64,000 bases of DNA from Antrihabitans stalactiti (GTDB taxonomy: Bacteria > Actinomycetota > Actinomycetes > Mycobacteriales > Mycobacteriaceae): contig NZ_VCQU01000001.1 in assembly GCF_012932915.1 (NCBI RefSeq), positions 62,001 to 126,000 of the forward strand. Reading direction: 5' to 3'. Position numbers and translations under genes: made by a program. Shown here piece by piece: positions 1-64,000 of this stretch. The notes under the pieces were generated by a model. It was given only the letters and a program-made list of their open reading frames with translations, ran no database searches and was not told where the DNA came from. Each line of letters begins with the position of its first letter. Positions within the stretch are counted from its first letter, which is position 1.

Positions 1-4
1 AGAC

Positions 5-955
5 TCACTGGCGGGGCGCCTTGTTCGCGGGTGCGCCGAAACTGTGGCGGCGGGTGGCGACGAACTGAACGACGTCGCTGATCCAGTCGCGGTCGGTCCG
101 CAGCGTCATGACGGGTGCGCCGCAACTTCGCAGCGCTTGTTCTACGTCGTCTCGATGTGCTTGCGCTGCCTCGGCGAAATCGGCACGCAAGTTCGCGTTG
201 ACACGGAACTCGCGGGTCCGGCCACTCTCCGGATCGTGCAGGACGATGTCGCCGACATCGGGCAATTCGATGTCGCGCGGGTCGAGGACCTCGACGGCCA
301 GCAGGTCGTGGCGTGCCGAAATCGAGCGCAGCGCCCGCTGCCAGTCGATGGGTCCGAGGAAGTCGCTGATCACTACGGCTAGTCCACGTTTGCGCTGCGG
401 GCGACGCAGCGACTCGATGCCTGCACGGAGGTCGCCGCGGACGCCGTCCTCCGAATGCGGGGTGGTCGCGATCTTGCTCAGCATCGACCTCGCGTGGGCA
501 CGCCCACTGCGGGCCGGAATGCGCGTCAGCCGGTCTCCCGTCGTCACGACCGCGCCGATCCGGTTACCGCCGCCGCTGGTCAGGTGAGCGATCGCAGCCG
601 ACGCAGCGACAACGAGGTCACGCTTCTCGCACAGCGCGGTGCCGAAATCGAGACTTGCCGACAGGTCGGCGACGATCCACGTCTCGAGTTCGCGGTCTGC
701 CACTGTCATCCGGACGTGCGGATGCGTCGTGCGGGCCGTGACGGACCAGTCCATCTGGCGGACGTCGTCGCCAGGCTGGTACAGCCGCGCGTCGCCCGGC
801 TCCGATCCCGGACCGGGGATGAGGCCGAGATGGTCGCCGTGCAGAACTCCGTCGAGCCGACGACGGACCGTCAGCTCGAGAGTCTTCAGCGCTGCGGACA
901 GCTTCGGGTCGTCGAGTAGACCCGATCGAAACGACGGCGGGGCGTGCGCCGTCAC
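5..955 (-). CDS. DUF58 domain protein (Rv1480-like)
   Basis: 316-residue soluble protein of the DUF58 family, whose members have a von Willebrand A-like fold and are usually encoded next to MoxR ATPases. The conserved DUF58 core is visible at about residues 50-75 (PGDARLYQPGDDVRQMDWSV), followed by the vWA-like part with VADLSASLDFG near residue 95. The stop codon lies at bases 5-7, so the gene is complete. Its ATG overlaps the 3' end of moxR by 4 bases, which implies co-translation. By family knowledge MoxR-DUF58 pairs act as a chaperone-like unit, perhaps for cell-envelope proteins; the substrate is unknown. It matches the Rv1479-Rv1480 arrangement. Family assignment is secure, function is not. 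Confidence 0.9.
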   Translation of the reverse strand: MTAHAPPSFRSGLLDDPKLSAALKTLELTVRRRLDGVLHGDHLGLIPGPGSEPGDARLYQPGDDVRQMDWSVTARTTHPHVRMTVADRELETWIVADLSASLDFGTALCEKRDLVVAASAAIAHLTSGGGNRIGAVVTTGDRLTRIPARSGRAHARSMLSKIATTPHSEDGVRGDLRAGIESLRRPQRKRGLAVVISDFLGPIDWQRALRSISARHDLLAVEVLDPRDIELPDVGDIVLHDPESGRTREFRVNANLRADFAEAAQAHRDDVEQALRSCGAPVMTLRTDRDWISDVVQFVATRRHSFGAPANKAPRQ

Positions 956-2130
956 TGCGACTTGGTCAGGGACGTCGGCGCGGCGTTACCGCCCTGGCCC
1001 GACGGCGCGGGGGGCGCGTACTGGGGCGCCGGTTGCTGCGGCGGACCGGCCGGACCTTGTGGGGGTTGCGGGATCTGCGGCGCGCCGGGGCTCGGAATCG
1101 AACTGTGCACCTGGTGCCCCTGCGGCGCTACGGACTGTGCGGCGACCTGTGGCAACCCGACCGTCTGCAGGATCTTCGTGATGATGTCTTCCGGCGAAAC
1201 CTCGTCGGCCAGCGCGTCGTAGGACAACACCAAGCGGTGGCGAAGCACGTCCGGGACGATCTCCAGCACGTCCTGCGGAACGACGTAGTCGCGGCCGCGG
1301 ATGAGCGCCAGCGCACGCGATGCCGCGATGATGCCGAGGCTTGCACGCGGTGAGGCACCGTAGGCGATCCAGCCCGCGACGTCGGTGAGACCGAGAGCCC
1401 CGGGATTGCGGGTCGCGGCGATCACGCGGACGACATAGTCGACCAGCGCGTGGTGCACGAAGACAGTGCTGGCGACCTTCTGGAGCCGGACCAGTTCAGC
1501 AGGGTCGAGAATCGGCTTCGCCTCGGGCGGAATGACACCCATGCGGTAGACGATTTCGCGCTCTTCTTCGATCGACGGGTAGTCGACGAGCACTTTGAAC
1601 AGGAAGCGGTCGCGCTGTGCTTCCGGCAGCGGGTACACGCCCTCGTTCTCGATGGGGTTCTGCGTCGCCATGACGAGGAACGGATCAGGCATCGGGTAGG
1701 TCTTGCCACCGATGGTGACGTGGCGCTCGGCCATGACCTCGAGCAATGCCGACTGCACCTTGGCAGGCGCGCGGTTGATCTCGTCGGCGAGAACGAAGTT
1801 CGCGACAACGGGACCGAGCTCGGTGTCGAATTCCTCGCGACCCTGCCGGTAGATCCGGGTTCCGACGAGGTCGGTCGGGACGAGGTCGGGCGTGAACTGC
1901 ACACGAGAGAACGAGCCACCGACGACCTTCGCGAACGTCTCGACCGCAAGGGTCTTGGCAACGCCGGGCACACCTTCGAGCAGAACGTGACCGCGAGCCA
2001 ACACGCCGACGAGCAACCGCTCAACCAGGCGGTCCTGACCGACGATGACGCGTTTGACCTCGTAAATCGCCTTCTCGAGCGTCTGCACGTCGCTGGCAAG
2101 CGTCACAGTTGCGCCGTCCGATGAGGTCAC
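952..2130 (-). CDS. moxR1: MoxR-family AAA+ ATPase
   Basis: AAA+ ATPase of the MoxR subfamily, 392 residues. Walker A is degenerate as is normal for MoxR (LEGVPGVAKT, about residues 50-59), the Walker B region reads VLADEINRAPAKVQ, and sensor 1 is ATQNPIENEGVYPLPEAQ. A proline/glutamine-rich tail of about 70 residues follows the AAA domain. I place the start at GTG 2130, about 7 bases after GGTGG; TTG at 2133 is the alternative. It is followed with 4-base overlap by the DUF58 gene and preceded by ripA on the same strand, the order seen in mycobacteria (ripA-ripB-moxR1-Rv1480) but without ripB. Probable role: ATP-driven remodelling of a partner, possibly an envelope protein. Confidence 0.92.
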   Translation of the reverse strand: MTSSDGATVTLASDVQTLEKAIYEVKRVIVGQDRLVERLLVGVLARGHVLLEGVPGVAKTLAVETFAKVVGGSFSRVQFTPDLVPTDLVGTRIYRQGREEFDTELGPVVANFVLADEINRAPAKVQSALLEVMAERHVTIGGKTYPMPDPFLVMATQNPIENEGVYPLPEAQRDRFLFKVLVDYPSIEEEREIVYRMGVIPPEAKPILDPAELVRLQKVASTVFVHHALVDYVVRVIAATRNPGALGLTDVAGWIAYGASPRASLGIIAASRALALIRGRDYVVPQDVLEIVPDVLRHRLVLSYDALADEVSPEDIITKILQTVGLPQVAAQSVAPQGHQVHSSIPSPGAPQIPQPPQGPAGPPQQPAPQYAPPAPSGQGGNAAPTSLTKSQ

Positions 2131-2257
2131 CAAGAATCCACCGCTTTCAACCTAGGAGTCGTGCTCGAATCAGCTACCCGTCACAACTATTCCAGGTGTT
2201 GCGAGTTTCCGCCGCTACTGCCCCACCCTTATCGGCCGATTCTCAGGCAGACACGCA

Positions 2258-3739
2258 CTAATCGGTCAGCCGGACTGCGTACGGCATCATGCCGTCTTCA
2301 CGAACGTCGGAGATTTTGACGACGTCACCGGACTCCGGCGCCTCGATCATCTGCCCGTCGCCGATGTACAGCGCGACGTGCTGGCTGCCGTTGGGACCCC
2401 AGAACAGCATGTCCCCGCGTTGCATGTCCGCCACCGGAACCTGTTCGCCGGAGGTGTACTGGTAGCCGCTGTAGTGCGGCAGCGAGATCCCGATACCGGC
2501 GAAGGCATAGATCATCAGCCCGGAGCAATCGAAGCCGGTCTTCTTGTAGTCACCGTAGGAATCGGCGACACCACCGTCCCTGATGCCGAGCGTTGGTCCG
2601 TCTTCGTCCCCGCCGCCCCACGCGTACTCGACGCCCAGCTGCGACATCGCACGGTCGACGACCGTCTCGACAGCATCGTCGCCCGTGACCGCAGGCCTCG
2701 GCTTGGTCTTGGGCTTGGTCTTCGTGCGTGGTTTGACCGTCACGGCAGCATCGTCGTCGTCCAGCGCGGTGTGCGACCTTGTGCCGGAAGCCAATTCGGC
2801 AGCGCGATCACGCGCAGCTTGGTTTGCAGCCACACGGGCGGCAGCCTCGAGTGCCAGCTGCTGCGCGACGGACGTGGCGGCCATGATGGCCTGCTGCTCG
2901 GCAGTCTTCTGCGCGTCCCAGCTCGCGTAGGCGTCGCGTTGCCCTTGCAGCCCGGCGACATTGGTCCTCGCGGCGGCGAGCTGTGCCTCCGCTGCCGACT
3001 TCTGCTGCTCGATGGACGACTTGCGGGCCGCTTGCTGAGCTAGTGCCGACTGCGCGACGGTAATAGCTTGCTCGGCTTCGCCCTTCTTGGCGACGGCTTC
3101 CTGCGCTGCGGCGTCGGCATCCTGCTTGGCCTTCTTGGCCGAGGAGGCTTTGTTGGCCTGTTCGGTCCGAGCGCGCTGCAATCCGTCGAGCACGGACTGT
3201 TGGCTCGACGAGACGAGCTGCAGCGTTTGTGCCCTGGCCAGCGCCTCTTCCGGCGACGTCGAACCGAGGTAGGAGGCCACCGAGGTGGCACTCGCATTGC
3301 CCTGTGTGTACGACTTCGCGGCGTAACCGTCGAACTTCTTCTGCGCCGCTTCGATCTGCGCGCCTGCGTCGGTGAGCGCCTGCGCTGTCGCACCGATCGC
3401 CGCAGCGGCAACGTCTTGTGCTGAGCGTGCGTTTTGCAGGTCTACCAGCGCTTTGTTGACTTCTTCGCGCTTGGCTGCGACCGCGTCGTCGAGTTTGCGT
3501 AGCTGCTCGTCCGCGTTCGCGATCTGGTTGATCAGGTCACCGACAGCACCGAGTTGCGAGTTGACGTTCTCGCCGGCGTTGGCGATGTCGTTGTCGCTCG
3601 GATTAGGTGGCGGCGGCGGTACGGCGAACGTTTGCCCGGGAGTAGCGACAGCTAACGCAGTCGCAATCACGAGACCGATCAATGCCCGTACCGCGGTCTG
3701 CGCCTGCCGCTTTTCGCGGCTGCACGACCTTAGCTTCAC
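2258..3739 (-). CDS. ripA: RipA-like NlpC/P60 peptidoglycan endopeptidase
   Basis: Secreted peptidoglycan hydrolase, 493 residues. A basic N-terminus and hydrophobic stretch (about residues 14-39, ending near GQTFA-VPPPP) form a signal peptide. Residues about 50-290 are alanine/glutamine/lysine-rich and predicted coiled coil, as in RipA, where this part blocks the active site. The C-terminal NlpC/P60 domain carries Cys405 (GFDCSGL) and His454 (SQHVALYIG). The GTG start at 3739 follows GGGAGAG at good spacing; an upstream start at 3766 lacks this. By family it cleaves the D-Glu/mDAP stem-peptide bond during cell separation. Only one NlpC/P60 gene is present here, so the downstream ripB seen in mycobacteria is missing. 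Confidence 0.93.
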   Translation of the reverse strand: MKLRSCSREKRQAQTAVRALIGLVIATALAVATPGQTFAVPPPPPNPSDNDIANAGENVNSQLGAVGDLINQIANADEQLRKLDDAVAAKREEVNKALVDLQNARSAQDVAAAAIGATAQALTDAGAQIEAAQKKFDGYAAKSYTQGNASATSVASYLGSTSPEEALARAQTLQLVSSSQQSVLDGLQRARTEQANKASSAKKAKQDADAAAQEAVAKKGEAEQAITVAQSALAQQAARKSSIEQQKSAAEAQLAAARTNVAGLQGQRDAYASWDAQKTAEQQAIMAATSVAQQLALEAAARVAANQAARDRAAELASGTRSHTALDDDDAAVTVKPRTKTKPKTKPRPAVTGDDAVETVVDRAMSQLGVEYAWGGGDEDGPTLGIRDGGVADSYGDYKKTGFDCSGLMIYAFAGIGISLPHYSGYQYTSGEQVPVADMQRGDMLFWGPNGSQHVALYIGDGQMIEAPESGDVVKISDVREDGMMPYAVRLTD

Positions 3740-3859
3740 AGCTCTCTCCCTTGCACCGACAACCACAGCACCTCGGACCCCTCAGTGCTCGTTGCGACAC
3801 TCCTTCCCCAGCAGTGTCAATGGCACCGTACGACACTTTTCACACGAAGGGAAACTTTA

Positions 3860-3884
3860 GTCACAAATTACAAGAGAGTAATTT
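3860..3884 (-). promoter_or_regulatory. AT-rich leader element upstream of ripA
   Basis: The 177 bases between ripA and the next gene contain an unusually AT-rich patch with a short inverted repeat (AAATTAC 3865-3871, GTAATTT 3878-3884) and an adjacent GTCACA hexamer (3860-3865). GTCACA resembles half of the site reported for the response regulator MtrA, known to control ripA in mycobacteria. A single hexamer is weak evidence, and the hairpin could equally be a weak terminator of the upstream gene. Confidence 0.25.
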
Positions 3885-3916
3885 ATGCGTTCTACCTGCG
3901 GATATGCGTCAGAAGG

Positions 3917-7446
<3,530 letters not shown>

Positions 7447-7457
7447 CCGCTTCGCTC

Positions 7458-7501
7458 CTGTGCGCGATTCTTACCCCTCCGGGGGTAAGAATCGCGCACA
7501 G
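7458..7501. repeat. Palindromic element, family B (perfect copy)
   Basis: A 44-base element with two perfect 20-base arms (7458-7477 and 7482-7501) around TCCG, beginning CTGTGCGCGATTC and ending GAATCGCGCACAG. It starts 11 bases after the acn stop and ends 26 bases before acnR. There is no following T-run. Related units occur at 23873-23970 and 51867-51906, each also a few bases after a stop codon. It may act as a factor-independent terminator or mRNA 3'-end barrier between acn and acnR. Confidence 0.8.
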
Positions 7502-7527
7502 GTTTCGCCCGAAGGGAGGGCCTACTC

Positions 7528-8091
7528 GTGCCGAAAGTGAGTGAGGACCACCTCGCAGCGCGGCGGAGCCAGATACTCGACGGCGCCCGTCGGTGCTTCG
7601 CCGAGTACGGGTACGAAGGTGCGACCGTTCGACTCCTCGAAGAAACGACGGGGCTGTCACGCGGCGCGATCTTCCATCACTTCCGCGACAAGGATGCCCT
7701 GTTTCTCGCGCTCGCACACGAGGACGCCGGGCGGATGGCGGAGGTCGCCGCGAATCAGGGTCTCGTGCAGGTCATGCGCGACATGCTGGCGCGGCCGGAG
7801 GAATTCGATTGGCTCGGTACGCGTTTGGAGATTGCCAGACGGCTGCGCACCGATCCTGAATTTCGCGACGGCTGGGAACAGCGGTCCGAGGAATTGACCG
7901 CCGCAACACTGGCCCGCCTCGAACGCCGCAAGGCCGAGGGCAGGCTGCGCGACGACGTCCCCACCGACGTGTTGCTCGGCTACCTGGACCTGGTGCTCGA
8001 CGGCTTGATCGCACGCATTGCGTCCGGTCATGCGAGCGACAACCTGTCCGGCGTCCTGGATCTGGTCGAGGAGTCGGTCCGGCGCAAGTAG
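7528..8091 (+). CDS. acnR: TetR-family repressor of aconitase (AcnR)
   Basis: 187-residue TetR-family regulator. The N-terminal helix-turn-helix is clear (ILDGARRCFAEYGYEGATV ... GAIFHHFRDKDALF, residues about 15-55); the rest is the all-helical ligand/dimer domain. GTG 7528 follows GGGAGGG (7513-7519). Position immediately downstream of acn matches Rv1474c and corynebacterial acnR. In C. glutamicum AcnR binds the acn promoter and is released by citrate/aconitate with metal; the matching operator at 4543-4558 supports the same role here. Separated from acn by the family B palindrome, so its own expression level may be set there. Confidence 0.9.
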   Translation: MPKVSEDHLAARRSQILDGARRCFAEYGYEGATVRLLEETTGLSRGAIFHHFRDKDALFLALAHEDAGRMAEVAANQGLVQVMRDMLARPEEFDWLGTRLEIARRLRTDPEFRDGWEQRSEELTAATLARLERRKAEGRLRDDVPTDVLLGYLDLVLDGLIARIASGHASDNLSGVLDLVEESVRRK

Positions 8092-8093
8092 GT

Positions 8094-8591
8094 CTAACCG
8101 GCGTCGAAGCTGCCCAGCATTCGCCGAACGATGCGGTCGAGGTGCTTGCGATCGGCGGCGGGCAGGACGCCGAGTAGGCGTTCCTCGTTGTCGATGTGCT
8201 CGGTGACGACGACGTCGATGAGTTCGCGGCCCCGTTCGGTCAGGGCAACACGAACGCTTCGACGGTCGTCGGCATCGGCGATCCGCCGGACCAATCCCGC
8301 CGATTCGAGGCGGTCGAGGCGGCCGGTCATTCCCGCGCGCGACAGCATCAGCGTATCGGCGAGGACCGAAGGGTTCAGCTCGAAGGGCGAACCTGAACGT
8401 CGCAGCGCCGCAAGCACATCGAACTCGCCGCGCTGCAGTCCGTGCCGCACGAACGTGGAGTTGATTGCCTCCTCGACTGCCAGCACCAGTCGGCCGAACC
8501 GGCCGAATATCCCCATTGCCTCAGTCCGTAGGTCGGGGCGTTCGCGTTGCCATTGCTCGACGATCGTGTCGACCGGATCCGGCTTGTCCAT
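8094..8591 (-). CDS. MarR-family transcriptional regulator
   Basis: 165-residue MarR-type winged-helix regulator. The helix-turn-helix and wing are visible: FDVLAALRRSG, LADTLMLSRAGMTGRLDRLESAGLVRR, then DRRSVRVALTERG. It converges with acnR (stops 2 bases apart) and diverges from the cupin gene, a typical MarR autoregulated pair. The ATG at 8591 lies 6 bases after a TAGAAT -10 hexamer (complement of 8598-8603), so its mRNA is probably leaderless. It is not part of the conserved aconitase neighbourhood, so the MarR-cupin pair looks inserted. Ligand unknown. Confidence 0.9.
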   Translation of the reverse strand: MDKPDPVDTIVEQWQRERPDLRTEAMGIFGRFGRLVLAVEEAINSTFVRHGLQRGEFDVLAALRRSGSPFELNPSVLADTLMLSRAGMTGRLDRLESAGLVRRIADADDRRSVRVALTERGRELIDVVVTEHIDNEERLLGVLPAADRKHLDRIVRRMLGSFDAG

Positions 8592-8597
8592 GGACAG

Positions 8598-8645
8598 ATT
8601 CTATTCGCTGATTTATAGTTCGGTAGCGAATTATATTCCAGCGAA
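8598..8645. promoter_or_regulatory. Divergent MarR/cupin promoter and likely operator
   Basis: In this AT-rich intergenic patch TTCGCT (8604-8609) and AGCGAA (8625-8630) form an inverted repeat, and AGCGAA recurs at 8640-8645. The MarR -10 (complement of 8598-8603, TAGAAT) abuts the first arm; a TATATT hexamer (8632-8637) fits a -10 for the cupin gene and lies between the last two arms. The arrangement suggests MarR represses both genes. It is inferred from symmetry alone. Confidence 0.5.
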
Positions 8646-8660
8646 TCATATGGAGCCGTC

Positions 8661-9161
8661 ATGACCAGGAACCTGACCCAAGAAGCAGCGCTCGTCTACC
8701 CGCAGGACGTCGAAGCCATTGGCAACGACGTCATCTCCACCCACCTGCTCATCGATTCGTCCAGCGCAGGCGGCGCGCTCAGCGCACTCGAAGTGCGGAT
8801 GAGCGTCGGCGCCGACGGAGCGGCACCGCACTTCCACACGCTGTCGTCGGAACTGTTCTACGTGATCGAAGGTGAGGTCCAGATCATGGCGGGCGACCGC
8901 ATAGTCACCGTCGGCGCCGGCGGGTCCGTTGTGGTGCCGAAGCTGATGCCGCACGCGTTCGGCGCCTCGCCGGACAGCAGCGCGCGACTACTCATCACGC
9001 TCACCCCAGGAGTCGAGCGCTTCGATTACTTCAGGCTGCTCGGCCGCATTCAATCCGGCGAGGCGACTTTGGCCGACCTCGCTGCATCCCAGGACCGCTT
9101 CGACAACCACTTCGTCGACGCGCCCGAGTGGTGGAGCGAGCGGACCGCAGGCCGTCGCTAA
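8661..9161 (+). CDS. Cupin-domain protein
   Basis: 166-residue single-domain cupin. Cupin motif 1 is PHFHTLSSELFYVIEGEV (about residues 55-72), with two His and one Glu as likely metal ligands; motif 2 centres on VPKLMPHAFGA (about residues 93-103). The family includes quercetin-dioxygenase-like enzymes, isomerases and non-enzymatic binders, so no reaction can be assigned. ATG 8661 is preceded by GGAG (8652-8655). Divergent from a MarR regulator that probably controls it; its last 4 bases overlap the convergent small HTH gene. Confidence 0.85.
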   Translation: MTRNLTQEAALVYPQDVEAIGNDVISTHLLIDSSSAGGALSALEVRMSVGADGAAPHFHTLSSELFYVIEGEVQIMAGDRIVTVGAGGSVVVPKLMPHAFGASPDSSARLLITLTPGVERFDYFRLLGRIQSGEATLADLAASQDRFDNHFVDAPEWWSERTAGRR

Positions 9162-9376
9162 CTTGCTTTGCGCCGGTTCGCTCCACCGCGACTGCGGAGT
9201 TGCGTGTTCGATTCGACGAGAACATTGTGAATGAACCCGTACGACCGTCCGGTCGCTTCGGCAAGGGAGCGAATGCTCGCGCCTGCTTCGTATTGCTTCT
9301 TGAGTTGAGCCTGCAACTTGTCTCGTGGTTTGCCCGTTACGCGGGCGCCTTTGGGGAGACCAGCACTATCGCCCAT
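9158..9376 (-). CDS. Small HTH protein, Rv1473A-like
   Basis: 72-residue basic protein. Residues about 18-60 carry a predicted helix-turn-helix (KQYEAGASIRSLAEATGRSYGF), with a conserved GLPKGARVTGK start and an Arg/Gly-rich end (LRSRGGANRRKAS). This is the small conserved actinobacterial protein annotated as a possible regulator (Rv1473A in M. tuberculosis). It lies downstream of the ABC-F gene on the same strand, 63 bases apart, as in mycobacteria. Targets unknown. Confidence 0.85.
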   Translation of the reverse strand: MGDSAGLPKGARVTGKPRDKLQAQLKKQYEAGASIRSLAEATGRSYGFIHNVLVESNTQLRSRGGANRRKAS

Positions 9377-9439
9377 GGCGTCCTCCAGTCAGCCAACCAG
9401 CGTAGATTCAAGGCTAGACACTCGCCCGTTGCTGATCAA

Positions 9440-11071
<1,632 letters not shown>

Positions 11072-11179
11072 ACTGGTCTCCTTGCGGTCGGTGCACGAAA
11101 TGGGCTGGTAGAAGGCACAAGAACCACCCATTTTACCCGCTCGGCCGCACTCCCCGGACCACCCTCACGGTGACTCCGC

Positions 11180-11185
11180 TAACGT
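11180..11185 (+). promoter_or_regulatory. Candidate -10 of the SDR-crtL-ku operon
   Basis: TAACGT lies 8 bases before the ATG at 11194, the spacing expected for a leaderless transcript in actinobacteria. The same -10-to-start geometry recurs at several genes in this window. Confidence 0.35.
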
Positions 11186-11193
11186 CTGAAGCC

Positions 11194-11958
11194 ATGAGCG
11201 ACGTCAAGGATTTGCAGGGCAGAAGTGCGCTGGTCACAGGCGCAAGCAGGGGCATCGGCAAGGCGATCGCGGCGGAATTGCTCGGTCGCGGCGCCAACGT
11301 GCTGATCACCGCACGAAAGCCGGAGCCGTTGGAAGAGGCCGCTGTGGACCTGCGCGCCCTGGGCCATGACGGCAAGGTCGTCGCGCTTGCCGGAAACTCC
11401 GGCGATCAAGAGTCGCGCGCCGAAGCTGTGGCAGCGGCGGTCAGCGAGTTCGGCTCGCTCGACATTCTGATCAACAACACCGGAATCAACCCGGTCTACG
11501 GGTTCCTCATGGATGCCGACCTCGACGCTGTGAAGAAGATCTTCGACGTCAACGTTGTCGCTGCTCTCGCCTACATCCAGCTGGCATACAAGGCATGGAT
11601 GAAGGACCACGGCGGCGCCGTCGTGAACGTGGCCAGCGTTGCAGGCTTGCGCTCGACCGGCGTCATCGCGGCCTACGGCGCCTCCAAGGCTGCGCTGATC
11701 CGGCTGACCGAGGAACTCGCTTGGCAGCTGGGACCGAACATCCGGGTCAATGCGGTCGCGCCTGGTGTCGTGAAGACGAAGTTCGCCGCAGCGCTCGTCG
11801 CTGCCGACGAATCGGCCTCGGCCTATCCACTGAAGCGGTTCGGCTCACCCGAGGACGTCGCGAAGCTCGTCGGCTTCCTCGTGTCCGACGAATCGTCGTG
11901 GATCACGGGCGAAACGGTCCGCGTCGACGGCGGGTTGCTTTCGACCGGCGGGCTTTGA
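11194..11958 (+). CDS. FabG-like SDR oxidoreductase
   Basis: Classical short-chain dehydrogenase, 254 residues. Cofactor motif TGASRGIGKA (about residues 15-24), NNTG in place of NNAG, catalytic Ser in NVASVAG, Tyr/Lys in YGASKAAL, and a C-terminal WITGETVRVDGG. NADP(H) preference is suggested by the Arg in the loop after beta-2 (ITARKPEP). Substrate cannot be read from sequence. First gene of a tight three-gene operon: its stop overlaps the lycopene cyclase start by 4 bases. It opens the region that departs from the M. tuberculosis gene order. A carotenoid or lipid substrate is possible from context but unproven. Confidence 0.88.
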   Translation: MSDVKDLQGRSALVTGASRGIGKAIAAELLGRGANVLITARKPEPLEEAAVDLRALGHDGKVVALAGNSGDQESRAEAVAAAVSEFGSLDILINNTGINPVYGFLMDADLDAVKKIFDVNVVAALAYIQLAYKAWMKDHGGAVVNVASVAGLRSTGVIAAYGASKAALIRLTEELAWQLGPNIRVNAVAPGVVKTKFAAALVAADESASAYPLKRFGSPEDVAKLVGFLVSDESSWITGETVRVDGGLLSTGGL

Positions 11959-13109
11959 CCGCAGAGGTTCTCGTGCTCGGCCTCGGACCAGCGGGGCGAG
12001 CGCTGACACACCGACTGTCGGTGCACAGTATCGACGTGCGCGCCGTCGATCCACACCCTCGCCGCACATGGACGCCGACGTATGCGGCCTGGCGCGACGA
12101 GCTACCTGGCTGGCTGCCGGATTCGGTGATCGGTGCTGTCGTCGACCGCCCAGAGGCGTGGACGACGAAACGACAACTCATCGGTCGGCCGTATGCGGTG
12201 CTGGATACCGCAGCGCTGCAGGCAGCCCTGACGATAGATCCAGGTGCGGTGATCGAGGGAACCGTGGTCGAGGCCATGCGTGACCGGGTCGTGTTAGCCG
12301 ACGGGACGATGTTGCACGCCCAGACCGTCATCGATGCGCGCGGCGCCGTTCGGGGACCCCGCACGGCCGAGCAGACCGCCTTCGGTTACGTCGTCGGGGC
12401 CGAGGCCGCACGGTCCGTGCTGGATGGTGCCGACGCGTGGTTCATGGACTGGCGCACCGACAATGGGACGACACGGCACGATTCGCCGTCGTTTCTCTAC
12501 GCGGTCCCGCTGTCGCGCAACGAATTTCTTGTCGAAGAGACCTGCCTGGTCGGGCGGCCGGGCCTGAGCCAACGCGTCCTGCAATCCCGCTTGGATGCGC
12601 GGTTGCGTTCTCGTGGCGTCGATCTGAGCGGGAATGAGCGGATCGAACGCGTTCGATTTCCGGTCGACGGGCGGCGGCGCCGACCGTTGTCGAGACAGCC
12701 GGTCGCATTTGGCGCCCGCGGTGCGACGATGCATCCTGGCACCGGTTACAGCGTCGCGACGTCGTTGAGTCTTGCTGACGTTCTTGCACATTCGCTGGAC
12801 CGGCCGAACCGCGCCCTGTGGCCGGCGCAGGCAGTGTCGGTCGACATCCTGCGACGCGCTGGCTTACGAACGTTGCTGAACCTTGCGCCGGACCAGGTTT
12901 CGCCGTTCTTCGAGGCCTTCTTCGACCTGCCGACGCCGCTGCAGCGGGCATACCTGTCGGACCGGTCCGACCTGCGGGGCACGATGCGCGCCATGCTGAC
13001 GCAGTTCGCTCGTCTCCCCCGCGAATTGCAAATCGTGACCGCCAAATCCGCATCCGTGCCGGGAGTTCGCTCGCACTTTCGAAGCAATTCCACCATCATG
13101 GGGGAATGA
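11955..13109 (+). CDS. crtL: Lycopene cyclase (CrtL/CrtLm type)
   Basis: FAD/NAD(P)-fold lycopene cyclase, 384 residues, closing an ionone ring on lycopene at the membrane. Hallmarks: N-terminal dinucleotide motif VLGLGPAGRAL, FMDWR (AWFMDWRTDNG), FLYAVPLSRNEFLVEETCL, and the C-terminal signature FGARGATMHPGTGYSV. It resembles the Rhodococcus monocyclase CrtLm rather than the heterodimeric CrtYcYd cyclase. The start is TTG 11955, overlapping the SDR stop (TTGA); GTG 11973 would cut into the dinucleotide motif. It overlaps ku by 4 bases. No phytoene synthase or desaturase gene is nearby, so the rest of carotenogenesis must be elsewhere. Confidence 0.88.
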   Translation: MTAEVLVLGLGPAGRALTHRLSVHSIDVRAVDPHPRRTWTPTYAAWRDELPGWLPDSVIGAVVDRPEAWTTKRQLIGRPYAVLDTAALQAALTIDPGAVIEGTVVEAMRDRVVLADGTMLHAQTVIDARGAVRGPRTAEQTAFGYVVGAEAARSVLDGADAWFMDWRTDNGTTRHDSPSFLYAVPLSRNEFLVEETCLVGRPGLSQRVLQSRLDARLRSRGVDLSGNERIERVRFPVDGRRRRPLSRQPVAFGARGATMHPGTGYSVATSLSLADVLAHSLDRPNRALWPAQAVSVDILRRAGLRTLLNLAPDQVSPFFEAFFDLPTPLQRAYLSDRSDLRGTMRAMLTQFARLPRELQIVTAKSASVPGVRSHFRSNSTIMGE

Positions 13110-13981
13110 GGTCGATCTGGAAGGGCTCCATCGCCTTCGGGCTGGTCAATGTCCCGGTCAAGGTTTACACCGCCACCGAGGACCACGACATCAAGTTCCA
13201 TCAGGTGCATGCCAAGGACGGCGGTCGGATCAAATACGACCGCGTATGCCAGGTCTGCGGTAAATCGGTGCAGTTCGCCGACATCGACAAGGCGTGGGAG
13301 TCGCCCGACGGTGACAGGGTGATCTTGACCGACACCGACTTCTCGAAGCTCCCCGCCGCCGAGAAGCACGAGATTCCGGTGCTGCAGTTCGTTCCCAACG
13401 AGCAACTCGATCCGATCCTGCTCGACAAGAGTTATTACCTCGAACCAGATTCGGCGACGCCGAAGGCCTATGTGCTGCTGGCGAAGACGCTCGAATCCAT
13501 CGACCAGACAGCACTCGTCCACTTCACCTTGCGCCAAAAGACGCGTCTCGCGGCGTTGCGCGTGCGCGACGGCGTGCTGGTCCTGCAGACGTTGCTATGG
13601 CCGGACGAGGTCAGGGCAGCCGAATTCTCTTCGCTCGACGGGGTCGCCGAGCCGAAGCCCGCGGAACTCAAGATGGCCGAGACGCTCGTCGAAAGCATGT
13701 CGGGCGACTTCGACCCGTCCGAATACACCGACGACTACCAGATCGAGCTCAAGAAGATGCTCGAAGACGCCGTCGAAGCCGGCGGCAAGGCCGTGATCCC
13801 CGCCGCCGAGGCGGAGGAGCAAGAAGAGGACGCCGAGGTCGTGGATCTCGTCGCCGCTCTGCAACGCAGCGTCGACGCCGCCGCGGCTGGCAAGAAGTCG
13901 TCGAGCGACTCGTCATCGAAGAAACCGGCCGCCAAGGCACCTGCCAAGAAGGCCGCCTCCCGCACCCGCAAGGGAGCCTGA
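13106..13981 (+). CDS. ku: Ku protein, bacterial non-homologous end joining
   Basis: Bacterial Ku, 291 residues, which as a homodimer rings DNA ends and recruits LigD. The start MRSIWKGSIAFGLVNVPVK is the Ku core signature, followed by the Cys pair region (YDRVCQVCGKSV). The C-terminal about 30 residues are lysine/serine/alanine-rich (SSKKPAAKAPAKKAAS), a DNA-binding extension seen in some actinobacterial Ku proteins. ATG 13106 overlaps the crtL stop (ATGA). No ligD gene is in the window. Co-transcription with a carotenoid gene is odd. The gene ends 10 bases before a 46-base palindrome. Confidence 0.95.
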   Translation: MRSIWKGSIAFGLVNVPVKVYTATEDHDIKFHQVHAKDGGRIKYDRVCQVCGKSVQFADIDKAWESPDGDRVILTDTDFSKLPAAEKHEIPVLQFVPNEQLDPILLDKSYYLEPDSATPKAYVLLAKTLESIDQTALVHFTLRQKTRLAALRVRDGVLVLQTLLWPDEVRAAEFSSLDGVAEPKPAELKMAETLVESMSGDFDPSEYTDDYQIELKKMLEDAVEAGGKAVIPAAEAEEQEEDAEVVDLVAALQRSVDAAAAGKKSSSDSSSKKPAAKAPAKKAASRTRKGA

Positions 13982-13991
13982 CCAACCACCC

Positions 13992-14037
13992 CTCGTGAGT
14001 CTTTTTGGAGTCCCTGGACTCCAAAAAGACTCACGAG
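13992..14037. repeat. Palindromic element, family A, copy 1
   Basis: 46 bases with perfect 22-base arms (13992-14013 and 14016-14037) around a CT centre; ends CTCGTGAGTC and GACTCACGAG. It fills the space between the convergent ku and lipoprotein genes, 10 and 4 bases from their stops, and fits a bidirectional terminator. Other copies: 38018, 41237, 42819, 57975. Confidence 0.9.
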
Positions 14038-14041
14038 CGTT

Positions 14042-14947
14042 TCAGCGGGCCGACAGTTCGAAGACTCGATTGTCGTCGGTCACGTAGATGTCGCCTGACG
14101 AGGAGACGGCGATGTCGTGGACGCCGTTGAGCGTTCCGGTGAACGGTATGAGCTCGCTCGGCGAGGTCGCATCTTTGTCGAACTTTGCCACTCGCAGTCC
14201 GCCTCGGTCGCTGTGTCCGAGGTCGACGACATACATTTCCCCGTTGTCGCGGAACGTCATTGCGACAGGGTCGGACAGGCCGGATAGTTTCGTCCGCGAC
14301 GTTTTATCACCTTCGAGCTTCGTGATGGTCAGTTCGTCGAAGGACCGGTAGAGGACGTAGATGTCGCCGTTCGGCGCCTGCCCGACGAGGTAGTCGTCGA
14401 ACACACTCGGGTTGTCGACCGACTCGGGTTTCGATGCGCCGGCCCGGACCACCTTGATGCCATCGTCGTAGAACGCGAACACGTCACCGTTGGCGTTGAC
14501 GGCCAGGTGGTCGGCGTTGTCGAAGGTCGAGAGGTCGAACGGCAGGACCTCCGGCGTCGACGCTCCATCCTTCAGCCGAAGCACCGCCGGTTTGCTCAAT
14601 TCGCCGGCAATGATGTCGCCGTTCGGGGCGAGCGTCATCGCGGAGATCGTGCCCAGGTCAGCGAACAGTTCGGTCTGGGTATCGGCACCCTCCTTCAGCG
14701 CCAGGATGCGGCCCTTCTTGTCATACGACCCGCTGTAGGTACCGCGGCGAAGATATGCGCCTGAGCCGATATCAGCGACGTACAGGTCGCCGTCACCGTC
14801 GACCGCAATACCCGAGACCGTGCTGTAAGCGGTCAGCGGAAGTTCCGTTTGCTTGTAACCGCCCGCCGATCCTTTGTCGTCATCGCTGCATCCCGTCATC
14901 GTGAACAGCACGCCCGCGACCAGCACGGCTCCCGTCTTCACTCGCAT
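14042..14947 (-). CDS. Beta-propeller (NHL-like) lipoprotein 1
   Basis: 301-residue predicted lipoprotein. The signal peptide (MRVKTGAVLVAGVLFTMTGC) ends in a lipobox with Cys20; MTGC is a slightly loose lipobox. The mature part repeats a motif of the type VDGDGDLYVADIG, APNGDIYVLYR, SSSGDIYVTDDNR about every 40-50 residues, which indicates an NHL/SMP30-like beta-propeller. It resembles the extracellular sensor of PknD-type kinases but has no kinase. ATG 14947 was chosen because it begins the signal peptide. It is a tandem paralogue of the next gene upstream (7 bases apart). Function unknown; likely a ligand- or wall-binding surface protein. Confidence 0.8.
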   Translation of the reverse strand: MRVKTGAVLVAGVLFTMTGCSDDDKGSAGGYKQTELPLTAYSTVSGIAVDGDGDLYVADIGSGAYLRRGTYSGSYDKKGRILALKEGADTQTELFADLGTISAMTLAPNGDIIAGELSKPAVLRLKDGASTPEVLPFDLSTFDNADHLAVNANGDVFAFYDDGIKVVRAGASKPESVDNPSVFDDYLVGQAPNGDIYVLYRSFDELTITKLEGDKTSRTKLSGLSDPVAMTFRDNGEMYVVDLGHSDRGGLRVAKFDKDATSPSELIPFTGTLNGVHDIAVSSSGDIYVTDDNRVFELSAR

Positions 14948-14954
14948 GATCGAC

Positions 14955-15848
14955 TCAATTCCTCGGCACTTCGAAGACTCGGTTGTCGTCGGTGACGTAG
15001 ATGTCACCGTCCGGACCGACCGCGATGTCGTGCCGGCCGTTCACCGTCCCATCGAACGGAATCTTCGTGAGCGACTTCTCCCCCGGGATGAAGACGAGCA
15101 CCTCCGGATCACCGCCATCGGTGGTCTCGGAACCCGTGACGTAGAGGTCGCCATTGCCACCTACCGCGAACGATTCGAAACCGGCGAAGTCAGGCGCGTC
15201 CAACTTGGTCGGTTCGGAGGCGCCCTTCGCCAACCGCCATAGTTGCGGTGTCTTGTCGCCCGACTTGGCATCTTTGTATTCCTGGCTCAGTACATACAGG
15301 TCACCCTCAGGGCCGAGCGCAATTGCGACGCGACCTTTGATCGCGGGGAACGGCAGCGGCTCGGGCTTCGCAGAACCCTTCCGCACCAGGAGAATCCGCT
15401 TCGACGACGCGATGTAGACATCTCCGTCTTCATTGACAGCGAGGTCGACCAGAAAGCTATCGTCCTCCGCGAACTCGATCGGCACGTCCGTCGGAGCCAA
15501 TGCCCCCTTCTCCAGCGACGCGACCTTCGGATAGACGAGACCGTAGAACGTGCCGTCACCACCACGCACCACGTCCGTGAACGAAGCAGGCACCGCAACC
15601 AACTCGCTCGGCTTGGCGGCATCTTTCGCCAAAGTCGTGACGTGCGTCCAAGAGGAACTGTTCTCGGGGCGATCGGCGGCCGCGACGTAAACCACCCCGT
15701 CGCCGTCGACGGCAATACCGCGCGACTCACCGATGAGTCCGAACGGAAGCTCCACCTGAGAGTTCGACGTGGCTTTGTCCTCTGCGCAGCCGTTGAGCGC
15801 GAGAGTCGAGGCCATCAGTACGACGGCTGCAAACGCGTTAGAACGCAT
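14955..15848 (-). CDS. Beta-propeller (NHL-like) lipoprotein 2
   Basis: 297-residue lipoprotein, paralogous to its downstream neighbour. Signal peptide MRSNAFAAVVLMASTLALNGC with lipobox LNGC (Cys21). Propeller repeats include VDGDGVVYVAA, NEDGDVYIASSKR, GPEGDLYVLSQE, GGNGDLYVTGS and GPDGDIYVTDDNRVFEV; the last is nearly identical in both paralogues, pointing to tandem duplication. Start ATG 15848. Divergent from a third propeller lipoprotein with a 118-base gap. No enzymatic residues can be recognised. Confidence 0.8.
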   Translation of the reverse strand: MRSNAFAAVVLMASTLALNGCAEDKATSNSQVELPFGLIGESRGIAVDGDGVVYVAAADRPENSSSWTHVTTLAKDAAKPSELVAVPASFTDVVRGGDGTFYGLVYPKVASLEKGALAPTDVPIEFAEDDSFLVDLAVNEDGDVYIASSKRILLVRKGSAKPEPLPFPAIKGRVAIALGPEGDLYVLSQEYKDAKSGDKTPQLWRLAKGASEPTKLDAPDFAGFESFAVGGNGDLYVTGSETTDGGDPEVLVFIPGEKSLTKIPFDGTVNGRHDIAVGPDGDIYVTDDNRVFEVPRN

Positions 15849-15966
15849 ATCGGCCCTACCTCGTCGACCATGGACAACCTTAATCAGAGCGCAAATCAAA
15901 TCCCACTACAAGCCCAACAGACTGGATAATGTTGATCTATCACTGCTGTTCGACGAGAGGCGCGCC

Positions 15967-16968
15967 ATGCAGCCCAAGGCGTTGGTGATCGTGGCCGCTA
16001 CGGTGCTCGCCGCGGCGTTGTCCGCAGGCTGTGGCACCGACAAGCCGGCGGATGACAAAGCGAAACCGAAGGCCGGGCCGACGGTAACCGCGACGATCGA
16101 CATCAAGGATTCCGTCTACGCCGTCGCCGTGGACCCGGATACCCACATCGCATACGCAACAGGCGTACTCGGTGACCTCATCTACGTCATCGACCCCGAA
16201 TCGCACAAGGTCACCGACACCATCTCGGTCGGTCAGACGCCGGTCGAGATCGCGATCGACCCTGAACGGCACACCTTGTACACCGCCAACCAGGGTGGCT
16301 CCACGGTCTCGGTCGTCGACATCGCGTCGAAGAAGGTCACGGCGACGATCCCGGTCGACGGCTATCCCGTCGACGTCGCCGTCGATGCGGCGACCCACAC
16401 GGTGTACGTCGTCAGCGGCGGGTCGATCATCGTGATCGATCCCGAGACGGCGAAGGTCACCGACACCATCGCCCTCGGGGACAAAACACAGTTCCAACAC
16501 CTGACTGTCGATGCCGACACCCACACGATCTACCTCGCCAACGGTGGCGACAACGCAGTGGTGGCGGTCGACGTGGCTGCTCGCACTGCAACGGCGACCG
16601 TTGTTCTCGGCTCCAACGAGCAGCCGCAATCTATCACGATCGACTCGCACAACCACGCGGTCTACGCAGCGACCTTTCAAGGCGCCGTCGCGGTCATAGA
16701 CACGAAGACGCGCACGCTGACAGGGCTCATCCGGGTCGGCAACGAACCCAAATCCACTGCGCTGGATGCAAAGTCGAACACATTGCTCGTCGCCAACGAT
16801 GAAGACAAGACTGTCATGATCATCGATCTCGAAAAGCGAGAGATCACCCAAACGATTGCCATCGGCAAGGGCATCTTGGATCTCGCGATCGATCCCGGGA
16901 CGCAGGTCGCCTATGCGACAAATGGTGGTGACGGAGCCGTCACCGTCATCGACCTTGCCAATCGTTGA
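15967..16968 (+). CDS. YVTN-type beta-propeller lipoprotein
   Basis: 333-residue lipoprotein. Signal peptide ends at LSAGC (Cys19), then a short Asp/Lys-rich linker. The rest is a seven-bladed YVTN-type propeller with repeats such as VDPDTHIAYATGVLGDLIYVID, IDPERHTLYTANQGGSTVSV and VDADTHTIYLANGGDNAV, each about 42 residues. These proteins are surface binders in bacteria and archaea; ligand unknown. Start ATG 15967. Its last 23 bases overlap, antisense, the 3' end of a zinc-finger anti-sigma gene. Distinct in repeat type from the two NHL-like lipoproteins opposite. Confidence 0.8.
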   Translation: MQPKALVIVAATVLAAALSAGCGTDKPADDKAKPKAGPTVTATIDIKDSVYAVAVDPDTHIAYATGVLGDLIYVIDPESHKVTDTISVGQTPVEIAIDPERHTLYTANQGGSTVSVVDIASKKVTATIPVDGYPVDVAVDAATHTVYVVSGGSIIVIDPETAKVTDTIALGDKTQFQHLTVDADTHTIYLANGGDNAVVAVDVAARTATATVVLGSNEQPQSITIDSHNHAVYAATFQGAVAVIDTKTRTLTGLIRVGNEPKSTALDAKSNTLLVANDEDKTVMIIDLEKREITQTIAIGKGILDLAIDPGTQVAYATNGGDGAVTVIDLANR

Positions 16969-17191
16969 AAGCGCTGAGCAATCGCGCGCGAAATACCGGG
17001 TCGAGCGTTTCCGACCGCAGTTCTGCGAGCGAGCCGGTGGTCCGTCGAACTTGTTCCAGGTAATTCGCGCACCCTTCACACACCGTCAGGTGCGCTTCGA
17101 AGTCCTCCTTCGTCTGTGGGTCGAGCGCATCCTCGAGATACGCGGTCACCAATTCGACGACATCGACGCAATCCATATCCCGTGCAGTCAC
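16946..17191 (-). CDS. Mini zinc-finger (zf-HC2) anti-sigma protein A
   Basis: Small protein of 81 residues (76 if ATG 17176 is used) with the zf-HC2 fold of ZAS anti-sigma factors: an N-terminal Cys (MDCVDVVELVTAYLEDAL) and HLTVCEGCANYLEQ, the H-x3-C-x2-C zinc site. It has no transmembrane helix, so it is a soluble anti-sigma domain. The GTG at 17191 overlaps the sigma stop (GTGA), implying translational coupling and roughly equal synthesis with its partner. By family it binds the sigma factor and releases it on a redox or other signal. Confidence 0.8.
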   Translation of the reverse strand: MTARDMDCVDVVELVTAYLEDALDPQTKEDFEAHLTVCEGCANYLEQVRRTTGSLAELRSETLDPVFRARLLSAFNDWQGR

Positions 17192-17814
17192 ACGCGCACC
17201 TCGAGATATTCCGCGAGCGACTCTCGGATACGCGCCCGACCGCGATGTAGAAGTACGCGCTGATTCGCTGCAGTCAGCGACAACAGCGCACAGACTTCGT
17301 CCGAATCGAGGCCGAGAACATCCCGCAAAGCCACGACCACGCGTTGCTTTTCGGGCAACCGATCCAGCTCGCGACGGGTCAATTCCAGCACTTCCGAACC
17401 CAGGACAGAACCCTCGGGAGTCTCCGGCCACGGTGTCGGCGGGGTCTCCCAATGACCAGGCCACTCAGGATCCGTGCCAGGACGGAATCGGGACGGATCA
17501 ACCGTCGCCCCACCGGGATACGGTGCCTGGTCACGCTGATCGCGAATGCCACGACTCTTGGCGATGTTGACGAGGACCTTGAACAACCAGGTCCGCAATG
17601 TCGACCGCCCTTCGAAGCGATCAATTCCTTTCACGAGCGCAATCCACGTTTCTTGGACGACGTCTTCGGCCACTTCGTGACTGGCCACATAACCACGCGC
17701 GACACGCAACATCATCGGAGTATGCACCTCGACCAATTCGGCGAATGCTGACTCGTCGCCGGCGCGCAAACGGTCGATCAATTGCTGCTCGGGTTGGCCC
17801 GCAGCCATATCCAT
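17188..17814 (-). CDS. ECF-type RNA polymerase sigma factor
   Basis: 208-residue sigma-70 family protein with only regions 2 and 4, hence ECF type. Region 2 is seen in VVQETWIALVKGIDRFEGRS (about residues 50-70, then LRTWLFKVLVNIAKSR); region 4 in LDRLPEKQRVVVALRDVLGL and the following helix-turn-helix (SDEVCALLSLTAANQRVLLHRGR). ATG 17814 follows GGAG by 6 bases. The linker is Pro/Gly/Trp-rich. It sits between two small zf-HC2 genes on the same strand. Target promoters are unknown; the neighbouring lipoproteins and the divergent lipid operon are candidates. Confidence 0.9.
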   Translation of the reverse strand: MDMAAGQPEQQLIDRLRAGDESAFAELVEVHTPMMLRVARGYVASHEVAEDVVQETWIALVKGIDRFEGRSTLRTWLFKVLVNIAKSRGIRDQRDQAPYPGGATVDPSRFRPGTDPEWPGHWETPPTPWPETPEGSVLGSEVLELTRRELDRLPEKQRVVVALRDVLGLDSDEVCALLSLTAANQRVLLHRGRARIRESLAEYLEVRV

Positions 17815-17907
17815 CCGCAACTCCGCTCGTCTCGCCCCGCAGATAACGCTACTCACTTGCGGCCCCATCGACGGGAAACGTCACGACTGCGTAATCATTG
17901 TCGGCGG

Positions 17908-18099
17908 TCATTGCGCGCGCCTGAACAACGTCGCCAGCGTCGCGACCGTCCGCCGCATTTGGTCCAGATAATTCGCGCAGGGTGGGCACACGCGAAGGTG
18001 CTCCTCGAATGCATTTCGGTCGCGCGACGACAGCGCTCCCTCGAGGTGGTCGGTGACCAGCTCGACGAAGTTTGCGCAGTGAATCCTTTTGCGACGCAC
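17908..18099 (-). CDS. Mini zinc-finger (zf-HC2) anti-sigma protein B
   Basis: 63-residue zf-HC2 protein with GTG start at 18099. It resembles the protein downstream of the sigma gene (IHCANFVELVTDHLEGAL, then HLRVCPPCANYLDQMRRT), with the same Cys ... H-x3-C-x2-C ligand set and no membrane segment. It lies 93 bases upstream of the sigma gene on the same strand. Two paralogous anti-sigma domains flanking one sigma factor is unusual; they may respond to different signals or act as a heteromeric sink. Another reading frame over the same bases gives a Cys-containing peptide but no recognisable domain. Confidence 0.7.
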   Translation of the reverse strand: MRRKRIHCANFVELVTDHLEGALSSRDRNAFEEHLRVCPPCANYLDQMRRTVATLATLFRRAQ

Positions 18100-18219
18100 T
18101 TTGCACAGTGCATCGCGAAGGCTTCGGCGTTACAGCAGATCCCGGGTGCTTGACCCCCTAAGCTGCCCAATGGAGACTGGCGAGCGAGTGATCTACCTCA
18201 TAGGCGAGGGGCGAAGGCA

Positions 18220-20109
18220 ATGAGTCTTGGTGAACGGTTGGCTATTGCCGACAATCTCGACCGCGTTCACGCGCGCAAAGCGCTGCAACGCGTCGGCATT
18301 TTCGGCGAAGCGACTTCAGCCCTACCAACTGATCGACCCGAAGTCGCCGAATTGCTCGCCGACGACACCTTCGCCGCCGGTCTCGAGGCCCTTGCACGTA
18401 AGTACAACCTCGAGCTCGACGACGTCAAGGCCGATGCCGCGGCGTATTTGCGCGAGATGTCGGCGGTTCATTCCGACCGCGCAGGCAAGATGTGGGAACG
18501 GTTCGGCGGCTGGCTGAATCGTGCGCACGACATCGTCGTCGACGAGGAGGAAGCGCGTCGGTTGCGCGGACTGAGCAAGAAGCATTCGCTGCTCTTCCTG
18601 TTCTCGCACCGGTCATATCTGGATGGGTTCATCCTGCCCGTCACCCTTGCGGCGCACGGCATTTCGGCGCCGTTCACGATGGGTGGCGCCAACCTCAACT
18701 TCTTCCCATTCGGTGCCATCGCCAGCCGCACCGGGGTCGTCTTCATCCGTCGTTCCACTTCCGATCTTCCGGTGTATCGGCTGGCGTTGCGGTCCTACAT
18801 CGGTCAGCTGATCCGCAATCGCCAGAATCTGTGTTGGTCGATCGAGGGCGGCCGCACGCGGACCGGCAAACTTCGCCCACCGGTCTACGGCATCCTGCGC
18901 TACGTTGCCGACGCGGTCGAAGCGTCGACGGGTCCGGACGCGCTCATCGTTCCGGTCTCGTTCGTTTACGAACAATTGCACGAGGTCAGCATGATGACCT
19001 CCGAAGCTCGCGGTGGGAATAAGCGCCCCGAAGACCTGCGCTGGCTGGTGAATTTTGCGCGATCGCAAGGCGAGCACCTCGGGCGCGCCTACCTGGATTT
19101 CGGTACGCCGATTCCCGTCCGCGAACGACTGGCCGAGTTGCGTGGTGAAGACCCCGACGGTGCCCACATCGTCGAACGAATTGCGCTCGATACCTGCCAT
19201 CGCATCAATCGCGCCACACCCGTCACCGCGACGGCAATCGTCTGCGTCGCGATGCTCGCCGCCGACCGTGCACTCAGCCTCGACGAGGTGCTGGGCACGG
19301 TCTCGCCGCTGGCGCGCTACATCGAGCGACGGCAGTGGCAGGTCGCCGGTGCACTGAATCTGACCGACCGCGCGACCGTCCGGCGAACCCTCCAGGAGCT
19401 GGTGTCGTCCGGCGTGCTCACCAGTTACGAGGGTGGCACAGAGACGATTTGGGACATCGGCCCGCAGAAACACCTCGTGGCCGCGTTCTACCGCAATACG
19501 GCAGTGCACATCCTCGTCGACCGGTCGATCGGCGAGCTGGCCTTGGTCGCCGCGACCGAAAGCGACAACGGCGCGCGAGCAGCACTCGACGAGACGCTTC
19601 GGTTGCGCGACCTCCTGAAGTTCGACTTCTTCTTCTCCTCGCGACCCGATTTCGCCGAGGAGATGCGGACCGAACTCGCGACGATCGATGCCGATGCCGC
19701 CGCCCGCATCGACAAATTCGATGCCGAGGAGGCGCGCATCTGGCTGGAGAAGGGCAAACCGCTCATCGCGCATCTGGTCCTTCGGCCGTATCTCGACGCG
19801 TATCACGTCGTTGCCGATCGACTTGCCGCGCTGGAGGACGACGATGAATTCGACGAGAAGCAATTCCTCGACGAATGCCTTCGCGTCGGCAAGCAATGGG
19901 CGATGCAGAAGCGGATCGCCAGCGAGGAATCCGTCTCGCTCGAATTGTTCAAACCGGCGCTGCGGCTGGCCCGCCATCGTGGTTTGGTCGAGTCCACTGC
20001 ACCCGAACTAGCAAAGCGCAGAACGGAATTCGCGAGCGAACTGGCCGAGACCGTGCGGCAGGTCAATCAGGTCGCCGCGATGTCGCAAGCACACACTGGA
20101 CGGTCATGA
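18220..20109 (+). CDS. plsB: Glycerol-3-phosphate acyltransferase (PlsB family)
   Basis: 629-residue PlsB-family enzyme making lysophosphatidic acid from glycerol-3-phosphate and acyl-CoA/ACP, the first step of phospholipid and TAG synthesis. The HX4D catalytic motif is HRSYLD (His130, Asp135); block III is IEGGRTRTGKLRPP. The C-terminal half is helical and lacks a second catalytic site, as in mycobacterial PlsB1/PlsB2 (about 620-790 residues). ATG 18220 is preceded by GAGGGGCGAAGG. It begins a four-gene lipid operon that recalls Rv2482c-Rv2485c; its stop overlaps the next start by 4 bases. Confidence 0.92.
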   Translation: MSLGERLAIADNLDRVHARKALQRVGIFGEATSALPTDRPEVAELLADDTFAAGLEALARKYNLELDDVKADAAAYLREMSAVHSDRAGKMWERFGGWLNRAHDIVVDEEEARRLRGLSKKHSLLFLFSHRSYLDGFILPVTLAAHGISAPFTMGGANLNFFPFGAIASRTGVVFIRRSTSDLPVYRLALRSYIGQLIRNRQNLCWSIEGGRTRTGKLRPPVYGILRYVADAVEASTGPDALIVPVSFVYEQLHEVSMMTSEARGGNKRPEDLRWLVNFARSQGEHLGRAYLDFGTPIPVRERLAELRGEDPDGAHIVERIALDTCHRINRATPVTATAIVCVAMLAADRALSLDEVLGTVSPLARYIERRQWQVAGALNLTDRATVRRTLQELVSSGVLTSYEGGTETIWDIGPQKHLVAAFYRNTAVHILVDRSIGELALVAATESDNGARAALDETLRLRDLLKFDFFFSSRPDFAEEMRTELATIDADAAARIDKFDAEEARIWLEKGKPLIAHLVLRPYLDAYHVVADRLAALEDDDEFDEKQFLDECLRVGKQWAMQKRIASEESVSLELFKPALRLARHRGLVESTAPELAKRRTEFASELAETVRQVNQVAAMSQAHTGRS

Positions 20110-21539
20110 CAACAGTCGACGAGGTGATCAAGGCGGTCGAGGCTGGACCGTCGGGTCCGCGGATCGGTGCTTTTTTCGACCTGGACGGCACGCTGGTCCA
20201 GGGCTACACGGCAGGCACCTTCTACTCCGAATGGGTGCGACGCGGTCAGCTCGCACCGGGCGATCTCGCGAAGATGCTTATTTCCGCGATCGACGGTAGC
20301 GCCCTCGGCGGCGATCCGAAGAAGATCACCGGTGGCGCGCTGTCAGCGTTGAAGGGGCGCAACGCCGACGAGCAGATCGAAATGGGTGAGCGGCTGTTCG
20401 TCCAGAAGATCGCGGGCACGATTCGCCCGGAGGCTAGACAACTGGTCCGAGCGCATCTGCGCAAGGGCCACACGGTTGCCGTTGCCTCGGCCGCGACGCG
20501 TGCCCAGATCGAGCCGCTGGCAAGGGATCTGGGCATAAGCGAGGTCTTGTGTACCGAGCTCGGCGTCGCGAACGGCATCTTCACCGGCGAATCGCCTACT
20601 GGGATTCTCTGGGGTGAGGGGAAGGCAAGTGCGGTCCGAAAGTACGCGCGCACCAAGCAACTCGACCTCCGGGCCAGCCACGCGTACGCCAACGGCCAGG
20701 AAGACATCGCCTTCCTCGCATCGGTCGGCCATCCCAACGCGCTGAATCCGCATCCGGCATTGCGCCAGGCCGCCGCAGACTACGGCTGGCCTGTCCTCAA
20801 TCTGCGCGAACCGCGCTCCCCCGGGCTGCGGTCCTACCTCGGTACGGTCGGCATGCTGGTCGGACTGAACGCGGGGTTCGGGGTCGGTGCCGCTGTCGGA
20901 CTCCTCAACCGCGATCGCCAGCGTGGCGCGAACGCGGCGATCTCGGTCGGTACCGACATCGGGCTGAAACTCGCCGGCATCTCACTCGACGTCATCGGCG
21001 AGCACAACTTGACCAAGGCGCGTCCGGCGATCTTCATCGGCAACCACACCAGCGCGCTCGACCCCGTCATCGTGTTCGCGCTCCTGCGCCGCGACATCAC
21101 CGCTGTCGGCAAGATCGAGGCCAAGAACGACCCGCGGACAATACTTTTCAACACCCTTCTCGCGCCCGCATTCGTCGACCGAGGCAACACGGCACAGGCT
21201 CGTGCCGCCTTGGACAAAGTTGTCGAACGGGTGAAGGACGGTACCTCGATCGTGATCTTCCCGGAGGGGACACGGACTCCGACGCCGGTACTTGCGCCGT
21301 TCAAGAAGGGCGCGTTCCACATGGCGATGCAGGCAGGTGTGCCGATCGTTCCGATCGTGCTGCGCAACGCTGGGGAACTGATGTGGCGTCAATCGGCGGT
21401 AGTAAACCCAGGGACCGTCGAAGTCTGTGTGCTGGACCCGATCCCGACCGACGAGTGGACCGTCGAGACGCTCGATCAGAGGGTGGCGGAAGTGCGACAA
21501 CTTTTCGCCGACACGCTGGACAAGTGGCCGGAAAGATAA
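20106..21539 (+). CDS. plsC: HAD-IB phosphatase / 1-acylglycerol-3-P acyltransferase fusion
   Basis: 477-residue two-domain protein. The N-terminal HAD-IB (SerB-like) hydrolase has FFDLDGTLV with Asp25 and Asp27, and motif III/IV near HAYANGQEDIAFLASVG. A short hydrophobic linker (about residues 240-265) precedes the C-terminal PlsC domain with NHTSALD (His314, Asp319) and FPEGTRTPT. The fusion matches Rv2483c. Likely reactions: acylation of lysophosphatidate to phosphatidate; the HAD domain could remove a phosphate on the way to diacylglycerol, but its substrate is not established. ATG 20106 overlaps the plsB stop. Confidence 0.9.
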   Translation: MTTVDEVIKAVEAGPSGPRIGAFFDLDGTLVQGYTAGTFYSEWVRRGQLAPGDLAKMLISAIDGSALGGDPKKITGGALSALKGRNADEQIEMGERLFVQKIAGTIRPEARQLVRAHLRKGHTVAVASAATRAQIEPLARDLGISEVLCTELGVANGIFTGESPTGILWGEGKASAVRKYARTKQLDLRASHAYANGQEDIAFLASVGHPNALNPHPALRQAAADYGWPVLNLREPRSPGLRSYLGTVGMLVGLNAGFGVGAAVGLLNRDRQRGANAAISVGTDIGLKLAGISLDVIGEHNLTKARPAIFIGNHTSALDPVIVFALLRRDITAVGKIEAKNDPRTILFNTLLAPAFVDRGNTAQARAALDKVVERVKDGTSIVIFPEGTRTPTPVLAPFKKGAFHMAMQAGVPIVPIVLRNAGELMWRQSAVVNPGTVEVCVLDPIPTDEWTVETLDQRVAEVRQLFADTLDKWPER

Positions 21540-21551
21540 GGTGCTGGCGCG

Positions 21552-23030
21552 ATGACGATCGATGACAAGAATCACGACCTGGTCGAAGCCAACCGCCGTG
21601 CGTGGTCGATGGCCTCCCAGTGGGGTGCCGACCATCGGATGAACGAGCTGGAAACGCTCATGTGGCGCAGCGAGCGGCATCCACGCGGGTCGTCGACGAT
21701 CTGCACGCTCATGTTGCTCGATAGCGTTCCCGAGTGGGATCGCCTTCGCGCGGCACATGATTGGGCGACCAAGATGATCCATCGCCTGCGGGAGCGGGTG
21801 CTGGAACCGTTGGTCCCGGTCGGCCCGCCTGCATGGACGGTCGATCCCTCGTTCGATCTCGACTATCACCTGCGTCGAACCCAACTGCCCGCACCCGCGC
21901 GAATGCCGGAGCTACTCGCGTTCGCCCAATCGGCGGCAATGGCGCCGTTCGACCGCACCAGGCCGTTGTGGGAAGGCACCCTGATCGAAGGCTTGCCCGG
22001 TGGCAAGGCTGCGTACTTGCTCAAGTTGCACCATTCGCTCACCGACGGCGTCGGCAGTGTTCAGATGCTGTCGCTCATTCAGAGCCGGACGTCCGAGCAC
22101 ACACCGAAAGATCCCCTCCCTGAGCCAGTTCCGAGTCCCGACGATCCCGACGCACAATCGCTCGCAGTCGACGAGCTGAACGAAACCATTCGCCGAATTC
22201 CGTCGGCCGCGCGTGGGCTGCTCTCGGCGGGCGCTCGCGCGTTGCTGCGCCCGGGCGCCGCCGCCGACGAGGCCCTTCGCCTGGCAGCCTCGGCGCGACG
22301 CACGATTGCTCCACCGCCGGTCGCCGGGTCGCCCCTGTTCCGCATCAGGACCGGAAAGTCGTGGCGTTTCGGCGTTTTCGAGTGCGAATTGAAGGATCTC
22401 AAGGCCGCCGCGAAAGCCGCCAGTGGCTCACTCAACGACGCGTACGTCGCGGTACTGCTGGGCGGCCTGCGGCATTACCACGAGATGTTCGGCTACAGCT
22501 TGGACGAAATCCCGATGGCCATGCCGTTGAGTTTGCGCAAGGCCGACGACCCCATGGGCGGCAACAAGTTTGCGGGTGCGATGTTCGCCGCACCCATCGG
22601 CGTGGTCGACCCCGCCGAGCGAATCGCCATCATTCGCGGAACGGTCCTGTCGCTGCGCGTGGAGCCTGCGCTGGGCAGCATGGAATTCGCCGCACCGGTG
22701 GTCAATCGGTTGCCGTCGGCGCTGGGGGCTGCCGCCATGCGACTCGGGTCGGCCGCCGATATCTCCGCGTCGAACGTTCCAGGCATCCCCTACCCCGTCT
22801 ATATGGCAGGCGCACGGATCGAACGGGCGTACCCTTTCGGACCGCTGCCCGGAGTGGCGATCATGGCGGCGATGGTGTCGCACGCAGGTACTTGCTGCTT
22901 CGGACTCAACTGCGACGGAACCGCCGTGCCCGACGTCGCGTTGCTGGTGCAGTGTATGAAAGAAGGCTTGGAAGAGGTTCTTGCCCTGGGCCGGGGCGAC
23001 GAGGGATCCGACACAGCAACGGAGGACTAG
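21552..23030 (+). CDS. Wax ester synthase / diacylglycerol acyltransferase
   Basis: 492-residue WS/DGAT enzyme, transferring an acyl group from acyl-CoA to diacylglycerol (TAG) or a long-chain alcohol (wax ester). The catalytic HHxxxDG is HHSLTDG (His160, His161, Asp165). Other family blocks: PLWEGTLIEGLPGG before it, the PLSLRKADDPMGGN block and SNVPGIPYPVYMAGARI near residue 410. Length is normal (about 460-500). Third gene of the operon, 12 bases after the HAD-PlsC gene, completing glycerol-3-phosphate to TAG if the HAD domain or another enzyme supplies the phosphatase step. Confidence 0.94.
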   Translation: MTIDDKNHDLVEANRRAWSMASQWGADHRMNELETLMWRSERHPRGSSTICTLMLLDSVPEWDRLRAAHDWATKMIHRLRERVLEPLVPVGPPAWTVDPSFDLDYHLRRTQLPAPARMPELLAFAQSAAMAPFDRTRPLWEGTLIEGLPGGKAAYLLKLHHSLTDGVGSVQMLSLIQSRTSEHTPKDPLPEPVPSPDDPDAQSLAVDELNETIRRIPSAARGLLSAGARALLRPGAAADEALRLAASARRTIAPPPVAGSPLFRIRTGKSWRFGVFECELKDLKAAAKAASGSLNDAYVAVLLGGLRHYHEMFGYSLDEIPMAMPLSLRKADDPMGGNKFAGAMFAAPIGVVDPAERIAIIRGTVLSLRVEPALGSMEFAAPVVNRLPSALGAAAMRLGSAADISASNVPGIPYPVYMAGARIERAYPFGPLPGVAIMAAMVSHAGTCCFGLNCDGTAVPDVALLVQCMKEGLEEVLALGRGDEGSDTATED

Positions 23031-23864
23031 ATGACCGAGCACGCCGATGGCAAGCTCGCAGGAGCCGGTGAGCGAAAGCTGCACTGGCAGAGCTGGATCG
23101 GACCGGACACAAGTCGAGGCGTCATCGTGCTGGTGCACGGCCTCCACGAACACAGCGGTCGGTACGAGTGGGTCGGCACGAGACTCGCCGAGGCAGGCTT
23201 CGCGGTGTACGCCATCGACCACGCCGGGCACGGCCGGTCGGAGGGTCCGCGGGGTCAGATCGGACGTATGTCCGAGGTCGTCGCGGGTGTCGATGCGCTT
23301 CTTGCGCTGGCCGCAGGCCGTCATCCCGGTTTCGCGCCGTTCATCGTTGCGCACAGCATGGGTTCGCTGATCACCCTGGACTACTTGGTCGGCAACCCGC
23401 AGGAACTGCGCGGGGTCGTGCTGTCGGCACCGCCGCTGGTGCAGGACGTCGCGTCGCCGTTGCTATTGAAGGTCGCCAAGGTGCTATCCGTCGTTGCGCC
23501 GAATGCGCCCACGGTCGAACTGGATTCGGAGACGGTGAGCCGGGACCCGGCAATCGTCGAGTACCACCGAACCAATCCGTTGATGGTCAAGGGCAAGATC
23601 CGCGCTCGCACCGGTGCCGAATTCATCGACGCGGTCGATCGAGTGACGGCGGGGCTCGCAAAGGTGACGCAGCCGATTCTGGTGATCGCCGGATCCGCCG
23701 ACAAGCTCGTGAAGCCCGAGGGCGCCGAGATCGTCGTCGAAGGAGCAGGTTCGACCGACAAGACGCTCAAGATCTACGACGGTCTGTACCACGAGGTCTT
23801 CAACGAGCCGGAAAAAGAAGCGGTCATCGCCGACGTCATCGCCTGGCTGCAGGAACACAGCTGA
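23031..23864 (+). CDS. Monoacylglycerol lipase-like alpha/beta hydrolase
   Basis: 277-residue alpha/beta hydrolase of the monoglyceride-lipase type. Oxyanion region VHGLHEHSGRYEWVG (about residues 31-45), nucleophile Ser109 in AHSMGS, Asp in AGSADKLVKPEGA and His in GLYHEVFNE form the triad. Start codon ATG 23031 follows the DGAT stop directly. It resembles mycobacterial Rv0183, and its position at the end of a TAG operon suggests turnover or remodelling of glycerides. The stop is followed after 8 bases by a double palindromic element. Confidence 0.9.
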   Translation: MTEHADGKLAGAGERKLHWQSWIGPDTSRGVIVLVHGLHEHSGRYEWVGTRLAEAGFAVYAIDHAGHGRSEGPRGQIGRMSEVVAGVDALLALAAGRHPGFAPFIVAHSMGSLITLDYLVGNPQELRGVVLSAPPLVQDVASPLLLKVAKVLSVVAPNAPTVELDSETVSRDPAIVEYHRTNPLMVKGKIRARTGAEFIDAVDRVTAGLAKVTQPILVIAGSADKLVKPEGAEIVVEGAGSTDKTLKIYDGLYHEVFNEPEKEAVIADVIAWLQEHS

Positions 23865-23872
23865 CCCACCCC

Positions 23873-23970
23873 GTGCGCGCGTCTCACCCCTCCAGGGGTA
23901 AAAATCACGCACAGTAGAGGGCGTAGAACTGTGCGTGAATTTCGCCCTTCTGGGGGTTAGACGCGCGCAC
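23873..23970. repeat. Palindromic element, family B (two inverted units)
   Basis: Two related units of about 40 bases, 23873-23912 (GTGCGCGCGTCTCACCCC...) and 23931-23970 (...GGTTAGACGCGCGCAC), lie head to head, so the 98-base block can also fold as one long hairpin. It starts 8 bases after the lipase stop and separates the TAG operon from the next operon. Likely a strong transcription terminator or insulator. Related to 7458-7501 and 51867-51906. Confidence 0.75.
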
Positions 23971-24073
23971 GGGGGTGGGGCTGCCCCTATATGTTGCGGT
24001 TTCGTATTGCTTGCCGATTACTGTACGAATGGTTTCGGGTTCGTTTCCACCGACCGACCGCAAAGGGGAATGC

Positions 24074-26776
24074 GTGCAGATTCTGGGAGCAAGCACCCCC
24101 AGCACGGCAATTCGAGAACTTGCCGGCGGTAAAGCACGCGGGCTGCACTCCCTGACCTGTCACGGTTTCAAGGTCCCCGAGTGGGCGGCGATCGGGGTCG
24201 ACGCCTTCGCTGCGTTCATTGCCGCCAATGACGTGAATTCGCTACTCGCAGAGCTGACTTCGGCAACAGACCTCGCCACCGCGCTGGACCGCGCGGCCAC
24301 CGTACGGACCGCCATTCTCGGCTCCCCGATCCCGGAACCAGTGCGCGATATGGTGGCGCTCGCCTACGAATCGGTCGGCTCGGGACGGGTTGCCGTGCGC
24401 TCGTCCGGCGCCGACGAGGACGGCGTGGACCGCTCGCTCGCCGGGCAATTCGATTCCTTCCTCAACGTCACCACGCTCGACGACGTCCTCGACGCAGTGC
24501 GCCGATGCTGGGCGTCCGGTTTTTCGGATCGATCGGTCCGCTACCTGTTCGAGCACGGGACCGGCGTGTCGAAAGGCGGCATCGCCGTCGTCGTTCAGCG
24601 GCTGGTGGACGCCAAGTCGAGCGGGGTCATCTTCACCGCCAATCCGATCACCGGCGCACGCAACCAGATCGCGATCAGTTCGGTCTACGGCTTGGGCGAG
24701 GGCTTGGTCTCCGGCGCGGTCGATGCCGATTACGTAGTGATCGACAAGTCGACAGGCGCCGTCGACGACCGCGTCGTCGGCGAGAAGTCCGAGCAATTCG
24801 TCCCTACCGGCGCCGCGGGGTGCGCGCCCACCCCTGTGCCCGAGCAGCTACGCAACCAACCGACGCTCAGCGACGACGAACTCGCGCAACTGGCCGAACT
24901 CGGGATCGCCATCGAGTCGCTCCACGACGGACCGCAGGACATCGAGTGGGTCGGCGACGGCGAAAACTTCTGGGTCCTTCAGGTCCGGCCGATCACTGCA
25001 CTGCCCGACGCCGTCGATCCGTCGAAGGGCGTCATTCTCGGCGCCACCGAAGCCGTCACCGACGACGAGATGCGAATTTGGGACAACTCCAACATCATCG
25101 AGAGTTTCAGCGGCATCAGTTCACCGCTGACCCTCACCACCGCCGCGGACGTCTACGGCCGCGTCTACCGCAGTTACGCACGGTCACTACGTGTTCCGGA
25201 AGCGCAGCTGCGGCAGATGGAGGTGTGGACCCCGGCGATGCTCGGCTACTTCCACGGCCGAGTCTACTACAACCTGCTGCACTGGTACCGGATGGTGCAC
25301 ATCGCGCCTGGCTATCCGCTGAACTGGCGGGTGCTGGAGGTCGCCCTCGGCGTCGACGAATCCATCGAAAACGACCTCGCAAAGACGTTGCGACCGTTCA
25401 CTTTCAAGACGATCGCGCACAAGGGCTTCTCTCGCGCAGTCACTACCGCCACCTACATCAAACGCTTCGCCGAGATCGACAGCAAGACAGAGTCGTTCAT
25501 GACGGAGTTCTACAAGGTCTACGACGAATACGACGCCGTCGACTACAACACGCTGCCCGGCGAGGAGGTGTATCGCCGCTACCGAAAGTTGGAGCGCGAT
25601 CTCGTGGACCGCTGGGGTCCGATGATGGTGCTCGACGCGATTCTGTTGACGTCGTCGGGCCTGCTCTTCCTGTTGACGAAGCTGTTCCTGAAAGACACTC
25701 CCGAATGGTTCCAATACGCGGTCGTCAGTCCAGGTTCCGACGTCGAATCTGCCGAACCTGCACGGGCGATGCAGGATATGGCGAAGTTCGTCCGGGCGGA
25801 CCCGGAGCTGGCGCGTTTCATCAACACCACGCCACCCGAAAAGGCATACGCCGCTGTGCAAGCATCGGACTGGCAGGAGTTCGCCGGGCAGGTCGACGAG
25901 TACATCGCCAAGTATGGCTATCGCAGCCTCGACGAACTGAAGCTCGAAACACCTGACCTACGCGAGGATCCGGCCAGCTTGTTCGTCATGCTGCGCAGCG
26001 CTCTTCCCGATGCGCCACTGTCCAAGCGCGCGGACGCCGACGACTATCTCGACTCGCGCCTGCACGGCGTCCGCCGCAAGATCTACGAGAAGCTCCGCGG
26101 CAAGACAAGCCGAGCCCTCGGAAACCGGGAACGATTGCGGTTCTGCCGAACTCGGGCGTTCGGCATGGTCAAGCGGACGATCCGCGCAATGGGTCGCGAC
26201 CTGGCACGCCAGGGCATTCTGGACGAGTTCACCGACGTGTTCTACCTGCGCCTCGATGAATTGCACGGCTGCTACGAGGGAACGACTGACACGGCTGCGC
26301 TGGCAGGTCTGGTTGCGGCACGAAAGGCGCAGCGCGCCTTGGATGCCGAGTTGGTCGCGCCGGCGCGGTTCGTCACCAGAGGACGGGCGTTCCACAACGA
26401 CGAATTGGCCGCGCAAGGCTGGGTACCGATCAGCGCCACCGAATCTGCCACCGCCGGAACCGTATTGCGCGGTACTCCGTCCGCATCCGGCGTCGTACGG
26501 GGTCGCGCGGTCGTGGTGACCGAGCCGCAGGACGTGGCGGGCGGAATTCTTGTCGCGTATCGAACCGATCCAGGCTGGGTTGCCGCACTGCCGTCGGCAT
26601 CGGCACTGGTGATCGAACGCGGTAGCCCGTTGACGCACGTCGCAATCGTTGCCCGCGAACTCGGCGTGCCGACTGTCGTCCAGATCAAAGACGTGACAAA
26701 GCTGGTCCGCACGGGAATGAACATCGAAGTAGACGGCGCCAGCGGCACCGTGACGATTCTGTCCGAGGAGAACTGA
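24074..26776 (+). CDS. PEP-synthase-like phosphotransferase (PPDK_N + PEP-utilizer)
   Basis: 900-residue protein with the architecture of PEP synthase and rifampin phosphotransferase: N-terminal ATP-grasp (GGKARGLHSLTCHGFKVP; VAVRSSGADEDGVDRSLAGQ; LQVRPITALP near residue 315), a long central region beginning NIIESFSGISSPLTL, and a C-terminal swivelling phosphohistidine domain with His855 in GSPLTHVAIVARE. Such enzymes move a phosphoryl group from ATP through the His to a second substrate. The central domain is unlike gluconeogenic PpsA, so pyruvate is an unlikely acceptor. GTG 24074 follows AAAGGGGAA. First gene of an eight-gene operon; gap to the next gene is 4 bases. Confidence 0.82.
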   Translation: MQILGASTPSTAIRELAGGKARGLHSLTCHGFKVPEWAAIGVDAFAAFIAANDVNSLLAELTSATDLATALDRAATVRTAILGSPIPEPVRDMVALAYESVGSGRVAVRSSGADEDGVDRSLAGQFDSFLNVTTLDDVLDAVRRCWASGFSDRSVRYLFEHGTGVSKGGIAVVVQRLVDAKSSGVIFTANPITGARNQIAISSVYGLGEGLVSGAVDADYVVIDKSTGAVDDRVVGEKSEQFVPTGAAGCAPTPVPEQLRNQPTLSDDELAQLAELGIAIESLHDGPQDIEWVGDGENFWVLQVRPITALPDAVDPSKGVILGATEAVTDDEMRIWDNSNIIESFSGISSPLTLTTAADVYGRVYRSYARSLRVPEAQLRQMEVWTPAMLGYFHGRVYYNLLHWYRMVHIAPGYPLNWRVLEVALGVDESIENDLAKTLRPFTFKTIAHKGFSRAVTTATYIKRFAEIDSKTESFMTEFYKVYDEYDAVDYNTLPGEEVYRRYRKLERDLVDRWGPMMVLDAILLTSSGLLFLLTKLFLKDTPEWFQYAVVSPGSDVESAEPARAMQDMAKFVRADPELARFINTTPPEKAYAAVQASDWQEFAGQVDEYIAKYGYRSLDELKLETPDLREDPASLFVMLRSALPDAPLSKRADADDYLDSRLHGVRRKIYEKLRGKTSRALGNRERLRFCRTRAFGMVKRTIRAMGRDLARQGILDEFTDVFYLRLDELHGCYEGTTDTAALAGLVAARKAQRALDAELVAPARFVTRGRAFHNDELAAQGWVPISATESATAGTVLRGTPSASGVVRGRAVVVTEPQDVAGGILVAYRTDPGWVAALPSASALVIERGSPLTHVAIVARELGVPTVVQIKDVTKLVRTGMNIEVDGASGTVTILSEEN

Positions 26777-26780
26777 GACG

Positions 26781-28478
26781 ATGACAGATCAGACCACTCC
26801 CGTTGCGCACCTCCGTGACTGGCTGACCAACCCCGCTGCAGGCACTGGCGTCTATTTCGGTGACGAAGCGGACGGCTGGAATTTCTACTCCTACGTCGAC
26901 CTTGCCGATCGCGCTCGGCGCATCGCCACGCTGCTGCACGAACGCGGTCTGCGGACCGGCGAAAACGTCTGCGTCGTCATGCCGACCACCATCGACTGCG
27001 TCGCGGCGTTCTATGCATCCTGGGCCGCGGGCGGGTTGTTCACCCCGATCACTCCGCCGATGTTCGAAGACCTCGACACCTACACCAAGCACATGAGCGG
27101 GATCCTCGACGTCGCCGATCCTGCGCTGATTGTCACTTCGCGCGATTTCGCCGACTTGGTGCGGGGTGCGATCGCCGCGTCGGGTCGCACGGACGAGCCA
27201 CTCATCATCGACGACGCCGTTCTCGCAGCAACCGCACCGATCGCGGAATTGGTAGAGCCTGGTGAGCTGTGCCTGCTGCAATTCACCTCCGGCTCGACGG
27301 GTTCGCCGCGCGGCGTGGAGATCACGTGGGGCAACCTGGCAGACAACGTCATTCGGATCGCAGGTGTTGTGCAATGGCAGGACGGCGATTCGACGGCGTC
27401 GTGGCTGCCGCTCTACCACGATATGGGCCTCATCGGCGCGCTGTTCATGACCATCACCGTGCAAGGTGATCTGTACTTGCTGCGCCCGGACCAGTTCGTG
27501 CGCGACCCCGCCCGGTGGTTGCGGGCGATGACGCACTGCAAGCATTGCCCCTCCCCCGCCTTCACGCTGAAATACGTTGCGCGCCGCGTCCGTCCGCAGG
27601 AGCTGGAGGGTCTGGACTTCTCCAATTGGCGCACGCTTGCGCTCGGGTCCGAGCCGGTGCCGCCCGGCGATGTCGTAGAGTTCTCGAACTTCCTCGCGGG
27701 CAACGGATTCGATATGTCGGCGCTGACCATCGCGTACGGCATGGCGGAGAACACCCTGCACATCACCACGTCCGCGCGCACATCGCCGGTCGTAGCGCTG
27801 CGCGTGGACTACGCGGCGTTGCGGTTCGGCAAACCGGTCGACGTGCTCGACCGGCGTGAACTAGTTGCGGGCGTAGAGATTTCCGGCGACGGCTGGACCA
27901 GTGGCCTCGGACGATCCACCGAGACGTCGCAGGTTGCGATCATCGACGACGACGGCACCGAGTTGCCGGACGGCACGATCGGCGAGGTCGTGGTAACTGG
28001 CGAATCCGTCGCACGGGGTTACCAAGGCGACTATTCGAACTCGAGCACCCGGATCGTCGACGGCAAGATTTTCTCCGGCGACGCCGGGTTCCTGTACGAC
28101 GGCGAGCTTTTCGTCCTCGGCCGGATGGGAACGAGCCTGAAGGTCCGTGGGCGGTCTGTCTTCATGGAAGACGTCGAGGCGCGAGTCGCGGCCGAAATCG
28201 GTATTGCACCAGGCAAAGTCGCGGGCGTTGCGATCCCCAATGCGAGCGAGCCGATGGTCGCGGTATTCGTTGAACGTGACGGTGGCGAGTGGGTCGACGG
28301 TGCCCGTCGCGCGGCGGCTGCCGTCGTCGGGTCGACCAAGTCGGTCCGGGTGGTGAGCGGTCCGCGGGGGCTGATCAGGCGCACCTCGAGCGGGAAGCCC
28401 CGCAGACGCGTCATGTGGCAGTTGTTGCAGGAAGGCGCATTGCACGGCGCGGTGGATCACGACGCGGGTGCTACATGA
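26781..28478 (+). CDS. Fatty-acyl-AMP ligase-like (AMP-binding) enzyme
   Basis: 565-residue ANL-superfamily adenylating enzyme. The P-loop is LQFTSGSTGSPRGVEIT (about residues 165-180), with DSTASWLPLYHDMGLIGALF and YGMAENT typical of fatty-acyl-AMP ligases of the FadD32/FAAL type, and DAGFLYDGELFVLGRMGTSLKVRGRS near the hinge. Predicted to activate an acyl chain as acyl-AMP and load it onto a carrier protein; a free-standing ACP gene lies two genes downstream. No condensation or carrier domain is fused. ATG 26781; its stop overlaps the next start (ATGA). Substrate chain length cannot be read. Confidence 0.85.
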   Translation: MTDQTTPVAHLRDWLTNPAAGTGVYFGDEADGWNFYSYVDLADRARRIATLLHERGLRTGENVCVVMPTTIDCVAAFYASWAAGGLFTPITPPMFEDLDTYTKHMSGILDVADPALIVTSRDFADLVRGAIAASGRTDEPLIIDDAVLAATAPIAELVEPGELCLLQFTSGSTGSPRGVEITWGNLADNVIRIAGVVQWQDGDSTASWLPLYHDMGLIGALFMTITVQGDLYLLRPDQFVRDPARWLRAMTHCKHCPSPAFTLKYVARRVRPQELEGLDFSNWRTLALGSEPVPPGDVVEFSNFLAGNGFDMSALTIAYGMAENTLHITTSARTSPVVALRVDYAALRFGKPVDVLDRRELVAGVEISGDGWTSGLGRSTETSQVAIIDDDGTELPDGTIGEVVVTGESVARGYQGDYSNSSTRIVDGKIFSGDAGFLYDGELFVLGRMGTSLKVRGRSVFMEDVEARVAAEIGIAPGKVAGVAIPNASEPMVAVFVERDGGEWVDGARRAAAAVVGSTKSVRVVSGPRGLIRRTSSGKPRRRVMWQLLQEGALHGAVDHDAGAT

Positions 28479-30103
28479 CGGCACCCGAACTCATCCTGTC
28501 CGCCGACTACATTCGCACGCTGCTCGACGAGACCACCCAGCTCAGCACCGTTCCCGACGACTGCGCTGTTCTGCTCGAAGGCTCGATCGCGGAGGGCTTC
28601 GGCAACGACGGCTCCGACATCGACTTCCTTGTGGTGTCGAAGGGCAGCGAGCCGATGCCGACGATGCCGACGGTGCTGTTCGTCGACGGCCGCCGCGTCG
28701 AGGTCCGGACCCGCTCGGAAGCGCAACTGCGGCAACAGCTCGACCGCGTCACCAGCGGCGAGGCGGACGAAGACACCCTGAACCGGGTCCAGCGCTTTCT
28801 TCGCGCACACGTGGTTCGCGAGGGCAATCCCGATATCGCGGGGTTGCGCGCAGTTGTGCCGTACGACGAGTTTGCTCGCGTGATGCAGACGTGGTGGTCC
28901 GCGCGAGCCGTGCAGGCGCTGCGTTACTCCGTTGCGCTCGCGGCCATGGGCGCCGACGAGGAAGCCGATGGCTGGGCACGTGACGGCCTCGCACAGGCGA
29001 TGAAGGCGTGGGCCGCGAGCCTCGGCGAGACGTATCTCGAATCCAAATGGCTACCACGGCAACTGGATCGGATCGGCCCTCACGAGGTGGCGGCGCGATA
29101 CCGTTCGGTCGAGTCCGGCGCTTCGCTCGACGACGTGTTGGCCGCCGCAGCGCTCACCGGGATCCCCGCAGTCGACAACACGCCAGATGCGGTCCGCCTG
29201 CAACGGGTTCCGGACGTCACGACCTGGCCGATCGGCGGGCGGCTGCACGTCGTGCGCAATCGACGAGACGTGTTCGTCCTGTCCGAGGCAACCGGGCAAG
29301 CCTGGCGATCCGTCGTTTTCGGACAATCCGTGGCGACGGTGTCGACGCGTTTCGGGATCGGCTCGGAGCTGGCAGAATTCGTTCGTCTCGGCTTCGTCGG
29401 GCTGCGCTGGCACGCCGAACCGCTGCGGCCGGCATTGGCAATGTGCGAGGTGGCCGGCGCGTATTCACCGCCGCCCGGGACAGTGGTACCTACGCTCGGC
29501 GTCGGGGGTGCCGCCCAGGACCCGAACGCCGCGGTCACGCTGTCGCCGCTGGCAGCCGACCGCTTCGCCGAATGCGCCACGACCCTGATCTGGTCGAACA
29601 TCGTGTTGGAGAACGCCCGCGAGGATTGCCGTGGTGCGCTGAAGAATTCACAGTGGCAAGTTGCAGACATCGCCGCACACCGGCTGATCGCCATGTCGAC
29701 GCGAGTGCTGCTGTCCGCGTTCGGCATTCATCCGCTTCCTGCCGACGTCGCGCCACAGGCAGCGCTCCGCCGATTGATTCCGGCGAGCACGCCAGGCAAG
29801 GCGGAATTGCTCGCGAAGCTCGCACGTGCACAACACGTGCGGTTCGACGACCCGCAATCGGATCGAAACCCCGCCGAACTGGACGCTTATGCCGAGGCTG
29901 TTCGTGAAATCGCCAACGGTTCCGCGTTCCCGGATTCCTTCGCATCCCGCGAACAATGGCGGCATACGCTCGACATCAGTTACGACTGGCTGCGGCTAGC
30001 CGGGTACCTCAACGCGAAGTTGCCGCTCGACGAGGCCCGAGACCTGTTGACGTCCGGTGGGGTTCAGCCGCACGCGCGCTCCGATGCCGAGGGGGAACGA
30101 TGA
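28475..30103 (+). CDS. Nucleotidyltransferase-fold protein of unknown function
   Basis: 542-residue protein not matching a family I can name as a whole. The N-terminal about 110 residues show a nucleotidyltransferase fold: LLEGSIAEGFGNDGSDIDFL (Gly36-Ser37, Asp48 and Asp50 as the paired metal ligands) and RRVEVRT (Glu76 as third acid). Residues about 250-310 (HVVRNRRDVFVLSEATGQAW ... LAEFVRLGFVGL) look like a PqqD/RRE-type winged helix; this is a weak fold guess. The rest is helical. ATG 28475 overlaps the ligase stop; its own stop overlaps the ACP start. Probably transfers a nucleotidyl group to a pathway intermediate or partner protein; the substrate is unknown. Confidence 0.65.
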   Translation: MTAPELILSADYIRTLLDETTQLSTVPDDCAVLLEGSIAEGFGNDGSDIDFLVVSKGSEPMPTMPTVLFVDGRRVEVRTRSEAQLRQQLDRVTSGEADEDTLNRVQRFLRAHVVREGNPDIAGLRAVVPYDEFARVMQTWWSARAVQALRYSVALAAMGADEEADGWARDGLAQAMKAWAASLGETYLESKWLPRQLDRIGPHEVAARYRSVESGASLDDVLAAAALTGIPAVDNTPDAVRLQRVPDVTTWPIGGRLHVVRNRRDVFVLSEATGQAWRSVVFGQSVATVSTRFGIGSELAEFVRLGFVGLRWHAEPLRPALAMCEVAGAYSPPPGTVVPTLGVGGAAQDPNAAVTLSPLAADRFAECATTLIWSNIVLENAREDCRGALKNSQWQVADIAAHRLIAMSTRVLLSAFGIHPLPADVAPQAALRRLIPASTPGKAELLAKLARAQHVRFDDPQSDRNPAELDAYAEAVREIANGSAFPDSFASREQWRHTLDISYDWLRLAGYLNAKLPLDEARDLLTSGGVQPHARSDAEGER

Positions 30104-30336
30104 GCACCGCCGAGCAAGTGCGCGAGATCGTCAAGTCGATGGCGCCCGAACTGCCAGCGGCGGTGTCCGATGATCAGCGGCTGATCGACGACCTCTTCTA
30201 TGATTCCTTGCGACTGATGGAGCTGACCGTCGTTCTCGAGCGGGCCTTCGATCTGCCGCCGTACAAGCCCGAGGATCTCGCCGGGGTACTCACGGTCGGT
30301 GCCGTCGTCCAACTGATCGAGGGGGCGACATCGTGA
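30100..30336 (+). CDS. Free-standing acyl carrier protein
   Basis: 78-residue acidic four-helix carrier protein. The attachment serine for 4'-phosphopantetheine is in DLFYDSLRLMELTVVLE (DSL motif, about residue 36). Helix III region reads PEDLAGVLTVGAVVQLIE. ATG 30100 overlaps the previous stop and its stop overlaps the reductase start by 4 bases, so it is made within the operon with its partners. It differs from the fatty-acid-synthase ACP and is probably dedicated: the fatty-acyl-AMP-ligase-like enzyme would load it, and the reductase-like SDR and AfsA-like protein would act on the bound chain. Confidence 0.9.
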   Translation: MSTAEQVREIVKSMAPELPAAVSDDQRLIDDLFYDSLRLMELTVVLERAFDLPPYKPEDLAGVLTVGAVVQLIEGATS

Positions 30337-31406
30337 CTCATGTATTGCTCACCGGCGCCAGCGGATTGGTCGGCGTAGAGGTGTTGTCGCAGTTGGTCGG
30401 TCGCGGCGACGCAGTGTCGGCGGTCGTACACCGGAACTCGACTTTCGTTGCCAACGACGGCCGTGCGGTGCCCGGTGCCGCAGTCGTACACGGCAACGTG
30501 CGGGCACCATCCTTCGGACTGTCGGACGACGAGCGCGCCGCACTCGGCATGTCGGTGACCGCCATCGTTCACTGCGCCGCGACCACCGACTTCGGTGCTC
30601 GCCAAACCGAATACGACGAGCTGAACGTTGCCGGTACCGAGCACGCCATCGCGCTCGCCCGCGAATGGACCGTTCCACTGATCTACGTGAGCACCGCGTA
30701 CGTTTGCGGCACCCGCAACGGAACGATTCTCGAAAGCGACCTCGACACAGGGCAGACGTTCGGAAATGCCTACGAGGCCAGCAAGTTCCGGGCCGAGCAG
30801 CTGGTCGGCGCAGCCGCAGCCGCTGGTCTGCGCACCTGCATCGTGCGCCCCGGCATCGTGACCGGTCGCGCGACCGACGGCGCGATACGCGAGCACAAAA
30901 ATCTCTACACGGTTGTGAAGCTCATCGTCGAAGGCAAGCTCCGATCCTTGCCGGGTCGCTATGACGCGACGCTGTCGCTGGTGCCGGTCGATTACGTCGC
31001 CGATGTCATCGTGGGTGCCGTCGTCGACCTCGATCGCGCCGCCGGGAAGACGTTCCACGCCGCCGGGAACGAAACGATCTCGCTGCGTGAGATTTCCGAT
31101 GTCCTGGCGGAGTACCCCTCGTTCGAGGTCGCGAAATATGTTCCGCCCTCGACGTTCTCGGTCGACAATCTGGATCGCAATGAGCGCGAGTACTACCGGC
31201 GCATCGGCGTGCTGTACGAGAGCTACTTCGATCGGCGTCCGAGCTTCGACACCACCAACACTCGTGAACTACTGGGCGCCCCGCCGCCCGCAACCGGAAA
31301 GGACTACCTCCGAACACTTCTCGATCATTGCCTCGATACCGGGTATCTAGGAATTCCGCTGCCGTCGATCGATGACGTCCTTCGAAGAATTGGAGCGACA
31401 ACATGA
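30333..31406 (+). CDS. Thioester-reductase/epimerase-like extended SDR
   Basis: 357-residue extended SDR. Rossmann motif LTGASGLVGVEVLSQL near the start, VHCAATTDFGA, catalytic YEASK (AYEASKFRAEQLV, about residue 145-149), then a substrate domain with IVRPGIVTGRATDG. The overall look is that of male-sterility/thioester-reductase-like proteins that reduce acyl thioesters, or of NAD(P)-dependent sugar epimerases. Being encoded between an ACP and an AfsA-like gene favours an acyl-ACP or ketoacyl substrate, but this is inference. GTG 30333 overlaps the ACP stop. Confidence 0.78.
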   Translation: MTHVLLTGASGLVGVEVLSQLVGRGDAVSAVVHRNSTFVANDGRAVPGAAVVHGNVRAPSFGLSDDERAALGMSVTAIVHCAATTDFGARQTEYDELNVAGTEHAIALAREWTVPLIYVSTAYVCGTRNGTILESDLDTGQTFGNAYEASKFRAEQLVGAAAAAGLRTCIVRPGIVTGRATDGAIREHKNLYTVVKLIVEGKLRSLPGRYDATLSLVPVDYVADVIVGAVVDLDRAAGKTFHAAGNETISLREISDVLAEYPSFEVAKYVPPSTFSVDNLDRNEREYYRRIGVLYESYFDRRPSFDTTNTRELLGAPPPATGKDYLRTLLDHCLDTGYLGIPLPSIDDVLRRIGATT

Positions 31407-32350
31407 CCGAGGACGTTGCGCGTTCGCTCACGACGATGCCCGAGAAGGTCGCGGCCTACGTCACCGATACCTATTTTCTGGAAAGTGTCGAACAGCTTTC
31501 CCGGCTCGGCGCCGATGTCGAATCGTTCGCGCTCCGGCATGGTCTGCTGTTCCTCAAGCCGGACGCTATCGTGGCACGCGCTGTCGAGCCGACGCTGCAG
31601 TGGCTGGCAGACAACGGGTTTCGCGTCGTCTCCGCGCGAACAGTGGCCGCGAACGGTCATTTCGTGCGCTCGCTGTGGTACTTCCAGTGGAACATCGCGT
31701 CGGCCGAGCGACGCACACTTGCCGACCTGCTCCTCAACGTGTCGTCGTCGCTGCTGCTCGTGGTCACCGACGCTGCCGACGAGTTGCCGACGTCGGTGCG
31801 ACTGACCGAGCGCAAGGGTCCGACCGCGCCGTCGAAACGGCAGCCGGGTCATCTGCGCCACCTCCTCGGCGGCGGCACCTATCTGCTGAATATGGTTCAT
31901 ACGCCTGATGATCCAGCAGATGTGGTGCGGGAACTCGGAATCTACTTCACCGAGCACGAGCGACGCGTCGTGATCGGTGAAGCTTTGACGGGCATCGACC
32001 GCAGTGCTGTGGCGAAGCATTTGGGACAGCAACTGTACGAGACCGTCGAAGCAGGCAGTTTCGAACGGTCCGACGCCGAGGCCGCGCTGAAGAAGCGGTT
32101 GCGGTCGGGCGAGGAACTGCCGCAACGACTTCAAGAAAAGGCGCGGCTGGTCCTCGAAGGTGACACAGTGCCTAACGCTGCGTGGGCCGAACTGCTCACC
32201 ACTGCATGGGATGTCGACTGGCCGCTCGACCCGTGGCCGGTCCTGGTTGTGGGCTCGGCTGTCCTGCCGATGCGGACCGCTACTGGCACACAGATCCTCG
32301 GGGCCGCCGACCCCGCGGACTGGCGTGCGCGAATGGGAGGGCAGTCGTGA
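31403..32350 (+). CDS. Diverged nucleoside-diphosphate-kinase-domain protein
   Basis: 315-residue protein. Residues about 46-185 align by eye with nucleoside diphosphate kinase: LLFLKPDAI (the KPD strand, Lys52), GPTAP for the usual GATxP, PGHLRHLL with Arg152 for PGTIRGDF, and LLNMVHTPDDPADVVREL with Asn163 and His166 for NxIHGSDSxESAxREI, so the phosphohistidine is kept. Residues about 100-125 contain extra hydrophobic sequence, and a C-terminal extension of about 130 residues has no match. Ordinary NDPK is about 136-140 residues, so this is a specialised relative. ATGA and GTGA overlaps at both ends. Possible phosphoryl transfer to or from a pathway nucleotide. Confidence 0.7.
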   Translation: MTEDVARSLTTMPEKVAAYVTDTYFLESVEQLSRLGADVESFALRHGLLFLKPDAIVARAVEPTLQWLADNGFRVVSARTVAANGHFVRSLWYFQWNIASAERRTLADLLLNVSSSLLLVVTDAADELPTSVRLTERKGPTAPSKRQPGHLRHLLGGGTYLLNMVHTPDDPADVVRELGIYFTEHERRVVIGEALTGIDRSAVAKHLGQQLYETVEAGSFERSDAEAALKKRLRSGEELPQRLQEKARLVLEGDTVPNAAWAELLTTAWDVDWPLDPWPVLVVGSAVLPMRTATGTQILGAADPADWRARMGGQS

Positions 32351-33285
32351 CTACCCCACACACGCACGCCATCTCGCGGGAGCTCGTGCATCGCGCCCAG
32401 ATCGCCGAAGTGTTCGTCACATCGTTGACGAAGCGCCGCGACGACCAGTTCGTCACGACCGCGCAGCTGCCTCGATCCCACGCGTTCTTCGGCGACCACA
32501 CCGGCACGCTCGAGAACGCCTACGACCCGATGATGGTCATGGAAGCTGCCCGGCAGAGCGGAATGGTGGTGGTGCACGAGCATTTCGACGTTCCGTTCAC
32601 CATGGCCTTCCTTCTCCGCACCTTCAACGGACGGGCGATCGACGGGCGCGCGTGGGACATCGATGCCAAGCCTGCGGAGCTGACGATGGTCACGCAGGTG
32701 ACCAGGCTGGTCCATCAGCACGACGCGCTCACGGGGATGAGCGTGACGGTCGACATCAAGCGGTCCGGGATGCCGATGATGGTGGTCGACAGCAAATTCT
32801 CCTGGATTCCCAAACCGCAGTGGATAAGTCTGCGCCGTGACATCCGCTCCAAAGCAGGATTGCCCGATGTGGTCGAGCCGATTCCGCACTGCGTACCCGT
32901 TGCCGCAGCGTCGGTCGGCAGGCACCTGAACAGAAATGTCGTGATCAGCCCGCCGAAGCTGTACGGCAATACAGCCAAGTCGATGTTGGTCGTGGACACC
33001 GGTCACGCAACGCTTTTCGATCATCCGGTCGACCACATGCCAGGCTCGCTGCAGATCGAGGCATGCCGGCAGATCGGTGTTGCGGCACTGCGATCCCGGT
33101 TCCCGGACGCAACACCCGGCCTGGACTGCGTGAAGAGCACCTTCGACGCGTTCCTCGAGCTCGATCGCCCGAGCGTCGTCATCTCCGAGATAGCCGAGGT
33201 GACCGACGACCGTGCCGTCGTCTCGTGCAGCATTCGCCAGTTCGGCCGTCCTGCTGCGCAGTTCGTCGCAGGATTCGTGCTGTGA
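32347..33285 (+). CDS. AfsA-type (A-factor biosynthesis) double-hotdog protein
   Basis: 312-residue protein with both halves of the AfsA hotdog domain. First repeat: VHRAQIAEVFVTSLTKRRDD, AQLPRSHAFFGDH and DPMMVMEAARQSGMVVVHEHF. Second repeat: VVISPPKLYG, LFDHPVDHMPGSLQIEACRQIG. In Streptomyces AfsA/ScbA transfers a beta-ketoacyl group from ACP to dihydroxyacetone phosphate, the committed step to gamma-butyrolactone signals. Here it is encoded with an ACP and a reductase, which suits the chemistry, but no ArpA-like receptor gene adjoins it. GTG 32347 overlaps the previous stop. Confidence 0.87.
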   Translation: MTTPHTHAISRELVHRAQIAEVFVTSLTKRRDDQFVTTAQLPRSHAFFGDHTGTLENAYDPMMVMEAARQSGMVVVHEHFDVPFTMAFLLRTFNGRAIDGRAWDIDAKPAELTMVTQVTRLVHQHDALTGMSVTVDIKRSGMPMMVVDSKFSWIPKPQWISLRRDIRSKAGLPDVVEPIPHCVPVAAASVGRHLNRNVVISPPKLYGNTAKSMLVVDTGHATLFDHPVDHMPGSLQIEACRQIGVAALRSRFPDATPGLDCVKSTFDAFLELDRPSVVISEIAEVTDDRAVVSCSIRQFGRPAAQFVAGFVL

Positions 33286-34184
33286 TCTCGTCGCTCCAAC
33301 GCGTCGCCCACTTCATCGTCGTCATGTACAAGCCGCACTACATGGTCTACGGCGTGTTGTGGGTGCTCGCCCTCGAAGGCACCGCGGCCGTCGCGACCGC
33401 TGGACCGTTGCCGTACCGGCCCGGCCGCGACACCGTGATCCGCATCGTCGTCGTTTTGCTCGTCTTGCTCTATCTGCGCATGGTCGACGAGCAGAAGGAT
33501 CTCGAGTACGACCGCGTCCACAATCCCGATCGCCCGCTCGTCACCGGAGCGGTCAGCGCGACCGAATTGCGCGCGTCGATGGCCGTGCTGGCCGCGATAT
33601 CCGTTGCGGCAAGCGCGTTCTTGTCGGTCGGCTCGGTTGTGGTCATGTGCCTGACCTTGCTGTATGGACTGTTCCTCTGGGCTGCGGAAGCCGCGCTCCC
33701 TCGGGTCCGCGACGACATCATGCTCAACCTCGCTGTGACCTACCCGGTCCAATTGCTCGTCACCGCATACGTTCTCGTGTCGGCGGTCGACACCGGCGAA
33801 GTGGGATCGCGGTGGCAGGCCGTCGCTGTCGTCGCCGTCTTCGCCGGTGCATTCCTGCAGTTCGAGTTTGCGCGCAAGACGTCCAAAGTGCATGCGCCGA
33901 GCGAACACCTGTATTCGAACGCACTCGGCGCAACCGGAAGTGCCACCGCGATAGCGGTCTTCGCGGTGGTGGCGGTCGGCGCCGAAGTGCTGCTCGCACG
34001 CCCATGGCAATTGGACGGTGCGGCAGCGGTGTTCGGCTGGCTGCCCCCGGTGCTGCTCGCCCTTCCCGCGGTCGGGTTAGCGAAGTTTCTTCGCACCGAT
34101 CGCGAGACCTTTCCGCTGGGACCACCGGTGGTGTTCGTGCTCGCGCTCTACGCCGTTCTGATTGCGCAAGCAACGCTCGCGTGA
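33282..34184 (+). CDS. UbiA-family membrane prenyltransferase
   Basis: 300-residue integral membrane protein with about eight or nine hydrophobic helices. The first Asp-rich motif is LRMVDEQKDLEYDRVHNPDRP with Asp69, Asp73 and Asp77, the metal-diphosphate site of UbiA enzymes. The second motif (about residues 196-215, KTSKVHAPSEHLYSNALG) lacks the usual DxxxD but matches an atypical UbiA subgroup. GTG 33282 overlaps the AfsA-like stop. Last gene of the operon; it converges on the P450 gene with 2 bases between stops. It could attach an isoprenoid chain to the pathway product at the membrane. Confidence 0.82.
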   Translation: MISSLQRVAHFIVVMYKPHYMVYGVLWVLALEGTAAVATAGPLPYRPGRDTVIRIVVVLLVLLYLRMVDEQKDLEYDRVHNPDRPLVTGAVSATELRASMAVLAAISVAASAFLSVGSVVVMCLTLLYGLFLWAAEAALPRVRDDIMLNLAVTYPVQLLVTAYVLVSAVDTGEVGSRWQAVAVVAVFAGAFLQFEFARKTSKVHAPSEHLYSNALGATGSATAIAVFAVVAVGAEVLLARPWQLDGAAAVFGWLPPVLLALPAVGLAKFLRTDRETFPLGPPVVFVLALYAVLIAQATLA

Positions 34185-34186
34185 GT

Positions 34187-35521
34187 TCACCTCGCGTGCA
34201 GCCGGACCGGCAGCTTCGACGGCGATGCTGTGAAATCGCGGTTCGTCGGTTTCACCCGATAGTCCGGGTCCGGAACGGGACGCCAGCGGGCGAGGAATGC
34301 TCCGGCCTGCAGCGTGATCGCCAACATCGCGAAGTGGTTGCCGGGGCAACGCCGCTCCCCCACACCGAACGGCAGCGAGTGGCGTTTGTCGATCTCGCTC
34401 ACCCGGTCGGGACCCCAACGGTCCGGGTCGAAGCTCGCCGCGTTCGGAAAGTACCGCTCGTCGTGCTGAATCATGTACGGACTGAACACGATTATCGCGC
34501 CGTCGGGCAGCGTCAGACCCCCGACCGTCACATCACCCGCAGCAGTAAGCATGCTGACCCACGGTGCCCAGAACCGCAAAGTCTCCTGTAGCACCTGGCG
34601 AAAATAGACCAACTGTCCGACGTGCTCAGGTCCAATCGTCTTGTCCGGCACCACGGTATCGAGCTCGGCATACAGGCGCTGGGCTACCTCGGGGTGCGTG
34701 ACGACCTCGTGAACCAACCACGCGAACATCGAAGCCTCGGAACCGACTCCGGCGCCGAGAATCAGGATGAGTTCGTCGACGATGTCGTTGTCGCTCAACC
34801 GTGTACCGGTCTCCGGATCGACGTGGGCGATGAAGGCGGAGAGCATGTCGTTGTAGTCGGCACCCGACTTGCGGTACTCCGACACCACATCGCCGATCGA
34901 TGCTCGGAGTTGCCGGGAGCGCTTGACGAACTTGCGATTCGCGAGCACCCGGACCGGCCGGACTCCAGGCGGCAGCGACGCGCGGCGGATCACCTCGTTG
35001 AGCAGCCATGGAATCGACGATTGGATGTCGTCGTGGGCATTCGAGCTGAAGTCTGCGGTGAACAGCGTCGACGAAATCGTCCGTAGCACAAGGTCGTGCG
35101 CTGATTCGACGACATTCACCATCTCGCCGTCGTGGAACGACTGCGCCCATTCGTTGCCGAGCCGGGCGGCGACGACCCCGTATTCAGCCAGCCTGCCCTG
35201 TTTGAACGACGGCGCGATCATCCTGCGCCGCAACTCATGTGCCTGCCCGCTGAGGACGTTGACGGCGCCGGTCGAGAGTTCCTTGATCGCGTCGCGCAGC
35301 TCGTCGCGATGAAAGCTGCCTGCCTCGCCGAGCCCGACCTGACGGATCAAGTCCGGGGTCGTCAGCACATATGCAGTCCTAGGCCCCAGGAAGATACGGA
35401 CGATCGGACCATACGGGGGCAGCATGGTGACGAAGTCCAGCGGCCGCCGCAACACGGAAATTCCATGCCCGACCAGCGGGAGCCGACCGGGCGCGGTCGG
35501 TACATCGTCGATCGTGTTCAC
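34187..35521 (-). CDS. Cytochrome P450
   Basis: 444-residue P450. Heme-ligand loop PFGVGERRCPGNHFA with Cys392, ExxR in QETLRFWAPW, and the meander FDPDRWGP are intact. The I-helix reads LILGAGVGSEASMFAW, so the usual acid-Thr pair of AGxDT is replaced by Gly-Ser; this occurs in P450s with unusual oxygen activation. GTG 35521 overlaps the stop of the membrane glycosyltransferase (GTGA), so the two are coupled. Redox partners are not encoded nearby. It may tailor the product of the convergent operon, but substrate is unknown. Confidence 0.92.
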   Translation of the reverse strand: MNTIDDVPTAPGRLPLVGHGISVLRRPLDFVTMLPPYGPIVRIFLGPRTAYVLTTPDLIRQVGLGEAGSFHRDELRDAIKELSTGAVNVLSGQAHELRRRMIAPSFKQGRLAEYGVVAARLGNEWAQSFHDGEMVNVVESAHDLVLRTISSTLFTADFSSNAHDDIQSSIPWLLNEVIRRASLPPGVRPVRVLANRKFVKRSRQLRASIGDVVSEYRKSGADYNDMLSAFIAHVDPETGTRLSDNDIVDELILILGAGVGSEASMFAWLVHEVVTHPEVAQRLYAELDTVVPDKTIGPEHVGQLVYFRQVLQETLRFWAPWVSMLTAAGDVTVGGLTLPDGAIIVFSPYMIQHDERYFPNAASFDPDRWGPDRVSEIDKRHSLPFGVGERRCPGNHFAMLAITLQAGAFLARWRPVPDPDYRVKPTNRDFTASPSKLPVRLHAR

Positions 35522-36708
35522 GTCACTTCCACCGTCCGTAACCGTCGGGACCAGACCGGTAGCAACGCCAGCGCGACGACAGTGATGACGAAATAGCCAG
35601 ACACCGCGACCACGACCTGTTGTGCGACCGTCAGCTGATGATCTCGCCAACTCTCCGGAACCGCCAGTACGAAGGTCGGTACGACGAACCACAGCACGAG
35701 CAGCCCGAAAACGATTCGCGGCAATCGGGAATCGGCATTCCACCGCGCGTACCAAAGCCAGACCAGCACCGGCACGATCCAGACGACGTGATGAGGCCAG
35801 GTCACCGGTGACGCGAGGATTCCCGTGAAAGCGACGACCGTCAGCGCCAGCAACTCCTCACCGCGCCGGTACGCCCAGGTTGCGCCGAACAGTCCGGCGG
35901 CGGCAACGAGCGCGGACACGGGCAGCCACCAGACACTGTTGCTCAGCCCGTAGGACGCCCGCGCAATCAGTCCGGGCACGGATTGGTTCTGCACATCGGC
36001 GAGGTCTGCGACGCGATTCGCCTCGAAAACCACGCCCCGCAGCCAATATTCGCGCGAGTCCGCTGGCAGGACGAGGAAACCGACAACAACAGTCCCGAGG
36101 AAGGTGACGATCGCCCGCGCCGCGGGTTTCCAGCTACCCGTGCACACGAAATACGCAACAAAAAGCACGGGCAGCAGCTTTACCCCGACCACGAACCCCG
36201 TCGCCACGCCGCGCCACCGCTTCGGCATGGCGGGTGAGAAGTCGACGAGCACCGCGAGCATCACGAGAACATTCACCTGCCCCAGCGCGGTGTTCGCGAG
36301 GACCGGCGTGAGCAACATGGTCGCGACGATGCCCGCAGCCATGAACGACGCCTTTCTGCGACGATCGGTGACGCCTGCCATGCCGAGCGCCAACCACAAG
36401 ACCCCGCCCATCGCGAGCGCATTGGCGAACACCGAAAGCGATTGAACAACAATGCCACTCAGGAAAGTCAACGGCTCGAACAACACGGCGGCGAAGGGCG
36501 GATACGTGTACTTCATGTCACTGAACGCTGCAGTGTCGATCCTGAGGTCGTAGAGCGAATGACCCTGCCGCGCAGCGTTTCCAGCGGCCAGGTACACGTC
36601 GAAATCGGCCATCCAGAGCGGGACGCCACGCAGCTGGACGAGGACCGCAGTAAGCACGCCTGCGACGACAACGGCGACCAACACCGGACGAATGCTCTCG
36701 GTCGACAC
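35518..36708 (-). CDS. GT87-type (DUF2029) membrane mannosyltransferase-like protein
   Basis: 396-residue polytopic membrane protein with about ten helices and the first-loop motif WMADFDVYLAAGNAARQGHSLYD, typical of GT87/GT-C enzymes that use polyprenyl-phosphate mannose (PimE-like family). The pattern TYPPFAAVLFEPLTFL and later ASPVTWPHHVVWIVPVL also fit. GTG 36708 has an AGAGG-like ribosome site. The start codon is only 25 bases from that of the divergent glycosyltransferase. Acceptor unknown: a mannolipid or a glycosylated pathway product are both possible. Confidence 0.82.
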   Translation of the reverse strand: MSTESIRPVLVAVVVAGVLTAVLVQLRGVPLWMADFDVYLAAGNAARQGHSLYDLRIDTAAFSDMKYTYPPFAAVLFEPLTFLSGIVVQSLSVFANALAMGGVLWLALGMAGVTDRRRKASFMAAGIVATMLLTPVLANTALGQVNVLVMLAVLVDFSPAMPKRWRGVATGFVVGVKLLPVLFVAYFVCTGSWKPAARAIVTFLGTVVVGFLVLPADSREYWLRGVVFEANRVADLADVQNQSVPGLIARASYGLSNSVWWLPVSALVAAAGLFGATWAYRRGEELLALTVVAFTGILASPVTWPHHVVWIVPVLVWLWYARWNADSRLPRIVFGLLVLWFVVPTFVLAVPESWRDHQLTVAQQVVVAVSGYFVITVVALALLPVWSRRLRTVEVT

Positions 36709-36720
36709 GCGCACCTCTGT

Positions 36721-36726
36721 TAGGTT
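36721..36726 (+). promoter_or_regulatory. Candidate leaderless promoter -10
   Basis: TAGGTT with 7 bases to ATG 36734, the leaderless-transcript geometry. The promoter must share its space with the 5' end of the divergent GT87 gene. Confidence 0.4.
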
Positions 36727-36733
36727 AGCCGCG

Positions 36734-38017
36734 ATGAGAGTCGTACTCCCGTTAGCTGGCACCCGCGGCGATGTTCAACCCGCCGTGGCCCTCGGCCTGG
36801 AATTACAGTCACGTGGTCACGACGTCGTGCTGGGGGTGCCTCCGAACCTCGTCGACTTCGCGACTCGCGCCGGGCTTACTGCCCACACGTTCGGACCTGA
36901 CGTCCAGAAGCTGTACTCGTCGGACCGCGGCCAGAAAGCGCTGGCTGCAGGCAGCACATTCAAGCTGATGCCGATGGTCGCCAAGCAGATGTCGGAGTAC
37001 GCCTACCAGATGGACAGCGAACTCATCGCTCTGTCCGAGGGCGCAGACATCATCGTCTCGACGCAGATGACCGAGGACCGCAGCCAGTCCATCGCCGAAG
37101 CCGCAGGCATCCCGATGTTGACGATGCACACGTTCCCGTCACGCCGGAACCGGACTTATCCGTTTCCCGGGTCGGTGTCGCACAAAAAGGAACTTCCCCC
37201 GTTCGTCAACGAGACCACTTGGCGGGTCGCCGAGAATCTCCGCCGCGTCGGCTTCGGCAAGTACATCAATCGCCTCCGCAAGCGGCTGAATCTACCGACG
37301 ACACGCAAAGGCATCGAGGGCATCCTCGCGAGCGAAGGCGTGCCGGAGCTCCAGATCTACAGTCACGCGCTGGTGCCGGGACTCGCTGAGGAATGGGGCG
37401 ACGCGCGCCCTTTCATCGGCTTCATCCCGCTATCGCGGGAGGCACGTGAGGCCGTCGGTGAACTCGCTCAGTCACATACCGACATCGTCGAGTGGGCCGA
37501 ATCCGGTCCGCGCCCGATCTATTTCGGCTTCGGCAGCATGCCCATTCGCGATACCCACGCGGTGACGAAGCTCGTCGAGCAGGTCTGCGCAGACGCCGGC
37601 CAGCGCGCGCTGATCAGCGCCGGGTGGAGTGATCTCACGACCACCGACGCCGAGACCGCCGACCACGTCAAGGTCGTCGGCGCCCTCGCCCACGACGTCG
37701 TCCTGCCGCATTGCGCCGCCGCCATTCACCACGGCGGCATCGGGACGACGTTCGAGAGCCTACGAGCCGGACTGCCCACTCTCGTGTGTTCGGTCTCGTT
37801 CGATCAACCGTTCTGGGGCGCGCAGATCGAAAAGCTGAAGCTCGGCGCGCACGTGCCCTTTCCGAAGGTCGACGCCGACACCCTGGCCGCCGGCCTCCGC
37901 GTCCTGCTCGACCCGAAAACGGTCCAGCGGGCAAGTGAGTTCGCCCATCGGCTCCGGCCATCGGAGACCGCTGCCGCTCGCGTTGCCGACGCCATCGAGG
38001 CGCGCGCCGGCCTCTGA
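36734..38017 (+). CDS. GT1-type glycosyltransferase (UGT/sterol glucosyltransferase-like)
   Basis: 427-residue soluble GT-B glycosyltransferase. N-terminal MRVVLPLAGTRGDVQPAVAL is the Gly-rich acceptor-side signature of the sterol/antibiotic glucosyltransferase group; the C-terminal donor site is IHHGGIGTTFESLRAGLPTLV with DQPFWGAQIEKL. Similar to mycobacterial glycopeptidolipid glycosyltransferases (Rv1524/Rv1526c type). ATG 36734 was chosen over an in-frame ATG at 36692 because the family motif starts there. The stop is followed at once by a family A palindrome. Acceptor probably a lipid or small hydrophobic product. Confidence 0.87.
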   Translation: MRVVLPLAGTRGDVQPAVALGLELQSRGHDVVLGVPPNLVDFATRAGLTAHTFGPDVQKLYSSDRGQKALAAGSTFKLMPMVAKQMSEYAYQMDSELIALSEGADIIVSTQMTEDRSQSIAEAAGIPMLTMHTFPSRRNRTYPFPGSVSHKKELPPFVNETTWRVAENLRRVGFGKYINRLRKRLNLPTTRKGIEGILASEGVPELQIYSHALVPGLAEEWGDARPFIGFIPLSREAREAVGELAQSHTDIVEWAESGPRPIYFGFGSMPIRDTHAVTKLVEQVCADAGQRALISAGWSDLTTTDAETADHVKVVGALAHDVVLPHCAAAIHHGGIGTTFESLRAGLPTLVCSVSFDQPFWGAQIEKLKLGAHVPFPKVDADTLAAGLRVLLDPKTVQRASEFAHRLRPSETAAARVADAIEARAGL

Positions 38018-38063
38018 CTCGTGAGTCTTTTAGGAGTCCCTGGACTCCTAAAAGACTCACGAG
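38018..38063. repeat. Palindromic element, family A, copy 2
   Basis: 46 bases, perfect 22-base arms around CT, with TTTTAGG/CCTAAAA in place of the TTTTTGG/CCAAAAA of copy 1. The paired change shows compensatory evolution of the stem. It begins at the base right after the glycosyltransferase stop and precedes the promoter of the acyl-CoA dehydrogenase. Confidence 0.9.
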
Positions 38064-38070
38064 GGTTGGC

Positions 38071-38133
38071 GTTGGACAAACGACCTACTACTGACACTTA
38101 GTCCAACAGTTGTGCCGTTATTGACACTTTGTC
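38071..38133. promoter_or_regulatory. Operator-like repeats upstream of acyl-CoA dehydrogenase
   Basis: TGACACTTAGTC (38092-38103) and TGACACTTTGTC (38122-38133) are near-identical direct repeats 30 bases apart, almost three helical turns; the second is itself palindromic (GACA-CTT-TGTC). GTTGGAC (38071-38077) and GTCCAAC (38101-38107) add an inverted repeat. They lie just before ATG 38147 and are likely bound by the TetR regulator encoded two genes on. Confidence 0.5.
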
Positions 38134-38146
38134 TACTATCGGTCTC

Positions 38147-40087
38147 ATGACTGTCACTGCACTGCGCACGGCCGCGCCGGCCCCCGCGACACCGTCGGAA
38201 GCGCTTTTCAACCCCAAGACCGCCACGTTTACCGAGTTCGATCCCGAGACCCAACGGCTTTTCAAGGTGGTCGTCGACTTCTTCGAGACCCGCGGCAAGA
38301 AGGTGCTCAAGGAGCAAGACCGCGACCTGATCTGGTACTCGGACTTCCTCGAGGTCGTCAAGACCGAGCGAATCTTCGCAACCTTCCTGACCCCTGCGGC
38401 CCTGGCGGACGGCGATCCGAACAAGCGCTGGGACACCGGCCGCAACGCGATGCTGAGCAAGATCCTCGGCTTCTACGGCATGGCGTACTGGTACGTCTGG
38501 CAGGTCACGATCCTCGGCCTCGGACCCATCTGGCAGAGCAGCAACGTCGCCGCCAAGAAGCGTGCTGCCGAACAGCTGGAAAACGGCGAAATCTTCGCGT
38601 TCGGCCTGTCGGAGAAGGACCACGGCGCCGACGTCTACTCGACGGACATGGTGCTCACGCCGGCGGGCGACGGCGACTTCACCGCGACCGGCGGCAAGCA
38701 TTACATCGGCAACGGCAACCTCGCCCGCATGGTGTCGATCTTCGGCCGCCGCGCCGACAAGCCGATTCTCGACAGCGCCGATTTCGAACGGCACGCCAAT
38801 GAGGACGAGTTCGACGGCTACGTCTTCTTTGCTGCAGACAGCCAGCACCCCGCCTACAAACTGGGCCGCAACGTCGTCGACGCCCAGATGTACGTCGCCG
38901 CATTCGATCTCGAGGACTACCCGGTCAAGGCCGACGACATTCTGCACACCGGAAAGTCCGCGTTCCACGCAGCGATCAACACGGTCAACGTCGGCAAGTT
39001 CAATCTCGGATTCGGTGCGATCGGCGCGTGCGAGCACTCCTACCACGAGGCCGTCACGCACGCCGAGAACCGAATCCTGTTCGGGCAGCGCGTAACCGAG
39101 TTCCCGCAGGTCCGGCGAATGCTCGCCGACGCCTACGCTCGCCTCATCGCGATGAAGCTCTACAGCGAGCGCGCCATCGACTACATGCGTTCCGCCTCAC
39201 CGGAAGACCGTCGCTACCTGCTGTTCAACTCGATCGAGAAGATGACGGTGACCCGCCAGGGCGAATCGGTGATGATCGGCCTCTGGGACACGATTGCCGC
39301 GCGCGCCTTCGAGAACGACATGTACTTCCCGATGGCGATCCTCGGCGTCAGCGGTCTGCCGCGGCTCGAAGGTACAGTCCACGTCAACATGGCGCTCGCG
39401 CTGAAGTTCATGCAGAACTACATGTTCAATCCCGCCGACGCCGGCCTCGCACTTCTGCGCTACTTGCCTGGCAACCCGACCTTGTCGAAGGTGCTGCGCA
39501 AGTCGAGCCGCGCCGCCACCCCCGTGCTGAGTCGCGGTGTCGCCCAACTGCGTTCGGAGCTGTCACGAGCGACGTTCGAGCCCGTCCCGACGCGGCGCGA
39601 TACCGCCGACGACGAGTTCCTGTTCCGTCAGGGACCGAGCCGCGGCCTGAGCAAGGTCCGGTTCCACGACTGGCGCCCGATCTTCGAAGCGTTCTCGCAC
39701 GTGCCGAACGTCGCAGTCTTCCTCGAGCAGGCCGAGGGTCTGCAAACGCTGTTGGCATCGGCGACCCCCACGGCCGACCAACAGAAAGACGTCGACTTCC
39801 TGTTCGCAATCGGCGAGATGTTCACGCTGATTCCGTACGCTCAGCTGGTGTTGGAACAGGCGCAGATCGCAGGCACACGGACCGATGTCCTCGACCAGAT
39901 CTTCGACGTCCTGGTCCGCGACTTCTCAGGGCATGCCGTGACGTTGAACGGCAAGCCGAACGCGACGAAGGCGCAGCAAACTCAGGGGCTCAACCTGATT
40001 CGCCGTCCGCTCGCCGACGAGGGCCGTTTCGACCGGGTCGTCACCCTTGCGCGCGCGGTCGCCGGCTCGTACGAGATGAACCCCTGA
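38147..40087 (+). CDS. Long-type acyl-CoA dehydrogenase
   Basis: 646-residue FAD-dependent acyl-CoA dehydrogenase, longer than the usual 380-400 and similar to FadE5-type enzymes. Recognisable blocks: FAFGLSEKDHGADVYSTD, the FAD/substrate part GAIGACEHSYHEAVTHAENR, and LEGTVHVN with Glu408 as probable catalytic base. ATG 38147. Followed 2 bases later by a TetR regulator, so the pair is probably self-regulated by a fatty-acyl-CoA ligand. The M. tuberculosis suf neighbourhood also has a fadE (fadE15, Rv1467c) here, so this may be a positional counterpart. Chain-length preference unknown. Confidence 0.88.
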   Translation: MTVTALRTAAPAPATPSEALFNPKTATFTEFDPETQRLFKVVVDFFETRGKKVLKEQDRDLIWYSDFLEVVKTERIFATFLTPAALADGDPNKRWDTGRNAMLSKILGFYGMAYWYVWQVTILGLGPIWQSSNVAAKKRAAEQLENGEIFAFGLSEKDHGADVYSTDMVLTPAGDGDFTATGGKHYIGNGNLARMVSIFGRRADKPILDSADFERHANEDEFDGYVFFAADSQHPAYKLGRNVVDAQMYVAAFDLEDYPVKADDILHTGKSAFHAAINTVNVGKFNLGFGAIGACEHSYHEAVTHAENRILFGQRVTEFPQVRRMLADAYARLIAMKLYSERAIDYMRSASPEDRRYLLFNSIEKMTVTRQGESVMIGLWDTIAARAFENDMYFPMAILGVSGLPRLEGTVHVNMALALKFMQNYMFNPADAGLALLRYLPGNPTLSKVLRKSSRAATPVLSRGVAQLRSELSRATFEPVPTRRDTADDEFLFRQGPSRGLSKVRFHDWRPIFEAFSHVPNVAVFLEQAEGLQTLLASATPTADQQKDVDFLFAIGEMFTLIPYAQLVLEQAQIAGTRTDVLDQIFDVLVRDFSGHAVTLNGKPNATKAQQTQGLNLIRRPLADEGRFDRVVTLARAVAGSYEMNP

Positions 40088-40089
40088 CG

Positions 40090-40746
40090 ATGACCGATAC
40101 GGCAGCTGCGGCGGGGGACGTCAAGCCTCGCCGCATGCTGCCGTCCGAACGTCGGGACGACCTCATTGCGGCCACGCTCTCACTGTTCGGCCGCAAACCC
40201 CACCACAAGGTCACCCCGGCGGACATCGTTGCCGAAGCCGGAGTTTCGCGGGCGCTGTTCTACCGCTACTTCTCCAGCATGGACGAGCTGAACATCGCCG
40301 CACTGGAGAAAGTGACCGAAGGTCTCACCGCGCAACTCCTGCCGCCCGAAGACGAGCCGCTGGTCGGTCAGGTGCGCCACGCGATCCACGAGCTCTTCAG
40401 CTTCGCCAGGGCATATCCGACGCCGTACATCGCGCTCGTCAGGCGCGGTCCAGGGGTGTCGACGCCCGGAGCGTACGAGTTGGTCGAAAAGGTGCGAACC
40501 GACACGATCGACGCCATCCTCGCGCGAGCACGTGCGGCGCCGACGCCGTACCTGCTGCTGACAGTACGGTCGTGGATCGGGTTGCTGGAAGGCACAGTCT
40601 TGACCTGGTTGACCGACCGAGTCGAAGAACGCGCGCTGCCCAGGCACGAGTTGGAGGACTGGCTACTCGGTCAGTTGCGAGCCATGGTTGCTGCGACGAC
40701 CGAGTTCGATTCGGGGGCAGCCGACCTGGCCCGAGGCCTGCAGTAG
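40090..40746 (+). CDS. TetR-family regulator
   Basis: 218-residue TetR-type regulator. HTH at about residues 20-62: RRDDLIAATLSLFGRKPHHK, ADIVAEAGVSRALFYRYFSS. The C-terminal ligand domain is all-helical. ATG 40090 lies 2 bases after the acyl-CoA dehydrogenase stop, so it is co-transcribed and probably binds the repeats at 38092-38133. It does not look like an ArpA-type gamma-butyrolactone receptor by its N-terminus, although that cannot be settled by eye. Confidence 0.9.
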   Translation: MTDTAAAAGDVKPRRMLPSERRDDLIAATLSLFGRKPHHKVTPADIVAEAGVSRALFYRYFSSMDELNIAALEKVTEGLTAQLLPPEDEPLVGQVRHAIHELFSFARAYPTPYIALVRRGPGVSTPGAYELVEKVRTDTIDAILARARAAPTPYLLLTVRSWIGLLEGTVLTWLTDRVEERALPRHELEDWLLGQLRAMVAATTEFDSGAADLARGLQ

Positions 40747-40749
40747 CGT
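40744..40749 (+). promoter_or_regulatory. Candidate leaderless promoter -10
   Basis: TAGCGT, 7 bases before ATG 40757; its first three bases are the TetR stop codon. Suggests the SRPBCC gene can be transcribed on its own as a leaderless mRNA. Confidence 0.35.
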
Positions 40750-40756
40750 GGGTGAC

Positions 40757-41224
40757 ATGTCCAATTCCGTAACTGTCCATATCGATGCCCCACCCGACGT
40801 CGTCTGGGAGCTGGTCAGCGACGTCACGCGGATCGGCGAGTTCAGCCCCGAAACCTTCGAAGCCGAATGGCTCAAAGGCGCAACCGCACCCGCCGTCGGG
40901 GTGAAGTTCCGCGGTCACGTCAAGCGCAACGGCATCGGGCCGATCTACTGGACCGTCTGCCGGATCATCACGTGCGAACCTGGTCGCGAACTGGCATTCA
41001 CCGTCCTGGGTCCGGGCGGCATGGACGTCAACACGTGGCGCTACCAGCTGGAACCCAGCGGCGACGGAACCGATGTCACCGAGTCGTTCGAACTCGCCGG
41101 TGCGTTGCCGGTACGGATCTACTGGTTGCTGGCCGGTTGGACGCGCGGAAAGACCAACCGCGAGAACATGTTGACCACGCTCAATCGCATCAAGAACGTT
41201 GTCGAGAAGTCACCGCGTCGATGA
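40757..41224 (+). CDS. SRPBCC (START-like) family protein
   Basis: 155-residue protein of the SRPBCC/polyketide-cyclase fold: SVTVHIDAPPDVVWELVSDVTRIGEFSPE at the N-terminus, a beta-sheet core, and a C-terminal helix (TNRENMLTTLNRIKNVVE). These helix-grip proteins bind hydrophobic ligands; some are aromatase/cyclases, many only carriers. ATG 40757, 10 bases after the TetR stop. Its partner could be a lipid handled by the adjacent dehydrogenase. The stop lies 12 bases before a family A palindrome. Confidence 0.85.
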   Translation: MSNSVTVHIDAPPDVVWELVSDVTRIGEFSPETFEAEWLKGATAPAVGVKFRGHVKRNGIGPIYWTVCRIITCEPGRELAFTVLGPGGMDVNTWRYQLEPSGDGTDVTESFELAGALPVRIYWLLAGWTRGKTNRENMLTTLNRIKNVVEKSPRR

Positions 41225-41236
41225 TGGTGCGCGCCC

Positions 41237-41282
41237 CTCGTGAGTCTTTTTGGAGTCCCTGGACTCCTAAAAGACTCACGAG
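41237..41282. repeat. Palindromic element, family A, copy 3 (hybrid arms)
   Basis: 46-base copy whose left arm has TTTTTGG but whose right arm has CCTAAAA, leaving one mismatch in the stem. It lies between convergent genes, and the right arm contains the stop codon of the SDR gene on the minus strand (41276-41278). Confidence 0.88.
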
Positions 41283-42004
41283 GGGTGGGTGGCGTCGATG
41301 ATGGTGCCGGCTTGTGCGTCGTAGTTGCCTCGCGCGATGTCGACCACGAGCGTCGCGGTGGCAGCGGCCGAATCCCAGTCCGTCACATCTGCCCATATCG
41401 GCATCGCTTCGGTCATCGGGGTTTTGACCAACCCCGGTAACACGTCGACCACCACGACTCCGGTACCGGCGAGTGACGGCGCGATCGACTCGGTGAAGAT
41501 CGACAACGCCCGCTTCGAGACGGCGTAGCCGGTGTACGTGCCAGTCTTGGCTGCGGCGCGCGCAAGGCTCGTGATGTTCACGACGTGACCGCGACCGCGC
41601 GCGATCATGGCTGGCAGCAATGCGCGGGTCAGCAGCATCGGACCACGCAGATTCGTCTCGACCACCCGCCACATCTCGTCGGTGTCGGCATCGGCGAACG
41701 GCCGTTCCGACGACTCGATGGTTCCGGCATTGTTGACGAGCAGATCGACAGGGCCGAGATGCTGTTCGACGTGCAGGATCACGCGGTCGATCGCCGCAGC
41801 GTCGGTGACATCGATTGCTGCGGGAAAGCAACGGACCGAATGACGTTCGGTCAGTTCGTCGGCCAACGCCCGGACCTCGCTGCCGCTCCGAGCAAGCAGC
41901 AGCAGCGACATTCCTTCGGCAGCAAGAGTGCTCGCGATCTCACGACCGATCCCGCGGCCCGCTCCGGTGACAACACCGACACGTCCGCGCAGAGCGCTGC
42001 TCAC
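41276..42004 (-). CDS. SDR oxidoreductase at the end of the suf operon
   Basis: 242-residue classical SDR: TGAGRGIGREIAS, LLVNNAGTIESS, NITSLARAA and YAVSKRALSIF. GTG 42004 is 2 bases from the SufT stop, so it is the distal gene of the suf operon. A link to Fe-S assembly is not evident; the substrate is unknown. Its last codons and stop (...ACC/CAC-type His-Pro-Ser-stop) run into a family A palindrome, so the natural C-terminus may have been replaced when the element inserted. Confidence 0.85.
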   Translation of the reverse strand: MSSALRGRVGVVTGAGRGIGREIASTLAAEGMSLLLLARSGSEVRALADELTERHSVRCFPAAIDVTDAAAIDRVILHVEQHLGPVDLLVNNAGTIESSERPFADADTDEMWRVVETNLRGPMLLTRALLPAMIARGRGHVVNITSLARAAAKTGTYTGYAVSKRALSIFTESIAPSLAGTGVVVVDVLPGLVKTPMTEAMPIWADVTDWDSAAATATLVVDIARGNYDAQAGTIIDATHPS

Positions 42005-42006
42005 CC

Positions 42007-42351
42007 CTAGACGGTGAACCCGAGGGCGCGCAGCTGTTCGCGGCCGTCGTCGGTGATCTTGTCCGGGCCCCACGGCGGTACCCAGACCCAGTTGATCTTG
42101 ATATCTTCGACAAGGCCGCTGCGCACCAAGGCATTTCGCGACTGATCTTCGATCACGTCGGTCAGCGGGCAGGCCGCCGACGTGAGTGTCATGTCGAGCA
42201 AAGCGATGTCGTTCTCCACGGCGATGCCGTACACCAAGCCGAGGTCGACAACGTTGATGCCGAGTTCGGGGTCGACGACATCGCGCATCGCCTCTTCGAG
42301 ATCGTCCAGCAATTGAACGTCGGTCTCTGTCTCGGGTGTTGCCTCGGTCAT
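42007..42351 (-). CDS. sufT: SufT/MIP18-family Fe-S assembly factor
   Basis: 114-residue MIP18/DUF59 protein. The core DVVDPELGINVVDLGLVYGI, then MTLTSAACPLTDVIEDQ with the conserved Cys, then a C-terminal WVPPWGPDKITDDGREQLRALGF, all fit SufT (Rv1466). It helps mature or deliver Fe-S clusters. ATG 42351 overlaps the SufU stop by 4 bases. Confidence 0.93.
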   Translation of the reverse strand: MTEATPETETDVQLLDDLEEAMRDVVDPELGINVVDLGLVYGIAVENDIALLDMTLTSAACPLTDVIEDQSRNALVRSGLVEDIKINWVWVPPWGPDKITDDGREQLRALGFTV

Positions 42352-42794
42352 GATGCTCGCCTCTCGTCTATCTGAACAATCGCGTCCTTGAACGCAAGCC
42401 AGCCCAACAACGCGCACTTCACACGAGCCGGATACTTCGACACACCCGCGAAGGCGATGCCGTCGCCGATCACGTCCTCATCACCTTCGACGGTACCGCG
42501 ACTGCTGATCATTTCGTTGAAAGAGTCGACGACCTTCAGCGCATCGACCAGCGGCAATCCGATCACCTGGTCGGTGAGCACCGACGTCGACGCCTGACTG
42601 ATCGAGCAACCCTGACCGTCGTACGAGACATCTTTGACGATGTTCTCATCCAAATGCACTCGCAGGGTGACCTCGTCACCGCACGTCGGGTTCACGTGAT
42701 GTACCTCTGCGCCGAACGGCTCGCGCAGCCCCCGCGCATGCGGGTGCTTGTAGTGATCCAGGATCACTTCCTGATACATCTGCTCCATTCTCAT
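42348..42794 (-). CDS. sufU: SufU, zinc-dependent sulfurtransferase partner of SufS
   Basis: 148-residue SufU. Zinc ligands Cys38 (NPTCGDEV), Asp40, Cys63 (GQGCSISQAS) and Cys127 (VKCALLGW) are all present, with the SufU-specific insertion between the second and third. It accepts persulfide sulfur from SufS. Start ATG 42794 (ATG 42788 is possible). Unusually, 95 bases containing a family A palindrome separate it from sufS, where overlap or close spacing would be expected. Confidence 0.95.
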   Translation of the reverse strand: MRMEQMYQEVILDHYKHPHARGLREPFGAEVHHVNPTCGDEVTLRVHLDENIVKDVSYDGQGCSISQASTSVLTDQVIGLPLVDALKVVDSFNEMISSRGTVEGDEDVIGDGIAFAGVSKYPARVKCALLGWLAFKDAIVQIDERRAS

Positions 42795-42818
42795 TTTGCC
42801 TCGCTCCGCTCGGCCACC

Positions 42819-42864
42819 GTCGTGAGTCTTTTTGGAGTCCCTGGACTCCTAAAAGACTCACGAG
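42819..42864. repeat. Palindromic element, family A, copy 4 (inside suf operon)
   Basis: Copy with its left outermost C replaced by G and hybrid arms (TTTTTGG/CCTAAAA). It lies 25 bases after the sufS stop and 24 bases before sufU on the minus strand, so it is transcribed in the middle of the operon, where it could attenuate or process the mRNA. Confidence 0.88.
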
Positions 42865-42889
42865 GGTTGGGCTCACTCACACGCATGGG

Positions 42890-44914
<2,025 letters not shown>

Positions 44915-44937
44915 TGTGTGTTCCTTAGGGATTGGGC

Positions 44938-46140
44938 TCAAACACCGACGGCGGCGAGCTCGGTTTCGATTGCCGCTTCGAGTCGGTCGCGAATTTCGGT
45001 GACAGCGATCTTGTTGATGATTTCGTGGAAGAAGCCGCGTACCACCAGCCGTCGCGCCTGATCTTCCGGAATACCGCGCGCACGTAGGTAGAACAGCTGT
45101 TCATCGTCGAATCTTCCCGTCGCACTGGCGTGCCCGGCGCCCTGGATCTCGCCGGTCTCGATTTCGAGGTTCGGGACCGAGTCGGCACGCGCGCCGTCGG
45201 TGAGGACGAGGTTGCGGTTCAATTCGAACGTGTCGGTGCCTTCGGCTGCCGCGCGAATGAGCACGTCGCCGACCCAGACCGTGTGCGCGTCCGGCTTGCC
45301 TGAGTTCGGATCACCCTGCAGCGCTCCCTTGTACGTCACGCGGGACTTGCAATGCGGCTGCGAATGGTCGACCAGCAAACGCTGCTCGAAATGCTGGCCG
45401 GCGTCGGCGAAGTACAGACCGAGCAACTCGGCGTCGCCGCCAGGGCCGGCGTAATTCACTGTCGCGGTGAAGCGAACGAGGTCGCCACCGAGCGTGACCG
45501 CGGTATGCCGAAGCACTGCGTCGCGACCGAGCTTGGCGTGGTGCGCAACCGTATGGACCGCGTCGTCGGCCCAGTCCTGGACCGCGACGACCGTCAAAGC
45601 CGCGCCATCACCGATGACGAATTCGACGTTCTCCGCGAACGTTCCGCTGCCCTGCTGGTCGATGACGACTGTCGCCTTGGCGAACTGCTCCAGCCGAATC
45701 TGCAGGTGACCGAATGCCGTCTTTCCTTCGCCCGGACCGGTGACCGAGACGACGACTGCGTCGGCAACTTCGGCCTCCTTGGCGACGGTGATGACCGTCG
45801 CGGACTCGAAGGACGAGTACGCCTGCGCCGCAACGCGATCGGCAGGCTTGCCTGCCTGACCGAGGCGGGCGTCGTCGCGTCCGACAGTTTCGACGGACAC
45901 GTCGTGACCGGCCCGAACGTCAACGCTTGCAACGCCGTCCGCGATCGCAGTCCCGTCGTGCAGTCCGCGCAGCCGACGCATCGGGGTGAACCGCCACGCC
46001 TCGTCACGGCCCGACGGCACCTCGAATTGATTGACGTCGAACGAGGTGAAGACCTCGCCCTTGTTGGTCGCCGCTCCGGCGCCCGGGTTTTGTACTGGTC
46101 TGCCTTCTGCGGCTTCGACCACGTTTTCGACAGCCCCCAT
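44938..46140 (-). CDS. sufD: Fe-S scaffold protein SufD
   Basis: 400-residue SufD, partner of SufB in the SufB-C2-D scaffold. It has the SufBD beta-helix region and the C-terminal ATGRFDDEQLFYLRARGIPEDQARRLVVRGFFHEI block shared with SufB. ATG 46140 shares one base with the sufB stop. N-terminal about 50 residues include an EAWRFTP motif usual in SufD. Confidence 0.94.
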   Translation of the reverse strand: MGAVENVVEAAEGRPVQNPGAGAATNKGEVFTSFDVNQFEVPSGRDEAWRFTPMRRLRGLHDGTAIADGVASVDVRAGHDVSVETVGRDDARLGQAGKPADRVAAQAYSSFESATVITVAKEAEVADAVVVSVTGPGEGKTAFGHLQIRLEQFAKATVVIDQQGSGTFAENVEFVIGDGAALTVVAVQDWADDAVHTVAHHAKLGRDAVLRHTAVTLGGDLVRFTATVNYAGPGGDAELLGLYFADAGQHFEQRLLVDHSQPHCKSRVTYKGALQGDPNSGKPDAHTVWVGDVLIRAAAEGTDTFELNRNLVLTDGARADSVPNLEIETGEIQGAGHASATGRFDDEQLFYLRARGIPEDQARRLVVRGFFHEIINKIAVTEIRDRLEAAIETELAAVGV

Positions 46141-47576
46141 CAGCCGACGGACCCTTCCATCTGGAGCTCGATGAGCCGGTTCAATTCGAGCGCGTACTCC
46201 ATCGGCAGTTCCTTGGCGATGGGCTCGACGAACCCGCGCACCACCATGGCCATTGCCTCGTCCTCGGTGAGGCCGCGACTCATCAGGTAGAACAGCTGAT
46301 CATCGCTGACCTTCGAGACCGTTGCCTCGTGACCCATCGTCACGTCGTCCTCGCGGATGTCGACGTACGGGTAGGTGTCGGAGCGACTGATCTGATCGAC
46401 CAGCAGCGCATCGCACTTCACGGTCGACTTCGAGCCGTAGGCACCCTTGTTGACCTGGACCAGACCGCGGTAGGACGCGCGGCCACCGCCACGCGCGACC
46501 GACTTGCTGATGATCGTCGACGAGGTGTGCGGCGCGAGGTGCAGCATCTTCGCACCCGTGTCCTGGTGCTGACCTTCGCCTGCGAACGCCACCGAGAGAA
46601 CCTCGCCGTGCGCGTGCTCACCGGTCATCCAGACGGCCGGGTACTTCATGGTGACCTTGGAACCGATGTTGCCGTCGATCCACTCCATGGTCGCGCCGGC
46701 TTCGGCCTTGGCTCGCTTGGTGACCAGGTTGTAGACGTTGTTCGACCAGTTCTGAATCGTGGTGTACCGGCAGCGGCCACCCTTCTTCACGATGATCTCG
46801 ACGACCGCCGAGTGCAGCGAATCCGACTTGTAGATCGGCGCAGTACAGCCCTCGACGTAGTGCACGTAGGCACCCTCGTCGACGATGATCAGCGTGCGCT
46901 CGAACTGGCCCATGTTCTCGGTGTTGATCCGGAAGTAAGCCTGCAGCGGGATATCGACGTGCACGCCCGGCGGCACGTAGATGAAGGAGCCACCCGACCA
47001 CACCGACGTGTTCAGCGCGGAGAACTTGTTGTCACCGGCTGGGATGACCGTGCCGAAATACTGCCGGAACAGCTCTGGCTGCTCCTTCAGCGCGGTGTCG
47101 GTGTCCAGAAAGAGGACGCCCTGCTTCTCGAGGTCCTCACGGATCGAGTGGTAGACGACCTCCGACTCGTACTGAGCCGCGACACCCGAGACGAGGCGCT
47201 GCTTCTCCGCCTCCGGGATGCCGAGCTTGTCGTAGGTGTTCTTGATGTCGGCGGGCAGATCGTCCCAGGTCGCGGCCTGCTTCTCACTGGAGCGCACAAA
47301 GTACTTGATGTTGTCGAAGTCGATGCCGCTCAGATCCGAACCCCAGTTGGGCATGGGCTTGCGATCGAAGATACGCAGGGCCTTGAGGCGTGCCTCGAGC
47401 ATCCACTCGGGCTCGCTCTTCTTGGCCGAGATATCGCGGACAACCGCCTCGGACAGGCCGCGCTGCGCGCTTGCGCCCGCAACATCGGAATCGGACCAGC
47501 CGTAGCCGTACTTACCCAGCGACGCAATCGTCTCTTCCTGGGTCAGTGGCTCGGTCTGATCGCTGGTGAGCGTCAT
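46140..47576 (-). CDS. sufB: Fe-S scaffold protein SufB (no intein)
   Basis: 478-residue SufB. Recognisable blocks: [39 protein letters not shown] and the C-terminal [20 protein letters not shown]. The frame is continuous with normal length, so the intein that interrupts mycobacterial SufB is absent. ATG 47576 overlaps the sufR stop by 4 bases. Scaffold for de novo [4Fe-4S] assembly. Confidence 0.96.
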
Positions 47577-48355
47577 TCGGCTTCCTTCCGGATTGCTGGA
47601 GCGGGCTGTGCTCCGGCGAGGTTCGAAATCTGAATCAGCGGAACGTGTGTGGTGCAGGCGCAATCGCCGTTCGCGATGGTCGCCAACCGCTGGACGTGCG
47701 TGCCGAGCAAGTCGCGGAACGCGTTCAATTCCGCGTCACACAACTCGGGGAACTCTTCGGCGACATGTGACACCGGGCAGTGGTGCTGGCAGATCTGGAC
47801 GCCCGTGCCGACCTTGCGAGTCGATGCCGCGAAACCTGCCGAGGTGAACGCCTCGGCGATCTCGTCTGCCTTTTCTGCCGTCGCCTTCGGGTCCTGACCT
47901 GTGGTGGACGAGACGTTGGCCACAATCGACGCAACCCTCTTACGGGCGAATTCCTTGATCGCTCCCTCGCCACCGATTTCGCGCAATTGGCGCATAGCCG
48001 CACCGGCAAGGTCGTCGTAGGCGTGAGCTAGTTTGCCCCGACCTGCTGCGGTGAGTTGGTACTGCTTCGCCGGGCGTCCGCGACCGCGCTGTTGCCAGCT
48101 TGCCGACGACGCTGCACGCGCCTCACCTGCATCGATCAACGCATCGAGGTGGCGGCGCACACCCGCCGCAGTCAAGCCCAATTCGGAGCTGATCGACGTT
48201 GCGGTGATCGGCCCGTGCTCGAGCAACAACTGCACGATGGCCGCACGCGTGTGACCATCATGGGAAACGGACAGCGGAGCTACCGGATTGCCAGAACCGG
48301 ACATGGCCTGCTGACCTGCCCGTTCTGTCTCCGTGGCCTGCTGAAACGTTTTCAC
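47573..48355 (-). CDS. sufR: Fe-S-dependent repressor SufR
   Basis: 260-residue DeoR/ArsR-like winged-helix regulator heading the suf operon. HTH at about residues 48-80 ([20 protein letters not shown]). Likely cluster cysteines are Cys189, Cys193 and Cys206 ([20 protein letters not shown]), with Cys232 and Cys234 (GDCACTTH) further on. GTG 48355 or ATG 48304 may start it. By analogy with Rv1460 it represses suf when its cluster is loaded, sensing Fe-S status. The palindrome ACACTAGTGT just upstream is the likely site. Confidence 0.93.
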
Positions 48356-48356
48356 A

Positions 48357-48366
48357 ACACTAGTGT
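48357..48366. promoter_or_regulatory. Likely SufR operator
   Basis: Perfect 10-base palindrome ACACTAGTGT (followed by GA) directly before the sufR start, in the sufR-mptB divergent region. ACACT/TGTGA half-sites are what I recall for mycobacterial SufR. It would block transcription of its own operon. Confidence 0.5.
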
Positions 48367-48432
48367 GACGGAATTCGGAGGCCGGGTCTAGGAAGGGTGC
48401 GCTTAGTTACACACCTTCGGTGCCTTGACAGC

Positions 48433-48438
48433 TAGGCT
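48433..48438 (+). promoter_or_regulatory. Candidate leaderless -10 for mptB
   Basis: TAGGCT lies 6 bases before GTG 48445, fitting a leaderless mptB transcript. TTGACA at 48425-48430 is too close to be its -35. Confidence 0.35.
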
Positions 48439-48444
48439 GCGCGT

Positions 48445-50151
48445 GTGACAGCCGCGACGGTGACGCAGGAGACCGACAAGAGTCCCGCGCTCCGTCGCGT
48501 TCGCAATCTCAGCCGTCGCGTCCTCGGATTGGACGTCGCGCCCGACCACACGGTCGCCGCGTTGCATACCGATGAACCCGAGGTTCCCGGACTCAACGCG
48601 CGCGAAACCCTGCAGCTGCGACACATCCGGTTGTTCGGAGCGACCGGGGCCGTGCTCATGGCGATCGGCGCGCTCGGCGCAGGTGCCCAGCCCGTGCTGC
48701 AGAACCCGACCCAAGGTGTTCGGCTGCTCGGCGTTCCTGCTCGCATGCCCACGACGTCGTTGACGATCGCAATGACCGGAACCGTCATGGTCGTGCTCGC
48801 CTGGCTGCTGCTGGGACGGTTCGCGATCGGCCGCGCACATCAGAACGAACCTGCGCGCCGCTTGAGCCGGTCCCAACTCGACCGCACCCTGCTGCTCTGG
48901 ATCTTGCCGCTGTCGGTCGGTCCGCCGATGTTCAGCCGCGACGTCTACTCCTACCTCGCGCAGAGCGAGATCACAGCTCGAGGCTTCAATCCCTACGAAC
49001 TGGGGCCGAACCAGGCGCTCGGCTTGGACCACGTGCTCACCCGGACCGTGCCAACGATCTGGCGCGACACCCCAGCCCCCTACGGACCGTTCTCCCTCTG
49101 GATCGGCAAAGGAATTTGGGCCGTGACCGGCGACAACATCGTCGCCGGGATCTTCCTGCATCGCCTGCTCGCACTCGGCGGCGTTGCACTGATCGTGTGG
49201 GCACTCCCCCGCGTCGCCCGCCGCTGCGGCGTCGCTGCGGTGAGCGCATTGTGGCTCGGCGCAGCCAACCCGCTGCTCTTGTTTCACCTGGTCTCGGGCG
49301 TACACAACGAAGCGTTGATGATCGGGCTGATGCTGGCCGGTATCGAGCTGACGATGCGATCGCTGGAAAGTTCCGAACCTATGCGGGGGAAGAGTCTCGC
49401 CATTTTCGTCGGCGGATGCGCGATCATCGCCCTCGCGTCCACGATCAAGATTCCTGCGTTGATCGCCCTCGGATTCGTCGGCATGGCCCTCGCGCGGCGC
49501 TGGGGTGCGAACTGGCGCAGCCTTGTGGCGTCGGCGGCGTTCTTGTTCGCGATTGCCGCGGCGGTGACGTTGCTGGTCAGCGTCGTGAGTGGCCTCGGCT
49601 TCGGCTGGATCCACACCCTGGGCACCGCTAATGCGGTCCGTAGCTGGATGTCGTTGCCGACAGCAATCGGCGTCGTCACCGGATTCGGCGGCGTTCTGCT
49701 CGGCCTCGGCGACCACACGACCGCGTTGCTCAGCCTGACGCGGCCGATTGCGGCTGCGGTCGCCGCGTTCATCGCGATCCGCATGATGGTCGCCGTCTAC
49801 GCCGGACGATTGCAGGCGGTTGGAGCACTCGGTGTTGCGGTGGGTGCAATTGTGCTGCTGTCCCCGGTCGTCCAGCCGTGGTACCTGCTGTGGGCCGTCG
49901 TTCCGCTCGCCGCGTGGGCGACCCGACCGTTGTTCCGCTTCCCCGCGGTCGCGCTGTCGACGGTGGTCTGCGTGATTCTGATGCCGAGCGGCAAGGACGA
50001 GGTGCCCTACGTCATCATCCAGGCCGCGATTGCCACGGTCATCGTGTGCGGCGCCCTGATTCTCGCCACCCGCAACCTGTTGCCGTGGCGGGCCGAGTCC
50101 GGGGCACCAGAGCCGGCACCCGCCCCCACCGCATACTCTGGACCCTCGTGA
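48445..50151 (+). CDS. mptB: Alpha-1,6-mannosyltransferase MptB
   Basis: 568-residue polytopic GT-C glycosyltransferase, the position and look of Rv1459c. About 13 hydrophobic helices; the first periplasmic loop has SRDVYSYLAQSEITARGFNPYE, including the catalytic acid region of GT-C enzymes, and APYGPFSLWIGKG follows. MptB uses decaprenyl-phosphomannose to start the lipomannan/lipoarabinomannan backbone. GTG 48445. It is divergent from sufR and overlaps the ABC ATPase gene by 4 bases. Its presence supports an arabinomannan-type envelope. Confidence 0.92.
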   Translation: MTAATVTQETDKSPALRRVRNLSRRVLGLDVAPDHTVAALHTDEPEVPGLNARETLQLRHIRLFGATGAVLMAIGALGAGAQPVLQNPTQGVRLLGVPARMPTTSLTIAMTGTVMVVLAWLLLGRFAIGRAHQNEPARRLSRSQLDRTLLLWILPLSVGPPMFSRDVYSYLAQSEITARGFNPYELGPNQALGLDHVLTRTVPTIWRDTPAPYGPFSLWIGKGIWAVTGDNIVAGIFLHRLLALGGVALIVWALPRVARRCGVAAVSALWLGAANPLLLFHLVSGVHNEALMIGLMLAGIELTMRSLESSEPMRGKSLAIFVGGCAIIALASTIKIPALIALGFVGMALARRWGANWRSLVASAAFLFAIAAAVTLLVSVVSGLGFGWIHTLGTANAVRSWMSLPTAIGVVTGFGGVLLGLGDHTTALLSLTRPIAAAVAAFIAIRMMVAVYAGRLQAVGALGVAVGAIVLLSPVVQPWYLLWAVVPLAAWATRPLFRFPAVALSTVVCVILMPSGKDEVPYVIIQAAIATVIVCGALILATRNLLPWRAESGAPEPAPAPTAYSGPS

Positions 50152-51092
50152 CCTCACGAACGTCCGGATCGGCAGCGCCTGCCGTACGCCTGGAGCGCGT
50201 CGTGAAACGGTACGGATCTGTCGCCGCGGTAGACGGGCTGGATCTCGTCCTCGAACGCGGCAGGATCCTCGCGCTGCTCGGTCCGAACGGCGCAGGAAAG
50301 ACCACGACCGTCGAGATGTGCGAAGGCTTCGTCACCCCTGATGAGGGATCGGTGCAGGTGCTCGGTCTCGACCCGGTTCGCGATTCGGGAGCCGTGCGGT
50401 CCCGTATCGGCGTGATGTTGCAAGGCGGCGGCGCCTACCCGGGTTCTCGTGCGGCGGAAATGCTTTCGCTCGTCGCCGCATACTCGGCCGATCCGCTCGA
50501 TCCGGAGTGGTTGCTGCGGACCGTCGGTTTGCAGGATGCAGCGAAGACGCCGTACCGCCGCCTATCCGGTGGTCAGCAGCAAAGGCTCGCTCTCGCCTGC
50601 GCCGTCGTCGGCCGACCGGAACTGGTGTTTCTCGACGAGCCGACCTCGGGCATGGACGCCCAGGCACGGCTGATGGTGTGGGAGCTCATCGATTCGCTGC
50701 GCCGGGACGGCGTCTCGGTGCTCATGACGACCCACATGATGGACGAAGCCGAACAACTCGCCGACGACCTCGTGATCATCGACCGCGGCAAAATCGTCGC
50801 GTCGGGCACGCCGTCGGAGCTCACGACCCGCGGCGCCGAGGGTCAGCTGCGATTCTCCGCTCCCCCGAAACTGGACCTGGCATTGCTCGCGTCGGCACTG
50901 CCCGAAGGCTATGAGCCGCAAGAGACTTCGCCCGGTTCCTATCTGATCCAAGGCAAGATCGATCCGCAGGTGATGGCGACCGTCACCGCATGGTGCGCCC
51001 GCATCGGCGTCCTCGCGACCGACCTGCGCGTCGACCAACGACGGCTCGAAGACGTGTTCCTCGAACTGACCGGAAAAGAGCTACGCGGGTGA
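50148..51092 (+). CDS. ABC exporter ATPase (Rv1458c-like)
   Basis: 314-residue ABC-2-type ATP-binding protein: Walker A GPNGAGKTTT, signature LSGGQQQRLALA, Walker B LVFLDEPTSGMD, plus a C-terminal accessory domain as in DrrA-like exporters. GTG 50148 overlaps the mptB stop and its stop overlaps the permease start (GTGA both times). Partner of the following permease; probably exports a hydrophobic or envelope-related compound. Confidence 0.93.
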   Translation: MTSRTSGSAAPAVRLERVVKRYGSVAAVDGLDLVLERGRILALLGPNGAGKTTTVEMCEGFVTPDEGSVQVLGLDPVRDSGAVRSRIGVMLQGGGAYPGSRAAEMLSLVAAYSADPLDPEWLLRTVGLQDAAKTPYRRLSGGQQQRLALACAVVGRPELVFLDEPTSGMDAQARLMVWELIDSLRRDGVSVLMTTHMMDEAEQLADDLVIIDRGKIVASGTPSELTTRGAEGQLRFSAPPKLDLALLASALPEGYEPQETSPGSYLIQGKIDPQVMATVTAWCARIGVLATDLRVDQRRLEDVFLELTGKELRG

Positions 51093-51862
51093 CCACTCGA
51101 TTCCCCGCGGGGACGTTCACACCGGATCCGCGCCCGAACGCACCGCATCTCATGCTGTGGGCGCAGACCCGGCTGGAATTGCTGCTGCTCCTACGCAACG
51201 GCGAACAACTCCTGCTCACGATGTTCATCCCGATCACGCTGCTGGTCGGCTTGTGCCTGCTGCCGCTCGACGGCCTCGGCGAACATCGCATCGACAACGT
51301 GGTCCCTGCCGTGATGATGGTTGCGGTCATGTCGACGGCATTCACCGGTCAAGCGATCGCGGTCGGCTTCGACCGGCGCTACGGCGCACTGAAACGCATC
51401 GGCGCGACTGCGCTCCCGAAGTGGGGAATCATCGCGGGCAAGAGCGCCGCAGTCGTGATCGTGGTCGCCATTCAGGCGCTGATCCTCGGCACGATCGGCA
51501 TCGCGCTCGGCTGGCGGCCCGAATTGGCAGGCCTTGCGCTCGGCGCAGTCGCCATCGCGATCGGCACCGTCACCTTCGCTGCGATGGGGTTGCTGCTCGG
51601 CGGCACGCTCAAAGCCGAGATCGTGCTCGCCCTGGCCAACATTCTGTGGTTCGTCATGCTCGGCATCGGCAGCATCGTCTTCGCCTCCGACCAACTTCCC
51701 GACGCACTTCGGTTCGCCGCCCGACTGATTCCGTCCGGCGCGCTGGCCCACACGCTGCGTGAGGCGCTGGACCTGTCCATCGATTGGTTCGGCGTTGCCG
51801 TCCTTGCGGTGTGGGCCGCGGCATCTGGCTGGGCGGCCTCGAGGTTGTTCCGCTTCACCTGA
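51089..51862 (+). CDS. ABC-2-type exporter permease (Rv1457c-like)
   Basis: 257-residue membrane protein with six helices and the ABC-2 pattern (FDRRYGALKRIGATALPKW coupling-helix region). GTG 51089. Works with the preceding ATPase. In mycobacteria the same trio precedes the ctaA-like gene. Transported substrate not known. A family B palindrome begins 4 bases after the stop. Confidence 0.9.
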   Translation: MTTRFPAGTFTPDPRPNAPHLMLWAQTRLELLLLLRNGEQLLLTMFIPITLLVGLCLLPLDGLGEHRIDNVVPAVMMVAVMSTAFTGQAIAVGFDRRYGALKRIGATALPKWGIIAGKSAAVVIVVAIQALILGTIGIALGWRPELAGLALGAVAIAIGTVTFAAMGLLLGGTLKAEIVLALANILWFVMLGIGSIVFASDQLPDALRFAARLIPSGALAHTLREALDLSIDWFGVAVLAVWAAASGWAASRLFRFT

Positions 51863-51866
51863 CCCC

Positions 51867-51906
51867 GTGCGCGCGTCTCACCCTTCCAGGGGTGAAATTC
51901 ACGCAC
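51867..51906. repeat. Palindromic element, family B (single imperfect unit)
   Basis: 40-base imperfect hairpin GTGCGCGCGTCTCACCC...ATTCACGCAC, very close to the unit at 23873-23912, 4 bases after the permease stop and before ctaA. Likely 3'-end/terminator element. Confidence 0.75.
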
Positions 51907-51958
51907 AGTCTGCTGGGTCAACGACGCCGTGTAGTTGACGACGTTCTACCATCGAGCC

Positions 51959-52990
51959 GTGCTTTATCGCGGCTACCTCAGCTTGGTCGATCGACTGCCG
52001 CTTCCGTCGTTGCGATGGCAGCGGTGGATTGCGCTCGGCGTGATCCTCACCCAGGCAGGCATTGCAGTCACCGGCGCCATCGTCCGTGTGACCGCGTCGG
52101 GCCTTGGTTGCCCGACCTGGCCGCAGTGCTTTCCCGGCAGCTTCACCCCGGTCGGCGTGTCCGAGGTCGCAGTCATCCATCAGGCGGTGGAATTCGGCAA
52201 CCGCATGCTGACCTCGGTCGTCGTACTCTTCGCAGCCGCAGTCGTTTTGGCGGTGACCAGGGCGCATCGGCGCCGCGAGGTGATCCTGTTCGCGTGGCTG
52301 ATGCCGGGCGGGACCGTGCTGCAGGCGGTCATCGGCGGCATCACCGTCCGGACCGGTCTGCTCTGGTGGACCGTGGCCGTGCATTTGATCGCGTCGATGT
52401 TGATGGTCTGGCTGTCGGTGCTGCTCTACGCCAAGATCGCCGAACCCGACGACGGCGTCGAGGTCGTCCGCATCCCCGGACCGTTGCGCTGGTTGACCGC
52501 ATTGTCTGCCGTCGCGCTGTCCGGCGTCCTCGTCGCCGGCACCCTCGTCACCGGCGCCGGACCGCACGCCGGCGACAAGAGCCTGGACCGCACGGTTCCC
52601 CGCCTCGAAATCGAGATCGTCACGCTCGTCCACGCGCACGCGCAGCTGGTCGTCGGTTACCTGGCGCTGGTGGTCGGTCTCGCCTTCGGGCTCTACGCGG
52701 TCCGGGCGGCGCGACCGGTGTTGACGCGGGTGCGAGTGCTGCTGGTCCTCGTCGCCGCGCAAGGGCTGGTCGGCGTCGTGCAGTACTTCACGCACGTCCC
52801 CGCAGCCTTGGTCGCGGTCCATGTGGGTGGTGCGGCAGCCTGCACCGCCGCGACGGCCGCGCTGTGGGCGAGCGGCCGGACCCGGGAAATCGCGTCAGGA
52901 ATCCCGGCCGAGCTTGAGGAATGGGATCTGGCCGACGGCCCAGCCAGCGGCCTTCTCGACCGCGCCGAACCGGCGAATCACGACAGATAG
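51959..52990 (+). CDS. ctaA: Heme A synthase CtaA
   Basis: 343-residue membrane enzyme converting heme O to heme A for cytochrome aa3 oxidase. Eight helices; key parts are VRVTASGLGCPTWPQCFPG (conserved Cys pair) and heme-ligand His residues in VIHQAVEFGNRML and HLIASMLM, repeated in VHAHAQLVVGYLAL and VHVGGAAA. GTG 51959 is supported by a TACCAT -10 six bases upstream (leaderless) and by the family start; TTG 51935 is also in frame. The last 96 bases overlap, antisense, the next gene. Confidence 0.92.
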   Translation: MLYRGYLSLVDRLPLPSLRWQRWIALGVILTQAGIAVTGAIVRVTASGLGCPTWPQCFPGSFTPVGVSEVAVIHQAVEFGNRMLTSVVVLFAAAVVLAVTRAHRRREVILFAWLMPGGTVLQAVIGGITVRTGLLWWTVAVHLIASMLMVWLSVLLYAKIAEPDDGVEVVRIPGPLRWLTALSAVALSGVLVAGTLVTGAGPHAGDKSLDRTVPRLEIEIVTLVHAHAQLVVGYLALVVGLAFGLYAVRAARPVLTRVRVLLVLVAAQGLVGVVQYFTHVPAALVAVHVGGAAACTAATAALWASGRTREIASGIPAELEEWDLADGPASGLLDRAEPANHDR

Positions 52991-53242
52991 CAAGGAGTTG
53001 TCCCACTCCGACACTGCTATCGCGTCGAACTGATCCACGACCGCCCGAGCGGTGTCGACGTCATCCACCACGTAGTCGGCCGTTACTTCGTCCGCGCCGA
53101 CCAGAGTGATCCGGATACCCTCGCGACCGGCCGGTTGCAGAACGGCGCTCGCCGTTTCGCCGTGCCCAGCGAGAAACTCTTCGACCGACTTCGCCACGTC
53201 TGCGGGCACTGTCACCGCGGAGCGTCCGGCTTCGGTCGTCAT
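52895..53242 (-). CDS. Conserved hypothetical protein (Rv1455-like)
   Basis: 115-residue soluble protein between ctaA and qor, the place of Rv1455. Sequence MTTEAGRSAVTVPADVAKSV, an alpha/beta domain (GIRITLVGADEVTADYVV, DNSLLSVVIRR). No motif I can name. ATG 53242, divergent from qor. The gene converges on ctaA with a 96-base overlap, which may be real or mean that one of the two 3' ends is shorter in function; both frames are open and show conserved-looking sequence. Confidence 0.7.
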   Translation of the reverse strand: MTTEAGRSAVTVPADVAKSVEEFLAGHGETASAVLQPAGREGIRITLVGADEVTADYVVDDVDTARAVVDQFDAIAVSEWDNSLLSVVIRRFGAVEKAAGWAVGQIPFLKLGRDS

Positions 53243-53303
53243 GGGAAAAAACAATACTGTGCGCGAGGCGCAGGTGCCTCCCGAGGGCGGTGGTGCACAC
53301 GTG

Positions 53304-53309
53304 TAGAAC
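53304..53309 (+). promoter_or_regulatory. Candidate leaderless -10 for qor
   Basis: TAGAAC, 7 bases before ATG 53317; same geometry as at mptB, the SRPBCC gene and the GT1 gene. Confidence 0.4.
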
Positions 53310-53316
53310 GGACCAC

Positions 53317-54282
53317 ATGCGCGCAATACAAGTGTCACGGCACGGTGGCCCCGAAGTTCTCGAAATTGTCGAATTACCCGACCCCACAATCGGGCCCGAC
53401 CAAGTCCGGGTCGCGGTCGACGCGATCGGCGTCAATTTCATCGACACCTATTTCCGCTCCGGCGCGTATCCGCGCGAACTGCCGTTCATCCCTGGCTCGG
53501 AAGGCACGGGCCTGGTCGACGAGATCGGCAGCAATATCACGGGCATCAGCGTCGGCGATCGCGTCGCGTGGGCGAACGCAGAAGGCAGCTACGCCACCAA
53601 GGTTGCCGTCGACGCGGACAAAATAGTTCCGGTTCCCGAAGGCGTCGAGGTGCCGGTCGCAGCGTCGGCCTTGCTGCAAGGAATGACCGCGCACTATCTG
53701 CTCAACTCGGTATATCGGCCGCAGCAGGGTGAATCGATCCTGGTCCATGCGGGTGCGGGCGGCGTCGGGCTGATACTCACCCAGATCGCGGTGGCGCACG
53801 GTATTCGGGTCATCACGACGGTGTCGACCGATGAGAAAGAAGCACTGTCGCGCGCTGCAGGTGCCGCCGAAGTCCTGCGCTACGGCGACGACCTCGCCGA
53901 ACAAGTCCGGGCACTCACAGACGGCGAAGGCGTGTCCGCGGTGTACGACGGCGTCGGCGCTGCGACCTTCGAAGCCAGCCTCGCCTCGCTCCGCATACGC
54001 GGCACACTTGCGCTGTTCGGTGCATCGAGCGGGAAGGTGCCACCGTTCGATCCACAACGGCTCAACCAAGCTGGCTCACTCTTCCTGACCCGGCCGACGC
54101 TCGTGCACTACACCCGCGACCGCAGCGAATTGCTCTGGCGTGCAGGGGAAGTGTTCGCAGCCATCGTCGACGGGTCGCTGCGCATCCGCGTGGGCGCGCA
54201 GTACGCCCTCACCGAGGCCACGCGTGCGCACACGGATCTGGAGGCCCGCGCGACCAGCGGTTCGATCGTCTTGCGACCCTGA
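53317..54282 (+). CDS. qor: Quinone oxidoreductase (Qor, MDR family)
   Basis: 321-residue NADPH:quinone oxidoreductase of the zinc-free MDR family. PGSEGTGLVDEIG in the catalytic domain, the Rossmann motif HAGAGGVGLILTQIA, and GALFGASSGKVPPFDP-type region typical of QOR. Start ATG 53317. Counterpart of Rv1454c, in the same position between the Rv1455-like gene and ctaB. It converges on the MFS gene 4 bases away. Confidence 0.93.
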   Translation: MRAIQVSRHGGPEVLEIVELPDPTIGPDQVRVAVDAIGVNFIDTYFRSGAYPRELPFIPGSEGTGLVDEIGSNITGISVGDRVAWANAEGSYATKVAVDADKIVPVPEGVEVPVAASALLQGMTAHYLLNSVYRPQQGESILVHAGAGGVGLILTQIAVAHGIRVITTVSTDEKEALSRAAGAAEVLRYGDDLAEQVRALTDGEGVSAVYDGVGAATFEASLASLRIRGTLALFGASSGKVPPFDPQRLNQAGSLFLTRPTLVHYTRDRSELLWRAGEVFAAIVDGSLRIRVGAQYALTEATRAHTDLEARATSGSIVLRP

Positions 54283-54286
54283 TTGC

Positions 54287-55798
54287 TTAGGTGCCGAACG
54301 GAGAACCTGCGCCCTCGGCGCGGACGATGCCGGTCCGGCGGGTTGCCGAGAGCGGCAGGGCCACGTCCTCCAAGGACTGGCCCTCCGCGTCGACGGCCAT
54401 GAAGTGCGCCACCAATCCGCCGACGATCATGACCGCCGCGCCGAGCAGGAAGCCGTAGAACAGCTTCACTGGCTCGTCGCCCTCGCCGATGAGCGCGCCG
54501 TAGATGACCGGGCCCAGCGCGCCGAAACACTGCGCGATGGCGAAGAACACCGCGATCGCCTTGGCCCGCACTTCGAGCGGGAAGATCTCGCTCACCGTCA
54601 GGTAGGCGGCACACGCGCCAGCGGAGGCGAAGAAGAAGATCACGGTCCAGGCGATCGTCTGGGTGACCGCATTCAGCACGCCGGCGTAGAAGAGCCAGGC
54701 GCTGATCGCAAGCAGGACACCGGAAATCAAATAAGTGCCCGCGATCATTCGACGCCGTCCGATTGTGTCGAACAACCGCCCGATCGTCATCGGCCCGGAG
54801 AACGCGCCGACAGCGAACGCGATCAGATAGAGCGGAGTCGCCTCCGACGAGACGCCATAGAACTTCCCGAGCACGAGGGTGTAGGTGAAGAAGATCGCGT
54901 TGAACAGGAAGGACTGACTGATCATGAGCGTGGCGCCGAGGATTGCCCTGCTCGGATACTCCTTGAACAGGACGCGGGTCAGCGCGAAATAGCCGATCTG
55001 GTCCGTCGGCTTCAGTTCGATCGCCTTGCTCTCGTCGATCGGCGGCAGCGTCACCCCGGTCGCCGTGACCTCGCGCTCGATCTCGGCAATCGACTGCTCC
55101 GCCGCTTCCTCCTGACCGTGCATCACCTGCCACCGCGGACTTTCCGGCAGGTTGCGGCGGACCACGAGAACGACGAGACCCAGCACCGGACCGATCAGGA
55201 ATCCGATGCGCCAGCCGAGCGAGAGATCAACGTGGTTGAGCAGCACGTAGGTGCCGAGGGTGCCGATAATGGCTCCCGCCCAATATGTTCCGTTGACGGC
55301 GATGTCGACGCGGCCGCGGTACTTCGCGGGTATCAGCTCGTCGATCGCCGAATTGATGGCCGCGTATTCGCCACCGATGCCCATGCCCGCGATGAACCGG
55401 GTGAAGTACAGGAAGACGATCCAGCCTGTGCCGTTGCCCAGCGTGAATGCGGTGAGGCCGCTGCCGAACAGGTAGACGCCGAGAGTGATCATGAAGAGGT
55501 TTCGCCTGCCGAGCTTGTCGGACAAGCTGCCGAAGAACAGCGCCCCGACGACTTCGCCAGCGAGATAGACAGACGCGATCAGCCCGACCTGAGCGGACGA
55601 GAGGTTGAGCGTCTCCGGTTTGGTCAGGACATCGGACACCGCGCTCGCGATGGTGATCTCGAGACCGTCGAGGACCCACGCGACGCCCAGAGCGACGACC
55701 ATGCGCGTATGAAACTTCGACCAGGGCAATCGGTCGATGCGCGCCGGTATGAGACTGAGAACGACTCCCGACTTTTCAGGTCCCGCTTCTATCGCCAT
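54287..55798 (-). CDS. MFS transporter, metabolite/sugar symporter type
   Basis: 503-residue MFS protein with 12 helices. The MFS signature is GSLSDKLGRRNLFMITLG between helices 2 and 3; GGEYAAINSAIDELIPAKYRGRV and GLPESPR-type RRNLPESPRWQV match the sugar/metabolite-H+ symporter group. A cytosolic loop of about 70 residues lies between helices 6 and 7. ATG 55798. Downstream of a transketolase on the same strand (52 bases), so probably one operon. This tkt-MFS pair is not in the M. tuberculosis order and looks inserted between qor and ctaB. Substrate unknown, perhaps a sugar or polyol. Confidence 0.88.
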   Translation of the reverse strand: MAIEAGPEKSGVVLSLIPARIDRLPWSKFHTRMVVALGVAWVLDGLEITIASAVSDVLTKPETLNLSSAQVGLIASVYLAGEVVGALFFGSLSDKLGRRNLFMITLGVYLFGSGLTAFTLGNGTGWIVFLYFTRFIAGMGIGGEYAAINSAIDELIPAKYRGRVDIAVNGTYWAGAIIGTLGTYVLLNHVDLSLGWRIGFLIGPVLGLVVLVVRRNLPESPRWQVMHGQEEAAEQSIAEIEREVTATGVTLPPIDESKAIELKPTDQIGYFALTRVLFKEYPSRAILGATLMISQSFLFNAIFFTYTLVLGKFYGVSSEATPLYLIAFAVGAFSGPMTIGRLFDTIGRRRMIAGTYLISGVLLAISAWLFYAGVLNAVTQTIAWTVIFFFASAGACAAYLTVSEIFPLEVRAKAIAVFFAIAQCFGALGPVIYGALIGEGDEPVKLFYGFLLGAAVMIVGGLVAHFMAVDAEGQSLEDVALPLSATRRTGIVRAEGAGSPFGT

Positions 55799-55850
55799 GA
55801 ACGTCGAATACCCAGGATTTGCTGTGTAAACCCTGGGTATCGACGTTTGA

Positions 55851-57917
55851 TCAGGAAGTCGCCGCGATGGTCTGTCGGGCGGCTTCGAGAACTCGGTCCG
55901 GGGTGAAGCCGAACTTCGTGAGCAGCTCCTTCAGCGGCGCCGACGCACCGAACGTCTCCATGCCGATCACGACGCCGTCGAGCCCGACATAGCGATGCCA
56001 GCCCAGCGTCGAGGCCTGCTCCACCGCGACCCGCGCCCGGACCGTGGGCGGCAGCACGCTGTCGCGGTACTCCTGATCCTGCTGCTCGAACAGGTCGAGG
56101 CACGGCATGCTGACGACTCGCGCACGGACTCCTTCGGCAGTGAGCTGCTCGTAGGCCTTCACGACGAGGTCCACCTCGCTGCCGGTCGCCATCAGGATCA
56201 CTTCAGGATCGTCTGCCGACGCGAGGACGTACGCACCCTTCGCCAGTCCGGACGCAGGCGCGTAGACCGTGCGGTCCAACGTGGGGAGGTTCTGCCGCGA
56301 CAGGATCAGCGCCACCGGCTCGTGTTTGAGCTGGGCGATGAATCGCCACGCCTCGGCGACCTCGTTGGCGTCGCCGGGACGGATCGCCAGCAGACCTGGA
56401 ATCGCCCGCAAGGACAGCAGCTGCTCGACCGGCTGATGCGTCGGACCGTCTTCGCCGACGCCGATCGAGTCGTGGGTGAAGATGTGGATCGTCGGGATCT
56501 CCATGATCGCCGACAGCCGGATCGCGCCGCGAGCGAAGTCGGAGAAGATCATGAAACCCGACCAATACGGCCGAATCTTGGTGACCGCCAGGCCGTTTGC
56601 GATGGTCGCCGCGGCAAACTCACGGACCCCGAAATGCAGGTTCCGACCACCGCGGTTGTCGGCCTGCAGATCGCCGGCGCCGTCGAACGTGAGCAGCGTC
56701 TTGGTGGACGGTGCGAGGTCCGCCGCGCCGCCGATCAACCACGGGTAGTTCTTGGCCAGCGCATTGAGCACCTTGCCCGACGACGCCCGCGATGCGATCC
56801 CTGCCGGGTCCGCGGGAAATTCTGGAATGTCGGCATCCCAGCCTTCGGGCAGCTCACGACGCTGCATCCGGTCCAATTCATCTGCCAGGTCCGGGAATTC
56901 GGCCCGGTAGCGCTCGAACGCCGATTCCCAGCTCTCACGGAGTGCCTTGCCGCGGGCACCGATGCCGTCGGCGAAATTCTCGTAGACGCCTTCGGGAACA
57001 TAGAACTGCTGGTCCGGGGGGAATCCGTAGAACTCCTTCGTCGCCGCGACCTCGTCGACGCCGAGCGGTTCGCCGTGCGCCGACGCGGTCCCCTCCTTGG
57101 TCGGGGCACCGTACGCAATGTGGCTGTCGACGATGATCAACGTCGGGCGGCTGGTCTCGTTGGCGAAGGTCGCGAACGCGCGACCCAGCATCTCGAGGTC
57201 GTTGGCATCGCCGACCCGGGTGACGTTCCAGCCGTAGCCGATGAATCGGGTCGCCACGTCTTCGGTGAACGCGATGTCGGTCGAACCCTCGATGGTGATC
57301 TTGTTGTTGTCGTAGATCCAGCACAGGTTCGACAGCTTCAGATGCGCTGCGAGCGAAGCCGCCTCCGACGCGACGCCTTCCATCATGCAGCCATCGCCGC
57401 CCAGTGCGTAGACGTTGAAGCCGAACAGGTCGTGACCTGGCCGGTTGTAATTCGCTGCCAACCAGCCGCTCGCGATCGCCATGCCGACGCTGGTCGCGTA
57501 GCCGGTGCCGAGCGGTCCGGTGGTGCATTCGATGCCGGAGGTCCAGCGGTACTCAGGGTGGCCGGGGCACTTCGAATCGAGCTGCCGGAACTTCTTGAGG
57601 TCGTCGAGTTCGACCGACGGTTTGCCGACCGTCTCGTATTTCGTATCGACCGCCTGCACGCCGGTGAGATGCAGGATCGAATAGAGCAGCGTCGAGGCGT
57701 GACCGGCCGACAGTACGAAGCGGTCGCGATTGGGCCAGATCGGGTCCGACGGATCGAATCGAAGGATGTTCTGCCACAGCTCGTACACCACCGGCGCCAT
57801 CGCCATCGGTGTGCCCGGATGCCCCGAGTTCGCAGCCTGGACGGCGTCGATACAGAGGGTGCGAATGGTGTTTACGCTCAGCGAATCGATGTCTGGTCGT
57901 GCAACTACTGCCGTCAT
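55851..57917 (-). CDS. tkt: Transketolase, second isozyme
   Basis: 688-residue thiamine-diphosphate transketolase. Blocks: [20 protein letters not shown], ThDP motif [18 protein letters not shown] ... NNKITIEG, and [19 protein letters not shown]. All catalytic regions look intact, so it should be active. Sequence is clearly different from the transketolase at 59277-61376 (for example [20 protein letters not shown] against [20 protein letters not shown]), which argues for a separately acquired isozyme, not a recent duplicate. It precedes the MFS gene and may serve a sugar-specific route. Confidence 0.95.
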
Positions 57918-57974
57918 CGCGGTTCCTTGGGTTGTCGGTCACACTCGCCGACAATCCTGACAGGGCATACCCGA

Positions 57975-58020
57975 CTCGTGAGTCTTTTTGGAGTCCCTGG
58001 ACTCCTAAAAGACTCACGAG
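57975..58020. repeat. Palindromic element, family A, copy 5
   Basis: 46-base copy with hybrid arms (TTTTTGG/CCTAAAA), 3 bases after the ctaB stop (minus strand) and 57 bases before the transketolase start. Fits the stop-codon-proximal rule of the family and would end the ctaB transcript before tkt. Confidence 0.9.
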
Positions 58021-58023
58021 CAG

Positions 58024-59007
58024 TTAGCTGAGGAAATCCCCTACCGTGCTCCAGCCGAGTACCGAGTCGATCGCGAGGCCGCAGAACACGACCGCGAGGT
58101 AGTTGTTCGACTGCAGGAACAACCGCAGCGGCTTCACCGATTCGCCGCGCTTGACCCCTGAATACAGCTGGTGAGCCATCAACAGGAACCACGCGCCGGC
58201 AACCAGCGCGACGGCGGCGTAGATGGCACCCGTCGCAGGGACGAGCGCGAGCGTCGCAAAGACGGTCAACCAGGTGTAGACGACGATCTGCTTGGTGACC
58301 TTCTCTTCGGTCGCCACGACCGGAAGCATCGGGACCCCGGCAGCGCGGTAGTCCTCCTTGTAGCGCATCGCCAACGCCCACGTATGCGGCGGCGTCCAGA
58401 AGAAGATGACCGAGAACAGCACGATCGCCTGCCAGCCGATGGACCCTGTTACGGCGGCCCACCCGACGAGCACCGGCATGCAGCCTGCTGCGCCGCCCCA
58501 GATCACGTTCTGCGAGGTCCGCCGCTTCAGGCCGAGGGTGTAGACGAAAACATAGAAAAGAATCGTCCCGACGACGAGCAGGCCGCTGAGCAGGTTTGCC
58601 TGCCACCAGAGCCACGCGAACGACCCGAGACCAAGCACGACGCCGAAGACGAACGCATGCGACGTTGGCACGGCTTCGCGTGCCAATGGCCGTCGAGCCG
58701 TGCGCTTCATCAGCTTGTCGATGTCGGCGTCGGCAACACAGTTCAGGGTGTTGGCGCTGGCCGCACCGAGCCAGCCGCCGAACAACGTGGCCGCGATCAA
58801 GCCGATGTCGACCGTGCCACGCGATGCCAACAGCATCGTGGGAATCGTTGCGACGAGCAGCAATTCGATGACGCGCGGCTTCGTCAACGCCAGGTACGCC
58901 AGCGGTAGCGAGATCGCGCGCCGTTGTGGCGCGGTCGGTTCTTGTTCGACAGCCACGGATGACGAAACGCCATGGCCATGGCCGTGGCGCTGCTGCCCTA
59001 TCCGCAC
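58024..59007 (-). CDS. ctaB: Protoheme IX farnesyltransferase CtaB
   Basis: 327-residue UbiA-superfamily enzyme making heme O. Membrane protein with about nine helices; Asp-rich motif [20 protein letters not shown], second motif in [17 protein letters not shown] 59007 follows AGGAG by 5 bases; GTG 59037 is possible but has no ribosome site. The N-terminus has a short His-Gly repeat. Same neighbourhood as Rv1451, divergent from tkt. Works with CtaA for heme A of cytochrome c oxidase. Confidence 0.94.
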
Positions 59008-59276
59008 TCTCACTCCTCGCAACGGCGCCTCGTTCACGCCTAACCCGGCTGACTACTACGCAAGATGGTAGACGCTGGACCCAGCATCACATTGTCGAAC
59101 CCCTCGAACCGGCGATTCCTGACGTTTACCCGATTCGAATGGATGGATCCCCCGATGCGCCGACTTCGATCGCGCGCGCGAACTAGTGTGGTGGGATAGC
59201 AGTGACGCTCGTTACGCGCCTAAATCCCGTCCCGGAAAATCGTCGTTGTAATCAATACATCAGGAGACATCTGCTC

Positions 59277-61376
59277 GTGTCGACAAAAGCCGACGTCCAC
59301 GCTCTCACTCAGCCCAATCACCCCTCTGACTGGACAGACCTCGACTCTCGATCGGTCGATACAGTGCGCGTGCTCGCCGCAGATGCTGTCCAAAAGGTCG
59401 GCAACGGCCACCCCGGCACGGCAATGAGCCTCGCGCCGCTCGCCTACACGCTGTTCCAGCGCACGATGCGGCACGATCCGAACGACCAGCACTGGCTCGG
59501 CCGCGACCGCTTCGTCCTCTCGTGCGGGCACTCGAGCCTGACGATCTACCTGCAGCTGTACTTGGGCGGGTTCGGCTTGGAACTGGCCGACATCGAAGCG
59601 CTCCGCACGTTCAAGTCGAAGACGCCGGGGCACCCCGAGTTCCGCCACACAAAGGGCGTCGAGATCACGACCGGACCGCTCGGTCAGGGCCTCGCGTCCT
59701 CGGTCGGGATGGCGATGGCCGCCCGTCGCGAGCGCGGCTTGTTCGACCCGGAGCCCGCGCTCGGCGAAAGCCCGTTCGACCACTTCATCTACGTGATCGC
59801 CTCTGACGGTGACATCGAAGAGGGTGTGACGTCGGAGGCGTCGTCGCTGGCAGGCACGCAGCAGCTCGGAAACCTCATCGTGTTCTACGACGACAACAAG
59901 ATCTCCATCGAGCACGACACCGCGATCGCGTTGAGCGAAGACACTGCCAAGCGCTACGAGGCGTACGGCTGGCACGTGCAGACCGTCGACGGTGGCGAGA
60001 ACGTCGTCGGCATCGAGGAAGCCATTGCGGCGGCCAAGGCGGTCACCGACAAGCCGTCGTTCATTCAGCTTCGCACGATCATCGGCTACCCGGCGCCGAA
60101 CAAGATGAACACCGGCGGCGTGCACGGCTCGGCGCTCGGCGCCGACGAGGTCGCCGCGGTCAAGAAGATTCTCGGTTTCGATCCGGAGAAGTCCTTCGAG
60201 GTCTCCGACGAGGTCATCGGTCACACCCGTGAGCTCCAGGAGCGCGGACGCAAGGCACACGAGGCCTGGAACGCCGACTTCGACGCGTGGGCCGCCCGCG
60301 AGCCCGAACGCAAGAAGCTGCTCGACCGCCTCTCCGCCGACAAATTGCCCGACGGCTGGTCCGATGCGCTTCCCTCGTGGGAGCCCGGCGGCAAAGCCGT
60401 CGCGACGCGGTCGGCCTCGGGTGAGGTGCTCAACGCTCTCGCACCGGTCCTGCCCGAATTGTGGGGCGGTTCCGCCGACTTGGCGGGCAGCAACAACACC
60501 ACGATGAAGGGCGAGAAGTCGTTCGGTCCGGTCACCATCTCGACCGACGACTGGAACGCCGAACCGTACGGCCGGACCCTGCACTTCGGCGTCCGCGAGC
60601 ACGCCATGGGCTCGATCCTCTCCGGCATCGTCCTGCACGGACCGACCCGCGCCTACGGCGGCACGTTCCTGCAGTTCAGCGACTACATGCGCCCAGCGGT
60701 CCGGCTTGCTGCACTCATGGACATCGATCCGATCTACGTGTGGACGCACGACTCGATCGGCCTCGGTGAGGACGGTCCGACCCACCAGCCGGTCGAGCAC
60801 TACGCGGCGTTGCGGGCGATCCCGAACCTGAGCTTCGTCCGACCGGGTGATGCGAACGAGACCGCGTACGCATGGCGGGCGACGCTCGCCAAGTCGAGCA
60901 GCTCGGGACCGGTCGGCCTGGCCCTTACTCGGCAGAACCTGCCGATTCTCGAAGGTACGAACGCCGAGGGCGTCGCGAAGGGCGGCTACATCCTGGCCGA
61001 CGCCTCCGGCGCCGCGCCGGACGTCGTCATCATCGCGACCGGCTCGGAACTGCAACTCGCCGTCGCCGCGCGAGAAACCTTGGAGGCACAGGGAATCGGC
61101 ACTCGTGTGGTCTCGATGCCGTGTGTCGAATGGTTCATGAGCCAGGACCAGAATTACCGCGACCAGGTGCTGCCCCCCACGGTGAAGGCACGCGTCTCGG
61201 TCGAAGCGGGCATCGCAATGCCGTGGTACCCGCTCGTCGGTGGCTTCGGCGAGATCGTGTCGCTGGAGCACTACGGCGAGTCCGCCGATGCCGAGACTTT
61301 GTTCCGCGAATTCGGCTTCACCCCAGAAGCAGTCGTCGCGGCCGCACAACGAGCAATCTCCAATGTGAAGGGATAG
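59277..61376 (+). CDS. tkt: Transketolase (pentose-phosphate operon)
   Basis: 699-residue transketolase of the type found in the actinobacterial tkt-tal-zwf operon (Rv1449c). Blocks: [19 protein letters not shown], ThDP motif [20 protein letters not shown] with [10 protein letters not shown], and [22 protein letters not shown] 59277 follows AGGAG (59262-59266). The 269 bases between its start and ctaB hold the divergent promoters; I see no RNA gene there. The next gene starts 4 bases after its stop. Transfers two-carbon units between ketose and aldose phosphates. Confidence 0.97.
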
Positions 61377-61380
61377 ACCA

Positions 61381-62505
61381 ATGACTCAGAACCCCAATCT
61401 CGTCGCGCTCTCCGATGTCGGCGTCTCCGTGTGGCTGGACGACCTGTCACGGGAGCGGATTCAGTCCGGCAACCTGACCGAACTGATCGAGACCCGCAGC
61501 GTCGTCGGCGTCACCACGAACCCGTCGATTTTCCAGGCGGCATTGTCGAAGGGCGAAACCTACGACACCGAGGTGCAAAATCTCGCGTCCCGCGGCGCGT
61601 CCGTCGACGAGCTGATCCGGACCATCACCACCGACGACGTTCGCTCGGCGTGCGATGTTTTCGCGCCGATCTACGAGTCGAGCGGCGGTAAGGACGGTCG
61701 GGTTTCGATCGAGGTCGACCCGTTCCTCGCGTTCGACACCGACAAGACGGTCGCGCAGGCAATCGAGCTGTGGAAGATCGTCGACCGGCCGAACGTACTG
61801 ATCAAGATTCCTGCCACGCTGCCGGGCTTGCCTGCGATCACCCAGGCGATCGGTGAGGGCATCAGCGTCAACGTCACCCTGATCTTCTCGGTCGAGCGCC
61901 ACGTCGCCGTTATGGAGGCCTACATCGCGGGCCTCAAGATCGCGAAGGAAGCCGGCCGCGACCTCTCGAAGATCCACTCGGTCGCGTCGTTCTTCGTCTC
62001 GCGCGTCGATTCCGAGATCGACAAGCGGCTCGAAGCGATCGGGACCGACGAGGCACTCGCGTTGCGCGGCAAGGCAGGCGTTGCGAACGCGGTCCTGGCA
62101 TATGCGGCGTACCAGAACGTCTTCGAGCCCGGAACCGATTTCGCCGAGCTGTCGGCAGCAGGCGCGAACCTCCAGCGTCCGCTGTGGGCATCGACGGGCG
62201 TGAAGAACCCGGAATACTCCGACACGATGTACGTCACGGAGCTCGCTGCCCCGAACACGGTCAACACGATGCCGGAGAAGACGCTGCAGGCTGTCGCCGA
62301 CCACGGCGAGATCCACGGCGACGCGGTCACCGGGCAGGCCGATGCTGCGCAGGCGACCTTCGACGCGGTCAGCGCGGCGGGCGTTGACCTCAACGACGTG
62401 TTCGCGATCCTCGAATCCGAGGGTGTCGACAAGTTCATGAAGTCCTGGCAGGAGCTGCTCGATGCGACTGCCGAGACCATGAAGGCAGCCGCGGAAAACA
62501 GCTGA
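61381..62505 (+). CDS. tal: Transaldolase
   Basis: 374-residue transaldolase. The Schiff-base lysine is Lys142 in [23 protein letters not shown] and [12 protein letters not shown] are conserved substrate-binding blocks. Length matches the actinobacterial form (about 370). ATG 61381, second gene of the pentose-phosphate operon; zwf begins 2 bases after the stop. Confidence 0.97.
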
Positions 62506-62507
62506 CC

Positions 62508-64000
62508 GTGGCGGACCCAGCGGATGGCGTCGCGGAGTGGGTCAATCCACTCCGCGACGAGCGGGACAAGCGCGTCCCGCATATCGCAGGACCTTGCGCT
62601 CTGGTGATTTTCGGTGTCACCGGCGACCTGGCACGTAAGAAGCTGATGCCGGCGATTTACGACCTCGCAAGTCGTGGCTTGCTCCCGCCCGGGTTCTCCC
62701 TCGTCGGTTTCGCGCGTCGCGACTGGGATCACGAGGATTTCGCGCAGGTCGTGCTCGAAGCGGTCAAGGCGCATTCCCGAATCGGGTTTCGCGACGAGAT
62801 CTGGGAACGCGTCGCCGAAGGAATTCGTTTCGTCAGAGGCGCGTTCGACGACGACGATGCCTTCGTCAAGCTGGCGGAGACGCTCGCGGACCTCGATGTC
62901 GAACGCAGCACCGGCGGCAATCACGCTTTCTACTTGTCCATTCCGCCGGGAGCGTTTCCGGTTGTGCTGGAACAGCTTTCGAAGTCCGGGCTGGCCAAGC
63001 GCGAAGAAGGACAGTGGCGGCGGGTCGTCATCGAGAAACCGTTCGGTCACGACCTGGCGAGCGCGAAGGAACTCAACGCGGTCGTCAATCGAGTCTTCCC
63101 GGAAGAGACCGTTTTTCGGATCGATCACTACCTGGGCAAAGAAACCGTCCAGAACATCTTGGCGCTGCGCTTCGCGAACCAGCTATTCGATCCGATCTGG
63201 AACGCGCACTACGTCGACCACGTACAGATCACGATGGCCGAAGACATCGGTCTCGGTGGCCGCGCGGGTTACTACGACGGCATCGGCGCTGCACGCGATG
63301 TCATTCAGAACCATTTGCTGCAGCTGCTCGCGTTCATCGCCATGGAAGAACCAGTCAGCTTCAATCCTTCCGAGCTACAGACCGAGAAGATCAAGGTGCT
63401 GTCCGCGACGAAACTCGTCGAACCGCTCGACGAGACGACCGCACGCGGGCAATACGCCGCCGGTTGGCAAGGCAGCGAGCCGGTCGTCGGGCTGCTCGAC
63501 GAAGAGGGCTTCTCTAAGGATTCCCGCACCGAGACCTACGCGGCGATCACACTCGAAGTCGACACGCGCCGGTGGGCTGGGGTGCCGTGGTATCTGCGGA
63601 CCGGGAAACGGCTGGGCCGCAGGGTCACCGAGATCGCCGTCGTCTTCAAACGGGCTCCGCACCTGCCGTTCGACCAGACCATGACCGAGGAACTCGGGCA
63701 GAACGCACTCGTCATCAGGGTTCAGCCCGACGAAGGCGTGACCATCCGGTTCGGGTCGAAGGTCCCTGGGTCGGGCATGGAAGTTCGCGACGTCAACATG
63801 GATTTCAGCTACGGCGAAGCGTTCACCGAGTCCTCCCCCGAAGCGTACGAGCGGTTGATCCTGGACGTCCTGCTCGGCGTGCCGTCACTGTTCCCCGTGA
63901 ACGCGGAGGTCGAATTGTCTTGGCGGATACTCGACCCCGTCCTCGACCACTGGGCGGCGGGCGGCAAACCCGAGCCCTACGAATCGGGTACGTGGGGTCC
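62508..64000 (+). CDS. zwf: Glucose-6-phosphate 1-dehydrogenase (cut by window edge)
   Basis: First 497 codons of G6PD; the frame is open to the last base, so the gene continues beyond the window, probably by about 10-20 codons, since YESGTWGP is near the C-terminus in this family. NADP motif GVTGDLARKKLMPAIY, active-site RIDHYLGKETVQN with His207, and EKPFGHD are present. GTG 62508, 2 bases after tal. Oxidises glucose-6-phosphate, supplying NADPH. In relatives opcA and devB/pgl follow. Confidence 0.95.
   Translation, partial: MADPADGVAEWVNPLRDERDKRVPHIAGPCALVIFGVTGDLARKKLMPAIYDLASRGLLPPGFSLVGFARRDWDHEDFAQVVLEAVKAHSRIGFRDEIWERVAEGIRFVRGAFDDDDAFVKLAETLADLDVERSTGGNHAFYLSIPPGAFPVVLEQLSKSGLAKREEGQWRRVVIEKPFGHDLASAKELNAVVNRVFPEETVFRIDHYLGKETVQNILALRFANQLFDPIWNAHYVDHVQITMAEDIGLGGRAGYYDGIGAARDVIQNHLLQLLAFIAMEEPVSFNPSELQTEKIKVLSATKLVEPLDETTARGQYAAGWQGSEPVVGLLDEEGFSKDSRTETYAAITLEVDTRRWAGVPWYLRTGKRLGRRVTEIAVVFKRAPHLPFDQTMTEELGQNALVIRVQPDEGVTIRFGSKVPGSGMEVRDVNMDFSYGEAFTESSPEAYERLILDVLLGVPSLFPVNAEVELSWRILDPVLDHWAAGGKPEPYESGTWG

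Follow-up and report, generated by a model that had tools for sequence, protein, structure and literature searches.

The eight-gene operon at 24074-34184 of the Antrihabitans stalactiti window (the whole stretch of DNA that was analysed, 64 kb) probably encodes an spt-like, i.e. salinipostin-type, pathway to a butyrolactone-phosphate lipid, a reading from sequence to which we assign a probability of about 0.78. Judged by homology, the most likely product is a phosphate-bearing butyrolactone lipid. The pathway is conserved and genuine, and it is of a known kind rather than a new class. All eight ORFs are intact and lie on the + strand, with a 4-base gap at the first junction and 4-base overlaps at the other six; the ORF coordinates agree with the layout given in the initial annotation. 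The genes are as follows.

24074-26776, + strand: PEPS, a PEP-synthase-like phosphotransferase (Pfam/NCBIfam); Spt1 homologue, 48-49% identity
26781-28478, + strand: FAAL, a fatty-acyl-AMP ligase (Pfam/NCBIfam); Spt2 homologue, 39-40% identity
28475-30103, + strand: NTase, an aminoglycoside-nucleotidyltransferase-like domain with a C-terminal helical domain; Spt3 homologue, 41-44%
30100-30336, + strand: ACP, with phosphopantetheine serine S36 (PP-binding); Spt4 homologue, 35-38% identity
30333-31406, + strand: SDR of the thioester-reductase type (TIGR01746); Spt5 homologue, 47-48% identity
31403-32350, + strand: NDPK-domain protein (PF00334); Spt6 homologue, 36% identity
32347-33285, + strand: AfsA/ScbA-type butyrolactone synthase with two hotdog stretches (PF03756, NF041195); Spt9 homologue, 29%
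33282-34184, + strand: UbiA-superfamily membrane enzyme; Spt7 homologue, 35-36% identity

In the Salinispora genome taken as S. tropica CNB-440, homologues of all eight genes were found in a single nine-gene, 11.1-kb operon, inside which sits the only AfsA gene of that genome. A published table lists spt as the salinipostin cluster (RS20900-RS20940, 11.1 kb, butyrolactone), and the nine-gene operon fits this entry. No gene-by-gene description of spt was found in the literature search, and a search on Antrihabitans gene clusters returned papers on other subjects only. Eight of the nine Salinispora genes are homologous to the window genes (29-49% identity), the first six (Spt1-Spt6) are collinear with them and joined by similarly tight 4-base overlaps, and FAAL and NTase are separate genes in both operons. 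The two differ in that Salinispora has the order UbiA-Spt8-AfsA, whereas AfsA directly precedes UbiA in the window, and in that the luciferase-like Spt8 is missing from the window operon, which is therefore named spt-like and not spt. At E 1e-4, tblastn with Spt8 found nothing in the 64-kb window; the relatives of Spt8 in the A. stalactiti genome were 26 luciferase-like matches, the best at 39% over 179 residues, distant and outside the operon. The pathway had been annotated as undescribed, with an arrangement unlike any described cluster. Since the window holds homologues of all but one of the nine genes in the spt-fitting S. tropica operon, that description no longer applies; kinship with an already characterised cluster is the outcome that the initial annotation had named as its refutation. 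In the available text of PMC8609351, spt is one of nine experimentally characterised Salinispora clusters.

Locus comparison covered twelve loci, the window included, eleven of which carry AfsA; the operon turned up in same-genus genomes and elsewhere in the window's family, among others. The full set of eight forms a single run in nine further genomes, some of which place a reductase gene between AfsA and UbiA, so the arrangement is not due to chance; a lack of joint conservation in any other genome, which the initial annotation would have taken as refuting it, is not what was seen. The eleven AfsA-bearing loci form a comparative set in which fusions, losses and swaps hint at enzyme partnerships. 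One is that of the ligase with the nucleotidyltransferase: FAAL and NTase are fused in frame in 8 of the 10 loci having both, including the same-genus relatives G001 and G003, and are separate genes in the window. The other is that of PEPS with NTase and SDR, which were present together in 12/12 loci. The relative in Streptomyces anandii lacks FAAL and ACP within the 20.9 kb examined, and homologous clusters may therefore make different products. In the genome G400, a PEPS-NTase-SDR-ACP set adjoins a thymidylate-kinase-like gene, and AfsA was not detected in that genome. A plasmid collection searched with NTase at 1e-5 gave no match, and a contig search with the NDPK protein yielded two loci. 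The NDPK-domain protein was rejected as a pathway marker since 4 of the 9 genomes fetched by the NDPK search had no adjoining operon. Spt-like clusters have reportedly been described in many actinomycete genera by Kudo et al. 2020 (ACS Chem Biol) and Creamer et al. 2021 (Microb Genom), and the loci found here look like clusters of the same sort.

PEPS comprises the ATP-binding PPDK_N domain and the C-terminal PEP-utilisers mobile (phospho-His) domain, and scored 1013 against NF004881 'phosphoenolpyruvate synthase' (cut-off 883). PEP synthase (PpsA) carries a C-terminal PEP/pyruvate-binding TIM-barrel domain; none was found in PEPS, for which Pfam at 0.01 gave only PPDK_N and the mobile domain. 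His855 lies within an S-P-L-T-H-V-A stretch invariant in 12/12 homologues. NTase matched NTP_transf_2 with 23.3 bits (cut-off 21), and its residues E35-G36-S37, D48, D50 and E76 are invariant (12/12 homologues). In the NDPK-domain protein (NDK 43.1 bits, cut-off 27) K52, R152, N163 and H166 are invariant in 11/11 homologues; its structure model was discarded (mean pLDDT 42). ACP (PP-binding 26.7, cut-off 20.8) retains S36 in 11/11 homologues. We take the invariant residues of PEPS, NTase, ACP and the NDPK-domain protein to be of the kind used in catalysis. FAAL is an AMP-binding protein with fatty acyl-AMP ligase as top NCBIfam match (282.5 bits, under the model cut-off of 600). SDR contains NAD_binding_4 and matched TIGR01746 with 133 bits (1.5e-38; under the cut-off of 213), its closest solved chain being MxaA 4u7w.

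AfsA of Streptomyces griseus has established butenolide-phosphate chemistry. By homology, the window AfsA would join a beta-ketoacyl thioester to dihydroxyacetone phosphate, after which ester closure would give a butenolide phosphate; the phosphorylated acceptor of the initial annotation is supported to this extent. The A-factor pathway of S. griseus (AfsA/BprA) likewise employs an AfsA-type synthase using a phosphorylated C3 acceptor; unlike it, the window operon adds activating and lipid enzymes. FAAL, from its family, would activate a fatty acid and load ACP, and the thioester-reductase SDR could free the chain as aldehyde or alcohol destined for a long alkyl ester; the single acyl pathway with a ligase loading the ACP, as initially annotated, is supported by homology. 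Salinipostins bear an alkyl ester. PEPS, NTase and the NDPK-like protein together may activate phosphate or hydroxyl groups, and the activated enol and the alkyl alcohol would then be esterified on phosphorus, the order of the phosphate chemistry being putative. Salinipostins are bicyclic (cyclic) enol phosphates structurally linked to A-factor, which would explain three phosphoryl/nucleotidyl enzymes beside AfsA. The UbiA-like membrane protein may attach the lipid chain to the lactone phosphate, which is water-soluble. As end product we predict a butyrolactone that is a cyclic enol phosphotriester, or something closely related to it, perhaps together with free butyrolactones. Cyclipostins and cyclophostin from Streptomyces belong to the same compound class as salinipostins, and we know of no gene cluster for them, paper titles included. 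Compounds related to salinipostins and cyclipostins inactivate serine hydrolases, including mycobacterial lipid enzymes.

A flavin-type reductase is expected to saturate the butenolide, a part that may fall to Spt8 in Salinispora and to a nitroreductase encoded within the run in 5 of the 11 AfsA-bearing loci. Both same-genus copies found (G001 and G003) carry the nitroreductase, and the window has none there. As neither Spt8 nor a nitroreductase is encoded in the window run, either a general cell enzyme would reduce the ring or the ring would remain unsaturated. An A. stalactiti nitroreductase (contig 1:1,096,091) was rejected as a lost ninth gene because the family is too widespread: the same query matched 64 of 101 genomes, its own included, at E <= 0.001, many with 45-54% identity, and most of these genomes gave nothing in the NDPK search. 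Taken together, the loci suggest that different enzymes can stand in for one another in reducing the ring, or that the ring is left unreduced. No reductase match was obtained in the window run or in four other complete loci, for which reason these five may make butenolide phosphotriesters. That they do so, and that PEPS-NTase-SDR-ACP is in addition a portable activated-alkyl-phosphate module serving more than one product class, is a tentative proposal that we think rather unlikely to hold in full. To our knowledge, no unsaturated (butenolide) phosphotriester series has come from Salinispora. The missing ring reductase and the PEPS-NTase-SDR-ACP set in a genome without detected AfsA are possibly new.

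Several observations count against an spt-like pathway: Spt8 is absent, the central enzyme AfsA shares just 29% identity with Spt9, and the order of UbiA and AfsA is swapped. Furthermore, the NTase of the Salinispora operon falls under the Pfam nucleotidyltransferase cut-off (17.9 vs 21), the G400 NTase matches nothing in Pfam, the S. anandii relative hints at differing products among homologous clusters, and the spt product went undetected in cultures of Salinispora according to the available text of PMC8609351. The window AfsA, the sole match to itself in its genome at E <= 0.001, passes the NCBIfam ScbA/BarX butyrolactone-family cut-off (NF041195; 207.5 vs 200), and the Salinispora AfsA reached 195.2. 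The score of the window AfsA would suit an operon yielding free A-factor-like butyrolactone signals only, in which the phosphoryl enzymes supply or turn over precursors and a triester is never formed, as would two TetR proteins on other contigs that score just below the ScbR cut-off of 150 (147.4 and 145.7 bits, model positions 1-190 of 191; next score, 82.1 bits). However, no protein exceeded that cut-off among the 150 scored of 224 candidates in the genome, and FAAL, ACP, thioester reductase, NTase and UbiA, for which we know of no role in a simple A-factor pathway, stay together in the nine further genomes; free signals as the sole product are accordingly improbable. In canonical A-factor type loci a ScbR/ArpA-type receptor gene adjoins afsA. 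Among the window ORFs scanned, two encode TetR-type proteins, and neither resembles ScbR (7528-8091, 48.7 bits vs the cut-off of 150; ~40.2-40.7 kb, unmatched by the ScbR model at 1e-4).

A novel nucleotide-activated or prenylated lipid with no kinship to salinipostins could draw on the fold of NTase residues 5-229, which resembles ANT(4'')/kanamycin nucleotidyltransferase, a class that places nucleotides on small-molecule hydroxyls, and on the family-library matches of UbiA, which are prenyltransferases. We regard it as very unlikely in view of the gene-for-gene homology with the operon that fits spt. Moreover, UbiA prenyltransferases have two Asp-rich diphosphate-binding motifs; the first (D69-x3-D73-x3-D77) is invariant in 11/11 homologues, but the second was unrecognisable by eye in an alignment of 7 sequences. 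The Pfam score of UbiA (24.0 bits) is under the cut-off of 34.2, with Spt7 above it (39.2), and a Pfam scan of 40 window proteins showed no prenyl-diphosphate synthase. Given the second motif, the synthase result and the alkyl ester of salinipostins, a prenyl donor for UbiA, which the prenylation first annotated would need, is not supported; of the products then suggested, the phospho-butyrolactone is supported by homology. Least probable of all is a decaying copy in which the reductase was lost and a FAAL-NTase fusion broken by an indel. The window is indeed split at the linker where G001 and G003 are fused and carry the nitroreductase, but its eight frames, 4-base junctions and invariant residues are kept, Salinispora likewise has separate FAAL and NTase genes, and a reductase match was equally lacking in four other complete loci.

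Next to the operon, a WS/DGAT and an alpha/beta-hydrolase gene (21552-23864) were rejected as pathway members, no tblastn match to either being found in the stretches retrieved around the operons of the other loci. An operator role was considered for a perfect inverted repeat (23906-23937) upstream of the operon. The repeat forms the centre of a 106-bp palindrome (23869-23974) with at least 82 matches in the genome on both strands (40 scored of 132 candidates), and since the palindrome is a dispersed genomic repeat, the operator reading was rejected.

The initial annotation had put forward the operon at 24074-34184 as an undescribed eight-gene pathway. All eight of its genes were found on the + strand when frames, starts and stops were checked, and the tight junctions were borne out, six being 4-base overlaps and the remaining one a 4-base gap.

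Genes of the window operon (frame, start and stop checked for each)
24074-26776, + strand: gene 1, PEP-synthase-like phosphotransferase (PEPS)
26781-28478, + strand: gene 2, fatty-acyl-AMP ligase (FAAL)
28475-30103, + strand: gene 3, nucleotidyltransferase-like protein (NTase)
30100-30336, + strand: gene 4, ACP
30333-31406, + strand: gene 5, SDR
31403-32350, + strand: gene 6, NDPK-domain protein
32347-33285, + strand: gene 7, AfsA
33282-34184, + strand: gene 8, UbiA

Pfam and NCBIfam concur with the family names first proposed, with three refinements. ATP-binding and mobile phospho-His domains were the only ones detected in the 'PEP synthase'; the SDR belongs to the thioester-reductase type (TIGR01746, 1.5e-38, under the model's cut-off); and UbiA scored 24.0 bits, under the Pfam cut-off of 34.2. 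In contrast to this weak match, a second UbiA-family gene (58024-59037), adjoining transketolase genes, scored 220 bits, well over the cut-off.

A counterpart of the operon was present in G273, a genome taken as Salinispora tropica CNB-440, whose single AfsA gene is located there. This genome also contains two SAM_HAT-family genes, one of which, at 1.163 Mb, is presumably the chlorinase SalL. Its position would fit the salinosporamide cluster if locus tags are evenly spaced. In PMC7888443, one table gives that cluster as RS05130-RS05275 and the Salinispora spt cluster as salinipostin, butyrolactone class, RS20900-RS20940, 11.1 kb. The G273 operon (L036, 4979-16073, 11.1 kb) comprises nine joined genes in the order PEPS, FAAL, NTase, ACP, SDR, NDPK, UbiA, luciferase-like protein (PF00296) and AfsA, and agrees with published spt in size, in class and, with tags stepping by five, in the gene number these would imply. 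The labels Spt1-Spt9 for its genes were assigned in this analysis by gene order; Creamer et al. 2021 are said to have found that spt9 encodes a butyrolactone synthase.

Identity between window and Salinispora proteins over aligned residues was 49% for PEPS, 40% for FAAL, 44% for NTase, 35% for ACP, 48% for SDR, 36% for NDPK, 29% for AfsA and 36% for UbiA. The luciferase-like gene (Spt8) is the sole one of the nine missing from the window, where AfsA is followed by UbiA, whereas Salinispora has UbiA, the luciferase-like gene and then AfsA. Because Spt8 is lacking, the window operon is named spt-like, not spt. It should work like spt, with an exact product that may or may not be the same.

Kudo et al. 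2020 (ACS Chem Biol 15:3253) and Creamer et al. 2021 (Microb Genom 7:000568) reportedly linked spt to salinipostins and butyrolactones, and spt-like clusters are said by the same authors to occur in many actinomycetes. PMC6681047 describes salinipostins, cyclipostins and cyclophostin as bicyclic enol phosphates whose structure is related to that of A-factor; the phosphate ester of the two members it names is C15 or C16, and enol phosphates of the salinipostin/cyclipostin type act by phosphorylating active-site serines. The initial annotation had raised as a puzzle that one acyl pathway should have three phosphoryl/nucleotidyl enzymes; this would thus be answered, since products of the salinipostin class are enol phosphates. 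In PMC8609351, spt is one of nine experimentally characterised Salinispora clusters and is listed in the paper's table for 112 strains from seven species; its products were not detected in the cultures of that study.

A search with the NDPK protein matched 12 of 101 related genomes, own included (E <= 0.001), with no match in the same-genus genome G002. Nine of the eleven others were fetched, the two weakest matches (G010, G097) not at full length. Five of the nine carry the full eight-gene run (G001, G003, G024, G049, G031), and four contain NDPK-like genes without the operon (G093, G084, G071, G064). The last of these (L024, 2331-17828) has three NDPK-domain matches related to that of the operon within 16 kb, plus weak SDR-like and NTase-like matches, the NTase-like ORF being without a Pfam match; no AfsA or UbiA match was found in this locus. 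An NTase profile matched 9 of 397 genomes from the order (E <= 1e-20). Besides the window's own genome and three found before, these comprised five additional ones, of which G148, G345, G388 and G273 hold all eight genes and G400 four (ACP, SDR, PEPS, NTase). Nine genomes other than the window's therefore carry the complete set, and in some of them a reductase gene lies between AfsA and UbiA. Streptomyces anandii (L026) has six of the eight genes inside 20.9 kb, without FAAL and ACP.

Eleven AfsA-bearing loci were compared (window, L016-L020, L026, L036, L038-L040; L016 and L025 are one and the same locus). Candidate ring reductases were sought by tblastn of the fetched stretches with one nitroreductase and Spt8 as queries. 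A nitroreductase was present in five loci (L016, L017, L019, L026, L040; family confirmed for L017 and L026) and Spt8 in L036 only, and the fetched stretches of the other five (window, L018, L020, L038, L039) gave no match. The window's genome has one nitroreductase match (53%), located far from the operon, which is not specific, as matches were found in 64 of 101 genomes. Of the ten loci having both FAAL and NTase, eight have them fused in frame; in Salinispora and the window they are separate, with a 4-base overlap. Since the window split falls in the linker relative to two same-genus genomes, it is probably secondary, and it may be a sequencing error.

PEPS, NTase and SDR are common to all twelve loci compared, G400 included; these were selected by NDPK or NTase match, leaving out four NDPK-only loci (L021-L024). 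AfsA had no match anywhere in the G400 genome; the controls of that search also stayed silent, but the same query did match in G273. The G400 set (L037, 1539-12729) has as neighbours genes for a thymidylate-kinase-like protein, a methyltransferase, a P450 and an acyl-CoA dehydrogenase, and is possibly a different pathway sharing an ACP-SDR-PEPS-NTase module.

Two TetR-type genes were seen in the window, neither ScbR-like. On other contigs, two TetR proteins (L084, C23:411135; L085, C22:319741) came close to the ScbR cut-off of 150 bits, at 147.4 and 145.7, covering model positions 1-190 of 191; the next score was 82.1 (150 of 224 candidates scored). Butyrolactone sensing in this organism is a possibility. 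In S. anandii, the spt-like genes have an over-cut-off ScbR-type receptor and another AfsA protein close by (L026, 14131-16951).

The genome that contains the window spans 6.76 Mb in 26 contigs, the window being part of contig 1. No further natural-product island was recognised among 40 window proteins scanned, and scanned genes on both sides of the operon are mostly housekeeping-like, with glycerol-3-phosphate acyltransferase, WS/DGAT and hydrolase genes upstream and P450, glycosyltransferase, SUF, transketolase and transaldolase genes downstream. Directly upstream (18220-23864), glycerolipid genes for GPAT, HAD-acyltransferase, WS/DGAT and alpha/beta-hydrolase all run in a single direction; the last two had no match around the operon in other loci. 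Just upstream of the operon (23869-23974) lies a 106-bp imperfect palindrome with 47-nt arms, 83% complementary and 12 nt apart. This MITE/REP-like repeat is dispersed through its own genome, where it has 82 matches, both strands counted. In other copies (L073-L075; C23:24226, C26:209504, C23:76387) the arms are retained and the 12-nt centre differs, which suggests that selection, or some mechanism, acts on the arms.
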